A DNA stretch of 64,000 nt from NCBI GenBank assembly GCA_027922465.2, contig BQMF02000822.1:28547-92546 (forward strand), given 5' to 3'. The notes under the pieces are model-generated. The model saw nothing but the letters and a program-made list of their open reading frames with translations, made no database searches and was not told the DNA's origin. The stretch is from Turritopsis dohrnii. Lineage: Eukaryota > Cnidaria > Hydrozoa > Anthoathecata > Oceaniidae. Positions 1 to 64,000 of the stretch are shown here, piece by piece (the first letter of the stretch is position 1; every line of letters begins with the position of its first letter). The translations under genes and the position numbers were made by a program.

Positions 1-447
1 GCGCAGAATTTGCGGCGGGTCGGTAAAACATTTTCCGATCTCTTCCAAATTTTGAACTCATCACAAATATATAGGTTTTTGAATTTTGTGGAATTCTTTG
101 AAGGAGAAGATTCGAAACTATAGGGTGGTCATAAGAATATCCCGACAAATGAATTTATCACAGAGAAAACACACACAAAATTCCCTAAGAGGAGGGGGGG
201 AGGGGAGATAAAAAAAGAGAATATAAGCTATTTTTTGCAGCATCCTCGGCATCTCCAGTCTACGTCAGGATTGTCAAACACGCGTTTTGGTATCTGTTCG
301 CTTTTTTTATGGTACCATTCTTTGCAAATAGTACACTCTACCATATCGTATTAATGTTGTTTGAGTCTGGGTCGTAAGGATTTCTACAAGAGCAAAACAG
401 TTCAACTAAATGCATTTTCTCCTTACATCGATTTAATCTTTTGCAGT

Positions 448-596
448 TGTTATGATCAGCACTAAAGGTGTGTGTAGTGTCTAAAGTCTGCTATTCCAAT
501 AAAGATGTCCTATATATATACAAAGATAATCAAGGCCAAAGCTCTTAGTGAGCGAGACCAATATACAAAATGGTAGCCTAAGTCATAATCATAACA
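448..596 (-). repeat. 3' LTR of the gypsy element
   Basis: A 149-bp direct repeat with TG...CA termini, almost identical to 5300-5448. It is preceded (on the minus strand) by the polypurine tract. Confidence 0.95.
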
Positions 597-604
597 TTCC
601 CCCT
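597..604 (-). promoter_or_regulatory. Polypurine tract of the gypsy element
   Basis: On the minus strand the 8 bases AGGGGGAA abut the 3' LTR, the expected place for plus-strand priming in LTR retroelements. Confidence 0.7.
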
Positions 605-754
605 ACGCAATAATAATAAATAAAATTCTATTTATGTAATATTTTCTGTGTATAATTAAAATCCCTCCAAAAAAAATTTTTTTTTCATATGTTTTGTAAT
701 TGTGTATCAGTGTACATTTTGTGATCAGCGTCTGTTGTCTATTTCAACAATTAT

Positions 755-2065
755 TTACTGTCTGTATCGGGCGGGCTTAACAACTAGCCTTCCTGAACGA
801 GTTCTCATTTCATCTTTCGTGTTGGGTACTTCAATGTTGACTTCTTCTTCAGTGTTGGATGTTTCTTCGCAGGCGTCTTGGATGGTTTCATTGCTTGGAG
901 ATGGTATTTCAATGTTGCTTGCTGAGTTGTTGAGTATGATGTCATCCTGATCATGTTCCAATTTGATGTTGATATCGCTGTTTGATGGAATCAAGTGTCG
1001 TCGATTCCTTCGAATGGTGGTGTCCTTGTCAGTGTGGATGTTGTACGAGCGAGGGGCAGTGTGGTGTTTGTTTACCACTACTCCCATTCGATCCCATTGA
1101 GTGGAGTTCTTGTCACGGAATCTGACTACATCACCAGTTTTCAAAGGTGGCAGATTTGTGAAGTGTTTGTAATGCTGATCTTGAGGTTGAGAGGTTGTCG
1201 TGGTTTCGAATTTCGGAATCAGAGTCCTGGGGTGTCTGTTCATCAGTGCATATGCTGCAGAGGAGTTTGTGCTGTTGAATGATGTTCGGAGGGCGAGCAT
1301 TGCTAGGTATGGATCTGAACCGTCTTTATTGCATTTTCGGAGTGATTGTTTGATGGTTTGTATCGTCCGCTCAACCAGGCCGTTGCATTGAGGATACTCA
1401 GGGCTGGAGGTTTTGTGGTGAAAGTCCCATTGCTTGCCGAATTGTCGGTAAAGTCGAGATGAGAATTTTGGGCCATTATCGCTGATGACGACGGATGGTA
1501 TACCATGACGGCTGAAGATGCTTTTTGTGTAGTTGATTACCGTTTTGGATTTGGCGTTTGGAATTTTGATCACCTCGAAGTACTTGCTGGTGTAGTCTAC
1601 TACAACGAGAAAGGTTTTGTTAAAGAGAGTGAACAGATCAGTACCCACCTTAACCCATGGCCTACTAGGAATATCGTGCTGAATCAAACTTTCCCGCATT
1701 TTGCACTTTCGTAACTTTTGGCAAGAGTCACAGTTTCTTATCATTTCAGACAGTTCTTCATTCATGTTTGGCCAGAATAAAGTAGAACGAGCATTATATT
1801 TAGTACGTTCAATATCCAAGTGTCCTGCATGAAGAATTCTCTTGATTTCTTTCCGAAGATTACCTGGGATTACAATACGTGTTCCTTTCATAACGAGTCC
1901 ATCAATGACGGTAAGTTCATTGCGGTGGTTGAAATAAGGCTTGATCTCATCAGGTACAAGGGATCGATCCTCAGGCCAGCCAGCTTGAATCATGGTAACG
2001 GGTTTTGACATTGTTGGATCATGGCGGGTTTCTTCTTTGATTTGATTCATTCGATTTGTACTCAC
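755..2065 (-). CDS. Integrase portion of gypsy pol (open 436-codon frame)
   Basis: This is the only long intact piece of the element's pol. It carries an HHCC zinc-binding motif (His79, His82, Cys112, Cys115) followed by a D,D35E catalytic core (Asp143, Asp196, Glu232) and a basic, low-complexity C-terminal tail ending just inside the 3' LTR side. Integrases of this type join retrotransposon cDNA ends to the host chromosome. In the intact parent it would be cleaved from a longer Pol polyprotein. Here it is separated from RNase H by a frameshift near 2160 and is unlikely to be made in normal stoichiometry. The annotated start is only the first Met in the open frame. Confidence 0.9.
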   Translation of the reverse strand: MSTNRMNQIKEETRHDPTMSKPVTMIQAGWPEDRSLVPDEIKPYFNHRNELTVIDGLVMKGTRIVIPGNLRKEIKRILHAGHLDIERTKYNARSTLFWPNMNEELSEMIRNCDSCQKLRKCKMRESLIQHDIPSRPWVKVGTDLFTLFNKTFLVVVDYTSKYFEVIKIPNAKSKTVINYTKSIFSRHGIPSVVISDNGPKFSSRLYRQFGKQWDFHHKTSSPEYPQCNGLVERTIQTIKQSLRKCNKDGSDPYLAMLALRTSFNSTNSSAAYALMNRHPRTLIPKFETTTTSQPQDQHYKHFTNLPPLKTGDVVRFRDKNSTQWDRMGVVVNKHHTAPRSYNIHTDKDTTIRRNRRHLIPSNSDINIKLEHDQDDIILNNSASNIEIPSPSNETIQDACEETSNTEEEVNIEVPNTKDEMRTRSGRLVVKPARYRQ

Positions 2066-2088
2066 GGGTAAGCTTGAGACGACAGCGT

Positions 2089-3559
2089 TTACCTGTGATG
2101 TGACTTCCTTCTTCTTTTAGCTCTGAAGTGTCTGTACCTGATGGTGCTCGACTCAATGTGTCTGACAAAATCAAGTCCTTTCCTGGTATAATTAACTTTA
2201 GAATCATACTTTTGCAGCTGCAATAGAAATCGTTGAATTCTGGGTGGTGCGTCATTAATGTTGTAATTGAAGATGGTTTTTAGCGATTTGTGGTCACTGT
2301 CTACGTTGAATTGACGGGCATAAAGATATTCATGAAGGCTGGTGCATCCAAAAACAATGGCGAGAGTTTCACGTTCGAGTGGGCAGTAATTCTTTTCAGC
2401 AGGGGTACAAGCTCTTGACTTGAATGCGATTGGATGCCAACCATCAGGGTATTGCTGTTCGAGTGTCGCTCCCAGTCCGACTTTGGATGAGTCACATGTT
2501 ATCTTGGTTGGGAGTTGTGGGTCAAAAAATTTCAACGATATGTCTCTACTTATAATTTCTTTAATTCTTTCAAATTGTTTCACGTGATTTGGGGTAAAGT
2601 TCCAAGCGATGTTCTTTTTTAGCAGTTCGCGAAGTATTGCAGTTTCCTCTGATAGCTTTGGGATGAACTTGGCGAGGTAGGCTGTCATACCAAGGAATCG
2701 TTGGAGATCGGCTTTGCAGGTTGGTGTAGGTAATTTAACGATTGCATGAGCTTTCTCTGGACATGGTGATATGCCTTCTTCTGAAATTTGGTGTCCAAGG
2801 AAAATTAATCTGTCAACGCAAATTTTGCATTTCGCTTTATTCAGTCTGAGTCCGGCATTGCGAGTTTTTTCGAGTACTTTGATGGTTCTGTCACGAAGTT
2901 CTGCTTTTGTTGCACCCCAAACGATGATGTCGTCTTGGCTGTTACGAGCACCTTCACATCCTTCGATAATTTCGGCAACGTTCTGTAGAAATATTTCGCT
3001 TGCACTATGGATTCAGAATGGGAGACGTTTTGTATTTGTATCTGCCGAAAGGAGTAGCAAATGTCAATAGTTTCGAGGATTCTGCATCAACTTTGATTTG
3101 CCAGTAGCCGCTTGAAGCATCTAATTTCGAGAAGTATTTAGCACCCTTCATTTCTGCAAACAGTTCCTCTGCAGTGGGTAGCTTGAAATGATGTCTCTTT
3201 ATAGCTTTATTAAGATCTCTTGGGTCAATACACATTCTTAGCTTACCGTTGGGCTTCCTTGCTACTACGATTTGGTTAACCCAGTCAGTAGGTTCTGTGA
3301 CTGGTTCGATTACGTTAAGTCTCATCATTCTATCAAGTTCTTCCTTTACCTCATCTTTTAACGCAATAGGTATTTTCCTGGAAGAGTGAACCACTGGTGG
3401 TACGGTTTCATCAATAATTATACGGTGTACCTTTGGAAGCGTTCCAATCTCATCAAAGCAATCATCATACTGTTCTAGAATATCATTAGTCATGTCTATG
3501 GTATGAACTCTTTGAATCAGATTAAGTCTCTCACATGCTTTTAACCTAAGTATTGGCAC
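2089..3559 (-). pseudogene. Reverse transcriptase and RNase H of gypsy pol, broken
   Basis: The frame from 3559 carries the RT fingers and palm (motifs RKPNGKLRMCIDPRDLN and FSKLDASSGYWQI). Near 3035 the frame shifts, with an in-frame stop just after. The RT then continues to an active-site region read as SQDDIIVWG, where the first residue of the usual aromatic-X-D-D box is Ser. RNase H follows from 2688 (KITCDSSKVGLGA, YCPLERETLA, DHKSLKTI) and shifts frame again near 2160. Each of these would stop polyprotein synthesis. This is known gypsy biology with visible damage. Confidence 0.9.
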
Positions 3560-4468
3560 AGAGTCAATGTCTACTATTACAAACTATAACGGGTATAACT
3601 TTCCCAAGTGCTTTATATTAAGGATGCAGCGTCCTGTCACAGGAATTGTGGAGCCATTATACGCAGTAAGTTTCATGTTAGAGTTTCTAAGCGAGGGTTG
3701 AGATAAAACTTTATTAAATTGTTTGTGTGAGATGACGTTCACTTGTGCCCCCGAATCAATTTTAAAACAGATATCTGTGTCATTTGTATTCAGATTAACT
3801 TTCCACTCATTGTTCTCAGAAATGGAGTCTATATGGTACTCATCCTCTTCATTTTCATGTGTTTCAGTGTTTTTAAGTTCAATCGAGTCAAGAAAAAAAT
3901 CGCTTGAATCATTTGTTTCAACAGTATTAACTTTTTGAGGATTGTATGAGGTTTTTGATTGACAAACTTTAGAGAAATGGTTTGACCTTTTACACTTGTT
4001 ACAAATTTATCCATAAGCTGGTCATGATCCCCTTCTGTGGGATCCCTCACAGTATCTACAGTTTTCTATCATTGCACGGTCGGTCCTTTGAATATTGTTA
4101 TTAGAGGATGGTTTCTTAATAGAGTCAATTTCTGCGACTTCTTGCCTAAGTTCCTTCACATGATTCCTTGTTTGTTCAGCTGAATTCCCTAGCAGTAGGG
4201 CTTTGGATAGGTCTAAATCTGGCTCCCTTAACATACGTTCCCTCAGCCTTTCATCACTTATCCCTATGATAATTGTGTCTCTTATTAAAGAGTCCTTTAA
4301 CTCTTCAAATTCACAGTCACTTGATAGTCTCTTCAGTTGGATAACAAACTCATGGAAGGATTGCCCTTCCCTTTGTTTGTATGTAAAGAATTTATGCCTT
4401 ACTAATGTTGAAAGGAAGGTAACCGCTCGTTCTATTAGTTACACAGACCCAGTTCAAAGGAAAACTCC

Positions 4469-4540
4469 GAACCAGGCGGGATTTGAACCCACGACCTAGG
4501 AATTCTAGTCCTATCGCTCTACCAACTGAGCTACCGGTTC
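4469..4540 (-). ncRNA. tRNA-like SINE head (left arm)
   Basis: This 72-nt block folds as a tRNA cloverleaf: 7-bp acceptor stem, D arm, a 7-nt anticodon loop reading AGA, and a T arm with GGTTCAAATCC as B box. It is the mirror of 4814-4885. Confidence 0.7.
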
Positions 4541-4813
4541 ATGGTATTCAATCCTCATTATCGATATGTAACTAGTGTTGCAGAGAAATCCATCTCCGAC
4601 GTGATGTTATTGTGATTCGCGTTGGAATCCACCAACTACTACGATCACGAGACCTTGTATCACTGATTCGATGCTCGTATGCTCCAAGTTATCTCGTGAT
4701 AACTCGTGATCGTAGTAGTTGGTGGATTCCAACGCGAATCACAATAACATCACGTCGGAGATGGATTTCTCTGCAACACTAGTTACATATCGATAATGAG
4801 GATTGAATACCAT

Positions 4814-4885
4814 GAACCGGTAGCTCAGTTGGTAGAGCGATAGGACTAGAATTCCTAGGTCGTGGGTTCAAATCCCGCCTGGTTC
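4814..4885 (+). ncRNA. tRNA-like SINE head (right arm)
   Basis: It starts GAACCGGTAGCTC and ends CTGGTTC, with A box TAGCTCAGTTGG and B box GGTTCAAATCC. An AGA anticodon would mean serine, but the long variable arm of tRNA-Ser is missing and there is one extra base before the anticodon stem. A SINE promoter head is therefore more likely than a working tRNA gene. No intron and no encoded CCA is seen. Confidence 0.7.
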
Positions 4886-5285
4886 GGAGTTTTCCTTCGA
4901 ACTGGGTCTGTGTAACTAATAGAACGAGCGGTTACCTTCCTTTCATACTATGAAGGAGCGAAACCTTGTATCACTTACTAATGTTACATTTTTCTTAGGC
5001 AAACAGTGTTCATCAAACTTTTTGATCAGAAGGTCAAAGTCCATATTGTCTTCATTTCTCTCAAAGGCAAAAGTGTTATAGATTTCCCTTCCTTGGGGTC
5101 CTATGCATGTGAGAAGAATACTTGACTTAACTTTATTGTCTTTTTGATCCTTTTCTGTTGCTGCCAAGTAAAAATCCAACTCCTGCTTCCATCTTTTCCA
5201 ATGTTCCCTGAGGTTTCCATCAAATTGCATCTGACTCGGTGGAGTGAATGTGTTCAGATCCATTCTTCATTCATCAAATTATTTT

Positions 5286-5299
5286 TACTTCCGACACCA
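5286..5299 (-). promoter_or_regulatory. Primer-binding site of the gypsy element
   Basis: Directly inside the 5' LTR the minus strand reads TGGTGTCGGAAGTA. This complements the 3' end of a tRNA and matches the usual tRNA-Leu site with one mismatch. The tRNA identity is from memory. Confidence 0.6.
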
Positions 5300-5448
5300 T
5301 GTTATGATCAGCACTAAAGGTGTGTGTAGTGTCTAAAGCCTGCTATTCCAATAAAGATGTCCTATATATATACAAAGATAATCAAGGCCAAAGCTCTTAG
5401 TGAGCGAGACCAATATACAAAATGGTAGCCTAAGTCATAATCATAACA
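5300..5448 (-). repeat. 5' LTR of the gypsy element
   Basis: A 149-bp LTR starting TGTTATGATC and ending ATAACA. It would carry the promoter for minus-direction transcription. It abuts target duplication GCAGT at 5449-5453. Confidence 0.95.
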
Positions 5449-7454
5449 GCAGTGTAGTTCTGGAAATCGTGTCAACTTGTTTTCTTTCAAGCATTGCAGC
5501 AGATGCTTCTCATTATGGATTAATCGTAGCAGATATTTCTTGGATTCTCCTGATAAGCTATGTTAGTGGCAAAGGCTATTGCATAAATTTTTTAGCCACA
5601 ATCATACTAATTCTTTGGTTAAGACTAATTCTTGCTCTTCACAGAATGAATAAGCGGAAATTTGACGGATGACATCGAAATATCATTTATTACGAGCTAA
5701 GCTGTCATAAAGATAGTGCGTTTGGTCAGGGATATGTTAAAGCGTAGCTGGATGCAGAGCAAGATTCGACAAACAAAAATGTTCATTGAATTTCTTTTGT
5801 TTTAAGAAAACAAAGACGGTCCTATGTGTGTTGTCAAAAATGGCGGCCAAGCGGCATGAAGCGATCAAAATGATAAGTCACAAAAAGCCACTTTTTACTT
5901 CATCTATACGTTTTCTGTACAATCTCAGTTCAGATAGACTTTTGTGAAAGAAGCTTTTAGACTTTTAAACCAGATTTAAATTGTATCCTGCCTTATAAGG
6001 ATGATAAACAGCCATTTATAGCCTTGCACAGAGCGAAATCTGTTGGTGTTATATCGATGGAAGGAGGAATTCCCTGATAACCTGCTAATTGTCAAAGCAA
6101 GATAAAGCATTAAATTTATCAAATCAGGGAAGACCACGATCTCCCACAACTTTCATTTTTCTGGGGCATATATCAACGCCATTTTCTTTTCGTCTATATC
6201 TTTTTCCGTCACTTTAATCACGTGATTTTCACTAAATTCTTGTATGTCATGTGATATTATTCTGAAGTGCAAGGATACCTGTAATGAAATTGTAGAAATT
6301 TTCTATTTCAAAACAAACGAAAACTCGGTATGAATATCTACTATGTGCAAGAAATCGCTTCGTTTTACTGTGGTTATGGCTGAGTGTGTCACTGACACTG
6401 ACTGCTTCAATTTTCTTTACTATGTTTGTCTATTTTCATATGATTTTGCATTTTCAGATGTAGATGTGTTGAGATGTATGTAGACATGAAGTAGTAAGCT
6501 TTTATCTATAAGAAATATGCAGTCATGTTTTTGTTTTTAGATTGCGCATGAAATATTTAAAAAAAATACAAACACTGTCTTTCTAAAATACTTAAATGAG
6601 TGGCAAGAGGAGACAATGACTGTGTCAGGGACAAAAACAGATATAGCAGAGTTTTGAAAGTATTAGAATTACTGGTGATTAATGTTCTTGCTTATATAAA
6701 TCAATGATAAAAATTCCTGACTTGATATTGTAATTATTCTTTTATTTGATTCCTCTAATAATTTAAGTGAAGAATGGTAGGCTAGATATGTAGCTACCCC
6801 TTTTATTGCGGTTTATATATCTGCATTTCAATGCATTCCTTCAATCATCAAGCTTGAGCCTTTGTTATTTTACTTAGATGGAATTGAAGACTGTTTGTCC
6901 AATAAACTGAATCTTTTGTAAGCAAATAGTGCGCAGTTGATAATCCCAGCTTAGAACGATATGTTCAATGAAAGAAAGTTAATTGTTGTCAAGTCAGATA
7001 TGATAACTGGCAAAGCATGGAAATACAAGATGACGTATAGACGGATTTCGTGTGACGCATCATGTTGTCGTTCCCAGTCTCATGCGCGGTTTTGGAGGCA
7101 AAAAAACATAAAGAAACACGGAAAATGTATGAGAAATATTGAATAGACCTCCAAATATGCAAATAAAACTTAGCCATCTTTGTTTTTGAAAATGTAAGAG
7201 CAACAAAGCCTTGTAAAATATTGTTTTCTTGCGCTCGATGACTCTGCTTCGAAAAAAAATTGGCATTCATTAAATTATAGTTGATCAAGAAAAAATATCG
7301 TTTGATTGAAAATTTTTATTCTCCCAATCAGATTTAAGTATTGCTTAACAAACACGTGAAGCTTTGCAATCTTTTTTAATCATGTTTTGAAAGCGTGGTT
7401 ACAAAAAATAAAAATCTTCCATTTCCAAACACGTGCATTCGTTTTCAACATAAA

Positions 7455-7637
7455 ATGGTGTGGGAAACATACTCTGGATATTATAAAAACTTAGAAAATG
7501 GTAATAAAGCACAGCATGTTAAGAAATTGACTCTCAGCAATGGTGAACTACTTCAAGACACATACAGCATTTCAGATGGTTGGGTTTCTGTTGCTCAATT
7601 ACCAGACGTCAATTGGCCAGACACATACAATTACCCA
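7455..7637 (+). CDS. Orphan 61-codon exon, resembling YqaJ/SWIM-type transposon proteins
   Basis: ATG at 7455 opens a 61-codon frame ending at a strong donor, CCA|GTGAGT. Motifs HVKKLTLSNGELLQD and LPDVNWPDTYNY recall the N-terminal part of invertebrate transposon-associated proteins with YqaJ nuclease and SWIM zinc-finger domains. That recollection is not verified. No following exon is visible before the nested MITE, so this is probably a truncated remnant carried by the 5.6-kb TIR element. Confidence 0.45.
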
Positions 7638-9250
7638 GTGAGTTAAGAACAAATTAAAGGAAAATGTCATTACAGGCTTATAATTTCTTTATATCTACAA
7701 GATTCAAGATATTTACATATATGATATGAAAAGACCAAGCAAATTCTGCTGTGTTAAGACATCAGATTTTACAACTAATGAAAAATCAATGTTTGGAGCT
7801 AAAAGATTGAATTGGAAATTCCGGTGCAGAAAGTAATTTTTTTGATTCTTTGAAACATGTTTGTATCGAAACACATTTTCATTCTTGATATTGATTATAG
7901 CTTTTTTCAATCTGTGATTTTCTTTAATGCTGCGTCAAAGATCAATTCGATATTTTGAAAGCATGGCATTACTACTATTCAAATCATGTTTGGTTGATTG
8001 TAGTTCTTCATTTGTAGCTGCAATCTTCATTAAGGCTGTCCTTGTCTAAAAAAATACAATGTTTAAAAAACTTTAGCAAGAACAAAAAATTAGAATGAAT
8101 GTACAAAAGAAAGCTTCACAAGCTTTTCACTTAAAAAATAAGATATCACTGATCACTGTGTATAAATCAGATGTTCTTTTTCAAGTTAGCAAAAAAAATA
8201 CTATGACAAAGACATTAGCAAAAATGGAACTTTTCTTTTCAGAACAGTTCTTGGAAAACACGAAGATGGATTAAACTTGTCATTACACTTTTTGCCTATT
8301 AAAAAGAAAGTATGAACACTTCATAGTTTGTTTCACACGATAATGGAAAATTGCCATCTTTATTCATATGTTCATTGAACCTAAGCCAAATATATTTGTT
8401 GTGTTATGCAGTATTGACACTGTGTTGAGGTACAACAAACTAGAATAGTTGAGAAATAATTAAATTACAAAGCTGAATTTCCTTAAAAAATTGAAAAAAT
8501 AAGATTTAGATTATCTGATACGAAGTGAGCACTGCACAATCTAGCATTTTCAATGTCTGCATCTGTTTAAGGCCACTCATTTCTCTTTAGTTTACTAACC
8601 CATTACCTTTCCTTTTGATCATCTCTTTTCTTTGGTGGAAAGCGACAGAAAATCAACTCAGAAGAGCTTGTTTTTCTGTCTGTACATCCATATGCACAGC
8701 ACGAACTTCGAATAATGATATATTTTCATACACATATGAAAAAAATTTAGAAATTACAAGTAAGTGAGCATTTATAACCTTCGCATGTACTGTTTCGCTG
8801 CAAAAATGGTGGCGGCAATCAATTTGTTTTGCCTCCACTTTTTTGCGCATGCGTGTTGCGCTTTGAAAAATGTAAACACAGAAATCCGTCTATAAGAGAG
8901 AGAATAGACCTCAATAATGTTATTGCTGAAAAAGTGTTATCAAAGAGATAAAAATGCTGATTTTGGATGTTTTATTTTTCAGTTATGGGTGAATATATAC
9001 TTTTGTGTTGATCCAAATTGCCTGCACATTACAGAAAATATATTCTCATGTAAAAAATAAGAAAAATGCTATTAACCGTCACTTCTTTTAATGAACAAAT
9101 AAACACATGGTTTCAAACCCATTTTTGCTGTGCCTAAAAAACGTGGTTATATTCTCTGAAATGTAGTAGCTATGTCTTCTTGTATATCATACTGTTTAGT
9201 ATTATTTCATTGTATTTTACATATACATTGTCTATTTTATTTCGTATTAA

Positions 9251-10137
9251 GGATACAGTATACGTTTTGAGCATAGTTTTTTAAAATTCATTTTTTTTGC
9301 CAACTATGAATAAATATTTGTTATATTATATAACACTGAAAAGCATTTTTTATAAGCTATCGAATGATATTAATGTTATTTGAAAATTTTGTACTAGTAA
9401 AAATGTAGAAGGCTTGGAAATTTTACACCCCGTCTTCACAAAAGCAACTCCATTTACAAAACTACTTAGTTTCCAGTGCTCATTCCACTCTTGTCAGAAT
9501 CACAAAAGATGTGGGTAAAAACGGTTTTTTTTTAATTTTTTGAAAAAGCCTCATTTTCAAGTTATTTCATTTTTCCTGAAAAGTGAATTTTTTCCGTCCA
9601 AACTTTAACTTTATTTACTAATAACTTGGGAATGGTTCACTTTTCGGAAAAAAAAACAAAAACCGGTTTTAGAAAAATCTATATGCTTGAACATGGTGGC
9701 AGTCTCCTTAGCAGAGCTGTTTTAGTTTTGTAAATGGGACTCAAAATGTAGTAGGAACCGTGTTAAAAAACGAACACTGCGAAAAAGCGTTTTAAAAGTT
9801 TTGCAAAAGATCACACCTTCAACATGATCAAGACATAGATTAACACATTGGCTGGTGATACTATTATTAACAATATTTTAAACAGATGTCCATTTAAATT
9901 ATGATGTTCATTCAAAGAAAAAATTAAAAAAAACGTGTTTACAAAAAATGTACGAAAGGTCAATCGAAGAAAACCACGATTAATGAATGAGAAAAACTTT
10001 TATTTGGAAATAAACAACTTTTCTGTAAAAAAATCATAAAATCAACTTTACCACTGAAAAATTCAGACTTTTTTAGGTAGATTGCTGAAAAAAAATTTTT
10101 TTTTGTTTTTTTGATGTATGGAACGTATACTGTATCC
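9251..10137. mobile_element. 887-bp MITE with TTAA target duplication
   Basis: Perfect 16-bp terminal inverted repeats (GGATACAGTATACGTT) lie between TTAA at 9247-9250 and TTAA at 10138-10141. TTAA duplications are typical of the piggyBac and Kolobok superfamilies. The termini do not start with CCY, so Kolobok is the better guess. It has no ORF and is nested inside the TIR element 5727-11345. Confidence 0.85.
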
Positions 10138-12202
10138 TTAATTAATTTATTTTATATACATAAATATATTTTGAGCATGCTGCATGGAAGAAGAAAACAT
10201 TCAGAAACATTTTTATTATTATATTCAATTTTTCCCTTTCAGAACTACACATCATTACTCTAAACCTTGGTTCTTTGTTCTTTTTGTCTTGTTAGGCATG
10301 CTAATCTAGGTTCTAAATTCTTAATCCTTCTGTTCTTGGTCATATTTTCAGCTTTTTAGATTTTCAGGGGTTTTTTTGTTTTTTGTTTTTCCCCATGTTT
10401 TTATATTTGCATTCTCTAAGTATGTAAACTCCTACCAGTTAATTATTAGAGAGGAATTTAAGTTCATTTATATTAGCATACATTTCTCTTCCTCTGAAAG
10501 TGCTCGACAGTCAGGACCAATTTTACTTTATTTTAAAACCAGCTCAGTTAGCTGATGAATGTGTGAAGGAAGAAACTTAAAGTTCAACGAAAAATAGTTT
10601 TCTTCTTTCATCCTTTTATAAGTACGTTTATATAAGACAAAAAAACACACAAGAAATTTTCACAATATTTCGATTTATTAAAAATCTTTGTCAAGTGTTA
10701 TGTTTATATTTATATATATATGCAGAAGGTCCACATCAGTTTGTACTGCATTTTTCAACGACCTTCTTTACCAAAAATAAATTATCTATCTCTATATATC
10801 TATCTAACATGCAACTTTCCCTAGTCTTGTAAGTCAATATCAGCTATCTCGAGTTTTAAAATTTTTTTGAATTGTGTTGCCAAAATTAATACATCTTTAT
10901 TTGAAGGTCACATAACTTGTATATCTGCAGAGGTCAATTTAGTATATTTGTGGTTATACCAAGCTATTTCTCTCAAAATAAAACATGTTTTTATTTTCAA
11001 AGCAGGCGTTCTAAATATATAACGTATATAAGCTAACGTTTGGGTAATTTTTAAGATGCTGAGCATATTACCCAGTTCACTTTTACACTTTTTCCTATTG
11101 ATCAAAATCCCAAATCAAAATCTTGTCGCTTTGAACACTATTCCGCGTATAGCTAGGATAAAATACAAGTCAAACAGAAGTTTGCACGATTTATTTCACG
11201 TCTTTTCATTGGTTGAAAATACGCTTTCAAGCAATTTAATTGGCGAAAAAAAACAATCACATACATTCCTGAAATTCCTGACAACACACATAGAACATAG
11301 CGAAATCTATCGCTCTGCATCCAGCTACGCTTTAACATATCCCTGGTTTGGTTGTTGGTTTTGCCACTATCCGTATTTGCGCAGCATATCCAGTGCATTG
11401 CTCCCGCATGTAAAATTTGAATGTATGGTTTGTTGTTACGGATTATATCAAACTCGTGGCATTTTCCTATGGTGGTATCCACGAATCCATCAAAAGCGGG
11501 GAACTTTTAATTCTAAGTTCGCCTGATCCAATTTTGGAAAGCGATTTTTTACGGCTGCTCAATACATGTGGCTACGAATATCCTTTAGCGTGGGGTTGTA
11601 ACGACGATTATTAACACTAGGTAAATGTTGGTTACGACACAAATTATTTTTTACGAATATCCGAAGATGTCTCTGCATTTCTCGAGCATTCCGAACACCC
11701 TCACTAACTAGCTGATGAATCTTTTCTATTATCGTATCATCCACGTTTTGCGAAAATCCAGCAAACTACAAATATAACATATAACATACATGGCAGTTAA
11801 TTTTACAAAATTCCCCATTTCCCAAACATCGCAAAAATTTCTGACCAAACGTTTACAAACTGATGGGGTTGGGGTTTTGGTTATGGGATAATATTTGTTT
11901 GTAAAAGTTCACAGCCTATAAATTTTGTTCAAACAACTCTTACTTTGTGTATAGTGTATAGTGAAGTCGCAACTATATCATCTTACCTCTCAAGTTATAT
12001 GGCTTGAATGATTTCTTCTTGAACATTGTGATGTCACGTTGCCATGGAGATCAAGTTTTGAGGAAAAACTTTAAATGACAATATCTCGGGAACGAAAAAA
12101 GATTTTTTGAAAATTCAAAAACTGATCTTCATCATTTTTAAAGCTGTTTCAAATAGAGCAAAAAAATGAACTTGTAATTTTTTTAGTTTAGTTCCCCTTT
12201 AA

Positions 12203-12448
12203 ATCAATTATCTGCAATCATATAAATCTGAAATTGATATAGAAACAGTTGTTGATTCAATACTGAAACAACATGGAAACGGAAAAGCGTTTTTAAGTAT
12301 TTCAGGACTGACACAATTCAATGAAAAACTTTTCAAAGTTGCTTGCAGTGCCCTATCTATCGAATTCAAACCTAAGCGATTCAAAGATCGATGCGAGGGA
12401 TTTGGAAAAATTGAGAGACGAAAAAATGAACACTTATTAAAGTATTGA
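12203..12448 (+). pseudogene. Coding-like fragment, unassigned
   Basis: An open plus-strand frame of about 82 codons ends in TGA at 12446-12448. It contains SEIDIETVVDSILKQHG and EFKPKRFKDRCEGFGKI, with balanced amino-acid use unlike the surrounding AT-rich noise. A pyrimidine stretch and TTTAG precede it. It looks like a last exon of a lost gene or transposon ORF. I do not recognise the family. Confidence 0.35.
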
Positions 12449-14737
12449 GAATAGGACTCTTCCCAAACAGTCATTATGAAAATATGACCTTCAAACATGA
12501 TCCTTTGAGATTAATATTATAACACATGACTTCTTGGTGGGAGGAGTGGAGTTTTTGGGTCCAGCGGATGAAATCACAGCGTAGATCTTCTTCGGGCCCT
12601 CGTAAACTGTGACACGCTAGAATCCTGATAATCACTAAAATGCGAAGAGAAATAGCAATAAAAATAACTTCTATAAAATTGAAGCCATTTTTTCTCCAAT
12701 GAATTATTCATGCAACAATTTTAGTGTGCTTAAGTGCTTCCTTGTTCAGTTCTGTTTTGATTTGCCTGAGATATACAACAAGTTCACTTGTTATTGCTTT
12801 ACGGAACAGCTTCTTGCCTGTCTTGCGCGTTGTTGTCCTAGGGACAAAAGGGACTACACGATTATAAATTATCAAAAATTTTGAAAATAGTTGCCGTTGC
12901 GGTGGGTTTTCTGGTTTAATCTGACGCTGATATACAAGGTAGTTAGACGCATTAAGTTAATCTTTATTAACTTGTTATTGGCGGAAATGGAATTTCCTAT
13001 CACATCTTGGGATAATTTGGTCATGTATGAAATGATTTCACAGACTCGCACTTGCATTTGATCAAAACAGAATTTGGACTTCAGTTCGAAGACTGATGAG
13101 TTTGTATGCGACTTTACTCGTACAGCAATTTGATGGCGTTGGTTTCTGGTTTGGGTGTTTTTCATTTCATTTTAGTTCATTTCGGTGTCTGTCAGGTTCA
13201 TCGTGTCATATTGTTGCAAATACCACTACATTGTAAGTCCCAAAAATTATTTTGTGTTATATGATGCCGTTATAAAACTGTTGAAAGCACGTACATTACC
13301 AGGAAAATTGTCTTGATAACGATCTTTTGAATTCGTATCATTACTATGTAGTTTTTATTTCTCTATTCTTTTTCCGTACTGTTGTCTTTACTCAGCCAGT
13401 TTCTTTATCATTAATTTATTTACTTACGGGAATATTTTTTCAAACTTTCATTTCATTTCATTTAAGCATAATGTTTGAGAGCATTGTTTGTGTTTAAGCT
13501 TCCTTGGTCGTACCTAAGATACTTTCTAAGATCAGAAGGGAATTACGGACTGCATTTGATTCAATTTACTGTAAAAATGGCACATCACGAGTTATTTGTT
13601 TTGGTAAGGGGGTGTTCATATTAGCACAGCAAAGCGGGTTGGCTCGGTTCACCGGGCTGATTTTCTCTTGTGTTCACATGAGAAAAAACATCCTGACAAA
13701 CCGGGTTGAAAGATGTCATGTGATTATCAAACCAGTCTGGAATTGTTCACAAATGACGTCAACCAATTTTTTTTCAACATTTTTGATTCCCCTCCTTCCG
13801 TCAACCTGCGTCAACTTTGCTTTACCCTCTCCCTGAGTTGACATCATCATTTGAGAAGGAACCCCCTTTTACTTAATTAGAAGAATCAAGGTTCTGAACA
13901 TAGTGAAGGTTGACGTCAACAGTAGTATCACCTCCGATTTTAATTTTCCGTTGAGTTCATTTCATTCGTTGCATTCTGGGAGTCGTGTGACATATGACGG
14001 AGATGATTACATAAGGAGAATGGCTAATTCTCGTGATAAATAAATAAATTAACAGAACTACTTAGTATTGCTGAATTCGAATAACTGCGCCACTTTGCCC
14101 AAGAAGTCATTAATAAAGATGTGATCGATGTGATAAAGAGTACTAGCCGCTTTAGCATTACGTAAAAGACGGCTTCGTTCCTTCCCCATAAACCCTGTAA
14201 GAAACGAATGGAACTTTGAATAACCATTGGGGGTATCACTATCTTACAAAGCTCGGATAACTGATCCAAAAAAATGTATGCGATCGTTTGTCTTCGATCT
14301 TTTGTGTAGAGATAACGTTGATTAAATACTTTAATGACGTCATTGGTAAATAGTGGAGGAGAATGTTTTTAGCATCATGCTCTACATATCTTTCCCAGTT
14401 AAAAAACTACTGCGAAGAAGAGCATTTCTATTGGTATATACACACTATTTCAATAAAAATGCTCTTCATCACAGTGACTTTTGAAAATTTTTGCTTACTG
14501 GATTGCTATCCATACTTTTGTTCATATCTAGCTAAAATGAACTTTGTACCTTAAATCAACAAAAGAATAAATGTGCTTTGATTTTGACGTTTTAAGTGGT
14601 TTCTATGGAAACAATCGAGTTTTTCTCAGAATTTTATTATATAAAATTTTTCTTTATACTTTGTTGTACGAATTCTTTTTTGTTTAATCAGATGCTAAAA
14701 CAAGATCTGCTTAGAAGTGCTGTTTTTTTTTATCAAA
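12449..14737. other. Intergenic, no supported gene
   Basis: AT-rich sequence upstream of the RTP-like gene. A block near 13610-13720 with GGGTGTTCATATTAGC and CCGGG/CGGGTT motifs looks like a weak relic of a GGGG-ended MITE, but I cannot find matching ends. GACGTCA motifs occur near 13754, 13910 and 14335. No convincing promoter was identified. Confidence 0.4.
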
Positions 14738-15670
14738 ATGGCCACAGGCCCAGTAAACCAAAGTGCATGGCGTGCAGCATTCAGAAAGCTGTTTCAGAAT
14801 TTGGATAAAAAAGAACTAGCAGAACACGCTCGTCTGCTTTTCAACCAAGAGTTTACTGTTTACGAGTTGACTGGTCAAGCAGTTTTTGTTTGCAACGAAA
14901 CGGAATGTAAAAGAAAAAAATGGCATTCTTTCAAAGCTCGTATGAGATTCAAGTACGTGTTAACAAAGGAAGGAAAACCGAAACAAAGATTTGGAAAGGT
15001 TACTATGATTCCGTTCGGTCAACAATGTAGATATTGCGCCAAGAGACGTTTGGAAGAAGAGGATCCGCTGTACTTGATGCCCAACTTCCTTCCTGATGCC
15101 ATTGAAGAAACCCTACAAAAGATTTGCGAGAAAGTGCTGGTCAAATACTACAACGAAAAGGTCCCTTCGCAGTTTATCACTCATAAAAGGTCTGGTTGGA
15201 ATTTATCTCATCATTATCCTTCACACTCTTACAGCAGCCAGCGCCCCCAGGGTCCGCTTCAACCACTGTACCTACCCGCTGAAATGTTTGTACTCTACCC
15301 AGGATCTAATATAGTAGCTTTTTCCTACATTGCGCCAACAGAACACTTATATCCACAGCAAACATATGGATCAAGCGAATATGAAAGAAACAATTTAATG
15401 GGAGATCAAGAACAGTATGAGGATGACTTGTTTACGGTTGCCATTGGTCAGGGGTCACATGATGAGCAGCTCTGTGAAGCATGTCCTAAAGGAGTTTGCA
15501 CATCCGGGAAGACACAAGGAATTTCGTCTAAACGCGCCAGCAGACGACAACCAACAAGCGGTGAACAGCGGACTGTTTCAGTAACAAAAGAAATGTTCAA
15601 TGGTCCAGACGATGTTTTAGATAAGAGTAACAAAGTAAAATGGAAGCTTTACTTCCAAACCTTGTCTTAG
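14738..15670 (+). CDS. Receptor-transporting-protein-like 3CxxC zinc-finger protein
   Basis: An uninterrupted 310-codon frame starting at ATG 14738 (context CAAAATGG). The order of features matches the RTP/3CxxC family: SAWRAAFRKLF near the N-terminus, the first zinc ligands in FVCNETECKRKKWHSF (about residues 51-66), an FGQQCRYC motif near residues 96-103, and a late CEACPKGVC block near 248-256. The first Cys pair is spaced CX4C rather than CX2C. Family members chaperone seven-transmembrane receptors to the cell surface, and vertebrate RTP4 is interferon-induced and antiviral. The long Ser/Gln/Tyr-rich stretch between the second and last Cys blocks looks disordered. No C-terminal membrane anchor is visible. 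No introns are seen, so a retrogene origin is possible. Confidence 0.8.
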   Translation: MATGPVNQSAWRAAFRKLFQNLDKKELAEHARLLFNQEFTVYELTGQAVFVCNETECKRKKWHSFKARMRFKYVLTKEGKPKQRFGKVTMIPFGQQCRYCAKRRLEEEDPLYLMPNFLPDAIEETLQKICEKVLVKYYNEKVPSQFITHKRSGWNLSHHYPSHSYSSQRPQGPLQPLYLPAEMFVLYPGSNIVAFSYIAPTEHLYPQQTYGSSEYERNNLMGDQEQYEDDLFTVAIGQGSHDEQLCEACPKGVCTSGKTQGISSKRASRRQPTSGEQRTVSVTKEMFNGPDDVLDKSNKVKWKLYFQTLS

Positions 15671-15690
15671 ATGAAGAAGAAAAAACTTAA

Positions 15691-16457
15691 CCCAGCGGGC
15701 ACGAGACGTCTTTGAGACGTCTCATTTTAATCGTAAAATGGTCGTTTGCTTTCCAGATCATTTTGCGACGTCGTAGAGACGTCTGAAACGGGACGTCGCA
15801 ATTGGGATCCTTTTACGACGTTTCTAGGACGTCTTTATACGGATTGAATAACGACCTTCGAAACAATTATAAACTAAAGATCATTTTGCGACGTCGTTGG
15901 GACGTCTGAAACGAGACGTCGCAATTGGGATCCTGTTACGATCAGATAGCGACCTGACAAAAATTTTCAAATTTCATTCTGCAGTCATTAAACGGTATAA
16001 ATCGAGTAACACTAACATGCTTATACAGAATTTACATTCGTATCGAATTCTGTTTATTGGTCGTGTGATTTTACGAAGTCTTTGGGACGTCTCTGCGCAG
16101 ATTCAATAACGATCTTCGAAACAATTATAAACTTTCAAAAGCAATCAGTCTGTATAGAATGATTTATTGTAAATGTTTTTAAACGTCTTGACAACAAGCA
16201 GCGGTGGCATAACGGTTACTAGTTCGGCTGGCACACCAGAGGTTCCAGGTTCGGGTCCGCCTGTGGCCTATTACAGTTTTTGAAAGAGTAAATTTCATAA
16301 TCCTGCGACGTCGTTACGATGTCATTGGGATGTCATCGAGACGTCTCAATGAAGATGTAATTGGGACGTCTTTTGAGATTCCCACTTCGTGACCATTTTG
16401 CGACGTCTTAGGGACGTCTTGAAAAGACGTCTTTACGACGTCTTTGTGCCCGCTGGG
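15691..16457. mobile_element. GACGTC-rich MITE in the RTP-like 3' region
   Basis: Terminal inverted repeats CCCAGCGGGCAC (15691-15702) and GTGCCCGCTGGG (16446-16457) enclose many copies of the palindrome GACGTC, often as GAGACGTCTC or CGACGTCG, near both ends. No clear target duplication. It starts 20 bp after the RTP-like stop codon, so it probably lies in that gene's 3' UTR, upstream of a possible polyadenylation signal. A tRNA-like SINE is nested inside. Superfamily not assigned. Confidence 0.8.
16196..16281 (+). ncRNA. tRNA-derived SINE head nested in the MITE
   Basis: AAGCAGCGGTGGCATAACGG supplies an A-box-like element and GGTTCGGGTCC a B box about 40 nt further on. A run of T follows at 16277-16281, a possible Pol III terminator. 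A related 5' part recurs at about 48266, inside a Helitron. Confidence 0.55.
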
Positions 16458-16594
16458 AATGTTGTTTGAAAGTAACAAATGTAGTACTATTTTTTGATAA
16501 TAATATATTTCTAACAATGTATTTATTTTTAATTCCAATTATTTTCATGCGATAAAAGAGTCGACTGAAAAAGTATAATGCAAGTTGAAGTTAT

Positions 16595-16600
16595 AATAAA
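16595..16600 (+). terminator. Possible polyadenylation signal of the RTP-like gene
   Basis: AATAAA lies about 0.93 kb after the stop codon, beyond the MITE. It is the first signal on the plus strand that would include the MITE in the transcript. Confidence 0.25.
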
Positions 16601-19600
16601 GGATTGCAAGTGTTTATAATCTCTGTATAATCTTGATCTTATTTTCCATGTGCTTCATGCAGAAATTATAATAAATCTTATATAAATTCTTTATATGAAA
16701 CTGTCCTTAAAGCATTATTTTGAACAAGTTTAATGTTATTTATATCCAATCCTTGAATGTTTTTAAATCGCACTTACAGTTTTGTTTACACAGACTTCGT
16801 TCTGGCGTTGTTTCAAGACAATTATTTATGGAATTTTGTTGAGCAGTGCATAGGTTGAAAAAATATCATTATGGTATGAAGTAGCATTTTGCTGACGTGG
16901 AATTTCACATCATCATACTCAGACAAGGGTGATATGCAATTGCCATGTGTAACTGAAACACTTATCCTTGTAAACACCTGCAGTTGAGTGATCATGAAAT
17001 CAAACTTTACCCTGGCCGCTTATTCGAGTCTTATCCGAAGTATACACTCTTTATATCGTGTACCGAACAAAAAGATGAATCAGTTTCAACTTAACCATTT
17101 TTAAAGTTTAACAAAAGTGACCAATGAAATTGCAATAAAACAATTGCTGCGCGTGGAAAAATTGCGTAGCATAAAACCACATTTAAATCAATTTTCAACG
17201 CGGCATCTCCTTTCTCAATAAAATTCTATTGTAAAGTTAATGGAGTGATTAGAGAATAATTTAGTTTGTTAGTTTGAAAGGAGTTGTTTTTGTATTCACA
17301 ATATTGGTCTTGCTTGTTCAAACTTATGTCAGACTTGTTTATAGTCTGATTAATAAAAATCACCTGAGCTGACGAGCATGAGCGATAAATAGCTATCATC
17401 ACAAATGTGAAGTCAAAGTATTTAAAGGATTTAACTGCTATGGTAAAATATAATTAATTGTTGATGCGATTATGACAAAGATAAGTCGCAAGCAATAGAA
17501 GATTGACATTCGTAAATATAAACATCGGATAAATCTCTTTTGTGAAACATACAAAAGAAATGCAAAACGTTGGATAAGATCAAAATGCAATCCTTTTGAA
17601 CTTCGTCGATGTAAATAACTGAAAAAAAAAACAGTTGACTTAATTTATCTCGTGTTAGTCGATGAATCGAACAATTTTTACTAAAACTAAAAGGTTCAAA
17701 TTTATAAACAAATTATTCTTAAGAAGAAGTGACGTGATAGAAAGCGTACCAGCAGATTTTCTCATCATCAGATTACGTGAGGCGTGGTACATGTAAGTTT
17801 TTATTCAAATATTTTGTTCTTCTTCCGATTTGTACTTGTAATATGAGTTTGCAAGTGACGTAGTGTTTATAAACATTTGCTTCCTACAAGCTGTTTTTAG
17901 ATCAGAGCCATTATATCAGGACAGGATCTTGAAAAATTAGAAATCAATAAGAACAAATTGAATCAAACGCTTGTTTCAAAAATGAAGGCAAACACGAGCC
18001 TACTTTTTCTATTAAATAAAAGTATTTTATGATGTGAATTTTCTTGCAATTCACCAAGAACAACAGATTTGGTTAAACGAGGCTCAATTTTGGAATGATT
18101 CCGCTAATGTTTATGTCATTTTTCAAAATTTAGTTAGTTAAATTGATTGTTATAAGGCCTTTCGAAAATAGTTCGACAGATTTCATATAGTATATATTAT
18201 CAGTTGAGATCAATGCACAGGTTTTTGTTTATGCTATTACACAGTAATCAATGTTAGAAATGTTATCAAAACAAGAGGCCTTAGGCCTTAAGGTCAGCGC
18301 GAACTGTATGCTCAAAAATCTAAAGATCATAATGACTTTACAAACGAAATGACCAGCATTCCAAAATAGTTTGATTAGTATCTGAGTACGCCCGTATTCG
18401 GTTGGTGAACATGCCAATTGAAAATGTAAATCCATTCGCCCAAAACAAATATATTAAAAACCTCCCGTGATAAAAAGGGGTCCAGACATAGCGTACAGAT
18501 TACTACCTCTGACTTAACATCCTATCTACATATGTCTCATCGAGACCAAAAACGCAAAGTTCTATGTAATGGGCCGAATAACGTACTACATGAGTATTTT
18601 TTTCTAATGGAAGTCGCTTTAACTAAATCTCAAGGCAAACGTTATAAAAGAAAACTTTGCATTTCCACAACAATCCTTTTCCTCATTACATTAGTTAAAA
18701 AGTTTCTATGACAGCAACTACATACGGCAATACGATACGCATCAACAAAAATCATATGGGCATTACAATTACAACAACTTCGTTACTTTATTCGGTTTTA
18801 TTTAAGCTTCAAATTTCAGTTTTACAAGTTCCAGCTTTCAGCTTTACGTTCTTACAGAAACTATGTGTTCGGTTAATCACGCTAGTGAACTTTCGTTTCT
18901 ACCAAGTGTCGACTGTTAGAGGAACCATAAATGTATACATACATTTCGGTTCTTGTTGATACGTGAAGATCCAATGCCAAGCAGTTGCTGACTACTAAAA
19001 CTGAAAGTGTAAAAGGCTATGTATAACTGCACAACGCACCAATTAATTCTAATTGATTCCATTTAACAAAATTCAGAAACTTCAGTTACAGAATCATAAT
19101 TTTAACTCTAATGTTATGCCTGAAGGGAAAATAGTTACTGAATTTCTCAATTTAATGGTGGCAGGTCAGTGTCTTATATTAAGATTTTATCTGGGTTTTA
19201 TGCGAGGCCATTGACATCATTGGTTTTTTTGGTGACCAGAAGGAAATTTTAACTGCCCGAAATTCAATAACACTATACAATTTCATTTGGAAACGCTTAG
19301 AAATGCGCTGATAGAAAATAGAAAAATGAGCTGAAATTGCAAAGACAAACATTATATATAAAGCTCAAAAATCATATTTCCAATTTATACTTATACTTTT
19401 TCTGCCTGTCCAGTCGGGCCACCACGACACTGGTTTTCAAAAATTTTGGTGGCCCGAACCAATTTATGATTGCCTCAGACAGTCGGGCCACCGCTATGAT
19501 CAGACACTGCAGGTTAGTTAATATTGGTCAACAAAACTCAGTAAAATAAACTTTTCATTCCGAAAAAGGTAAAATTCAGTTCATGAAAATTCAAATAGAT

Positions 19601-19862
19601 TTGTGAGACAAACTTATGCAACTCAAAATTACAAAAACAAATACAGCAATTACTGCAAGAAATTCTCCAGCATTTATAAGAGTATGAATAAGGTATATTG
19701 TATAATTGTTTTTGTTTGTGTTTTTTTAATATTTTCTTCATCTTTGTCTTCTTATGAGCTGATGTATGTTATTGCTACTGTAATTATATAACAATTTCTC
19801 TAACTAACTTCTAAAATATTTTACATTTGTGCCATTAAGGTCTTTTGGTAACCTTTTGTTCA
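16601..19862. other. Intergenic, AT-rich
   Basis: No supported exon. A short block at about 19409-19495 has repeated GTCGGGCCACC and its complement GGTGGCCCGA, a likely MITE remnant. A palindromic 50-bp repeat lies at 18912-18961. Confidence 0.5.
18912..18961. repeat. Palindromic 50-bp repeat, copy 1
   Basis: The core runs ACTGTTAGAGGAACC...GGTTCTTGTTGATA and can form a hairpin (GGAACCATAAATGTAT against ATACATTTCGGTTC). Nearly identical to 21697-21746 while the flanks are unrelated. Confidence 0.7.
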
Positions 19863-20901
19863 GTTGTTGGAAGTTTCCATACCGCAAAACCAGATCATAC
19901 AGAAATGGGAAATTTTTGTTTATATAATTTATTTATGATCCATAATTTTATGCAATTACGTCATTAAATTGGCTATATAATTCATGTGCATCAGTTATCT
20001 TTCCAGACGGTTTAAAGAAAAGGGCAGAATATCTGAAACCCCAATTTCTTACAGTGTATGTATTTTAACTATCATTCAAACTATATAATATACTTTTCCA
20101 ATTGCAGTGCAAAGTTAGCGGATCGGGAGGGGAATCAAACCCACACAAAATATTGTAAAGCATTATGGTGTGAATGACAGTAAAAAGGAAGAAGTCCTAG
20201 GATACTTAAGACTCAGAAATTTTCAACTCAGAAAATTTATACGCAAAAATCCTTCCAAGATGATGGCGATGAAAGACAACAAACAAAATTTTATTTTTCA
20301 AACAAAATTAAATTTTTCTGTTTTAACCGCTGATACATATCAGAAAATTCTCTTCGGAATAAAAACAATTGTTCCTCACTTACTACTTTCAACTGACGTC
20401 ATGGTTGACTTCAGAGAAGTAAGCAACTTCAGATATGGGTTCTAATTTTTTACTTTGTTTGATTTGATTTATTTTTGATACTCTTTGGATGGTAAAGATT
20501 TTTTGCACCTTCATTTCTTTTTATTTTTCAGCATGTCCAAAACTATGACACGTGTTGTCAACCGTGTCACATGACAACTAGGACCTAATTAAATAGGTAT
20601 CAGGTGGAAATTTTTAAAAAACAAACTTCGGTTTTTTTTTTAAGAAACTGCACTTTTTTTAAAAGAAACTTAATTTACCATGAAAAGTTTCATCTTATGT
20701 ATGATTTGACCAAAATTGACGAGGGAATTCGGTGTTTTTCTTGAAATATCAAGAAATTTTTGTGGAGAAACAACCGTACGTAGTAACAGGATTTCTTACA
20801 ATATATGATTCTTGGATAATTATCATAAAAAGTAACATTACTTTTCAATTTCAAACCCGTATTTTCTGATCTGGTTTTGCAGTATGGAAACTTTCAACAA
20901 C
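19863..20901. mobile_element. 1.04-kb TIR element carrying a single exon
   Basis: The left end GTTGTTGGAAGTTTCC and the right end (reverse complement GTTGTTGAAAGTTTCC) match over about 35 bp, up to AAACCAGATCA, with two or three differences. The target duplication is unclear (TTCA on both sides is possible). It encloses the orphan exon at 20119-20418. Superfamily unknown. Confidence 0.6.
20119..20418 (+). CDS. Orphan 100-codon exon in a TIR element, unassigned
   Basis: A frame of exactly 100 codons is bounded by TTAG on the left and the strong donor GAA|GTAAGC on the right (phase 0 at both ends). Motifs include KHYGVNDSKKEEVLGYLRL and RKNPSKMMAMKDNKQNF. It is basic and probably helical. Neighbouring exons are not visible, so it is either a remnant of a transposase or a host exon captured by the element. 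Confidence 0.4.
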
Positions 20902-20972
20902 ATTCAAAATTTCAAGCTACAAAATTGAAGTGTAGCTAATATATACAAGAACACAATAAAATAAATAACTCA

Positions 20973-21479
20973 GGGGCTGTTTATATGAGAGGCGGGACTG
21001 GACGTTTGCCGGGACGGGACGAAAAACGGGATGATTTTATCCCGCCTTTACATGAGAAGTAGTTTTGCCGGGACGAGACAGCAATTTTACAATTTAATAT
21101 TGTAAAAGGTTTCTCCCAAGAGCTTATAGAATGGCAATCGAACAATTTAGAAAAAAGAATTATCGCAGATGGTTTCTACTTGTGGTTGCTTTCGAACTAA
21201 CTTCTGTATCTGTAATCTCCAACCGAATATAAGAACCAGTCAATTTTCAAACGTCCCGGGACAGTGTGTTTATATGATGAAAAACGTCCCGCTTAAGCGG
21301 GATCCCGGTTTGAGAAAGCGAGATCTCGCCTAACCGGGACGGGACGTTTTTTGTCCCGGGATAGTTTTTTTCATATAAACACGAGATAGATTTTTTATAA
21401 AAACTTCAATGGAGGCGGGATCCCGTTTTTCGTCCCGTCCCGGCAAACGTCCCGTCCCGCCTCTCATATAAACAGCCCC
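20973..21479. mobile_element. 507-bp PIF/Harbinger-like MITE
   Basis: Ends GGGGCTGTTTATATGAG... and its complement form a long, nearly perfect inverted repeat of about 60 bp. Flanking 3-bp duplication TCA (20970-20972 and 21480-21482). GGGG-type termini with a TNA duplication are typical of PIF/Harbinger elements. The interior repeats CGGGACGGGACG blocks. Confidence 0.8.
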
Positions 21480-22692
21480 TCAGTAAAAATCACCTAGTAT
21501 TCCCTTAGGGTATGTAAGCTAACATGTTATCTTTAATACATAATGTTTTGAAGAAAAAGAATACATAACTTGCCTGACTTCCTCCTAAATGTTTATCCCA
21601 TCCAATTAGGATACGTGGTTGCTAATGTCTTGATTCAATACACTTCAATATAAGTTTATACTGTTGTTATATATTTGCATCTGTAAAACTAATTCAACTG
21701 TTAGAGGAACCATAAATGTATACATACATTTTGGTTCTTGTTGATAAGTTTGATCAGCGTTTCGCTCCCAAAATGCACTACGTTAAAATAAAGGGTGGAG
21801 GGAGGGCGCATTCAAACAAATAATTTACTTATTTATTCGAATGAAAAGAACTCTTTTTGTATTGTTGCCCCCGCAGCGAGCGTACAACAGCGAGCGTACT
21901 TTTGTGTTGTTTTTGTGAAGTGAACGACAAGGATTTTAAAGCACAGTTTCAAATCTGGAATTTTGTCCACTATTTTTGTATAAATGTCTAGCTCTAAATC
22001 TTTCATTCAATAAATTTTATTCAATGCACTTATTTTTGGCGGATCTTGCCTTAAAAAGATTTTAATATGAGAAAGAAAGAAAAGTGACCAATTTTTTGAG
22101 GGGGGTGACTTAAAGATTTTAATTGGATTTCTGTGTATGCAAGAAAGCCTACAAATTGTCGTTCTTCGTGTTTTTCTTCTTTCTGTCCTCCAAAGATCAT
22201 GATCAATAAAACATTTTTATATTTTTTCTTGTTTTTTTTTGTAAACTTTGGCTATGTTTTGTTTCGAATCAAAGTTTGAAACGCAGATTTCTAAGGATTT
22301 TTCGCTTTAATTTCTTTTTGAAAAAGTTTTTTTTTTCTTTTGGCTCTTACAGAATTTTTTTAAAAAATCTTAATCTTATTTTGATTATAAAAATACGTAT
22401 CCATGCTTTTAGTTCACACATTTCTTTTGTTTGTATCAAATACTTTCTGATGTTACTTGTTAAGCCTTATTTACACTTTTGAAAGGTATATTAGCATCAG
22501 TGTGACATAGGATTAAGAGATAACAAAAAGTAACAAGACTTTGTTTGTTTTTGTTTCCGTTGTATAGGCTTGCAATGTATAGCTTGTTGCGTGTACAAAT
22601 TGGAATGCTTGAGCGCGGGGGCATTTTTAGCTAAAGCTACATGCTAGTAAGTAAAATACTGCGAAAATTCGATAATTTAATTTGATTTGATA
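21480..22692. other. Intergenic, no supported gene
   Basis: AT-rich with T-runs. It holds the second palindromic repeat (21697-21746) and ends in the left target duplication of the LINE (22681-22692). Confidence 0.5.
21697..21746. repeat. Palindromic 50-bp repeat, copy 2
   Basis: Same core and hairpin potential as 18912-18961, with one or two differences in the core. Confidence 0.7.
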
Positions 22693-24361
22693 TTGGATCT
22701 GATATTGGAAATTATAGGCCAATATCCGTTCTGCCAGTTATTTCGAAAATCCTAGAAAGGATTATGTACAACAAGGTATACAACTACTTAACACATCATA
22801 AACTAATATACTCTAAACAGTTCGGTTTTCAAAAAAATACTTCTACTGAACATGCTATCCTGAAATTAGTAGATGAAATAACTGCTTCTTTCTCACAAGG
22901 TAAGTTCACTGTTGGTGTATTCATAGATCTGTCAAAAGCTTTTGATACGGTTGACCACAACATACTCTTAGAAAAACTTAAATATTATGGACTCCACGGA
23001 AAAATATTTGAATGGTTCCAAAGTTATTTGAGAAATCGGAAACAATATATTGCGTATGGACACGGAAAAATTACAAAAGCACTAGATATTACTTGTGGAG
23101 TTCCCCAAGGGTCAATCTTAGGGCCACTACTATTTCTTATATACATGAATGATCTTTATAAATCCTCTACAGAATTTACACAAGTTATGTTCGCTGATGA
23201 TACAAATTTATTTTATTCCCACAAAAACTTTGCAGAACTTTTTTCAACAATAAATTTAGAGCTTACTAAAGTAGCTGAATGGTTTAAAGCAAATAGGCTG
23301 TCATTGAATATAAGCAAAACAAAGTACTCTATTTTCCATCCATCAAATAAAAAGCGGTTCATTCCAGCGATTATTCCGGAAATAAAAATCGACAATACTT
23401 GCATTAAAAGGCAAACTGTAACTAAATTTCTAAGAGTTATGTTAGATGAAACTCTTTCATGGAGAAGACAAATTGAAACTGTTACTACTAAAGTTTCTAA
23501 ATGCATTGGTATATTATATAAGGCAAGACCCTTATTGACGAAACAACTGCTAATACAACTTTATTATGCGTTCATTTATTCCCACATATACTATGCAAAT
23601 ATTGCTTGGGCTAGTACGTCCAAATCAAAATTGTTGCCTCTTTATCGACTTCAGAAACATGCTATGCGTGTTATACATTACAAAAACCGTCATGCAAATG
23701 TTAAACCACTTTTTGACGATCTCAAAACTTTCACTATCTATCAAATTAACGTTTATCAAATTCTATGTCTTATGTATAAATGCAAAACTAAAACTGCGCC
23801 GTCCACATTTCACCATTTATATACTATTAAAGTAGCGAGTAAATACACAACCAGATTTGCGAGAATATTATGTGAGCCGTATTGTCGCAATAAACTTAGT
23901 CAAATTAACATATCTTTTCGTGCTCCACATTTGTGGAACATACTCATTGTACCAAAAGACACCCTACAGGATTGCAAATCCTATTTAAATTTTAAGTATA
24001 AACTTAAGGTTATGCTCCTCCAGCACTCTGACAACATGGAACAATATTTTTAATACGCGTTTTATTTTACGACCAATTACTCATTTAAAGATAAATTGTA
24101 AACAAATTTCTTACGTAATCAAATCCTGAAATATCTCAACAAGAACTAGCATAAAAGGTTCTCGATGATAAAATCACCTTGATCTTCTGCGAGTTTTCCT
24201 TGTTTCTTTATGAGTTTACGAGAATATGAACTTGTATGATATTCTTTTACGCATGTATAATATACTTAACACTTTGCAGCTTGTTGTAAGGAATATATTA
24301 GAACCTTGTAAACTTATAATCGACAGAAAATATACTTATCTATCTATCTATCTATAATTAT
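22693..24361 (+). mobile_element. 5'-truncated non-LTR retrotransposon (CR1/Jockey-like LINE)
   Basis: Flanked by a 12-bp target duplication TTTGATTTGATA (22681-22692 and 24362-24373). It ends with a CTAT tandem tail (about 24337-24355) instead of poly(A), as in several CR1/L2-type lineages. Only the 3' part of ORF2 remains, so this is a dead-on-arrival copy produced by incomplete reverse transcription. Confidence 0.9.
22695..24053 (+). CDS. Reverse transcriptase fragment of the LINE
   Basis: An open frame of about 452 codons, entered at the truncation point and ending at TAA. RT motifs in order: NYRPISVLP, KAFDTVDHNILLEKL, GVPQGSILGPLLF and the catalytic FADD box (MFADDTNLF). The C-terminal conserved region of CR1/Jockey RTs follows. 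The endonuclease domain and the N-terminal part of ORF2 are missing. The frame is otherwise free of stops, which suggests a recent insertion. Confidence 0.9.
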   Translation, partial: GSDIGNYRPISVLPVISKILERIMYNKVYNYLTHHKLIYSKQFGFQKNTSTEHAILKLVDEITASFSQGKFTVGVFIDLSKAFDTVDHNILLEKLKYYGLHGKIFEWFQSYLRNRKQYIAYGHGKITKALDITCGVPQGSILGPLLFLIYMNDLYKSSTEFTQVMFADDTNLFYSHKNFAELFSTINLELTKVAEWFKANRLSLNISKTKYSIFHPSNKKRFIPAIIPEIKIDNTCIKRQTVTKFLRVMLDETLSWRRQIETVTTKVSKCIGILYKARPLLTKQLLIQLYYAFIYSHIYYANIAWASTSKSKLLPLYRLQKHAMRVIHYKNRHANVKPLFDDLKTFTIYQINVYQILCLMYKCKTKTAPSTFHHLYTIKVASKYTTRFARILCEPYCRNKLSQINISFRAPHLWNILIVPKDTLQDCKSYLNFKYKLKVMLLQHSDNMEQYF

Positions 24362-24373
24362 TTTGATTTGATA

Positions 24374-25080
24374 ATTTAAAGTTTTTAAACGTGCTTCAGT
24401 AGTTTTCAGCGCAATTTGAATGTTGTTTTGAAATATGACTTTTTTATTGTCAAAGGTGACAGTTTTATTCTTACTCGCCAACCGATAAAACTCAAAGTCA
24501 AAATTCGACCGTCGGAGTTCATTCATTCATTCATTGACCGTCAAAATGAGGTTTTGCCTCGAGTGCCTACCTGCAAATCGACGGACACTTTGATTTTGAT
24601 AAGAGTGTGTACTTCACAGAACAAAGAATAGTGCTTAATTCTTCGCTTATCGACCATTGTTTTGTAAAAGTCGATTGCGCAATAAAACTTCGCTTCATCG
24701 AATTTTAGCCGTCTATAGAGTAGGATTGACTTCAAATTTTTCGCTTGTCAAATATTCGCTTGTGATAGACACCAACCAAAGTAAAAAAATCAGCATTCAG
24801 TGATAGCGCTAGAGTCCCGGATAAAGAACTTTTCATAAGTGCACTTCTGTCAGGAACGATTTCTATGGGATTCCAATAGTCCAACTTATAAAGACAGAAA
24901 CGTGTGGACAAATGCCTGGAAGAAACTTGCAATAATGTTTGAAAAAGATAGTTTGTGCAAGCTGTTACTAAAACCTACAGAACTGTGCTAAAACATGTGT
25001 TTAGCCTTCCTCATTTTTATTAAAACATGTGTTTAGCCTTCCTCATTTTTAAAATTGTTTATTTTTGCAGTTGACTTTTT
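24374..25080. other. Intergenic with a 33-bp tandem duplication
   Basis: AAACATGTGTTTAGCCTTCC... occurs twice in tandem (about 24992-25053). A CATT microsatellite lies at about 24519-24535. No supported coding sequence. Confidence 0.5.
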
Positions 25081-25186
25081 TCAAAGAAGTGGAAGAATTT
25101 GAAAGATGCTTTGAAAAAAATTCTAGATAAACGCAAAAGAATGACACCATCAGCAGGTGCTGGTGCAGCTGACTTTCCAAAATGCA
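25081..25186 (+). pseudogene. MADF-like domain fragment
   Basis: A short plus-strand frame contains SKKWKNLKDALKKILDKRK and then SAGAGAADF. The W-K-N-L-K/R-D core followed by a Ser/Gly/Ala-rich turn is typical of MADF/Myb-like DNA-binding domains found in insect and cnidarian transposon-associated genes. It follows a TTTTTTGCAG acceptor-like sequence and runs into GACGTC-type repeats. Confidence 0.4.
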
Positions 25187-25425
25187 ACGTCATACGACCA
25201 CGTCTTGACATTATTATTACGATTGAAAATTTGCTTAATCACGATGGAACACACAGATTTTGACCTTATCGAAGTTTGGATATAAGGAGAGATTCTTCTA
25301 TGACGTCACTACAACGTCACTGAGACGTCATACGACCCAGTCCTGACATTCTTATTACGATTGGAATTGTGCGTGCTTAATCATGATGGAAGGCACAGAT
25401 TTTGACCTTACCGAAGTGACGGGAG
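25187..25425. repeat. Direct repeat, about 100 bp, two copies
   Basis: The block ACGTCATACGACC...TTGACATTNTTATTACGATTG...CACAGATTTTGACC occurs at about 25187-25275 and again at 25324-25412. GACGTC-like motifs between the copies recall the MITE at 15691-16457. Confidence 0.6.
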
Positions 25426-25656
25426 TAAATAAATGCATATTTTCAGTTAAACGTCTTCTAAATAAATAAACTCTTAAATGTATAGACTTTAAAAAATACA
25501 ACACAAGAAAACTGTTTCTTTCAGCTTATTTCCTCTTCCACCGTTCAGGGGAATGATTTAAAACGTCAATTATCGCTTTATTCACAGAAGCTTTTTTAGC
25601 CACTGGCAAAAATCTCACAGCTTACACACGCACTATCATACAACGTACTACTGTTA

Positions 25657-26047
25657 GGGGCTGATTACGGCTGATTACGGTTAGCCGGGATGAAATTTCA
25701 TCCCGCCTTGCCGAGATGAATTTCAACTCGGTGTTACATGCAAAATTTTCATCCCGTTTAGGCGGGACGGGACAAAAACAATCCTTTGTGTTTTGAATTT
25801 TTGACAAACTACGCATGCTCAAACCTCAAACTTGTCCGTTAAACTTGACAAAGCGATTACAGGGGAAAATTTCATCCAGCCTAACCGAGATCCCGGCTCT
25901 TGATAGCTGAGATCTCGGAAAGGCGGGATGAAAATTTTATCATGTAATCACGATGGGAAATTTATGAAGATTTGACCACGAAGCCAAGACCTCAGCAAAA
26001 CGGGATGAAATTTCATCCCGTCTAACCGAAATCATGTAATCAGCCCC
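25657..26047. mobile_element. 391-bp PIF/Harbinger-like MITE
   Basis: Ends GGGGCTGATTAC and its complement, flanked by TTA at 25654-25656 and 26048-26050. The interior repeats GGGATGAAATTTCATCCCG palindromes. Same type as 20973-21479 by ends and interior composition. Confidence 0.8.
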
Positions 26048-26539
26048 TTAGAATCAAAAATCATCTTATATAATGTAACGAAAGCGAAGTGTCAATTGCA
26101 CTAATAGTGATCCCTATAGGACAAAAGACAAAGAAGCGATACGCAACGCTAGAGATCATAAAAACGCGCGCACCCAACGAATCAATGGACCTTAGCAAAG
26201 CTGAAAAAACAAAGCAAATGCAGTGTGTTTTATAATGTTGGAAACAAAAATTTTAAAGCTGATTTTTTAAATGAATACACCGAATTACATCGATGGAACT
26301 CCATTTCCAAATACGACCATTAGCTCATGGTTTGGTCGTCTTTTGGTCTAATCAAAGGCACCTGAAAATCTTTAAAAGGGAGACATACCTGTTAGCTAAG
26401 TCATATTCGCTAAACACTGATTACAAATTAACCTCTTCCCTTGTTCATAATATCCAATAATCCTACATTCATAAAAAGTAGATAGCAACAGAAAAATGTT
26501 CTGATAGCTTACTAAAATGTCTGTTGGAGACAATATGTA

Positions 26540-27153
26540 CTTTAAAAGAACTAAATTTCGCGGATTTCGTGGTTTTGAGGGTCTTCCGCGAAATTTAATT
26601 CACACGAAACTTTTAATTTTACAGATATCCGCGAAATTCTTTGTGTATGTGATCATTACAAGTATTTTTCCCTTTTCATGCATTTATTTTAAATTAGCCA
26701 AATATATACTTGATATGGAAGAGCCGAAAAAAAAAACATTTGGTGGAATACTGGCGTTGAAAGGATTTTAACAATGTACTTGGTCATCTCTGCACCCTAT
26801 ACAAACTATCGGGGAAGAAAAGGAATTATTGATTATTACAGTTATGGTATTTTCTTCTTTACGAACATAGGCTGATCTTTCTGAATAGATAGCTATGGTA
26901 GCAGAGAAGCGTCTTGTTGAAAGACAGTATTTTAGTGCAATAGTCCGGTGGTTTGCTTATGAATGGTTTAAGCAAATCCGAAATCATGATGTGCAGCTCC
27001 GAAAATTGAGAATTATTATAGTCATTCTGGAAGTTAAATTCCTGCGAGACTCTCTATGATAAGCCTATACGCAAAATTTAATTCCCGCGAAACACAAAAA
27101 ATTACCTCCTTGTCCGTGAAATAAAATTCCCGGGAAATTTAGTTCCTTTAAAG
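26540..27153. mobile_element. 614-bp MITE with TA target duplication
   Basis: Termini CTTTAAAAGAACTAAATTTC and (reverse complement of the right end) CTTTAAAGGAACTAAATTTC match 19 of 20 bases, with TA on both sides (26538-26539 and 27154-27155). The interior carries AATTCCCGCGAAA motifs near both ends. A Tc1/mariner-type duplication. Confidence 0.75.
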
Positions 27154-27769
27154 TATCACTTTTTTAACATATTCACACGCTCTTGTCCCGCTTTTGTCTG
27201 ACACAAAACCTGTTCTCTCAATCATCATATCTTTTGAGAGAGTATCCTTTCACTTCGTGGCCTTTTGTTCTTACGCTTCTAAGGTACAATTAGCCCACTT
27301 GCTACTCCAATACACTTCTATTTAGAGTTACCATGCCTACTTCGGGATGCGAGTCGCTGGTATTCTAATGTCCTATATTATATTTTATAATATATTTTAA
27401 TTTATTTTTTATTTTATACATAAGTTCCATACTAGTTTATTGTTGCAGAACTGCGGGTCTTTATTATATATTTGGTTTTTTATTGACGCTGTAAAATAAT
27501 ATCTTCATAAATCAATTTTTGTATTTTTATTATTTGACGGAGAAAATATATTTGTTCATCTTTTCTTGATCATCATATCAACTCTATCGTATTAAGCCAA
27601 TTCCTTTGGCAGACGTTTTGGACAATTTTTAGTGATCCCTACAACATGAAAACTCTGAGATGTCTGGCATGTTTCCTTTGTTATATATGCATCACATGTC
27701 AGTCAGTCATTACGCTATCAATCTCCATTTTCAGATTCGTGTTCATAACAATGCTCATTGTTCACTACC

Positions 27770-27850
27770 AACCTCGAACCCAGGGTCTCTTGCCTTTTCG
27801 ACATGCGGATGGCGGAAGACCCTGGCGAGGGTGCCATGAAAATTACACAA
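27770..27850 (+). repeat. Interspersed repeat family, copy 1
   Basis: ACCTCGAACCCAGGGTCTCT...GATGGCGGAAGACCCTGGCGAGG. Related minus-strand copies lie at 30065-30195 and 35455-35590, sharing AACCCAG, CGGATGGC and GACCCTGGC blocks. Probably a SINE or MITE family. Confidence 0.6.
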
Positions 27851-28084
27851 AATCTGTGTAATTTTTATAAAACGTCGTCCGAATAAATTTTGTCCCGTTT
27901 ATTCAGTTTTTTACATAGTCACATATAACCAATGTAGAAACCAAATATAATTCGTCGAGTTGAGCTCGTTTCTGCAAAACTTGATATTGTTTGCAACATT
28001 TCGGGAAGGATGGTGTAGTTAGTTTGATTTAAATTTTATTCCTTATCAAGGCTTTCAAAGCAGACACTCGTGAATATACTAAAG

Positions 28085-28480
28085 GAAAGGTTGCAAAATT
28101 CGTGTGGTGTTGTGTGATTTTATCTTTGTATCGATAACATTTTGTTTGGTGTAGTTTATTTTGGAGACACATTCAGAAACTATATAAAGAGGACAGATAT
28201 AAACAAATGAAGTGAAAATTCAATTTTGAGTGTATCGAGGTTCAGTCTTCTAAAAAAGAAATAAGATAACTTGTGAATAATAAAAAGAGGAGGTTCAAAG
28301 TTCATGTGGTGTTGTGTGATTTTATCTTTGTATCGATAACAATTTGGTGTGGTTTACTTTGGAGACACATTCAGAAACTAGTATGTAGAGAGCGCAAAAG
28401 TAAAAAAATGAACAGAAAATTCAACCTTGAGTGTATCGAGGTTCAGTCTTCCACAAAAGACGAAGAAGATTCTCATGAAA
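28085..28480 (+). repeat. Two tandem copies of a ~200-bp unit
   Basis: GTGTGGTGTTGTGTGATTTT occurs near 28100 and 28301, and GAGTGTATCGAGGTTCAGTC ends both units. The copies differ by small indels. The second unit lies in a 101-codon frame, but the first is interrupted, so coding is doubtful. Confidence 0.65.
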
Positions 28481-29593
28481 TTATGTTTGGAATGAAGAGC
28501 TTAAAATCTTTAAAATGCTTTGTACGTGTTACAAATATAATTCAAAAGAACCCACTGACACTTGAGAAAAACATTTGATATAAGACGACAAATTTTTTAA
28601 AATTTGTACAATTTCATCTTATTAAAGTCTTTCTCGAGCGTCGAGTGTCAATTACTCACTAATATACTTTTATATATAAGGTTGCAGAATATATACGTGA
28701 TAGAAAACAGAATGACACCCTGAATGCATATTTTTATTTTTCATATATATTCTTCATATACTTTTCCAGGATCGGATCCTCGGAGTTGCTTACATCAACA
28801 TTAGGAGAATTGTGTTTTTGATTGTTATCTTCCCTAAAAAGGTCTCAATAATTCTTGCCAGCCCATTCTTTTTTCTCCAAAGGTACTTAATACAACTGGC
28901 AGGATTTTTATAAGCAAGCTTTGTAACTCAATATAGTTATGAAGCATTAGATGGGAAACTATAATGCAGATCATACTTTGATGAGTTTTGAGTAAACACT
29001 ATTATAAATATTATACACAACAAAACATACACTGATATATGAGACATTTGAGTCATTGTATGTTGTGTTCTGCATAATATTAGACAAAAAAACACATTCG
29101 GTTGCAAAATATTCGACAATTACGAGTCTTTATCAAGTGTCTAAGAGTAGAGTTAACTTTATCTATTTGTGTATTTTGATAAACTATATACAGCTAAGAT
29201 ACAGAATGCTTATATTATTTATTCAAGCCATTGAGAGCTTTTCACGAAAATCCTACAAGTAATTGTCATATATATCTGTATATTCGAACACAATAAAATT
29301 CCAAAACTTCATTTCATAGTGAATTTGTTGGTTTTTCCTGTTCCCTATTTTGCACACATAAGCGAATCACTTCATATCCTGGTCTACATGTTGAAAATGA
29401 CATTTTTATTGTGATAGAGAAGAAAATTTGTATATTGATGCAACGCAGTTGACGGTGGCCTGCGTAAAAATAAAAATGTATTGGTTCCCAGCCATTTTGC
29501 ACACATAATAGATAATGTAGAAGCAAAATTTCTTTCATGTAAGTGCACATGCTCGTTGGAATTTTTTATTCTATTTCTGGACTGCTGTTACAC

Positions 29594-29785
29594 CGTCAGA
29601 TGTAGTAACTCCGTCAAATGTAGTAACTCCGTCAAATGTAGTAAATTTTCTACGACAAATGTAGTAACTCCGTTAAATGTAGTAAAAATCTCCGTCAAAT
29701 GTAGTAACGCTAAATGTAGTAAAAATCTACGACAAATGTAGTAACTCCATCAAATGTAGTAAACCTACGACAAATGTAGTAAACA
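29594..29785 (+). repeat. Minisatellite, ~18-bp unit
   Basis: About ten copies of CCGTCAAATGTAGTAA variants, some with CTACGACAAATGTAGTAA. The invariant core is AATGTAGTAA. Confidence 0.9.
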
Positions 29786-30064
29786 CCTTTAATATTTCTA
29801 AATTATGCTGTTATAGTTCTTAGAGACTGTTCTTCTAAAAAAGACTCATAATTCATCACTGCTGCTTTTTTTTCAGTCAAAATTGCATGAATGTTCATCT
29901 TGTTTACTAGTTGAGTTTTTAAGAACGCTGTGTGGTTAGCCATTCTCAGGATAAATACATAATGCTGTGTAAATAATATGATAGCTAAAATAATGTTATT
30001 TTGAATAATTAAATGGTAGACTTCGATTCTTATCTTCGTCAGAAGTAACTCGGACGATTTCTTC

Positions 30065-30195
30065 TTTTTGCTCGAAAATCCTGCGGTCGTTGTAGTATTT
30101 TCAGCCAATAGAATTCACAGTTTCAGTAGCGTTTGCCAGGGTCTTCTTCGACGCCATCCGTATATCAAGAAGGCAAAAGACTCTGGGTTCAAGGT
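30065..30195 (-). repeat. Interspersed repeat family, copy 2
   Basis: On the minus strand this matches 27770-27850 (AACCTTGAACCCAGAGTC, ACGGATGGCG, GACCCTGGC). The outer end AAAATCCTGCGGTCGTTG is shared with copy 3. Confidence 0.6.
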
Positions 30196-32833
30196 TATGT
30201 TCACTGCTTGTCATGTGAATAAAAAGTTGATAAATAAATTTGAATGTACAAATAAATAATATTTTGTTTTCAGTTAAAAAAGTATTTTAATGATTGTAAT
30301 GAAATATATAAACGTGAAATTAACTTTTCATTTGAAGCAATATGTAACACTTTAATTTGAATAATTTTGAAAATCGTTCTTACAAGTTCGTCGTAGATTT
30401 TCTTTTCTCAATGTTTGAAAACTGATCCATTTTGTTGCTACGATTATTCAATTCTGCTGTTTCATTTGACATTCATGTTTTTCTCAATTACTTTTTTCTT
30501 ACTAATGAAAGCGCCGGTCAATGCATGTGACAAAAAACATGCTGTTAGTATTAATAAAGATTTTAAAGCATTAATTAATGATTAATTTGTTGGATTTCTG
30601 CGAAAGCTAGAAATACATAACAACCTGCTTTGTTTCTTTTTCTTTATCAAATCGCGTATACGCGAGGTGTTTGAAATGCGATTCAATAGTAGTGTCGTTA
30701 ACATTATGTTGTTTTTGTTTGCGTGCATAAGTTATCATGAAATCAACGCATGATGCAAACATACACGGCACCCCTTAAAATGCCAGCAAAATAACCCACA
30801 TAAATTGAAAACCAAAAAGACCATAAAGAAATTATCAATATTTTATAAGCAGAGTAAAAAGACAAGCTTTTGCTTTTTTAAATGTCTCAGGCTTTTTTTA
30901 TTTTTTATACTTCAGCTAATTTTGCAGAAATCTCTTGTTTTCTTTGTCCACAATGCTTATCTGCTCGAATTTTTTTGTCTGAAATTTCGAAATTATTCAA
31001 GATTAATCTTAAATTTTAAAAACTTTCAGAACTATGGAATGTCTCAAATAAATCAATGCTGAATACTGCGTATTAAAAGTATAATGTTTGTTGGAATCTT
31101 AACTTACTTACAGCAGCACGAAATATTTTCTTCATTATATAACTTATACAAAATTTGACAGAAAGTAGAAGTTAGTTGTATTTAATTAAAATCTTATTAA
31201 ATTTACAGCGCTTTATTCTATTGTATACAATGCTGTTACATAGTTTCTTGAAAACATTCCACCAATCACAGAAAATATTCTGCAACATATTGTATGAAAA
31301 ACAATATTCAAGTAAAAAGCATGTGTTTATATAAGTTTTGACAACTCCACCATTTTCTTTCACAGCAATGAATGTAGACGTCACAGTGTTCACGCTAGGT
31401 TTAGATGGTAACAAACAGTTGACAGGACAGGATTCAAGCATTAGACTTTACGGTGTTAACGATGTCTAAATTGGTGGGGTTAAGGTGTCGGGCTTGGCAT
31501 CATCTGTTAAAATTTTATTGTAAATGTTTTTACCGTTCTAATGCAATGTTTGAGACCTGTTAAATGAACATACTCGTATGGTGAAAATCTGACGGTCTTG
31601 GAGGCTTTCTTGCTACGAAGAAATCCGGCTTGTAAACAAAAAAATGATATTATGATTCGTTGATGTTGAACAAGACGATTAATAGTAAACTAATATCCCG
31701 TGTAAAAATTTTTTACGGGTTTTAATTCTGAAAATGACGTCTCAGAAATGGTGTTGAAAAATGACAAACAGAAAGTGCATTAGTGTTGTAGTCACCCCTT
31801 CGTCAATAACGCGGACCATAAAAATACCAGTTATTAGAGGTTCTAGAGATGTTTTCTAAATAACTTTGAGTCTAATTTAGGAGACAATGCGATGGTTGCC
31901 CTGATTTTAAAAACCCACTTAAACATACACAACCTAGATAAAACATTTTTCCAAGTTTGCAATCAACCCTGAAGCGCAGAGCAAAAAAGAAAGATCTGAA
32001 ACCCATCAAAAATAAAAAATACGCGCTGTGTAGGTATCTCAGATAAAGCATTTTTCATTATCAACACTGCACATCATGACCATCTTTTTACTCGGAAGAT
32101 CTGAAACACATAAAAAATACTGTGCGCACATGAAAACAGCAGAAAGATTAAAATGGCTATAACTGTTCATGGAACCTATAATCTAAAGTAAACAAATGCT
32201 ATTTTGCTATTTGCTATTTTGAAAAGCCAAACCCGTAAGTCGTAAACGTGTCAAAATATGAATTGTAAACAAATTAATACCTTCTAGAATTTTCTTTTTA
32301 CGAAGCTAAGATTGACCACCAATATAGAATATTGTTCTTCACCAACCCAGAACGTCATGATCTAAAACCATGAGAGTCATTTCTTCATTCGCGTATAATT
32401 TTTTCTATTTGTTTGCCCTAAAGGAAAGAAAATGATGCAGAAACTCTATTCATATTATAAGAAAAATAAAACAAACAAAAAAACTTCAAGAGCGTAGCTA
32501 CTTACCCTAAGAACATCAATAAATCATCGTGCAATACTTGTCTTGAAATTTCTTACTCTCGCATGTTTCATTACTTGCTTTTCAAAATAATAAATCAGAT
32601 GAAAACTTGCTGGCTAACGAACGATAACGCTATCGATTCTTGATCTCGCGAACAATCAAAACATTTGAAACGATCAAATGCACTGCAAGCGTTTCTGCTT
32701 ATACTAATAGTGAATGTGTCTTGCGTGGTCGAACTGCCGCTATATGACCACGATTAAAAAGGATTTGACCGTTAAAAAAAAAACAAACACTCTCTAAGTT
32801 AAATGTGTTGCACACGATTGCGGATTATTATAA

Positions 32834-33680
32834 CTAGACGCCAAGGCGGCGTCGCTCGCCGTCCATATCCACCTGCTCTGTATCACTCTATCAATAAACG
32901 TCAAATTTCCTTATAAACGGCTCGTACAACTTGTGCTCAACCAGAAGCAGATTCAAAGTCACAACCTCTGGTAAAACCAATCTTTTATCAGTGTAACAAT
33001 ACACTCAAAACGTAGAGAGAGAAAACTTCAACTTTTTATTAGCTTTTGTTTTAAAAAAGTTACGCGCTCTAACATGGGTGCTATCAAATAGGGGGAAAAT
33101 GGTTTCTCTTCTTGAAAAGTTCACACGGAGGAGAGAAAAAAGGCACGTGCTAAATGAATAAATAGAACGTTCGATCAGAACGCTTAACAATTAAAAGAAG
33201 AAATTAATTTATTAAAAGAAAAGCAAAAAAAAAACCATTTTGTTTTGATATGAAACTCTTTTCTTACCTATCGGTTTATAAACATTTTGATTGTTCAAAA
33301 AAAAAGTTCACCCGTCTCAGACAGTCAGGCAAGAGTTAGTGGCAAACCAAACATATGCTTCCACGTTCTGCCACTGCTGCTTTTTGTCCAAAATGTTTAA
33401 TCAGTTAGTTTCTTTGTATTTAGTTGATGTACTGTTTTCAAAGCCAAGTCAACGTGGAATATAAAACTAACAATAATGATAAAAACAAAACGTTATTCCT
33501 ATTAGTTCATCAGCCAAAAAAAGTCATGTTCGATTGGGGTTGCAATGTATTTGCTTCAAAATCACGTTGCACACAAAAAAGGAAATAATTTCGCTCACAA
33601 CTTAATCTACCATTTTGCGTGACTTACAAACAAACAAACAGACAGACAGACAGACAGAGAATCGACTATAAATATATAGA
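32834..33680 (-). mobile_element. Helitron A, 847-bp non-autonomous copy
   Basis: The minus strand starts TCTATATATTTATAG at 33680 and ends in a short hairpin plus CTAG at 32837-32834. It sits between A and T, as Helitrons do. Its 5' end shares the CTGTCTGTTTGT and ACGCAAAATGGTAGATT blocks with the Helitrons at 39277 and 47532. No coding capacity. An imperfect GACA repeat lies at 33636-33657. Confidence 0.85.
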
Positions 33681-34040
33681 TAAGATAAAGCAGCCTGAAG
33701 CTGCGAACTCAGCGACAGCAAGTATTAGTAGATATTTCAGCATGACATAAATTCAAAAATTTAATGCGTTTGTTATAAAAAGCATCATATACAAAGATGA
33801 AAGAAGCTTAAAGATGGAAATTTTTAGATGTTAGCAGAAAGAATTCATGATTCAAAGCGGATAATTTCTTCTCTAAAAATATACATTTCATTGAAATACA
33901 ACTAAAAGCCTGACAAATGCAGATGCTTTTTCAAACAAACATAACAAAAGAAATGGAGCAAAAGCTAGATAATCAAGTAAATTGAAATGAACCTTGTTTT
34001 GGAACTCAGGCACGAGGTATTTTGAAGACAGTATAGTATA

Positions 34041-34154
34041 GTGAAGTTAGGAGGCATAAAGTAGTGACAAGAATTAGGGTTAGGGTTGAACGCATTGGCG
34101 CAAAGCAAAATGGTGGAAAACAACGTGATTGCGCGGAAACAAGTCTAACTTCAC
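34041..34154. mobile_element. 114-bp MITE with TA duplication
   Basis: GTGAAGTTAG and CTAACTTCAC form 10-bp inverted termini, with TA outside each (34039-34040, 34155-34156). Three TAGGGT units inside are probably chance. Confidence 0.55.
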
Positions 34155-35454
34155 TAGCCTTTGATAAGAACCAGACGAAAAAAACTAGCGGCCTATTTTA
34201 ATACTCGGTGCCTTAACGGTCGCTGATTAATAAGTTTATCTTTTATTTGAATAAGTAACTAGATGTTCTAAAAAGGAGAAGACAAAAACAAAGAATAAAC
34301 AGGGTCGTCGACACCGGGGAACCAGGGGCCATGGGCCCCCACCACGTTTTATTAGTAATGCTTTATTAAGTCAAGCAAAAAGACAATAAGACAAAAAGAC
34401 ATAAGAATAGCAACCACAAAAGAAGACTTAACAGAGTCGGAAAACTTTTTAAGAAATATAAGTTGATAACTGTTAAACGGTTTTTGTTAATTATTTAATA
34501 ATGAAACACATATTTGCAGTATCGAATAATTCTAATGTACTATTCTATAGTCAGATAAAATGCCAAGCTAAGTTTAATTTGATTTAAAAGCCATACTTCA
34601 TTGATATACAGGATGACCAACTGTGAAGTTGATCAACGGATTGTCGGTATGACGTTAATACCTGACCATCTCCTTCAGCTGGATTAATTTAAAAACTCTA
34701 TTATATTTTTTTTTTGCTCAGGCCAGATTTTGACTGTAACAATACAGAATAATATTTCATGTTATAACCAGAGGGCATTGTGTGATTAAAAGGTGGTAAC
34801 CGCTATCAACAACAGTACAAGGTTTCTTACGTTTATGCTATTATCAATTACGTGGCGATGTTATGCGTTTCTTTATCTTTGGTTAGTAAATTCGACTGTA
34901 GAAAATTTCTACGGTACATTGTCTTGTGGACACTGATATATACTGCAATCGATTAGTAACTGTTACAGTATTAGAAATATTGTCAGCAAAGATGAAAAAG
35001 CAACTCAACTCAAGTTGTCCCAACGCATGATTGACGCAAACTCCAAGCGTGAGTCTCTTCCATTATCAATATACAGACGGCAGCAAAGAAGACCATGGTC
35101 AACGCTGGTAACGTGACTTGAAAATTGAAAATCTGTGTCTCATTTGTAAAACGCGGTGCGAAGACATTTTGTCCCGCGGATTCTCAATTTTATGAAGCCA
35201 CAGATTACTAAATACAGGGATCAATTACATTGCATCAAGTTCGGTGCACAACTTGAAATGTTTACTGATAATTTCCCGTTTAATCAATAAAGATTTTATT
35301 CCTTATGAAGTTTATTTCAATATCCATCATTGAGAGGGAATTGCAAAATGGTGTGGTGTTAGCTAAATTAAAGTGATATTTAAGTCAATTATAGATCTTA
35401 ATACAACTTAAAGCTTATTAAATAGTATTTTTTTACTCTGATGACTTTGTTTCT

Positions 35455-35590
35455 TTTCGAAAATCCTGCAGTCGTTGCAATGTTTTCAGAAAAAATTCAA
35501 TGCGTCAGCGGAGTTAAGCAGGGTCGTTGTTGTAGCCGTCCGAATCTCAAAAGACGCAACAAACACTGGGTTTAAGGTTGAGATTGAGCT
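35455..35590 (-). repeat. Interspersed repeat family, copy 3
   Basis: A more diverged minus-strand copy sharing AAATCCTGCAGTCGTTG, CGGACGGC and ACCTTAAACCCAG-type blocks with 30065-30195. Confidence 0.5.
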
Positions 35591-35865
35591 TGATGTGACT
35601 TGTGATAAATTTTTTAGGCGTTAATGTAAAGGAATGTACTTGAGAAACTAGAACTATTATTGAGTTAGATGATTGGTTGTGCCATCTGCCAACAGTTTTT
35701 CGTTCATTTAATAGGGAATTTTTTCTTGCTGTGTATGATGGAAGGGTTAGGGCTGTGTTTGCCAAATTATGAAACTTGATTATGAATTACTTGAGAATTT
35801 TCCCTCAAAGCTGAAAGAGACAAGATTTGGTGTTTAGTGGTTAAATTTTGAAGCGTATTTATGTA

Positions 35866-36410
35866 AAGTCTATGTCAACCGATTTGGCAGTTCGAACATT
35901 TTTTATGATTACAAATCAAAATAAATGATTTATTCATTTTTTATATTCACATTTTAATATGTTGTTTTGTTAAATTGTGTTAACCATTACTATTAATTGT
36001 TAATTTCACAAAACGATTTTCTAAAACCTTAACATTTGATGTAAACAGACACTCTAACCCCCGGTTTATTGCAAAATATCAGATATTTTTAGGGCTCTTC
36101 CGGGTTCCATATTTGAGCTGACAACTTCCAATAGAATAAAGATTTTGTTATCAAATTTTGTACACTTCTTTGTCAAAGGTTGATCTCGCTCCTGTGCAAG
36201 TTTCAACGTTTTCAGTTTACTAGAAAAAAAGTTTATGATTTTCTAACGCAAATTTTAACGCTAAAATGTTAATATTTTTTTCCAAAAAGTCGTTTATAAT
36301 ATTGAGCTTTTTGTGCTCTTGTAGGTGCAAAAAAATTATTTTAAAATCATTTATTTTGACTTAGGAATCGTAAAAAGTGTTCGAACTGCCAAATCGGTTG
36401 ACATAGACTT
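35866..36410. mobile_element. 545-bp mariner-type MITE
   Basis: Termini AAGTCTATGTCAACCGATTT... form a perfect inverted repeat of about 33 bp, extending imperfectly to about 75 bp, with TA on both sides (35864-35865, 36411-36412). It ends 83 bp upstream of the MFSD8-like start codon and so lies in its promoter or 5' UTR. Confidence 0.85.
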
Positions 36411-36493
36411 TAATTATGTGCCTACACGATTTGAAACAACTTGTTCTAATCATGTGTTCAATCAGAAGTTACTTTAAGTTTAGATAAACACCA

Positions 36494-37903
36494 ATGGAAA
36501 TTATGACATCCAAAGTCAAGAACCAATTTAAGTCAAAAGAACCGGGTTCAACACCCAAAGAAGATGGACCATCAAATACATGGATTCAAAAACGAAAGCA
36601 AACCCAATATGTATTCTTTCTACAAACGTTTTCATTGGGGATGGATTATTCAGTGTTTTTCTTGACACTCTGGCTTTACATAGAGAATTTGATCAAACCA
36701 CAAAACCCAAAGTTGATTTACAGCTTGACATCGGCTTCATACTTAGTATCTGCTGTGGTGTTGCCAGTGGTTATCGCTCCCATAGCTGATAAATACCGTT
36801 GTATTCGAAAATTATTGTTAATATGTAACACATTCGCGATTATTGGCAACCTAATTTATGCACTACCGTTTTCACCAGCTTGCTTAATTGTCGGTCGTTT
36901 GATAGCAGGAACAGGAGCTCCTCTCAAAGGAGTGATTACTGGGGAAATAGCTCGATCGTATACACCAAAAGAAGCTGTATCGAAATTTTCATTGATTGGT
37001 TTGGCATTTAGCACTGGATTTATTTGCGGTCCTGCAATTAACATAGTATTTACTGGGACCAACTTCTACATCAATAAATGGCATATTACTGCAGAAAACG
37101 TACCAGGGCTTTACATGGCCGTTTTGTTTTTCTTGTTGCAAATTGTTGTCTTCTTCTTTGCTCATGATCTGTCCAAGGAATACGATCTCAAGATGATTTG
37201 TGCAAAAATTGCTGAAAACGAAAATGGTAAAAAAAGATGCGATCACGAACGACAGCCTCTGCTTCCAAAGAATGAATTCCGCATAAAGAAATCAGTATTG
37301 ATTTTATTCAAAAGATTAGATTCTGGTGTGATATTTTTCTTTTCATATTTTTTTATGTACTTAATGGTGACATTTGACATGTGGATGCCAATAATGGTAG
37401 TAGATGTATTAAAATGGAAACCGCTGGCATTGAATCTGATAATATTTGGCAGTGCTTCTGTTGGTGGAATTGTGTTAATAGCAATGATGCTGAAGCCACT
37501 CTCCGAAACTTTATTAAACTATCTTATGTTGGCATCTTTGATAGCAATGATCCTCATGCAAGGAATTTTTGTTTCATTGAAAACTTATCACAATCACAAC
37601 ACTATTGTTATTCCTCTGTGGTGTCTTTGGATTCCGTTATTCACTATAGTCTGTGTGATGGAAAACGTTTATCTGGTGAACACGCTAGCAAGGATGGTTT
37701 CGTCAGCAAAACAAGCTACTGCTGAGAGTGTACGACTTGGATTCGCAAGATCAGGATCTTTAACAGCTCTGTTAACGTCTGCTTATTTGTTTGATTGGTT
37801 GAACATTTATGCTGTTGTGATGACGTGTATGTGTGTATTAGGGACGATAATATTTTTTGCAAAATGGAAAAAATTAAAAAATCCGGAGGAAATACTAAAT
37901 TAA
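36494..37903 (+). CDS. MFSD8/CLN7-like major facilitator transporter
   Basis: 469 codons in one exon with the two-times-six membrane-helix pattern of the major facilitator superfamily. After a hydrophilic N-terminus, helices begin with VFFLQTFSLGMDYSVFFLT (about residue 40). The loop APIADKYRCIRKLLL is the superfamily signature, and GRLIAGTGAPLKGVITGEIA marks helix 4-5. A cytoplasmic loop carries ERQPLLP near residue 252, an acidic dileucine signal for endolysosomal sorting, as in MFSD8-type proteins. The substrate is not known from sequence. The upstream ATG at 36494 and another at 36503 are both plausible. No introns are seen, and the MITE just upstream may supply regulatory sequence. AATAAA at about 38226 is a candidate polyadenylation signal. 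Confidence 0.8.
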   Translation: MEIMTSKVKNQFKSKEPGSTPKEDGPSNTWIQKRKQTQYVFFLQTFSLGMDYSVFFLTLWLYIENLIKPQNPKLIYSLTSASYLVSAVVLPVVIAPIADKYRCIRKLLLICNTFAIIGNLIYALPFSPACLIVGRLIAGTGAPLKGVITGEIARSYTPKEAVSKFSLIGLAFSTGFICGPAINIVFTGTNFYINKWHITAENVPGLYMAVLFFLLQIVVFFFAHDLSKEYDLKMICAKIAENENGKKRCDHERQPLLPKNEFRIKKSVLILFKRLDSGVIFFFSYFFMYLMVTFDMWMPIMVVDVLKWKPLALNLIIFGSASVGGIVLIAMMLKPLSETLLNYLMLASLIAMILMQGIFVSLKTYHNHNTIVIPLWCLWIPLFTIVCVMENVYLVNTLARMVSSAKQATAESVRLGFARSGSLTALLTSAYLFDWLNIYAVVMTCMCVLGTIIFFAKWKKLKNPEEILN

Positions 37904-38899
37904 AACAATTAAACGGAGATCTTTAATCTGATGTTTACTGTTTCAGATATCCTTTACCTATTGCACTTTTGAAATACCTGCAAGAAATTTTGTTCAAAAA
38001 AGTTACAGAAGATGATTATGACTAAACATAGGTTTGCAATGCATTGAAGAATTTTGTGAATTTGAGCAAATGCTGCATAATTACATTTTGATCTGTCTAA
38101 CAGAAAAGTCTATTGACATTACATAAAAACTAGCATTGCTTGTAAAATATATTTGAAACTGTAATTCGTAGTTTGCATCTACTGGATACATATACCAAAG
38201 ATAAGCTTGCTTCTTTTTAAAGGGAAATAAAGCCTTCATCGAAACTTTTTTATATTACCTTTTAAGGGAAGTAATTTTGGCGGATTGGTTCATAGACCAC
38301 CAAAATCCACCAATATTGCTTCTCACCAAAAATAACTATTTTTGGTATCCACCAAAATTAATTCCCGCCAAATTTAATATAAATGCTCGACCGCCAAAGT
38401 TAATTCCCGCCAAATTTGATTATTGGTCAGCGCCGCAAGGTAGATGATCTTTCATTTCCCTTTGTCTGTCAGTCCACCAGTCAGTTAGTAAGATCGCAGT
38501 TCTTCACGCCCTAATTAAGCGCCCGTTACTGCTCACTTTTATTTTTTCAGTTCAAAATAACAAAGCTCAAAGCACAACATTTATTTTTGGTAGATATATC
38601 GCTAGTATGTAACTAACTATTATATATTGCAATGCAAAGAGGGTTCATTTCACTCAAATGAATAAATGAATTAATCGTTTTAATGTCACCCTTAATTATA
38701 ACGTAAACCATCTTGGGAGCAATACACTACTGCAGGGCTACAAATTAATCGAATTATTATTATTTACATTACAATTACATTGAAGCATATTGAATCAAGA
38801 CGTTTACAACAATGATCCCCAATTGGATTGGAAAGATTTATTTTATTGAAAAATTTATTGTGGAGGAAGAAAAGTTGCAATTTGCATAAATTATTTATA
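37904..38899. other. 3' flank of the transporter with a MITE relic
   Basis: A possible AATAAA lies at 38226-38231. The block at about 38265-38425 repeats AATTCCCGCCAAA/TTTGGCGG motifs, resembling the MITE at 26540-27153 but with one end lost. No coding sequence is supported. Confidence 0.5.
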
Positions 38900-39272
38900 C
38901 TAGTCGCCAAGGCGGCGTCGCTCGGCGCCCATGTCCAACTGCTCTGTATCACTGTATTAATGAACGTCAAATTTCCTTATAAACGGCTCGTACAACTTGT
39001 GTTCAACCAGAAGCAGATTCGAAGTCACAACCTTTAGTAAAACCAATCTTTTGTCAATACACTCAAAACGTAGAGAGCGAAAACTTCAACTTTTTATTAG
39101 CTTTTGTTTTAAAAAAAAGTTACCCGCTCTAACATGGGTGCTATCAAACGTAAGGGGGAAATGGTTTCTCTTCTTAAAAAGATCACACAGGAGGAGAGAA
39201 AAAAAGGCACGTGCTAAATGAATAAAGTGAATAAAAAAGCGTTCGATCTGAAGGGCATAACAATGAAAAAAG
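38900..39272 (-). mobile_element. Helitron B, 3'-end fragment
   Basis: The minus-strand 3' terminus (hairpin plus CTAG at 38903-38900) matches Helitron A 32834 onwards, including the shared ACAAGTTGTACGAGCCG block. The 5' part is missing: it stops four bases before the start of Helitron C at 39277. Confidence 0.8.
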
Positions 39273-39856
39273 GTAATCTATATATTAATAGTCGATTCTC
39301 CTTCTGTCTATCTGTCTGTAACGCAAAATGGTAGATTTAACTTCGAAAGAAATCGAGGATCTGCAACGGAGAGAGCACGAAGAACTTAAACATTTAGGGT
39401 GTATAAATGTGTAGCTCCCGCCAAAGAAATGACGATGGCTGCAAGAAATTGTAATACTTTAACTGCAAACATACATATATGAAAATATTAGCTAATTTTG
39501 AATTGATATTTCTACAATACTTGCCTCAGACTGACCTTTAACGAATACACTTTTAAGTATTTGTAACCCCCGTCCAATGTCATAGCAACGAAAGGAAATT
39601 GATCAAGTTCGCTTTCAACCATCTTGATTCTTATTCGCGCGAAAAGAAAAAAATAAAGTTAAGAAAAACGATCATTTTGTTTGCCTAAAGACAACAAAGG
39701 AAAGTTTGCTATTTTGTTTATGTTGTCTATTTAGCTAGGTAAACTGACAAAAAACACAAGTCCTGTGTTTTTATTTTTGGGTGATGAAAATTAGATATGG
39801 ATTCCTGTTTTTGTTTACATTGTTCTTTTGAGTTTTTTCTCAACGTACAACGAGTT

Positions 39857-42800
39857 ATGAATTCTGATCATGACTACGAAATCCCTCAAAAGTTTGTTTT
39901 GCCTCGAACACAGATTGATAGAGACATAGTTGATGCACGGCAACATCAGGCAACAACAACTCCCTGATGACCCTCAACAGCGTCGTCGAATTAGGAATGC
40001 TGAACGACAAAGGAGATACCGTGCAAATCAAACTGCAATTGGTGCTCAGTTGAGAAGGGAGAGGGATGCACAAAATCAAAGACAGCGACGGGCTAATGAG
40101 CAACCTGAACAAGCTGCTGCTCGACGTGCAGCTGATGCTCAACAGCACCAACTTCTAAGAAACAATGAGCAACTCGAACAAGCTGCTGCTCGACGTGCAG
40201 CTAATGCGCAACAACACCAAAGAGCATATGTCCGAAACAGACAAGTGCGCAGGGCTCGGTTTTTAAATGCTGCACGGATTGATGTTGAAAACAATGACTT
40301 ACCTGACATTCAGTCTTTAGGTGAATTTAACATTTTATGTAAACATTGTGGAGCAGTCAAATTCGACCGTGAAACTAATTTTAAATGTTGCACAAATGGA
40401 AAGGTACAACTTCCAAATTTATTAGATTATCCGCCTGAGTTAAGGAATCTTTTACTTGATAATTCTGCACTGGGTAAACATTTCCGTAAGTGTATTAGAG
40501 TTTATAATAATGCATTTAGTTTTGCTTCTCTGTCAGCTAATCTACGTCCGCTCCCAGGAAATAGGCCTCCATGTTTTAGGATATGTAGACAACTGCTACA
40601 TAGGTATGGAGCACTGCATGCTAATGAAAACCAAGTGCCTATGTTTAGCCAACTGTATATTATCGAAGCTGCTAATTCGCTTGACATGCGTATGCAAAAC
40701 CCTTCCAATGCAGATTGCAACAGAGACTTGATGGGGCAAATACAAACGGTCATTAATAGAGTTTCAACTTATGCCGCAGCATATCGTAACTTGGCTCAGG
40801 TCGAACGAGAAGAAGAAGAAAAGGCGCTCTTAAAAAATAGACCAACCTCGGTAGTGGGTATGTATATGCGTGAAGGTGAAGACAGGAGGAGATACAATGC
40901 TCCACATCACAAAGAAGTCGCAGCAATTTTTGTAGGTAACGATGGTGCGCCTCCGGCTGGTAGAAATATTGTAGTGTATCCAAGAGATCAGCCCATGCGA
41001 AATATTTCTTACATGTCGACAAACATTGACTCCATGATGTATCCAATAATTTTTCTTAGAGGTGATCCTGGATGGAGTCCGAACATGAATCACGTACAAC
41101 AGCATGCAACTGAAAGGCGGAATAAAATTACACAATTGCAGTATTATATTTATCGTATTGCCATTAGACGTGAATTTTCTGCTTTACATTTAGCTGGAAA
41201 ACTATTTTAACAGTTTGTTGTCGACAGCTATGTCAAAGTGGAGGGAGCGGGACTCGACTTCATACGCCAGAGCCAAGAACAATTACGGGCGGATAGCTAC
41301 ACAAAATTGATGGACTATTTGGAGGAAACTGCCCATGAACGAGACCTCCGTGCGGGTAATATCGTTGTGTTGCCATCTACCTTTTCAGGTTCACCAAGAA
41401 ATATGCACCAATTGAACCTAGATGCTACGGCATTAGTTTCAAAAAAAGTTAAACCAGATTTATTTTTAACTTTTACATGCAATCCTGAATGGCCTGAAAT
41501 TGTTCAAAATCTTTTGCCTGGTCAAACTGCATCAGATAGGCCAGATCTGGTTACACGAGTATTCAAATTGAAGTTGGAAACTCTTAAAAACGATGTTATA
41601 AAAGATTTTGTTCTAGGTGTATCTGTAGCACAGGTGGATGTTATAGAATTTCAGAAAAGAGATGCACATGCTGTTGCATCTCGGCAACGAATTTAAGTTG
41701 CGCAATGCTGATGACATTGATTTATTGATATCAGCACGAATTCCAAATCGGGACCAAGAACCAGAACTTTACGAAATCATCAAATCTTGCATGGTACATG
41801 GTCCGTGTGGCCATTTCAATGTGTCTTCACCGTGTATGCAAGATGGTAAGTGCAGCAAAAATTTTCCGAAGCAGTTCAACAATGGAACTGTTTTAAATGT
41901 GGATGGCTATCCTTTATATCACCGACTAGATGACGGAAGAACTGTTCGAATTCGGAATATGGATCTTGACAACAGATGGATCGTCCCATACAACCCTTTC
42001 CTCAGCAAAAAGTACAATGCACATATAAACCTAGAGGCCTGTGTTTCCATTAAAAGCGTCAAGTATTTGTACAAATACATTTACAAAGGACATGATACTG
42101 CTCATATTGAAATCAATGAGCGAATAGATCATGACGAAATCAAAACCTTTTTAGATGCGAGGTATGTATCTGCTCCAGAAGCTGTGTGGCGTTTATGCTC
42201 TTTTCCAATGCACACTCAAAGTCATGCTATTTTACAACTTCCTGTTCACCTTCCAAATGAGCAGCAGATTTTTTTCAGAGAAGGACAGGAACAAGCAGCA
42301 CTGGAAAGAGGACAAGAGCACACCAAGTTAACTGCTTGGTTCGAATTAAATCATGTTGACGAACGGGCACGTCAATATTTATATCCTGATATCCCCCACC
42401 ATTACGTGTTTCAAACACGACAACATAAGTGGGTGACATGGCAGCGTGGAGCAGAAAAAACTGTAAGTAGAATGTACAATGCTAGCATTCGCCAAGGTGA
42501 AAGGTATTTCTTACGTGTGCTGTTGTTACATGTTCCTGGTGCGACTTCCTTTGAATACCTTAGAACTGTTAATGGGATTGTATATAGATCTTTTAGAGAA
42601 GCGTGTATTGCACTTGGACTATTGGATGACGATACTTTTTGGATACGAACCATGGAGGAACTTGCCGCATCAGCAACTCCCTCTAAAATTCGCAAAGTGT
42701 TCTCCTTCATTCTGATCCATGGAGAGCCAAGCAATCCAGCTGAATTGTGGGAAAGATTCTGTGCTCACATGGTTGAAGATTTTTTGAGACACCAGACGGA

Positions 42801-44681
42801 AGTACAAGCAGAGCAGTCAGCTCTTGGTAAAATTCAGGAAGTCTTGCAGCAATTTGGTAGGGTTGTTACTGACTTTGATTTACCTGCTTTTGAACAAGCT
42901 ATTGCAGACGATCTACCAAATGCTGATCAAATGAGGGAAGAAGCCATCAACATGAGGAACACGTTGAATGCTGACCAGCTTGCTGTTGCCGACGCAGTCC
43001 TAGATGCAGTGGTAACAAACAACAACAATAGTGCTAAAATTTTCTTCCTTGATGGACCCGGTGGAACAGGTAAAACTTTTACGTACAATTACATCATTCG
43101 CGAGGTTATTGGAAGAAACCTATCAGTAAGTACGTGTGCGGGGACTGGAAGTGCAGCAATACTGTTAAAAAATGGTAAGACAGTTCATTCTCCTTTCTAA
43201 TTACCTGTTCCTGTATTGGACAATTCAACGTGCAATGTTAAGCCTAATAGTAGGCACGCCGATTTTTTACGTAACCAGCATATTGTAATATTTGATAAGG
43301 CAAGTATGATTCCTAACCATGCACTTGAGGCTATTGATAGAATGTTTAGAGATATCTTTAACAGTGATGTGCCTTTTGCTGGAAAGGTTGTTCTTTTAAG
43401 TGGTGATTTTAGACAGACTCTTCCTGTTGTGAAAAGAGGCAGACAAGCTCAGATTGTGGAAGCGTGCATCAAGAGCTCTGTCTTGTGGCCAATAGTGCAA
43501 ATCTTTCATCTGAATGTCAACATGAGAGCTGCTCCTGGGTAAAGGGAATTTACGCAATTTCTACTTGCCTTATGAAACGGAGCGATACCGAAAAAAGAGG
43601 ATGATCCATTAAAAGATTCCATTGAAACTAGCCACCAAGGCGGCGTCGTTCGCCGCCCATGTGCACCTGCTTTGTGTCACCCCGGAGACCGCAATAAACC
43701 TCATATTTCTTGAAAATCGGCTCGTACAACTTGTGTTCAGCCAGAGGCAGATTCGAAATCAAATATCAAATATCAGTTTAAACGATGGTTCCAAAAAACC
43801 CAAATTTCATGATGTGTTACTTATTTATATTTACTTATATATTTAACAATCGTTGATCAGTACAACAATACACTCAAAACGTAGGGAGAAAAAACATCAA
43901 CTTTTTATTAGCTTTTGTTTTAAAAAAGTTACGCGCTCTAACATGGGTGCTATCAAACAGGGGAAAAATGGTTTCTCTTCTTAAAAAGATCACACGAGAG
44001 GAGAGAAAGAAGGCACGTGCCAAATGAATAAATAGAATAAAAAAACGTTCGATCAGAAGCGCTTAACAATTAAAAAAAGAAATTAAATTATTAAAGGAAA
44101 AGCAAAAAAAACATTTTGTTTTATGATACTCTTTTTTTACCTATCGGTTTTTAAACATTTTGATTGCTCAAAAAAAAAGTTCACCCGTCTCAGACAGTCA
44201 GGAAAGCGCTAGGATACACTGGCAAATCGAACATGCTGCCACGTTCTGCCACTGCTGCTTTTTGTCATTTTTGTCATTGAAGGATGGTTTATGCAACGGC
44301 ACACGATTAGTCATCCGTAATCTCCAAGAGAATATCCTTGATTGTGAAGTGCTGACCAGTATCTCTGCTGGAAATCGGGTGCTCATTCCTAGAGTGACCT
44401 TGTGTCCAAATGATACCAACCTTCCGTTTCAGCTGAAGCGAACACAATTTCATTTCCGTTTGTCATATGCAATTACCATCAACAAAAGTCAAGGTCAGAC
44501 TTTTGAACGGGTTGGTATTTATGTGCAAAGGCCTTGCTTCAGTCACGGTCAACTGTATGTTGCATTTTCACGAACACGAAGCTTTGAAGCAGTGAAAGTA
44601 AAGGTTTGTAGAACTTTACAGCAAGGCTATGTTAGAGAGAGATGCTACACTAGAAATGTAGTATACCAACAGGTATTATGA
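39857..44681 (+). pseudogene. Helitron Rep-helicase (RepHel), inactivated
   Basis: ATG 39857 opens a frame that shifts near 39958 into the arginine-rich N-terminal region with RR(I/N)AERQRR-type repeats. A zinc-binding block CKHCGAVKF...FKCC follows near 40340. A TAA interrupts at about 41208. The HUH Rep domain follows (GNIVVLPSTFSGSPR, LFLTFTCNPEWPEI), with a frameshift near 41665 exactly at the expected HUH metal-binding motif. The YLYKYIYKGHD part of the Rep domain lies near 42070. The PIF1-like helicase shows Walker A (GPGGTGKT, about 43060) and Walker B read as DKAS instead of DEAS, with a TAA at 43198. Helitron D replaces part of the helicase (43628-44262). The final segment (LSYAITINKSQGQTFERVG, VAFSRT) ends at 44681. 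It is not expected to work. Confidence 0.9.
43628..44262 (-). mobile_element. Helitron D, truncated copy inside the helicase
   Basis: The minus-strand 3' end (CTAG at 43631-43628 with the CGCC hairpin) abuts a T and matches Helitrons A and B, including ACGCGCTCTAACATGGGTGC-type sequence and the block GACAGTCAGG. The expected TCTATATA 5' end is absent, and the helicase resumes at about 44265 after a gap. A deletion therefore removed both the 5' end of D and part of the helicase. Confidence 0.8.
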
Positions 44682-44896
44682 ATATTTTTACCTTGCAAAA
44701 ATATACGTGCAATTGATATATTGAATGTTTTGAATTGAAACTTTATGCAAGGTTAATGAGGAGGCATTAGATTTGATTACCTGGAAATTAAATTAGTTTA
44801 CAAATAGATTAAATTGAAATGCCAAATGATGATTAGTATATAGCATTAGATTAGATTACCTTGAAATTAGAGTAGATGGAAGAGATTACATTAAAA

Positions 44897-45130
44897 GCCG
44901 GGAGGAAGGAGGGTATGAAAGCGGCAAAAAGCTGGGAGGAAGGAGGGTATAAAAGTGGCCAAAAGCTGGGAGGTAGGAGGGTATGAAAGCGGCCAAAAGC
45001 CAGTTGGAGGAGGGTATGAAAGCGGCATTGAGATGGTTGGAGGAGGGTATGAAAGCGGAATTGAGCCGGGTGGAGGAGGGTTTGAAAGCGGCATTGAGCC
45101 GGGTGGAGGAGGGTAGGCAGGTGGCAAAAA
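44897..45130 (+). repeat. Minisatellite of seven 33-34 bp units
   Basis: Units follow GCCGGGTGGAGGAGGGTATG... The last several are exactly 33 bp (11 codons), so a plus-strand frame (44983-45186) reads an 11-residue periodic pattern around VEEGMKAAL. It lies between the Rep-helicase stop and the spliced gene of Helitron C. Confidence 0.85.
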
Positions 45131-46378
45131 GCCGTTATTTGTGTGACATATTCTTTTTATTTTATTCTCTTTTTTTGAGATTCTGATGTAAAGGTAGTTT
45201 TATCATTATACAATAACGCAATGGTCATACATGTTGAACTGCATGGTTTCTTTTTAAAATTGGTATGAATGTTTAGCTTATAATTATTTTCCTTTTTTAA
45301 CCTGATAGTCCTTTATTATTTGCATTCTAAGAATTTATTTCCTTTTTTTAGATAGCGAGACAAGGCGTAAACCTCTCTACATTATTGATTTTACGTTGCG
45401 GTATTGAGACACCATGTACTCAGCTAAATGATTTCTTCATTAAACATGAGTAAGAACATTTTCCTCCTCACTTGCACCTTTGCTAACAAATTGAAAGTAG
45501 ATTCAGTTACACTTTTTCATGAGTTCATGATGTGAACGCAGCTTATTTTCATATGTTTAGATTTAGCATAGTGTCGTAGACTAGAAGATATGTATCAGCT
45601 AATGTGAAGAAAAATGACATTTCGTTGCACTTGAAAAATCAGTCTATGTTTATTGAGATATTAGAAAGTTAGAAATTTCTCATGTTGCAGCCATACTTGT
45701 AACTGATGTGAAGTAACTGAAAACAGTAGTGTATGTTCAAAAGTCATGGTTCACGTTCACAAGTCAATCATTGTGTATTTAATACAGTGTCATCACCCAC
45801 CCTCCTTTTGAACGGTTTAAACAGTCTAAACTAAAGTCCCAGTGCACATTGTTTATTATACCTATCTATACGGTTTCTTCTGGAAGAATAGACTTAGACA
45901 ATCCCTTTTGGCTTGGGATAACCAGAACTTTTTACCCTGGACTCGGTATAATAATCACATGTGTTTCATATATTCATCTGACTATACATTGTAAAATATA
46001 TATATATTGAGAATACATAATATGAATTATTGTCCAATATTTTCTCTTTAACAGACTAAATTAGCAATAAGGAAAATGTTTGCCGTTAGATATTGCATCA
46101 GGAATTTTCTGTATTTCTTTCATTTTGTCAAATCGACTGTTGTCGTTTTTTCCTACCTGGAATACTTTTCCTGTGGGCAAAATATTCCAAATTCACTGCG
46201 GTTAAGAACTTTTAATTGTAATAATGCGTATAATTCTATAAAAATGCACTCCTTCGCATTGCTTTTTCCACACATTTGCGCAGTTTAGTTCACTTTGTGA
46301 TTATTGTATTCATATTGTATTGTCTGCATGCCCTAAAAGAAGTATCTTAACGATATGATTATGGATTTCTTTTTTCAG

Positions 46379-47043
46379 ATGGCTCAAAATAATGGAAACA
46401 ATAACAACCAAGCAGCAGTGGCTGCATTATGTAAGTGCCTCACGAAAATTTCGATTTGTTATTATGTGAATACTGCTTTCAAGTTGAATGCGTCATTAAA
46501 TCTTTATTTTTTCTTTTAGTGGAAAATCTTAACCTGAATCGACAGGGTATGTCTTTCTTTTTACAAAATATTTCTATGATTCATTCTATTAGGGAAATGT
46601 ACGTTTTTTGCTATTTTTTCATTCTTATTATGTGTTTGTTGTTACTGATTCTTTATTGATTTTTAGATGTCGAGCAAATATTTCGTAAGTAACTCTTTTT
46701 TTTTTTAAATTAATTCTAATATGAAGATATGTCATTCTTAATTCATTCCATATTTTAGATAACTTAACGCTGGAACGTCAGCAACCTGACCAAAGCATTA
46801 GTAAGAATTTATTTATTCTTATTCTTATTATCATTCGTCAATTGTTTATTAACTAAAGATACTTTTTATATTACAGTTGCTGTGTACACACGCTTTCTAA
46901 ATGAGCAGTTAGATCGTGGAGGCCCAACAGATGATGCCGCCCTCGGCTCGTGGGTGCGGCATGGAGGCGTATTCATCCCTCCACAAAACACCCACAGTGA
47001 GGGCCGGGGGTGGAGCCGCAGAAATAAACATCGACCTTATTAA
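46379..47043 (+). CDS. Five-exon small gene in Helitron C, unknown function
   Basis: Exons 46379-46430, 46520-46546, 46667-46684, 46759-46800 and 46877-47043 join into a 102-codon frame (101 residues, stop TAA 47041-47043). Each border has a good GT donor (GTAAGT, GTATGT, GTAAGT, GTAAGA) and a pyrimidine-rich AG acceptor. All four introns are phase 1, and internal exons of 27, 18 and 42 nt can be skipped without a frameshift. A TTTTTTCAG acceptor directly before the ATG implies an upstream non-coding exon. The protein has an Asn/Gln/Ala-rich start, a helical middle (VEQIF, LTLERQQ) and a basic, Gly/Trp-containing end (GSWVRHGG, GRGWSRRNKHR). I do not recognise a family. It is distinct from the RPA or endonuclease ORFs reported in other Helitrons. 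Confidence 0.65.
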
Positions 47044-47531
47044 CCTTATTAATTATTAATTATTTATTAATTTAATTTATGTGAATATTATATATAATGA
47101 ATAATGATAGTTCTCTGTCTGTTTGTTTCTTTGTCTGCTGTCTTTCCGTTGCCAATTCCTTAATTCCATTTTTCGTGAACTCTTTGGGAGGTCACACAAC
47201 GCAGGTTAAACATGGGCGGCGAGCGACGCCGCCTTGGCGGCTAGTATACAATATAATTTTGATCTTCTTGTAATCCTGTTAACCGTCATGAAAAAATCTT
47301 GTTAACTGTCATGGCAAAATTTGGAAGGTTTGCCAATTGGAAGGTTTTGATATTAGAATTGACAGTCACTTTTTCAGATTTGATCATGAATAGAGGTCTA
47401 CAGTTTTTAAACTTTAAATTTTAAGTCAGTTGGTTGTAATAGATTTAATATTTTTGAGGTCAATACAATTGTGAAAGTCTTCAATCCATTCAGCTTCATT
47501 TTTCAAATTATTTTGGTTCACTTCTATCAAA

Positions 47532-49352
47532 TCTATATATTAATACCCGATTTTCTGTTTGTTTGTCCGTTTGTTTGTTTGTCTGTTACGCAAAATGGTA
47601 GATTGAGTTGTGGGAGAGATTATCTTATTTTATTTTCTGCGACGTCAGTGCGAAACTGATACATTGCATCTCCCATTGAACGTGACTTTTTTTGGCTGAT
47701 GAATCAATTAGCCACATTCCTGACCACAACCAGCCTGTTACGCGAAAAAATATAATTACTGATGAGACTCAATAACTACTTCTGAGATGTAAAACTTTAC
47801 TTGTATCAAAAGAAACATCATTACTTTGCACGTTTTTTTCGAGTGTTCACGTGAAATTTGCAATGACTTTGTAGGTTTTATAAACGTCCCTACAGATACA
47901 TAGCGAATATAGTTTTGTGTAAACAAAACATGATTTTCCGGAATGTGGCTAATAGGGATAACGTTTTTTTTTACTATTATTGTTATATTCCAAGGACCAC
48001 CGTTGATTGGCATTGAAAACAATATATGGACTACAATCCCGGACAAAAATTGTGGCAAAAGTGATGTTTGTCATGAAGAATTCAAATGCCCCCTCCCCCA
48101 GCATCAGTGTTTTGAGTTGTGTCCAGCCAGGGGCCCCAACAAACATTGACAACATTGATGGCGAGGGAAGGGGGACCTTATGACGTGACTTTCATGCTTA
48201 TTGCCACAACATTTTGTCCGGGATTGTAGATACAAAGAAACCAACTGATTAAACATTTTGGAAAACAAGCAGCGGTGGCATAACACGGTAGCGTGTTTGG
48301 TTTGCCAGTGTTGTTTCCTAACGCTTGCCTGACTGTGTGAGACGGGTGAACCTTTTTTTCGAGAAATCAAAATGTTTAAAAACCGAAGCTTTCCTTGCCC
48401 GACAGGTGAAAAAAACAAAATATTTTTTTGCTTTTATTTTAAAAAAACATATTAAAGGTTAATATGCGTTTCTGATCAAACATGTTTTTTTATTCACTTC
48501 ATCCATTTAGCACGTGTCTTTTTTTCTCCTCCTGTGTGATCTTTTTAAGAGAAACCATTCCCTTCTGCTTTTGTTAGCACCCATGTTAGAGCGCGTAACT
48601 TTTATAAAACAGAAGCCAATAATAACTTGAAGAATTTCTCTCTATGTGTATTGTTAGTTAAACTGATAATCGATTGGTTCTAATAAGTAAATAAATAGCA
48701 CATCATAGAATGTAGTTTTTTGGATGCATTGTTTAAACTGATACTTGATTGGTTTAAACTTGTAAATAAAAACCACGTGAAGTTCACGTTCGGAATGCAT
48801 TGTGTACAGAACATGCAAGATTTAAAACACCAGGAACGTATTTGTCTTCATGTGCAAACAAGCTTTATTAAGCGATAAAGCCAGCAGCAAAGGAAGTGAA
48901 AACCATCAGAATTGAACCTCAGTTGTCCCATTATAGACGAGTTTCTAATGTTAATTACACTTTTATACCTTGTACATACTAAAAATCAAATACAATGTAT
49001 GAAAATAGATAGGAAGTGCTAAAGTGTATTGAAACTTTCTAATGTCGATTGTCTTTAAGGGGACTCCAGAAAACCAAATAAAGTGACAACATTTTGAAGT
49101 GTATAAAGGGACTTTTATTTCCTGCGAGGCTGCGTGCGCATACTCACAGGAAAATGACTTGATTAATGGTATTCTATGTTGGAATATACCGTAAATATCG
49201 AGCAAAGAACACTGGTGTTTATAAACATTACGTCACTAAGAAACTCATCTCTAGGTCCCTCACTTATCGCTGGTTTTAAGTGCAATAATTTGGAGCAGGT
49301 GACACAACGCAGGCTGAACATGGGCGGCGAACGACGCCGCCTTGGCGGCTAG
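47532..49352 (+). mobile_element. Helitron E, 1.8-kb non-autonomous copy
   Basis: Starts TCTATATATTAATACCCG after an A, and ends with the hairpin and CTAG (49349-49352) before a T. The 5' 70 bp match Helitrons C and A. The central part (48290-48680) is the reverse complement of the sequence found in A, B and D as given on the plus strand, so it belongs to the same family in the opposite orientation. A tRNA-like stretch lies at about 48266-48310. No intact ORF. Confidence 0.85.
48266..48360 (+). repeat. tRNA-like module within Helitron E
   Basis: AAGCAGCGGTGGCATAACACGG is almost the same as the SINE head at 16196. A related form (AAGCAGCAGTGGCAGAACG on the minus strand) is present in Helitron A (near 33390) and Helitron D (near 44240). 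The module is therefore part of the Helitron family, or a SINE captured before the family spread. Confidence 0.5.
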
Positions 49353-52300
49353 TATCATTTTATTGTCCGTGTGAAGTTGTTTTTTGACGTTTGTTCTCCT
49401 GTAATCTCATAAGAAAATGTAGGATTTCATTTAAAAGTTTTCCTATTTTGTAAGATAACATAATTTTAATCAGGCATGAATTAACTATGTTGTGTTTTTC
49501 AAACAGGATTTAAAATAAGTTTAAAATCAATTATAAGTGTTTGTATCAGAAGCAATAAAATTAGTTGTTTTGAAATTATTTATTTTTTAACATCATATCG
49601 TTGGCTTTTAATATCATAATGCGATTGGCAGCATCTGATTCTAACAAAACCGTTTTAATCAGCCGTGTTTATAACAGCATACGGTTATGCATCGTTAAAT
49701 TATTTATTGTATGAAAGAGGCAGTTGTAAAAAATTATAATAATCAGATATTTTTTGCATAGCTCGTCAAGAAACAAATCAAACAACCAGCTGTTTACTTT
49801 TTGACTGCGCACAACAGTTTTTGAAGAGCGATGGCTCTCAACCCTGCATGAAAGGCTTCGTCAATTATTTTTGTTTGAGTGTATTCTTGTAGTGATAACT
49901 ATACTGCAACCATCATCAGACGAGTAAATATTAACTGCTATCTGGTAAGATATTTAAGAGTCTTATGGAATCCTGATAAATTCTAATGAAAAATAAATTT
50001 TTACATCCTTATATGCTCCAAAATTTGTGTAAACGTTTGTAACTTGAAAAATCTTTCGGCGTATTCGTTCAGTCATTATAATTTAATTAATCAGAGCTTA
50101 TGTCATGAACAAGTGAGTTTATTTTGGTTATGTTCCTGCAGCTGCAGCTCAAATCGTCGTTTGAAATTATTACTTGGCTATATATATATTCCGGGGGATA
50201 ATTATCATAATTTTCACAAATTATCTATAATTGACTCTGTTATAAGAAAGGTCTCGCTGACACGAAAAAATAAAATTTGTTCAGGTAGGTTTTTATTATG
50301 TTTTTCCGATTCTTCAGGTCTTATATTTTCAGAAAGACATAACTTTCTGATGACTGTGTCTCGAAATTTTCAAAAATCGAGACTTTACTTAATGCTGGTA
50401 GCAGATTTGTTTTGTTGGACGGAATTTTTTCTAATAGATCTTTGAAAGATCACATAAATTTGGCTAAGGTATTGTTTTATGACAATTCCAAGTTTATAAA
50501 CAACTTAATTGTAAAAGTAAGGCATGAAACCGTCCCAAAAAGACTTATGGTTCAAAAAATCGTTTAAGTCAGTGTTCCCTATTTTTTTCCGTCCGACAAT
50601 AAAGTCGAGTCAAAAAAGTTCTTCTTAGAAAAATAAAGGACAATACCAAATGTTTATGTTTCTAAAGTATCGATGTATATAAGAAAGATTATCATTTTAA
50701 CTTGAAATACCTAATGTTGGTTTGTAATTGTCTGGAATGGCAATTTACTTTTAATGATTCCGTCCGACAAAAAAAGACGAAAAAATTCTTAACCTCCCTC
50801 CAACCACCTCCAGAACATCAAAAAAAGTTTTTACTTTTTTCTCCTAAACTCTTCTCAACTTACTTAATTTAGAAGATGTCACGATAATCCCCCTCCTGGA
50901 GAAGTGCCCCCGGAGCTTTGCGAGTGATATTAGTCAAATTATAGCTTTTCCTAGTTTCCTGGCGGTATAAATTTATAATGTCTTTTGTATTTACGGATTG
51001 ATGCAAATATCTAATGACCTTTTGCTTTTCATCTTTCAAAACGTATGATAATTAAAATTTTTACCAGTTTTTCTGCATTTTATTGTCGGACGGAAGTTGA
51101 TTAAATGGCGCATCAATATCTTGTAATTTAAAAATTGGCCTCGTATATCATGGTGGTAAGTTGAAGACACGCTCTAGAAATAAGAATTAGGTCATTTTTT
51201 CCAAAAAAATCTTTATACATTTCTTAGTCAACATCGCTTCCGTCCGACAATTCCGTCCGACAAAACTTCCATTAGGGTGAATTTCGGCTTATATCGTTAG
51301 GTGTTGATCATGAACATGCTAAAAACTGTGTTTACATCGTTTAGTATGTCCTAAGTTATTATTTTAGGCATATCTCGTATGGAATTTCTTGTTATTAGGG
51401 AGTTTAAGCAATCACAACGGCAACGAAGACGGCGACGTGTTTAAAACAAAAGCTTTGTTTTCTATGTGGAATTTGTTTAGAAAGAATGTCTACTGCTAAT
51501 GAGGCCATTGGGAAGATAATTACATCATTAACATGTTTGCACGTTCTGTGCTCAACGTGAAAAATCACGTTTTGAAGTTGTGCTGAGAACGGAGACGTGA
51601 TTACAGAGACGAGTCTATTTCTCTTATGTAGATTTTATAGTAACTTGATAACTTTCTAGTCGATATAAGTTTATCAATGGCATTGTTTCTCTAACAAAAA
51701 CAAGTTATTCATACTTTTATTTGGTAGTAACTATTTATTTTGTGTTTTTCCTCACGTCGTCGTCGACGTTGCCGTCGCAGTTGCTTAAACTCCCTATTTT
51801 TGATAGAACAGCTAAAAAACCTTTAGTCTTGTTCAATCTCAATTTCTATCGATTCCGTCCGACAATTTACTTTTCCTTGTGATATTATAAGAGAAAAAAC
51901 TTTTTCGATCTCACTTTTAATTGTTTTGGAAGAAGTTAGGTCCATACCACCTAATCAACACTTAAAAATCAATTATCACTTTAAATACAAATCACACGGC
52001 CGGACATTTCTCTGACCGGATGTTTACCCGACGACCAGTATCAGAAGGAGAGATGGAGTTAGGCTTAGGCTTAGAGTGAGTGTCCATAGCGGGAAATGTT
52101 AGTCGGGTTATTGTCCTAGAATCGAAATTTTCAACGTATATGTGTATATTAGTACCGTTGTAACCTATTGTATGCTTTGATAACTATAATTCAAGTAATC
52201 TACCACGTAAGCCTTGCAATGATGATTTGAAGTAGGTCACACTTTCCTGAAAGTGGAATAAGTTTTCCACATTTTGATCAAATCTGAAAAATGACTACAA

Positions 52301-52842
52301 ATTTCTAAATTAGCACCTTCCCATTATTCTTTGCAAATTTTTATGAAAATTGGAGAATGTTCGAAATTTAGTCACAATTTTGCCCAAATTGTGAATTTGG
52401 TAACGATTTCAACATTTACGCAAACAAAGTTCGTTACTTAGGGAAGTAGCAGGAAGGGAAACTCAGATATTTCAAATGTTTAAAAGTCTTCAATGAAAAC
52501 CTACATATAAATCTTTTTTTCAAAGTGAAAAATTAAAGAATGATTTCCACAAGCCTTCCTATGGCTGGTTGACCATTCGACTTAATTTTAGGGGATTTTC
52601 TCCAATCTGTTTTGGAAGTTCGGTTTTCATGGAACTTCTTCACAAGGATTTCAGCAATAAAACCAAATGTTATTTTCTGCAAGTACTTATTTCCTTTTAC
52701 GTACGAAACTGTAGCTTAATTGTATCAACTGCTTTTCATACCATTCATTTGATGATGTTTATGTTTATGTATTAACTTATTTTAAAAATAACTTCTGTAT
52801 TTCCTGATGCTCAATAATGATTAAAATTTACTTATATTTTAG
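49353..52842. other. Intergenic with dispersed TTCCGTCCGACAA motifs
   Basis: No supported gene. The motif TCCGTCCGACAA recurs near 50580, 50759, 51240, 51251 and 51855, and inverted near 51086, with a MITE (51398-51794) inside the cluster. The 133-codon frame at 50044-50445 has no ATG-based start or recognised motif. Confidence 0.5.
51398..51794. mobile_element. 397-bp MITE with TA duplication
   Basis: GGGAGTTTAAGCAA at the left and TTGCTTAAACTCCC at the right, with TA outside both (51396-51397 and 51795-51796). Subterminal ACGGCAACG/CGTTGCCGT and GTCGTC-rich blocks near each end. Confidence 0.8.
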
Positions 52843-55800
52843 GATGTTTTTGATTTGATTATGGAAAGAGAAACTGCTATGGAATGCGAACAAAGTAGCT
52901 AATATTATAAATTTTTAATAATGTTAAGGGAACAACAACATGGTTCCAATTAAGGGTAAATAGAAAAATAATGTTGAGAGTCCAAATTTTACTGTTCACG
53001 ATGCAGTTGAAGCGAATTCCTGTTTGTATATAAAAACCTCTAATTTTGCGAAGCCTAGAAAAAGTTACTAATATAGATTTCGACGAATTTAGCACATCTT
53101 GGCAATTTGAATTTTGAAGGTAGACAATAGCAGCGTGGTGATCTGTATAAGTTCTGCGTAAGATCTCACGTAAGATTTTTCAAAGTGAAGCTGGATATGT
53201 GGTAGTCCTTTTAAACCTATCAAAACAACATCAACGTTTTCACTCAAGAATTTATTCAGCAAAAACTTAACTTCATCACTAAAATTCAGTGTCAATCGAC
53301 AGCACATGTATGGACATGGTTTGCGGAAAATATCAAAATATGGAAAAAATATCTTGGTTGAGGTGGTTTCCTTCCACATAATTACAATATTTCGTCTATC
53401 CCGGACGGGATGATAGTTTACGCGTGCCCATTAATCAACAATATAAACAATAACATAAAAGCTATCCTGGGGCGATTTTGATCCCGGCAAGGCGAGATAA
53501 AATTTGATATAATCGCAGTACAAAAACTGTCTGGAACAATTTTCATCCCGCCCTGCCGTGCTGAAAAGCTCCATATGATGACCCTCTAATTTTAATTTCT
53601 TTTTTGCAGGACTCTGGATTGCATACTTAATTGATCAAAAACTAACTGCGCGAACATCTTTTGAGAAAAAGAAATTTTGCAAAGAGTTATTATATGGTGA
53701 TAATAAGGTGGAGGAGCTGTTTTACCAATATAAACGGGAGAAACCGGTTCTCGAATGCATTGCATACATGCTCTCACACCGTATATCAAACTGGGAAGCT
53801 AAAACGTTTCTAAGATTTATTAACGACACTTTGAGGACGTGTGATCTCCAAGCTCACATAATCACAGGGGAGCAACTGAAAGAGCTACCAGTACTTCAAG
53901 GCATGAAATATTTTAATATATTTGTTTTTAAGAAAAATAAGAAAAGAAAATTATAATTTGTGGAAATTAATGATATTGGTGTGTCAGTAATACCTCATCG
54001 GGGAATGCTGTGAGAAGGAAAAAGGCATTTTAGAATATTTCGTAAGGAAACAGTATAATTGCCCAAAACTAGTGAGGTGGTCAGTCCGTAGGCTTCAAAC
54101 CGTTTTTCGTTAAAGGAAAGATTTACATGGCATGTTGAAAATATTTTGTCTGAGAAAAAGTTTTTTCACCAGAAATCTTGATGATTTTGCAAAAACATCG
54201 TTACTGTCCTCGATAACCTTTGACTTTTATGGCGTAGAAAAAAACGTTAGTTGTGTTGGAATGGAAAATTGAACAGTCGGAAGTGTAAATACACCCTCTA
54301 GTAAGGACAAATCGTAGCGGAAATGATTGGAGCTTAACTATGTATTATATTATTCTGTGGATAGGTACATCAGATGATGGGTGTTTTCAAAATCATGAAG
54401 AAAAATCAAAGATGTTCGACAATATTTTCACAACAATTTCAACACGGCTACCTGATCTTGAGAGAGTCCTTGGCCACTTCTTGGTAAAATACCACGAATA
54501 TCAAGCCATAAGAGTAAATTTCCAGCATGATGTGAAAGAGAGACTATTCGAAGTGCTGAGCGCTTGGTATGAATCAAACAACCAAGAGCAGACAACATGG
54601 GGCTATCTTAAGAAGTTATTGCTATATTTTGGAAAAAATGAAATTGTAGCAGCGGTCGAACAAGGTAATAATGTTTCTTAAAAATTTCTTATGATGAACC
54701 ATCAAAAGTTCAAACATATATATTCATATTTTTTATTCTTAATTCCAGATTTGTTTGGCGTAAGTTCTGTAAGGTATGGTTTTGTAAACTTATGCATGTT
54801 TTTAGTTTAAAGTTTCAGTTACTTATCTATTTGTATGTAATTATCTCATTTAATTCTAATCAACACTCGTGAATGAGAAAGTTATCACGACACAGTCATT
54901 GTATTCACTTTGGTTACTGCCCAAACCTAAAGAAAACTGCCGTCGACAAATCTTCCCCACTTGTAGTAAGCTTATGCTTCAGTGATCAGTGAAACTTGTA
55001 TTTTTTACCATAGGCAACCCATTCTATACAGTCAAGAATTTTATGCAGCCGGTAAGATTGTAATTTCTCAATTATTCTACAGTACACCAATATCAGAAGT
55101 ATGTCCTGATGATTCCGAAGTAAATACAAACACCTCTTTTTTGAAAAACTGTTTTTTGCATTTTATGTATTCAATCCTACCTTCCAAAGGTTAGCTGCAG
55201 TGCTTATTGCTAATTACAAAGAAAAGTGTTCAAATCTAAAAGATAATGAATTAATACATGTACAGCTGAGGGTTACTATGCTGATGTAAACAGAAATAAA
55301 AAAATTGGTATATGGTCTACAAAGGAGCAGCTGTTTATTATTAACAAAATGCTTAAGCAAAGTGAAAATAATAATTGACTCTGCCGGAGTAATCAAAGAA
55401 ACTGCTGACACCCTTTTTTCTCGACCTTCATTTTGTTTAAGAAAACTGGTGTATACGACTTTGTAACCAAAGAAGCAATTATAGGAGAAACATTTGACAA
55501 TAGTATGAATACTTAGCATGTTTCTAATTCTAAACGGCAAATGCTTCCCTTGAACATAACGTGATGGCTTTAAGTCCTGTATTTTTTCCAATGGAATCCA
55601 GATAACTTACGTTGAATCTCTCAACAAGAGAAACTTTTATTATTTTGTAAAGTGCCAGTATCAGTTAATAAGCCGGAATAAGACAAAGTCATTTCACTAA
55701 TTCTTCAGAAGAATTCTCTTCCTGGCACCCATCCAAACTCAGATCCATAAAATTCAAAGAAAACGTACGTGACTCATTAAGATAAAAAGCAAGTTACCAA

Positions 55801-58800
55801 GGCATATATCAGACTACATATGAAATTTCATTACTTATTCAACTTAAAACTAAAGTGACAATAATTAAAAAAAAACATTAAGTACACACGCTACAGATTC
55901 AAGTATAACATGGTAGACTTGTCATTCAGCAGAAACAAACGATGAAGACTCTAAATTCGAGTTGGTGTACACTATTAGCATGTACTCCAAGTATATGAAA
56001 TATATTTCTATTTGACTGGCCGTTGACTTAATGACTCAATTGCTTTGGTCTACTTTGCCAATTCAATCCAATGCATTGATCTTCTTAGATGCACACTTTA
56101 CGGTTTTGCAGGGTGTTCTCTAAATATTGTTAGGTCAATCCGTTTGTATACGTCTGAGCTAATTGGATTATTTTCTCTCTGCAACTTCTTTTTCTATGTA
56201 GTTCGTAAACAAACTAGTCTGATGAGATGCCAATCACTAACTCCAATTCGGTTCATCATAGTTACTCCTTGGCCTTTACCGTTCAAGTCGCTCCAGTTTC
56301 CTACTGAAGATAAAAACATGTCAGTAAATTCACAAATGAGAAACAATGTGTATCTATATTCACTTTTTAACTGTGGATTTTTAATTTTTCAGTTTAAATT
56401 TTTAATAGAGTTCTCTTTATCAATGCTTGAAAATGGTACAAACACTAATTCAAACTTAAATTCTTTAAATGCTTTCATTGTTTCAAAGTCGTGTAATACC
56501 ATCATGGTGCATACATTGCTTCAAATTTCAGAAGACATTTGGAGGGTAGTTTAATAAAAAAATTAAGAAGATGCTTTCATTCAATCTGTACACTCTCTCC
56601 CCACACAGCCATCCCGATGTTGTTGTATTCTTGTAATCTGTTTTAGTAACTGCTGGGCAAGTGGAGACTGCTATTTTCCGAACAAAACCTGGTGTGTTAA
56701 CCCACACAAGGTTTCGAGATATTTATGAAAACTTGGATTTATCAAAGATTGACATACCAGAAAAAGTCAGTATTGTCACTAGTGGTAAACTGTGCACCAC
56801 AGCATTAACCTTTGATGATTACACCAATAGATGCAAAAAGTTTTTCACAGATTACTTCCAGGTGTATATTTATGGTGGCATGTGCAACAAGAACATCAGG
56901 TTTCCACCAACATATATGTGCAAAAGTAAAATCTATGATGTTGCAGCAAAATTTGAATTATCTAATACAGTTTTAATAAATGACTATAATCTTGTTGAAC
57001 ACTGTAACATGCTTCATCTAGATCTTAATGACATTTTTTATAAACTAAGAATTGAACCTTCATCTATTGGCGAGGGAGACAAGCAATTTCTTGTGTTTGA
57101 TTATGTAAAGCAATGCATATTTATCGTACATTACAGTGACGCTGTTACTGAAGAAGGTGCCCTAGAAGACTTGAAGGCTGGTGATAACTATTTTCGATTA
57201 TTCTTCTACGTATTCAGTCAACTTCTTGGAAAAAACCTCTCATATATCAATGTAATAGCTGCACCAAATATTGAAAGTGACTGTGAAAACGTTCTTCTTT
57301 TCAATAGAGATGATATTTTTGAAAGAGATTTGTCCACGAAACTTATAGGGTTATATTCCTACATTGAAGACATAACGCCGTCTGATGTTAAAAACCAAAG
57401 TCACCAACCTGTCATACTTGCAGCTAGTTATATCTTCAGTTTCCTTGCTATTCAAAAAATCGGACCAGAGCTGTTGTTTGGGACAGCGACAGAAAAAATA
57501 TTATTGATGTGGCTAACAAAAGAACAGATGAAAGTCGTATTTAGTGAGAAACTCTGGAGAATAGTCACTGGTGGATATGGCAGTGGCAAATCTGTAGTGA
57601 CAAGATATCTTCTAGAACATTTAGTTGGGCATGCCACAGAACCTGTAGATATATATTACATTTTATTTGACAATGATAGTTTGTTCCTGAAAAGTTCAGA
57701 AAACTATTTCAATAAAATAAAGGATACCTGCTTGAAAGACGTTCAATCAAATAAGGCAAATGTGATTTTTGGAAATTGTGAGGAAATTGAGAAAGGTTTA
57801 TCAATGGAATTTGAACAAATTTCCGGAAGTGAACGAAAAGACATTCCTTTCACAGTGTCTAACATGCTATTGGCGATCACAAAGAAAGCCATATCATCAA
57901 GAAGGAATTTTCACTTGATTGTTGATGAATTGGATGGAGAAATTATCAGTTCAGTTGAAGCACTTACACTCAAAGGGATCTTTAAACAATATAGAGATTC
58001 TCTAAAAGATTCTCACATTTTATTTTCTATACGCTCAATGGAAAAAATGCGTGCTAACATTGTTGGCAAGCAGCGAATAGAACACGATTCCTTCCAATGT
58101 TATAATGACTGCGGAATGGAAGTCATGTCGTTGTCACTATCAATGCGCACCACCAAACAAGTATCCAAAATCATTCAAATTTCAATGGAAGGAATTACTC
58201 GTCCAAACAGGTTCTTGCAACCACCGCAGAAGGCATTTCCTGGTAGAAAAAAAATAATCAATTTTTTCAGGGAGTTCAGGAACCCGACAAATCAAACTGC
58301 TAAATTGTCTTCCCCCAACCAAGTCGATTTCAATAACAGTGAAGAAATCGTTTCACATCAGTTTCAAGACACAGAAGATTTGCCAGGCCAGGTCAATCAA
58401 CTATTGGTGTACCACTCCAACCCCGACAAGATTGATTCAGTTGCTCAGGAACATGACAAAACATTTCAGGGCTCCAACACAGCTATTGAAACTTATTATA
58501 CTTTTCGACAATGTATAGACTGTGGACATAATATTTCTGGTCGACAGCCGGTTGTAGTGTTTTTAAATCAACATGAGAAAGCAGAATTGGCTTCCATGGA
58601 GACATTAACGCTATTGTCCATTGCTTTACAACGCCACTGCTACAATACAGAAAAACGAAATGAGAAACGCATGATCATATGTAATGAGGAAAACGAATAC
58701 AAGATGTGCATCTCTGCGTTATCCTGCTTGAAAAAGAAGCATAATCTTTACATCCCTGGTGCATCTGATTATCTATCCTTTGATGAAAGGTCACTAGTGT

Positions 58801-61158
58801 CTGAAGTAGTGATCACTGATTATGCAGGAGCTAGGGGAATGGAGTGCTCACAAGTTGTTATTCTGGTCAATCCAAAGGAACATTTTAAGAGGCAGTTTTT
58901 TATTGAGATGATTTCGAGAACCACCGACCATCTAGTGCTAATTGTCCCCTATCCTTATAAGAAGAGCATGCATCATAAAACTGAAAAGGAATCCATGGCT
59001 ACTATTTTAAGAAATATATGCCATCAGAATGAAACATGCAAGGAAAATTTACTTGAGATATTTTCGTATTTACTAACAGAGCATGAAGATAAAGAATTTC
59101 CACATGCTGTTTCTTCATACAGTCACAAATCAAAGATAACAACTATCAAAATCAACAAAAATCATTCCCATCATCAGAAACACAGTCAGGTTGCTTTGCT
59201 AACTGATGTGCCATGTAGACCAAAACCTAATGAGAATGCTGCATTAAGGTAGTTCGCTTTTTTTTAAAACATATTTATGGAAATATCCTTTATTTTTTTT
59301 TATATTTCAGCATTTTTCAATATTTACAAAATTTTATTTTTTCTAAATGTACCTGTTTGCATCTGGTAATATTGCGATGAAGTTATATTCATTATGATTT
59401 CCTTTATTGGGAAAACAAGAATAATTACATTTTCTCAGTTTCACTTAAGTGATGGGTAAAAATCTCAAAATACTTGCAAAAATTTCTGTTAATATATTGT
59501 AACATAAACTGGAAAATATAATTTCTGCGATGCTGTTGCCTAATAAGGTCGCTGAATGATCTGACCAAAAGTTTCATTAAGATTACGGGAAGTTTTGTAG
59601 AAATATAGGGATTCAAATGTGAACTTCTGAAAAGCAGACAATACGTGAGGACAGTGTGAAATATTCAAAATTAGACGTTCCCAAAACTCAGTCCATGAAA
59701 TATTGTTCTTAAGTAAGATTAACTCTTGCTGTCGGACTATCATCTTTAGTAACTGTACTTTTAGCTTTATGCAACCAGAACCAGTTCAAGATCTTCAAGT
59801 ACAAATGTTATCGGAGAATTTGATAGAACTCTCTTGGGCTCATCCTGCGAATTCATTTCAAGTGAGAAGAATGACGTTGTTTGAAGACACAACTAAAACG
59901 TCAGGAAAACACCATGTTGTACACCCACATCTTCATGGAAACAAAGTCCAAATAACTGTCGAAAAGAAACGAAGATATAAGTTTATTGTATGTGCTATCA
60001 GTAAATACGGAGCCTTAGTGTCTGCACCAACTGAGATACGCTACCCGTTGAGTAGCATTCGGAGGTATTTATCTTCTCTCTTTTATAGTAAGTGTAGCTT
60101 TCTCGGAAATTTCACACAACGCTCCATCGCATGTTGCTTTCTTCGTAGCCAACCATCTGAAAATCCCGCTCAAACTGCGCTTACTCCTCTTGCAACTGTT
60201 CCTGCTAGGAATCATACGTTCGCAGGTATAACTTCGTACCTCTCTTTTTGTAACTGCATTCCTTTTCACACTTTTATTGACTTAAAATCTTCGTTGGTAA
60301 CAGTAATTTTGATTTCAATGACCTCAACAGAGATTGAAAAAGTATGTAAGGATTTGCGAGCACCCAAAGCTAGCATCACAATATATAAGAAGCTTCCTTC
60401 AGATATTAGGAGACAATAGTCCTAAAACAACCTATTACACTCCTTGAACGCATATGTTTTTTATCATTTGTTGCCATTCGTCCACATCTTTCTTTCAATT
60501 CCCGTTTTCTCCGTGAAAACGTTATAAAACATCTTATTTGCATCGAAACACGTCTAGGCCGTGCTCCAGTTCATTCACCGGGTCACTTCGACTTAATCAA
60601 CTGATTTTTGATTGATTGACGCAACTTCAATTTTCATTCATTGCATCGTTTTATCGATCATTTAATTTAGATCTTCGCAATCTTATCCGCAAAAATGATG
60701 TAGTTTCCCTTCAACGTATCCTATTAACGAACACATCGTACGTGAAGATGAGGGATTTGAATGGAATGATACTTTTGATGCACGCTTCACTACTCAATAA
60801 TCGATCGATTGTTCAAATGTTACACCAGTACGGTGCAGACATTGAAGAGACAGACTACGCTGGTCAGACATGTTTACATTGGTGCGCAGCCTTTAATTCT
60901 GTGGATTGCCTCAGCTACCTTCTACCAATGACACCTCCTCACGTCATCGACTTTCAAGATGATTACAAGCAAACAGCATTATATGAGGCATCATGGAATG
61001 GCTCTTTCGAATGTGTTGAATTTCTCCTAACTCATAATGCAGATCCTCATATTAAAGATCGTTACGGAGAGATTGCTTATGATGTGGCGTGCAGATATGG
61101 AGGTAGTAATGAAACGAAAAAGAGAATCCAAGAAGTTCTTCTTCAACGCAAAAAGTAG
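52843..61158 (+). CDS. Multi-domain gene: CARD-like, Death, SF1-type NTPase, FN3, ankyrin
   Basis: Proposed exons: 52843-52894 (tentative), 53610-53900, 54365-54664, 54749-54773, 55014-55051, 56647-59248, 59765-60064, 60149-60225, 60671-61158. Phases fit at every junction (1,1,1,2,1,2,2,1), giving one continuous frame of roughly 1,390 residues. Only the 53900 donor is non-canonical (GC). The order is a helical N-terminal domain, a Death domain, a helicase-like P-loop NTPase, FN3 and ankyrin repeats. By analogy with NLRs, death-fold domains recruit partners, the NTPase acts as a switch or motor, and repeats sense ligands. That role is an inference. The true 5' end is not located. After the stop, AG|GTAAGA at 61159 and TTGTAG at 61253 suggest a further 3' UTR intron, or an alternative end at 61264-61266. 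Confidence 0.75.
53395..53590. mobile_element. Relic of a GGGATG/CCCGTCC-rich MITE
   Basis: Contains CCCGGACGGGATGAT and TTCATCCCGCCCTGCCG, matching the interior motifs of MITEs 20973-21479 and 25657-26047. The ends are eroded. It lies in the intron just upstream of the CARD-like exon acceptor. Confidence 0.5.
53610..53900 (+). CDS. Exon: alpha-helical CARD/death-fold-like domain
   Basis: Acceptor TTTTTTGCAG|GA, 97 codons with predicted helices LWIAYLIDQKL, FEKKKFCKELLY, KVEELFYQYKRE, PVLECIAYMLSH, EAKTFLRFINDTLRT. The spacing and the late AKTFLRFINDTL helix recall CARDs, but the match is weak. The only phase-compatible donor is AAG|GCATGA, a GC-AG intron. If that is not used, the frame runs to a stop at 53956 and would make a short protein. 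Confidence 0.55.
54365..54664 (+). CDS. Exon: Death domain
   Basis: One hundred codons between ATAG|GT and CAAG|GTAATA. The core ERLFEVLSAWYESN...TTWGYLKKLLLYFGKNEIV matches the Death-domain pattern of a helix ending in W, then a T-X-X-X-L helix and a final I-A/V helix. Death domains self-associate to recruit caspases or kinases in cell-death and innate-immune complexes. Confidence 0.7.
54749..54773 (+). CDS. Microexon of 25 nt (linker)
   Basis: TTCCAG|AT...AG|GTATGG. It continues the frame as DLFGVSSVR and connects Death and downstream exons. A stronger donor 14 bases earlier (GGC|GTAAGT) would break the phase, so alternative splicing is possible. Confidence 0.45.
55014..55051 (+). CDS. Small exon of 38 nt (linker)
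   Basis: ACCATAG|GC...CCG|GTAAGA. Phase 2 in and phase 1 out, matching both neighbours, and it reads QPILYSQEFYAA. The phase agreement over three consecutive junctions is the main support. Confidence 0.45.
55052..56646. other. 1.6-kb intron with decayed coding-like sequence
   Basis: Plus-strand pieces near 55190-55450 read codon-like stretches (ANYKEKCSNLKDNELIHVQL, SAGVIKETADTLFSRPSF) with stops and shifts, perhaps a lost exon or inserted gene fragment. Frames at 56045-56554 (+) and 55591-55214 (-) have no recognised motif. Confidence 0.35.
56647..59248 (+). CDS. Exon: helicase-like (SF1-type) P-loop NTPase
   Basis: One large exon (867 codons). Residue numbers count from 56661. A possible Q-motif MWLTKEQMKVV precedes Walker A GGYGSGKS (about 304-311). 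Walker B is IVDELD (about 420-425), followed by HILFSIRSMEKMR (motif III-like), LSLSMRTTKQVSKII (motif IV-like), VVITDYAGARGMECSQVVIL (motif V-like, about 716-735) and MISRTTDHLVLIV (motif VI-like, about 750-762). This is the order of superfamily-1 (UvrD/Schlafen-type) helicases rather than NACHT. The N-terminal 250 residues include GEGDKQFLVFDYVKQCIFIV, reminiscent of a NERD/PD-(D/E)XK nuclease fold but without the E-X-K pair. The C-terminal tail is His/Lys-rich. It ends in AAG|GTAGTT with phase 2. Confidence 0.75.
59765..60064 (+). CDS. Exon: fibronectin type III domain
   Basis: TTTTAG|C...GGAG|GTATTT, phase 2 at both ends. PEPVQDLQVQMLSENLIELSW opens a typical FN3 strand pattern with the conserved Trp; YKFIVCAISKYGALVSAP gives the Y-X-F-X-V core near the end. 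Probably an intracellular FN3 linker here, since no signal peptide or membrane segment was found in the gene. Confidence 0.75.
60149..60225 (+). CDS. Small exon of 77 nt (Pro/Thr-rich linker)
   Basis: CTTCGTAG|C...GCAG|GTATAA. It reads QPSENPAQTALTPLATVPA between the FN3 and ankyrin exons, with phases matching both neighbours. Confidence 0.6.
60671..61158 (+). CDS. Exon: ankyrin repeats, C-terminus
   Basis: TTTAATTTAG|AT continues the phase-1 frame. About four ankyrin repeats are visible: RDLNGMILLMHASLLNNRSI, DYAGQTCLHWCAAFNSVDC, DDYKQTALYEASWNGSFECV, and a final KDRYGEIAYDVACRYGG. Ankyrin repeats bind proteins. The stop TAG is at 61156-61158, but a donor AA|GTAGGT overlapping it could extend the protein by NQP from an exon at 61254. 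Confidence 0.8.
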
Positions 61159-61271
61159 GTAAGAACTTCATTGCAATTTTATCAGAGAAATGAGGAAGTT
61201 CGAAGTTTTTCCTATGGAAGCCATGATAACACACCTATGATTTCTTATTGTAGGAACCAACCGTGATGAAT

Positions 61272-62584
61272 TTTTAAAATATACATATCCAAATTTATTA
61301 ATTAACGAAATTATTTATTTGTTGTGTTATATTTTTATCATGTATATAACTTTCCAACTTCGTTCTTAGAGTTGGCATAAATAACCTATAGAAGAAGGAA
61401 CCCCAGCGGAGTTGGTATTATTTAAGAAAACTTTTCACCTCATGTGTTTGAATTCTGTTACATGTTTGGAAGTGTGAAAATGTGGAAATCCATGAACATT
61501 TTAGAATTTTTTTATTCCGAAATCAATGATACATTATCATTATCAGTCAGCAGATCTGAGCAGTTGGCTATTTTCGGATTTCGGATTTCCGATTGTTTTG
61601 CGATTTCGAATTGTCTACTGCTTCCAGTTGAAAAAGTTTAAATAGTTTATTTGAAATATCATTTGTTCAATATATTCTTTGATACTTTTTAAAGTTTCTG
61701 GAAGTTTTTTATAAAACGTTTTATTTTTATAAAAGCATAGAACGTTTATGCAACCGATTTCATTTCTGTTTGTGCACTGTGCAGTTAGATATGGCTGTTA
61801 TCTTTTTTACTTTTAGGAAATGACAACTACTTAGTACATCTTCCATCTCACCTCATTTGAGGCCCGCCTAATTTGGCGCAACATAAGTTCAAGGACGTGA
61901 ACAGTCAAAGCTCAAAGTTCAGTAAAACTCAAAGCTCAAAATAGATCTGTGGTTTGAGAAAGAGCTCTAAAAAAGCTTTCGTGATACACAACTGCGATCT
62001 GGGTTTTCTTTTTTTGTATTTCGGCGATTTTAAGTATCCTGAGTCCAAATCTAAAAAGTTCTCAAGTTTTTTAACTGCAGTTTTCGAGAAATAAGCGCTC
62101 AAACTTCTAATTATCGATTTTATAGTGCTTTATCGTGTTTCATCGATTGTAAAGCATTTAGATGTGTTCAGGGGTTCTAAACAGTTCTATTGCATTGCAT
62201 CTATATCTTCAAACATGTTTGGAAAATTTCAAGCTATGGAACAAAAATTGTGCAATTTTTAATAGCAATCGTGTAAATGATCGATGTTTGTTATCTATTT
62301 TGCTTAAGGTGGATTCACACCAACCTTAAAAGTGATTTTGAGAAATTTTCCAAAAAAATGAAATTTTAAGAAAGTAATAAAAACCCCACTTTTCTAGACT
62401 AAAATTTATCGTAGAATCCGAATATGTTATTAGTTTTCCTTTAAAAGTTACATTTTTTGTGTTATGACCTGTTTATTTGAGCACAGTACCAGTTTTTTTT
62501 TTAAATTTTGAAAGAATATGAAAATTTGAAATATGAAAACCTGATTATTGGGTAGCATCTTTGCTTGCACGTTTTTCTGTTTTT
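61272..62584. other. Intergenic, AT-rich, no supported gene
   Basis: No coding signal stronger than chance. Contains CTTAAGGTGGATTCACACC near 62304, possibly a MITE end without a visible partner. Confidence 0.45.
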
Positions 62585-63780
62585 AGTCAGTGTCTTAACC
62601 AGATGAATGATGATTTCATAGTGGTCATAGGAATTAACAAAAACGCAGATTACTTGGTGCGTAACTGGCCAATGCTTGTAATGCTTAAAGATCGCATATA
62701 TAACTTTTACAACTATATTTTGACTTTAAGACAACCCGTCATGGTGGAAAGATACCTGTGTTTCTCTTCCAGCTCCTCCTACTACTCCAAGTTTTGAAGA
62801 ATTTGTGCAACGTTTACATGTAAATTGTTGCCAAATTTGGACCAAATGTCTCCAATTTTCATAAAACATTTGCACAAAGCACAATAGAAATCTGCTGATT
62901 TCGAATTTTCTCCATGACATTTTGGGTGATCTCACTATGGTAAATAATTTGACTGAAACTTATTCATTATTATTATCCAAGGAGCTACTACTTCATTCTC
63001 ACAAATTGAAACTTCAAAACTTGATTTACTCAGAAATTAATGGCTTAATGGCTTTCTTATTTTCATGCAATAAGATACTAAAATTTAGGAAGTTCCGATT
63101 CTAGCTCAGGAAATGAAAAGGACAAAATCTCTTCCCATGGTGAGGAGAAAGATAAGGGAGAAAATAAATGTCATGTAAATCCACAGGGTAACAAAGGCGT
63201 GGAGGAAACTTCACGTCCAAAAGTACCCTTGGACTCTGAGGTAGATAAAGTAGAAAGCAGAGACGATATAGGTTCAATACCTAAGTCTCATAAAAGGAAA
63301 TGGTCCCTGCTACAGGAGAATTAGAATCTGTTAAAGGTACAACGTCGCAAGACGGTGAGTAAGGTGAGGTGGAAGGGAACTCGTCGGAGGAGAAATGCCA
63401 AAGTCCTTTAAGTGGTGAAAACCCCAGTATGCCGAAGGCGGGGTGGAAGCTACGCCCCGTAATGTCACAGAAGAAGGGAAAGCCATGTCATGAAAGTATG
63501 TCGTCAAGTAGCGGGCAGACCCAAAATAAGGATCAAGGAAATGATGGGAATCCTTCGAGTGCATCAGAAGTCTTACCAACCTTGCCGGATTTCACCATCG
63601 ATCCATAAAACGACGAAGTGCCAAGGAAAGGAAAAGACAAAGGACAACCCGAAGAATCGATCAAAGAAAGGACAGAAGAAAAATTCAAAGAGTCATATGA
63701 AGGAAAGTCCGAGGAAGACTCAATGAACGATAAAGAGCCAACCGGAGGATAAAGGAAGGAAAGGGATAATGTTGACAAGT
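62585..63780 (+). pseudogene. Unassigned, charged coding-like sequence with frame breaks
   Basis: A possible exon begins after TTTTTAG at 62586 and reads QMNDDFIVVIGINKNADYLV and VMLKDRIYNFYNYILTLRQP to about 62754. From about 63103 (after ATTCTAG) to 63753, plus-strand frames are rich in Glu, Lys, Ser and Gly (EKDKISSHGEEKDKGENK, EESIKERTEEKFKESYEGK), but the frame changes near 63295 and stops occur at 63360 and 63608. Strong purine bias on the plus strand suggests former or alternatively spliced coding sequence for a disordered region. No family recognised. It may belong to a gene continuing past 64000. Confidence 0.4.
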
Positions 63781-63941
63781 TACCATGGAAGGAAAGATGT
63801 TAGGATTCTTCCTCATGTATAGTGGAAAGTAATATAGACCTACCCCACCACAAAGTAAATGGAAGAGGAAAGTCACTAGAGGAAGGACAATATCCCTCTC
63901 ATGCAATACGCAATACATTTAGGGGAGGGGGTGGGTGGGTT

Positions 63942-63959
63942 GGGGGGGGGGGGGGGGGG
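63942..63959 (+). repeat. 18-base G homopolymer
   Basis: An uninterrupted G run within a GGGTGGGTGGG-rich stretch. It could form a quadruplex, or could partly reflect assembly or sequencing error. Confidence 0.9.
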
Positions 63960-64000
63960 ACATGTGAGTGTAACCCCATGAATGATGAAACCGCACTGGC

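Follow-up and report, generated by a model that had tools for sequence, protein, structure and literature searches.

A multi-copy Turritopsis dohrnii gene family joining a Death domain, a probably SF1-like P-loop NTPase, FN3 and ankyrin repeats: candidate intracellular receptors

We describe a gene of Turritopsis dohrnii whose predicted product carries, in this order, a Death domain, a large P-loop NTPase, an FN3 domain and ankyrin repeats, and which, as judged from its sequence, is one member of a multi-copy family in the same genome. The gene lies in a 64,000-nucleotide stretch of DNA (hereafter the window; C822:28547-92546 in a 436-Mb genome of 891 contigs), and its exons were joined at splice sites read from that DNA. 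Purifying selection, strongest in the two cores of the NTPase, acts on the copies of the family, and they are not in decay. With a little more belief than doubt, we lean towards a lineage-expanded family of death-fold intracellular receptors with an SF1-like switch, for which an immune or cell-death role may be envisaged. The exons of the window copy are as follows:

52843..52894 (+): exon 0, tentative candidate first coding exon; open and phase-compatible, the frame used having the highest codon score
53610..53900 (+): exon A, resembling a CARD by eye only, with a GC donor; conserved in 2 paralogs
54365..54664 (+): exon B, predicted Death domain; Pfam Death and PDB PIDD matches
56647..59248 (+): exon N, the NTPase exon, 867 aa; 52 scored places in the genome, including the window and its twin
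59765..60064 (+): FN3 exon; Pfam fn3 E=0.0067, below the cut-off
60149..60225 (+): linker exon (SQPS...)
60671..61158 (+): ankyrin exon with the stop codon; C-terminal superstructure repeats, Ank_2 1.2e-35

These seven phase-compatible exons, spanning 52843-61158 on the forward strand, form a single open frame of 1369 aa that ends in TAG with 0 internal stops, and in 7/7 exons the chosen reading frame has a higher codon score than the other two. The exon boundaries are more than chance, as they recur across 30 loci fetched from the same genome. On this sequence evidence the exons are genuine parts of a single gene, so that the proposal of the earlier note, that phase-compatible exons place these domains in one frame, holds and is strengthened by the paralogs. 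The acceptor of the NTPase exon is an AG at the expected offset in 28/30 loci and, by eye, an AG a few bases further in the other two; its donor is GT and the FN3 acceptor is AG in 30/30 loci, and the FN3 donor reads 'aggt' in 28/30. The linker exon was recognised in 28/30 loci (one by eye only at E=16, one with an early stop), and the ankyrin acceptor (ttttag/AT or ttttag/AA) and stop codon are kept in 4/4 copies read, the window included. Under a generic splice-site scoring based on consensus frequencies, the Death and ankyrin acceptors scored poorly (top 19% and 26% of all AGs), and both recur in paralogs. Exon A ends in a GC donor in the window copy, as against GT at the equivalent position in the 2 paralogs read; a GC-AG intron at exon A of the window copy (53898-53904) is likely. 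The same generic scoring gave exon 0 a weak acceptor and a weak donor, and a counterpart sought in the paralogs was not recovered. Exon 0 contains a possible start, ATG 52861, with an in-frame TAG immediately upstream, and may encode the first helix of a CARD-like domain.

The exon order was followed in 30 of the 52 scored places, a set that includes the window's own gene and its twin and was fetched with 1.5 kb flanks. The FN3 exon lies downstream of the NTPase exon in all 30. A Death exon was seen in 4/30 fetched loci (one cut by the locus end), a count to be read with the flank length, as the window's own Death exon lies 2 kb upstream and 1.5 kb leaves the exon out of reach for many loci. 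For 6 paralogs the reading was extended beyond these flanks, in some cases on one side only. In one of these paralogs, exon A, Death, NTPase, FN3, linker and ankyrin exons follow in order on one strand (C661:17176-29144). Exon A is present upstream in that contig (C661/L046, 72% identity) and in a further paralog (L042, 53%). Neither Death nor exon A was found in ~4.9 kb upstream of the closest paralog, L015, or within ~3.5 kb upstream of the paralog on C356. The ankyrin exon lies downstream in 3/6 paralogs (C661/L017, C36/L019 and C497/L040; 47-54% identity) and was not found in L042 (~8 kb past the NTPase exon), L015 (~3.4 kb) or C356 (~2.4 kb).

Two observations concern the linker region of the paralogs. 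In L015, at ~5018-5503, three successive linker-type peptides were read (REPSDAPTQTASS..., SKPSDAPTQTASS... and RRPSDVPTRAASS...), a pattern that points to a duplicated exon or to alternative splicing past FN3. The linker exons of L013-L040 have two donor types, one of phase 1 (TFxG, g/gta) and one of phase 2 (RR or GR, ag/gta); therefore, paralogs may splice to different C-terminal exons.

When the 436-Mb genome was searched with the NTPase exon, 56 matches turned up at 52 scored places, drawn from 339 first-look candidates, so that loci may be missed. These 52 places include the window, its allelic twin on C408 and possibly more allelic copies (pairs at dS 0.03-0.04), and should not be taken as a gene number. 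Apart from the window and its twin, identity to the NTPase exon is 51-77%. Twelve contigs hold two or more copies (C36, C4, C497, C249, C325, C661, C254, C551, C701, C244, C24 and C126). No internal stop was found in 54/56 matches, and the other 2/56 have one stop each; in the fetched loci the matched stretch is free of internal stops in 30/30. By a simple Nei-Gojobori count with the twin left out, the median pairwise dN/dS is 0.30 (406 pairs, 29 copies). By region of exon N, where 1 to 7 pairs without usable dS were lost, the medians are 0.33 for the N-terminal module, 0.21 for the first core, 0.46 for the insertion, 0.19 for the second core and 0.36 for the tail. A dN/dS above 1 occurred in 0/403 pairs in the first core and 1/399 in the second, which indicates no diversifying selection there. 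The possibility that the copies are pseudogenes was rejected on the uninterrupted matched stretch of the 30 loci together with the dN/dS of 0.30.

Exon B is well supported as a Death domain by several comparisons taken together. In the window the Pfam Death model matched below its cut-off (E=0.13 and 0.076), and in the paralog L042 it came close (E=1.7e-4, 22.1 bits against a cut-off of 22.6); no Pfam Death match was found in paralog copies L017 and L020. In the PDB, exon B is closest by sequence to the PIDD death domain (two matches, E=0.011 and 0.017), and a four-sequence profile of the exon matched the same domain at E=0.0066 and 0.0089. A profile alignment of exon B to Death matches from its own genome reached 18.9 and exceeded 100/100 shuffles, whose top score was 15.6; this alignment used 8 of the 26 genome matches, 2/8 rows being wrong-strand noise. 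For exon A, Pfam and PDB gave no Death or CARD match, and 87/100 shuffles scored as well as the exon itself against the Death profile. Its CARD character is a reading by eye only, and a second death-fold unit in exon A is putative. Of the death-fold domain or domains proposed in the earlier note, one has held up in exon B, and the one in exon A found no profile match. As a separate observation, Pfam Death matches at E<=0.001 number 26 in the genome, and four of them form equal-scoring pairs on different contigs, looking as if two haplotypes were retained.

The NTPase exon is the largest part of the gene, and its regions can be laid out as follows, invariant positions referring to an alignment of 24 sequences (the window, 22 out of the 28 remaining loci and a Hydra protein, P0001):

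56649..57491 (+): N-terminal module of exon N, no known family; dN/dS 0.33
57507..57602 (+): Q motif (LTKEQ) and Walker A (GGYGSGKS); E296, Q297 and GGYGxGKSVV invariant
57909..57944 (+): Walker B (HLIVDELD; EELS in Hydra); E431 and L432 invariant
58113..58166 (+): motif IV-like (GMEV..LSLSMRTT), assigned by eye; M494, E495, L499, S502, M503, R504 and T506 invariant
58197..58496 (+): fast-evolving insertion between the two cores; dN/dS 0.46 versus 0.21 and 0.19
58803..58949 (+): motif V-like (TDYxGxRGMExxxVV) and VI-like (SRxTDHLVLI), assigned by eye; T727, D728, G731, G734, E736, H765, L766 and V767 invariant

The N-terminal module matched 0 Pfam families at E<=10, and its first 280 residues might be read, by eye only, as NERD-nuclease-like. 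For the part that follows, a profile alignment covering the Q motif and Walker A only was scored against 44 E. coli proteins and a PIF1 open frame from the window. Four SF1 helicases, helD (41.5), rep (40.2), recD (39.3) and uvrD (38.1), rank 1-4 of 45, and the remaining 41 proteins reach at most 23.6 (the PIF1 frame 23.6; MalT, the single STAND control, 19.8; RecB 18.8). Thus, 4/6 SF1 proteins in the comparison stand out, with RecB and the PIF1 fragment in the background. SF1 motif III (GDxxQ) is absent from the 6 members compared and from the consensus, which have ILFSxRSMEK or similar instead; because this motif is missing, a processive helicase is disfavoured. Motifs IV-VI gave no significant profile score, and their pattern is conserved by eye in the paralogs and in Hydra.

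Among Pfam families, the STAND-type NPHP3_N is the only one above its cut-off for the window NTPase (27.0 versus 24.8 bits), and over the 24 members it matches 24/24 at E<=1 (best 7.3e-7), followed by AAA_22 (23/24, best 2e-5), the SF1 model AAA_19 (20/24, best 0.0022), UvrD (1/24, 0.078) and NACHT (1/24, E=0.15). No match at E<=1 to the Schlafen core (AlbA_2) or group-III helicase was among the 24 families listed for the 24 members, and scans of the window and these members gave no match to RIG-I, SF2 helicase or RIG-I C-terminal domain models. PDB searches with the NTPase returned no match or one chance match each, NCBIfam and PHROGs gave weak, scattered matches to the NTPase only, and PADLOC gave weak matches to PDC-S01 (14/24, best 2.1e-5), BrxD (18/24), mad8 (8/24) and type IV RecD (2/24). 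An AlphaFold model built with 2 sequences reached a pLDDT of 28 and was unusable. We consider the NTPase probably SF1-like; a STAND assignment is unlikely, and we still give it real weight. The suggestion that a helicase-type NTPase stands in place of NACHT is likely, given the rank of the four SF1 helicases and the motifs read by eye; it is not carried by motif III, which is missing, by motifs IV-VI, which lack a significant profile score, or by Pfam, where NPHP3_N alone passed. As to its more specific Schlafen/UvrD-like wording, no Schlafen or UvrD family passed.

The PIF1 frame used in this comparison belongs to Helitron-like frames at 39930-44681 (+) of the window, with a PIF1 helicase match (E=2.5e-15) in 41647-43197. 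A Helitron-derived helicase as the source of the NTPase was rejected, since this frame scores 23.6, whereas the top four reach 38-41.

Protein searches covering 5.8 billion sequences, two of which scored only ~8,000 candidates each, returned a sole relative, the uncharacterised Hydra vulgaris LOC105848254 isoform X2 (P0001). It shares 23% identity over the NTPase core, an identical TGGYGSGKSVV and the Q, IV, V and VI positions, but differs in that Pfam finds no Death, FN3 or ankyrin domain in it and its Walker B is EEL. Searches of plasmids and phages by tblastn with the window exon gave chance matches only, P0001 gave none in plasmids, and profile scans of genome and viral contigs confirmed no relative; a relative in bacteria, viruses, phages or plasmids was thus not confirmed by these searches.

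Death domain, NTPase and repeats together make up the logic of NLRs. The present family resembles the NLR/STAND receptors (NACHT or NB-ARC) in its death-fold, P-loop NTPase, repeat sensor and many copies per genome, whereas its NTPase appears SF1-like with a second core, and FN3 stands between NTPase and repeats. PIDD1, whose Death domain is the closest by sequence in the PDB, is not known to have an NTPase and carries its Death domain at the C terminus.

Related combinations have been described in animals. TRADD-N is fused to Mov10, DDX60 or RLR-like helicases in expanded families of cnidarians and brachiopods (PMC8195603); these share with the present gene the pairing of an apoptosis adaptor with a nucleic-acid helicase, the marine invertebrate setting and the expansion, but here the adaptor is Death, the NTPase is of another family and FN3-ankyrin follows, and Pfam scans of the window gene gave no TRADD-N match. 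RLRs with a Death domain, combining death-fold and helicase, occur in sponges and lophotrochozoans (PMC8998645); there the helicase is of RIG-I type with a RIG-I C-terminal domain, and the word ankyrin is absent from the text. DZIP3/HEPN proteins with ankyrin, CARD, NACHT and Death, expanded in Nematostella and oyster, show a similar mix-and-match of death-fold, NTPase and ankyrin, with HEPN and NACHT where the present gene has its NTPase (PMC3710099). Because death-fold or TRADD-N units with other helicases, and death-fold-ankyrin-NACHT proteins, are described in these papers, the kind of protein is known, and the present variant was not found. Titles and abstracts, in a coverage that leaves out most subscription journals, yielded no description of this domain combination; the earlier note knew of no family of this exact make-up.

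In the receptor reading that we prefer, the Death domain, possibly preceded by a second death-fold unit, would be the N-terminal signalling end, the SF1-like P-loop NTPase would act as an ATP-dependent switch or a nucleic-acid-engaging clamp and not as a processive helicase, and FN3 with the ankyrin repeats would form a ligand-binding or self-inhibiting end. Binding of a ligand would release the NTPase, ATP binding would cause the proteins to cluster, and the clustered Death domains could nucleate a PIDDosome-like assembly leading to cell death or an NF-kB-type defence.

Several other explanations have to be weighed against this receptor reading. A serious minority possibility, which we hold to be unlikely, is that the NTPase is a divergent STAND/NACHT-type domain and that the copies form a strict NLR-like group (Death-STAND-FN3-ankyrin) whose helicase look is a coincidence of P-loop motifs. 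The NPHP3_N match, passing in the window and recurring in all members, speaks for it, and by eye the ILFSxRSMEK after Walker B could be a STAND sensor-1. It is opposed by the LTxEQ before Walker A, invariant in E and Q, by the score of MalT, the only STAND control, far below the four SF1 helicases, and by the second core with an invariant TDxxGxxGxE that follows; STAND proteins are not known to carry such a second core. That the exons were drawn from two or more adjacent genes is extremely unlikely. The weakness of exon 0, a Death exon not found near two paralogs and an ankyrin exon not found near 3/6 would be compatible with such an artefact, but all six exons stand in order on C661 and the boundaries are conserved, and separate neighbouring genes were rejected on this recurrence of order and boundaries in the paralogs.

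The function admits further alternatives. The family could instead act without an immune role, as a Death-domain scaffold serving development, cilia or stress, which we regard as very improbable: Death and ankyrin proteins serve many processes, and the matched NPHP3_N family is named after nephrocystin 3, but copies by the dozen, mostly intact and in many cases sharing a contig, with one relative found elsewhere, look more immune- or conflict-like. It is also rather improbable, if less so, that the protein is an RLR- or Schlafen-like nucleic-acid sensor, a reading that overlaps our preferred one and in which the SF1-like core would bind foreign RNA or DNA, Death would signal and ankyrin would be regulatory. 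The SF1-like first core is consistent with this sensor, as are the fusions of death-fold and helicase in sponge and lophotrochozoan RLRs (PMC8998645) and of TRADD-N with Mov10 or DDX60 in cnidarians and brachiopods (PMC8195603); the Pfam scans, however, gave no RIG-I, SF2 or Schlafen family match, and the absence of motif III makes translocation doubtful.

NLRs, plant NB-LRRs and Apaf-1 are alike in being built on STAND NTPases. A bolder form of the receptor reading, which we put forward tentatively and with somewhat less than even confidence, is that the family represents a new class of animal innate immune receptors, present in dozens of copies in one lineage, in which an SF1-helicase-derived NTPase switches death-fold signalling; the same reading holds that an NLR-like design, with a fast insertion between the NTPase cores and an ankyrin sensor, was reached independently. 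If true, the switch module would be replaceable, the same receptor logic running on another class of P-loop motor, and a receptor class would be added that NACHT- or RIG-I-based surveys of invertebrates would probably miss. As the NTPase is conserved and sits in a single exon, copies of the family can be counted readily in any genome, and the paralogs permit direct tests of ligands and selection.

The window contains other features besides this gene. Retroelement-type open frames spread over several frames at 755-4438 (-), with reverse transcriptase and integrase recognised by eye, are adjoined by two tRNA genes of opposite orientation and equal scores (4468-4540 (-) and 4814-4886 (+)). A LINE-type reverse transcriptase frame lies at 22686-24053 (+; RVT_1 E=5.1e-34), a protein with a 3CxxC zinc-binding domain is encoded at 14699-15670 (+; E=2.6e-12), and an MFS transporter occupies one long frame at 36488-37903 (+; E=7.2e-21).
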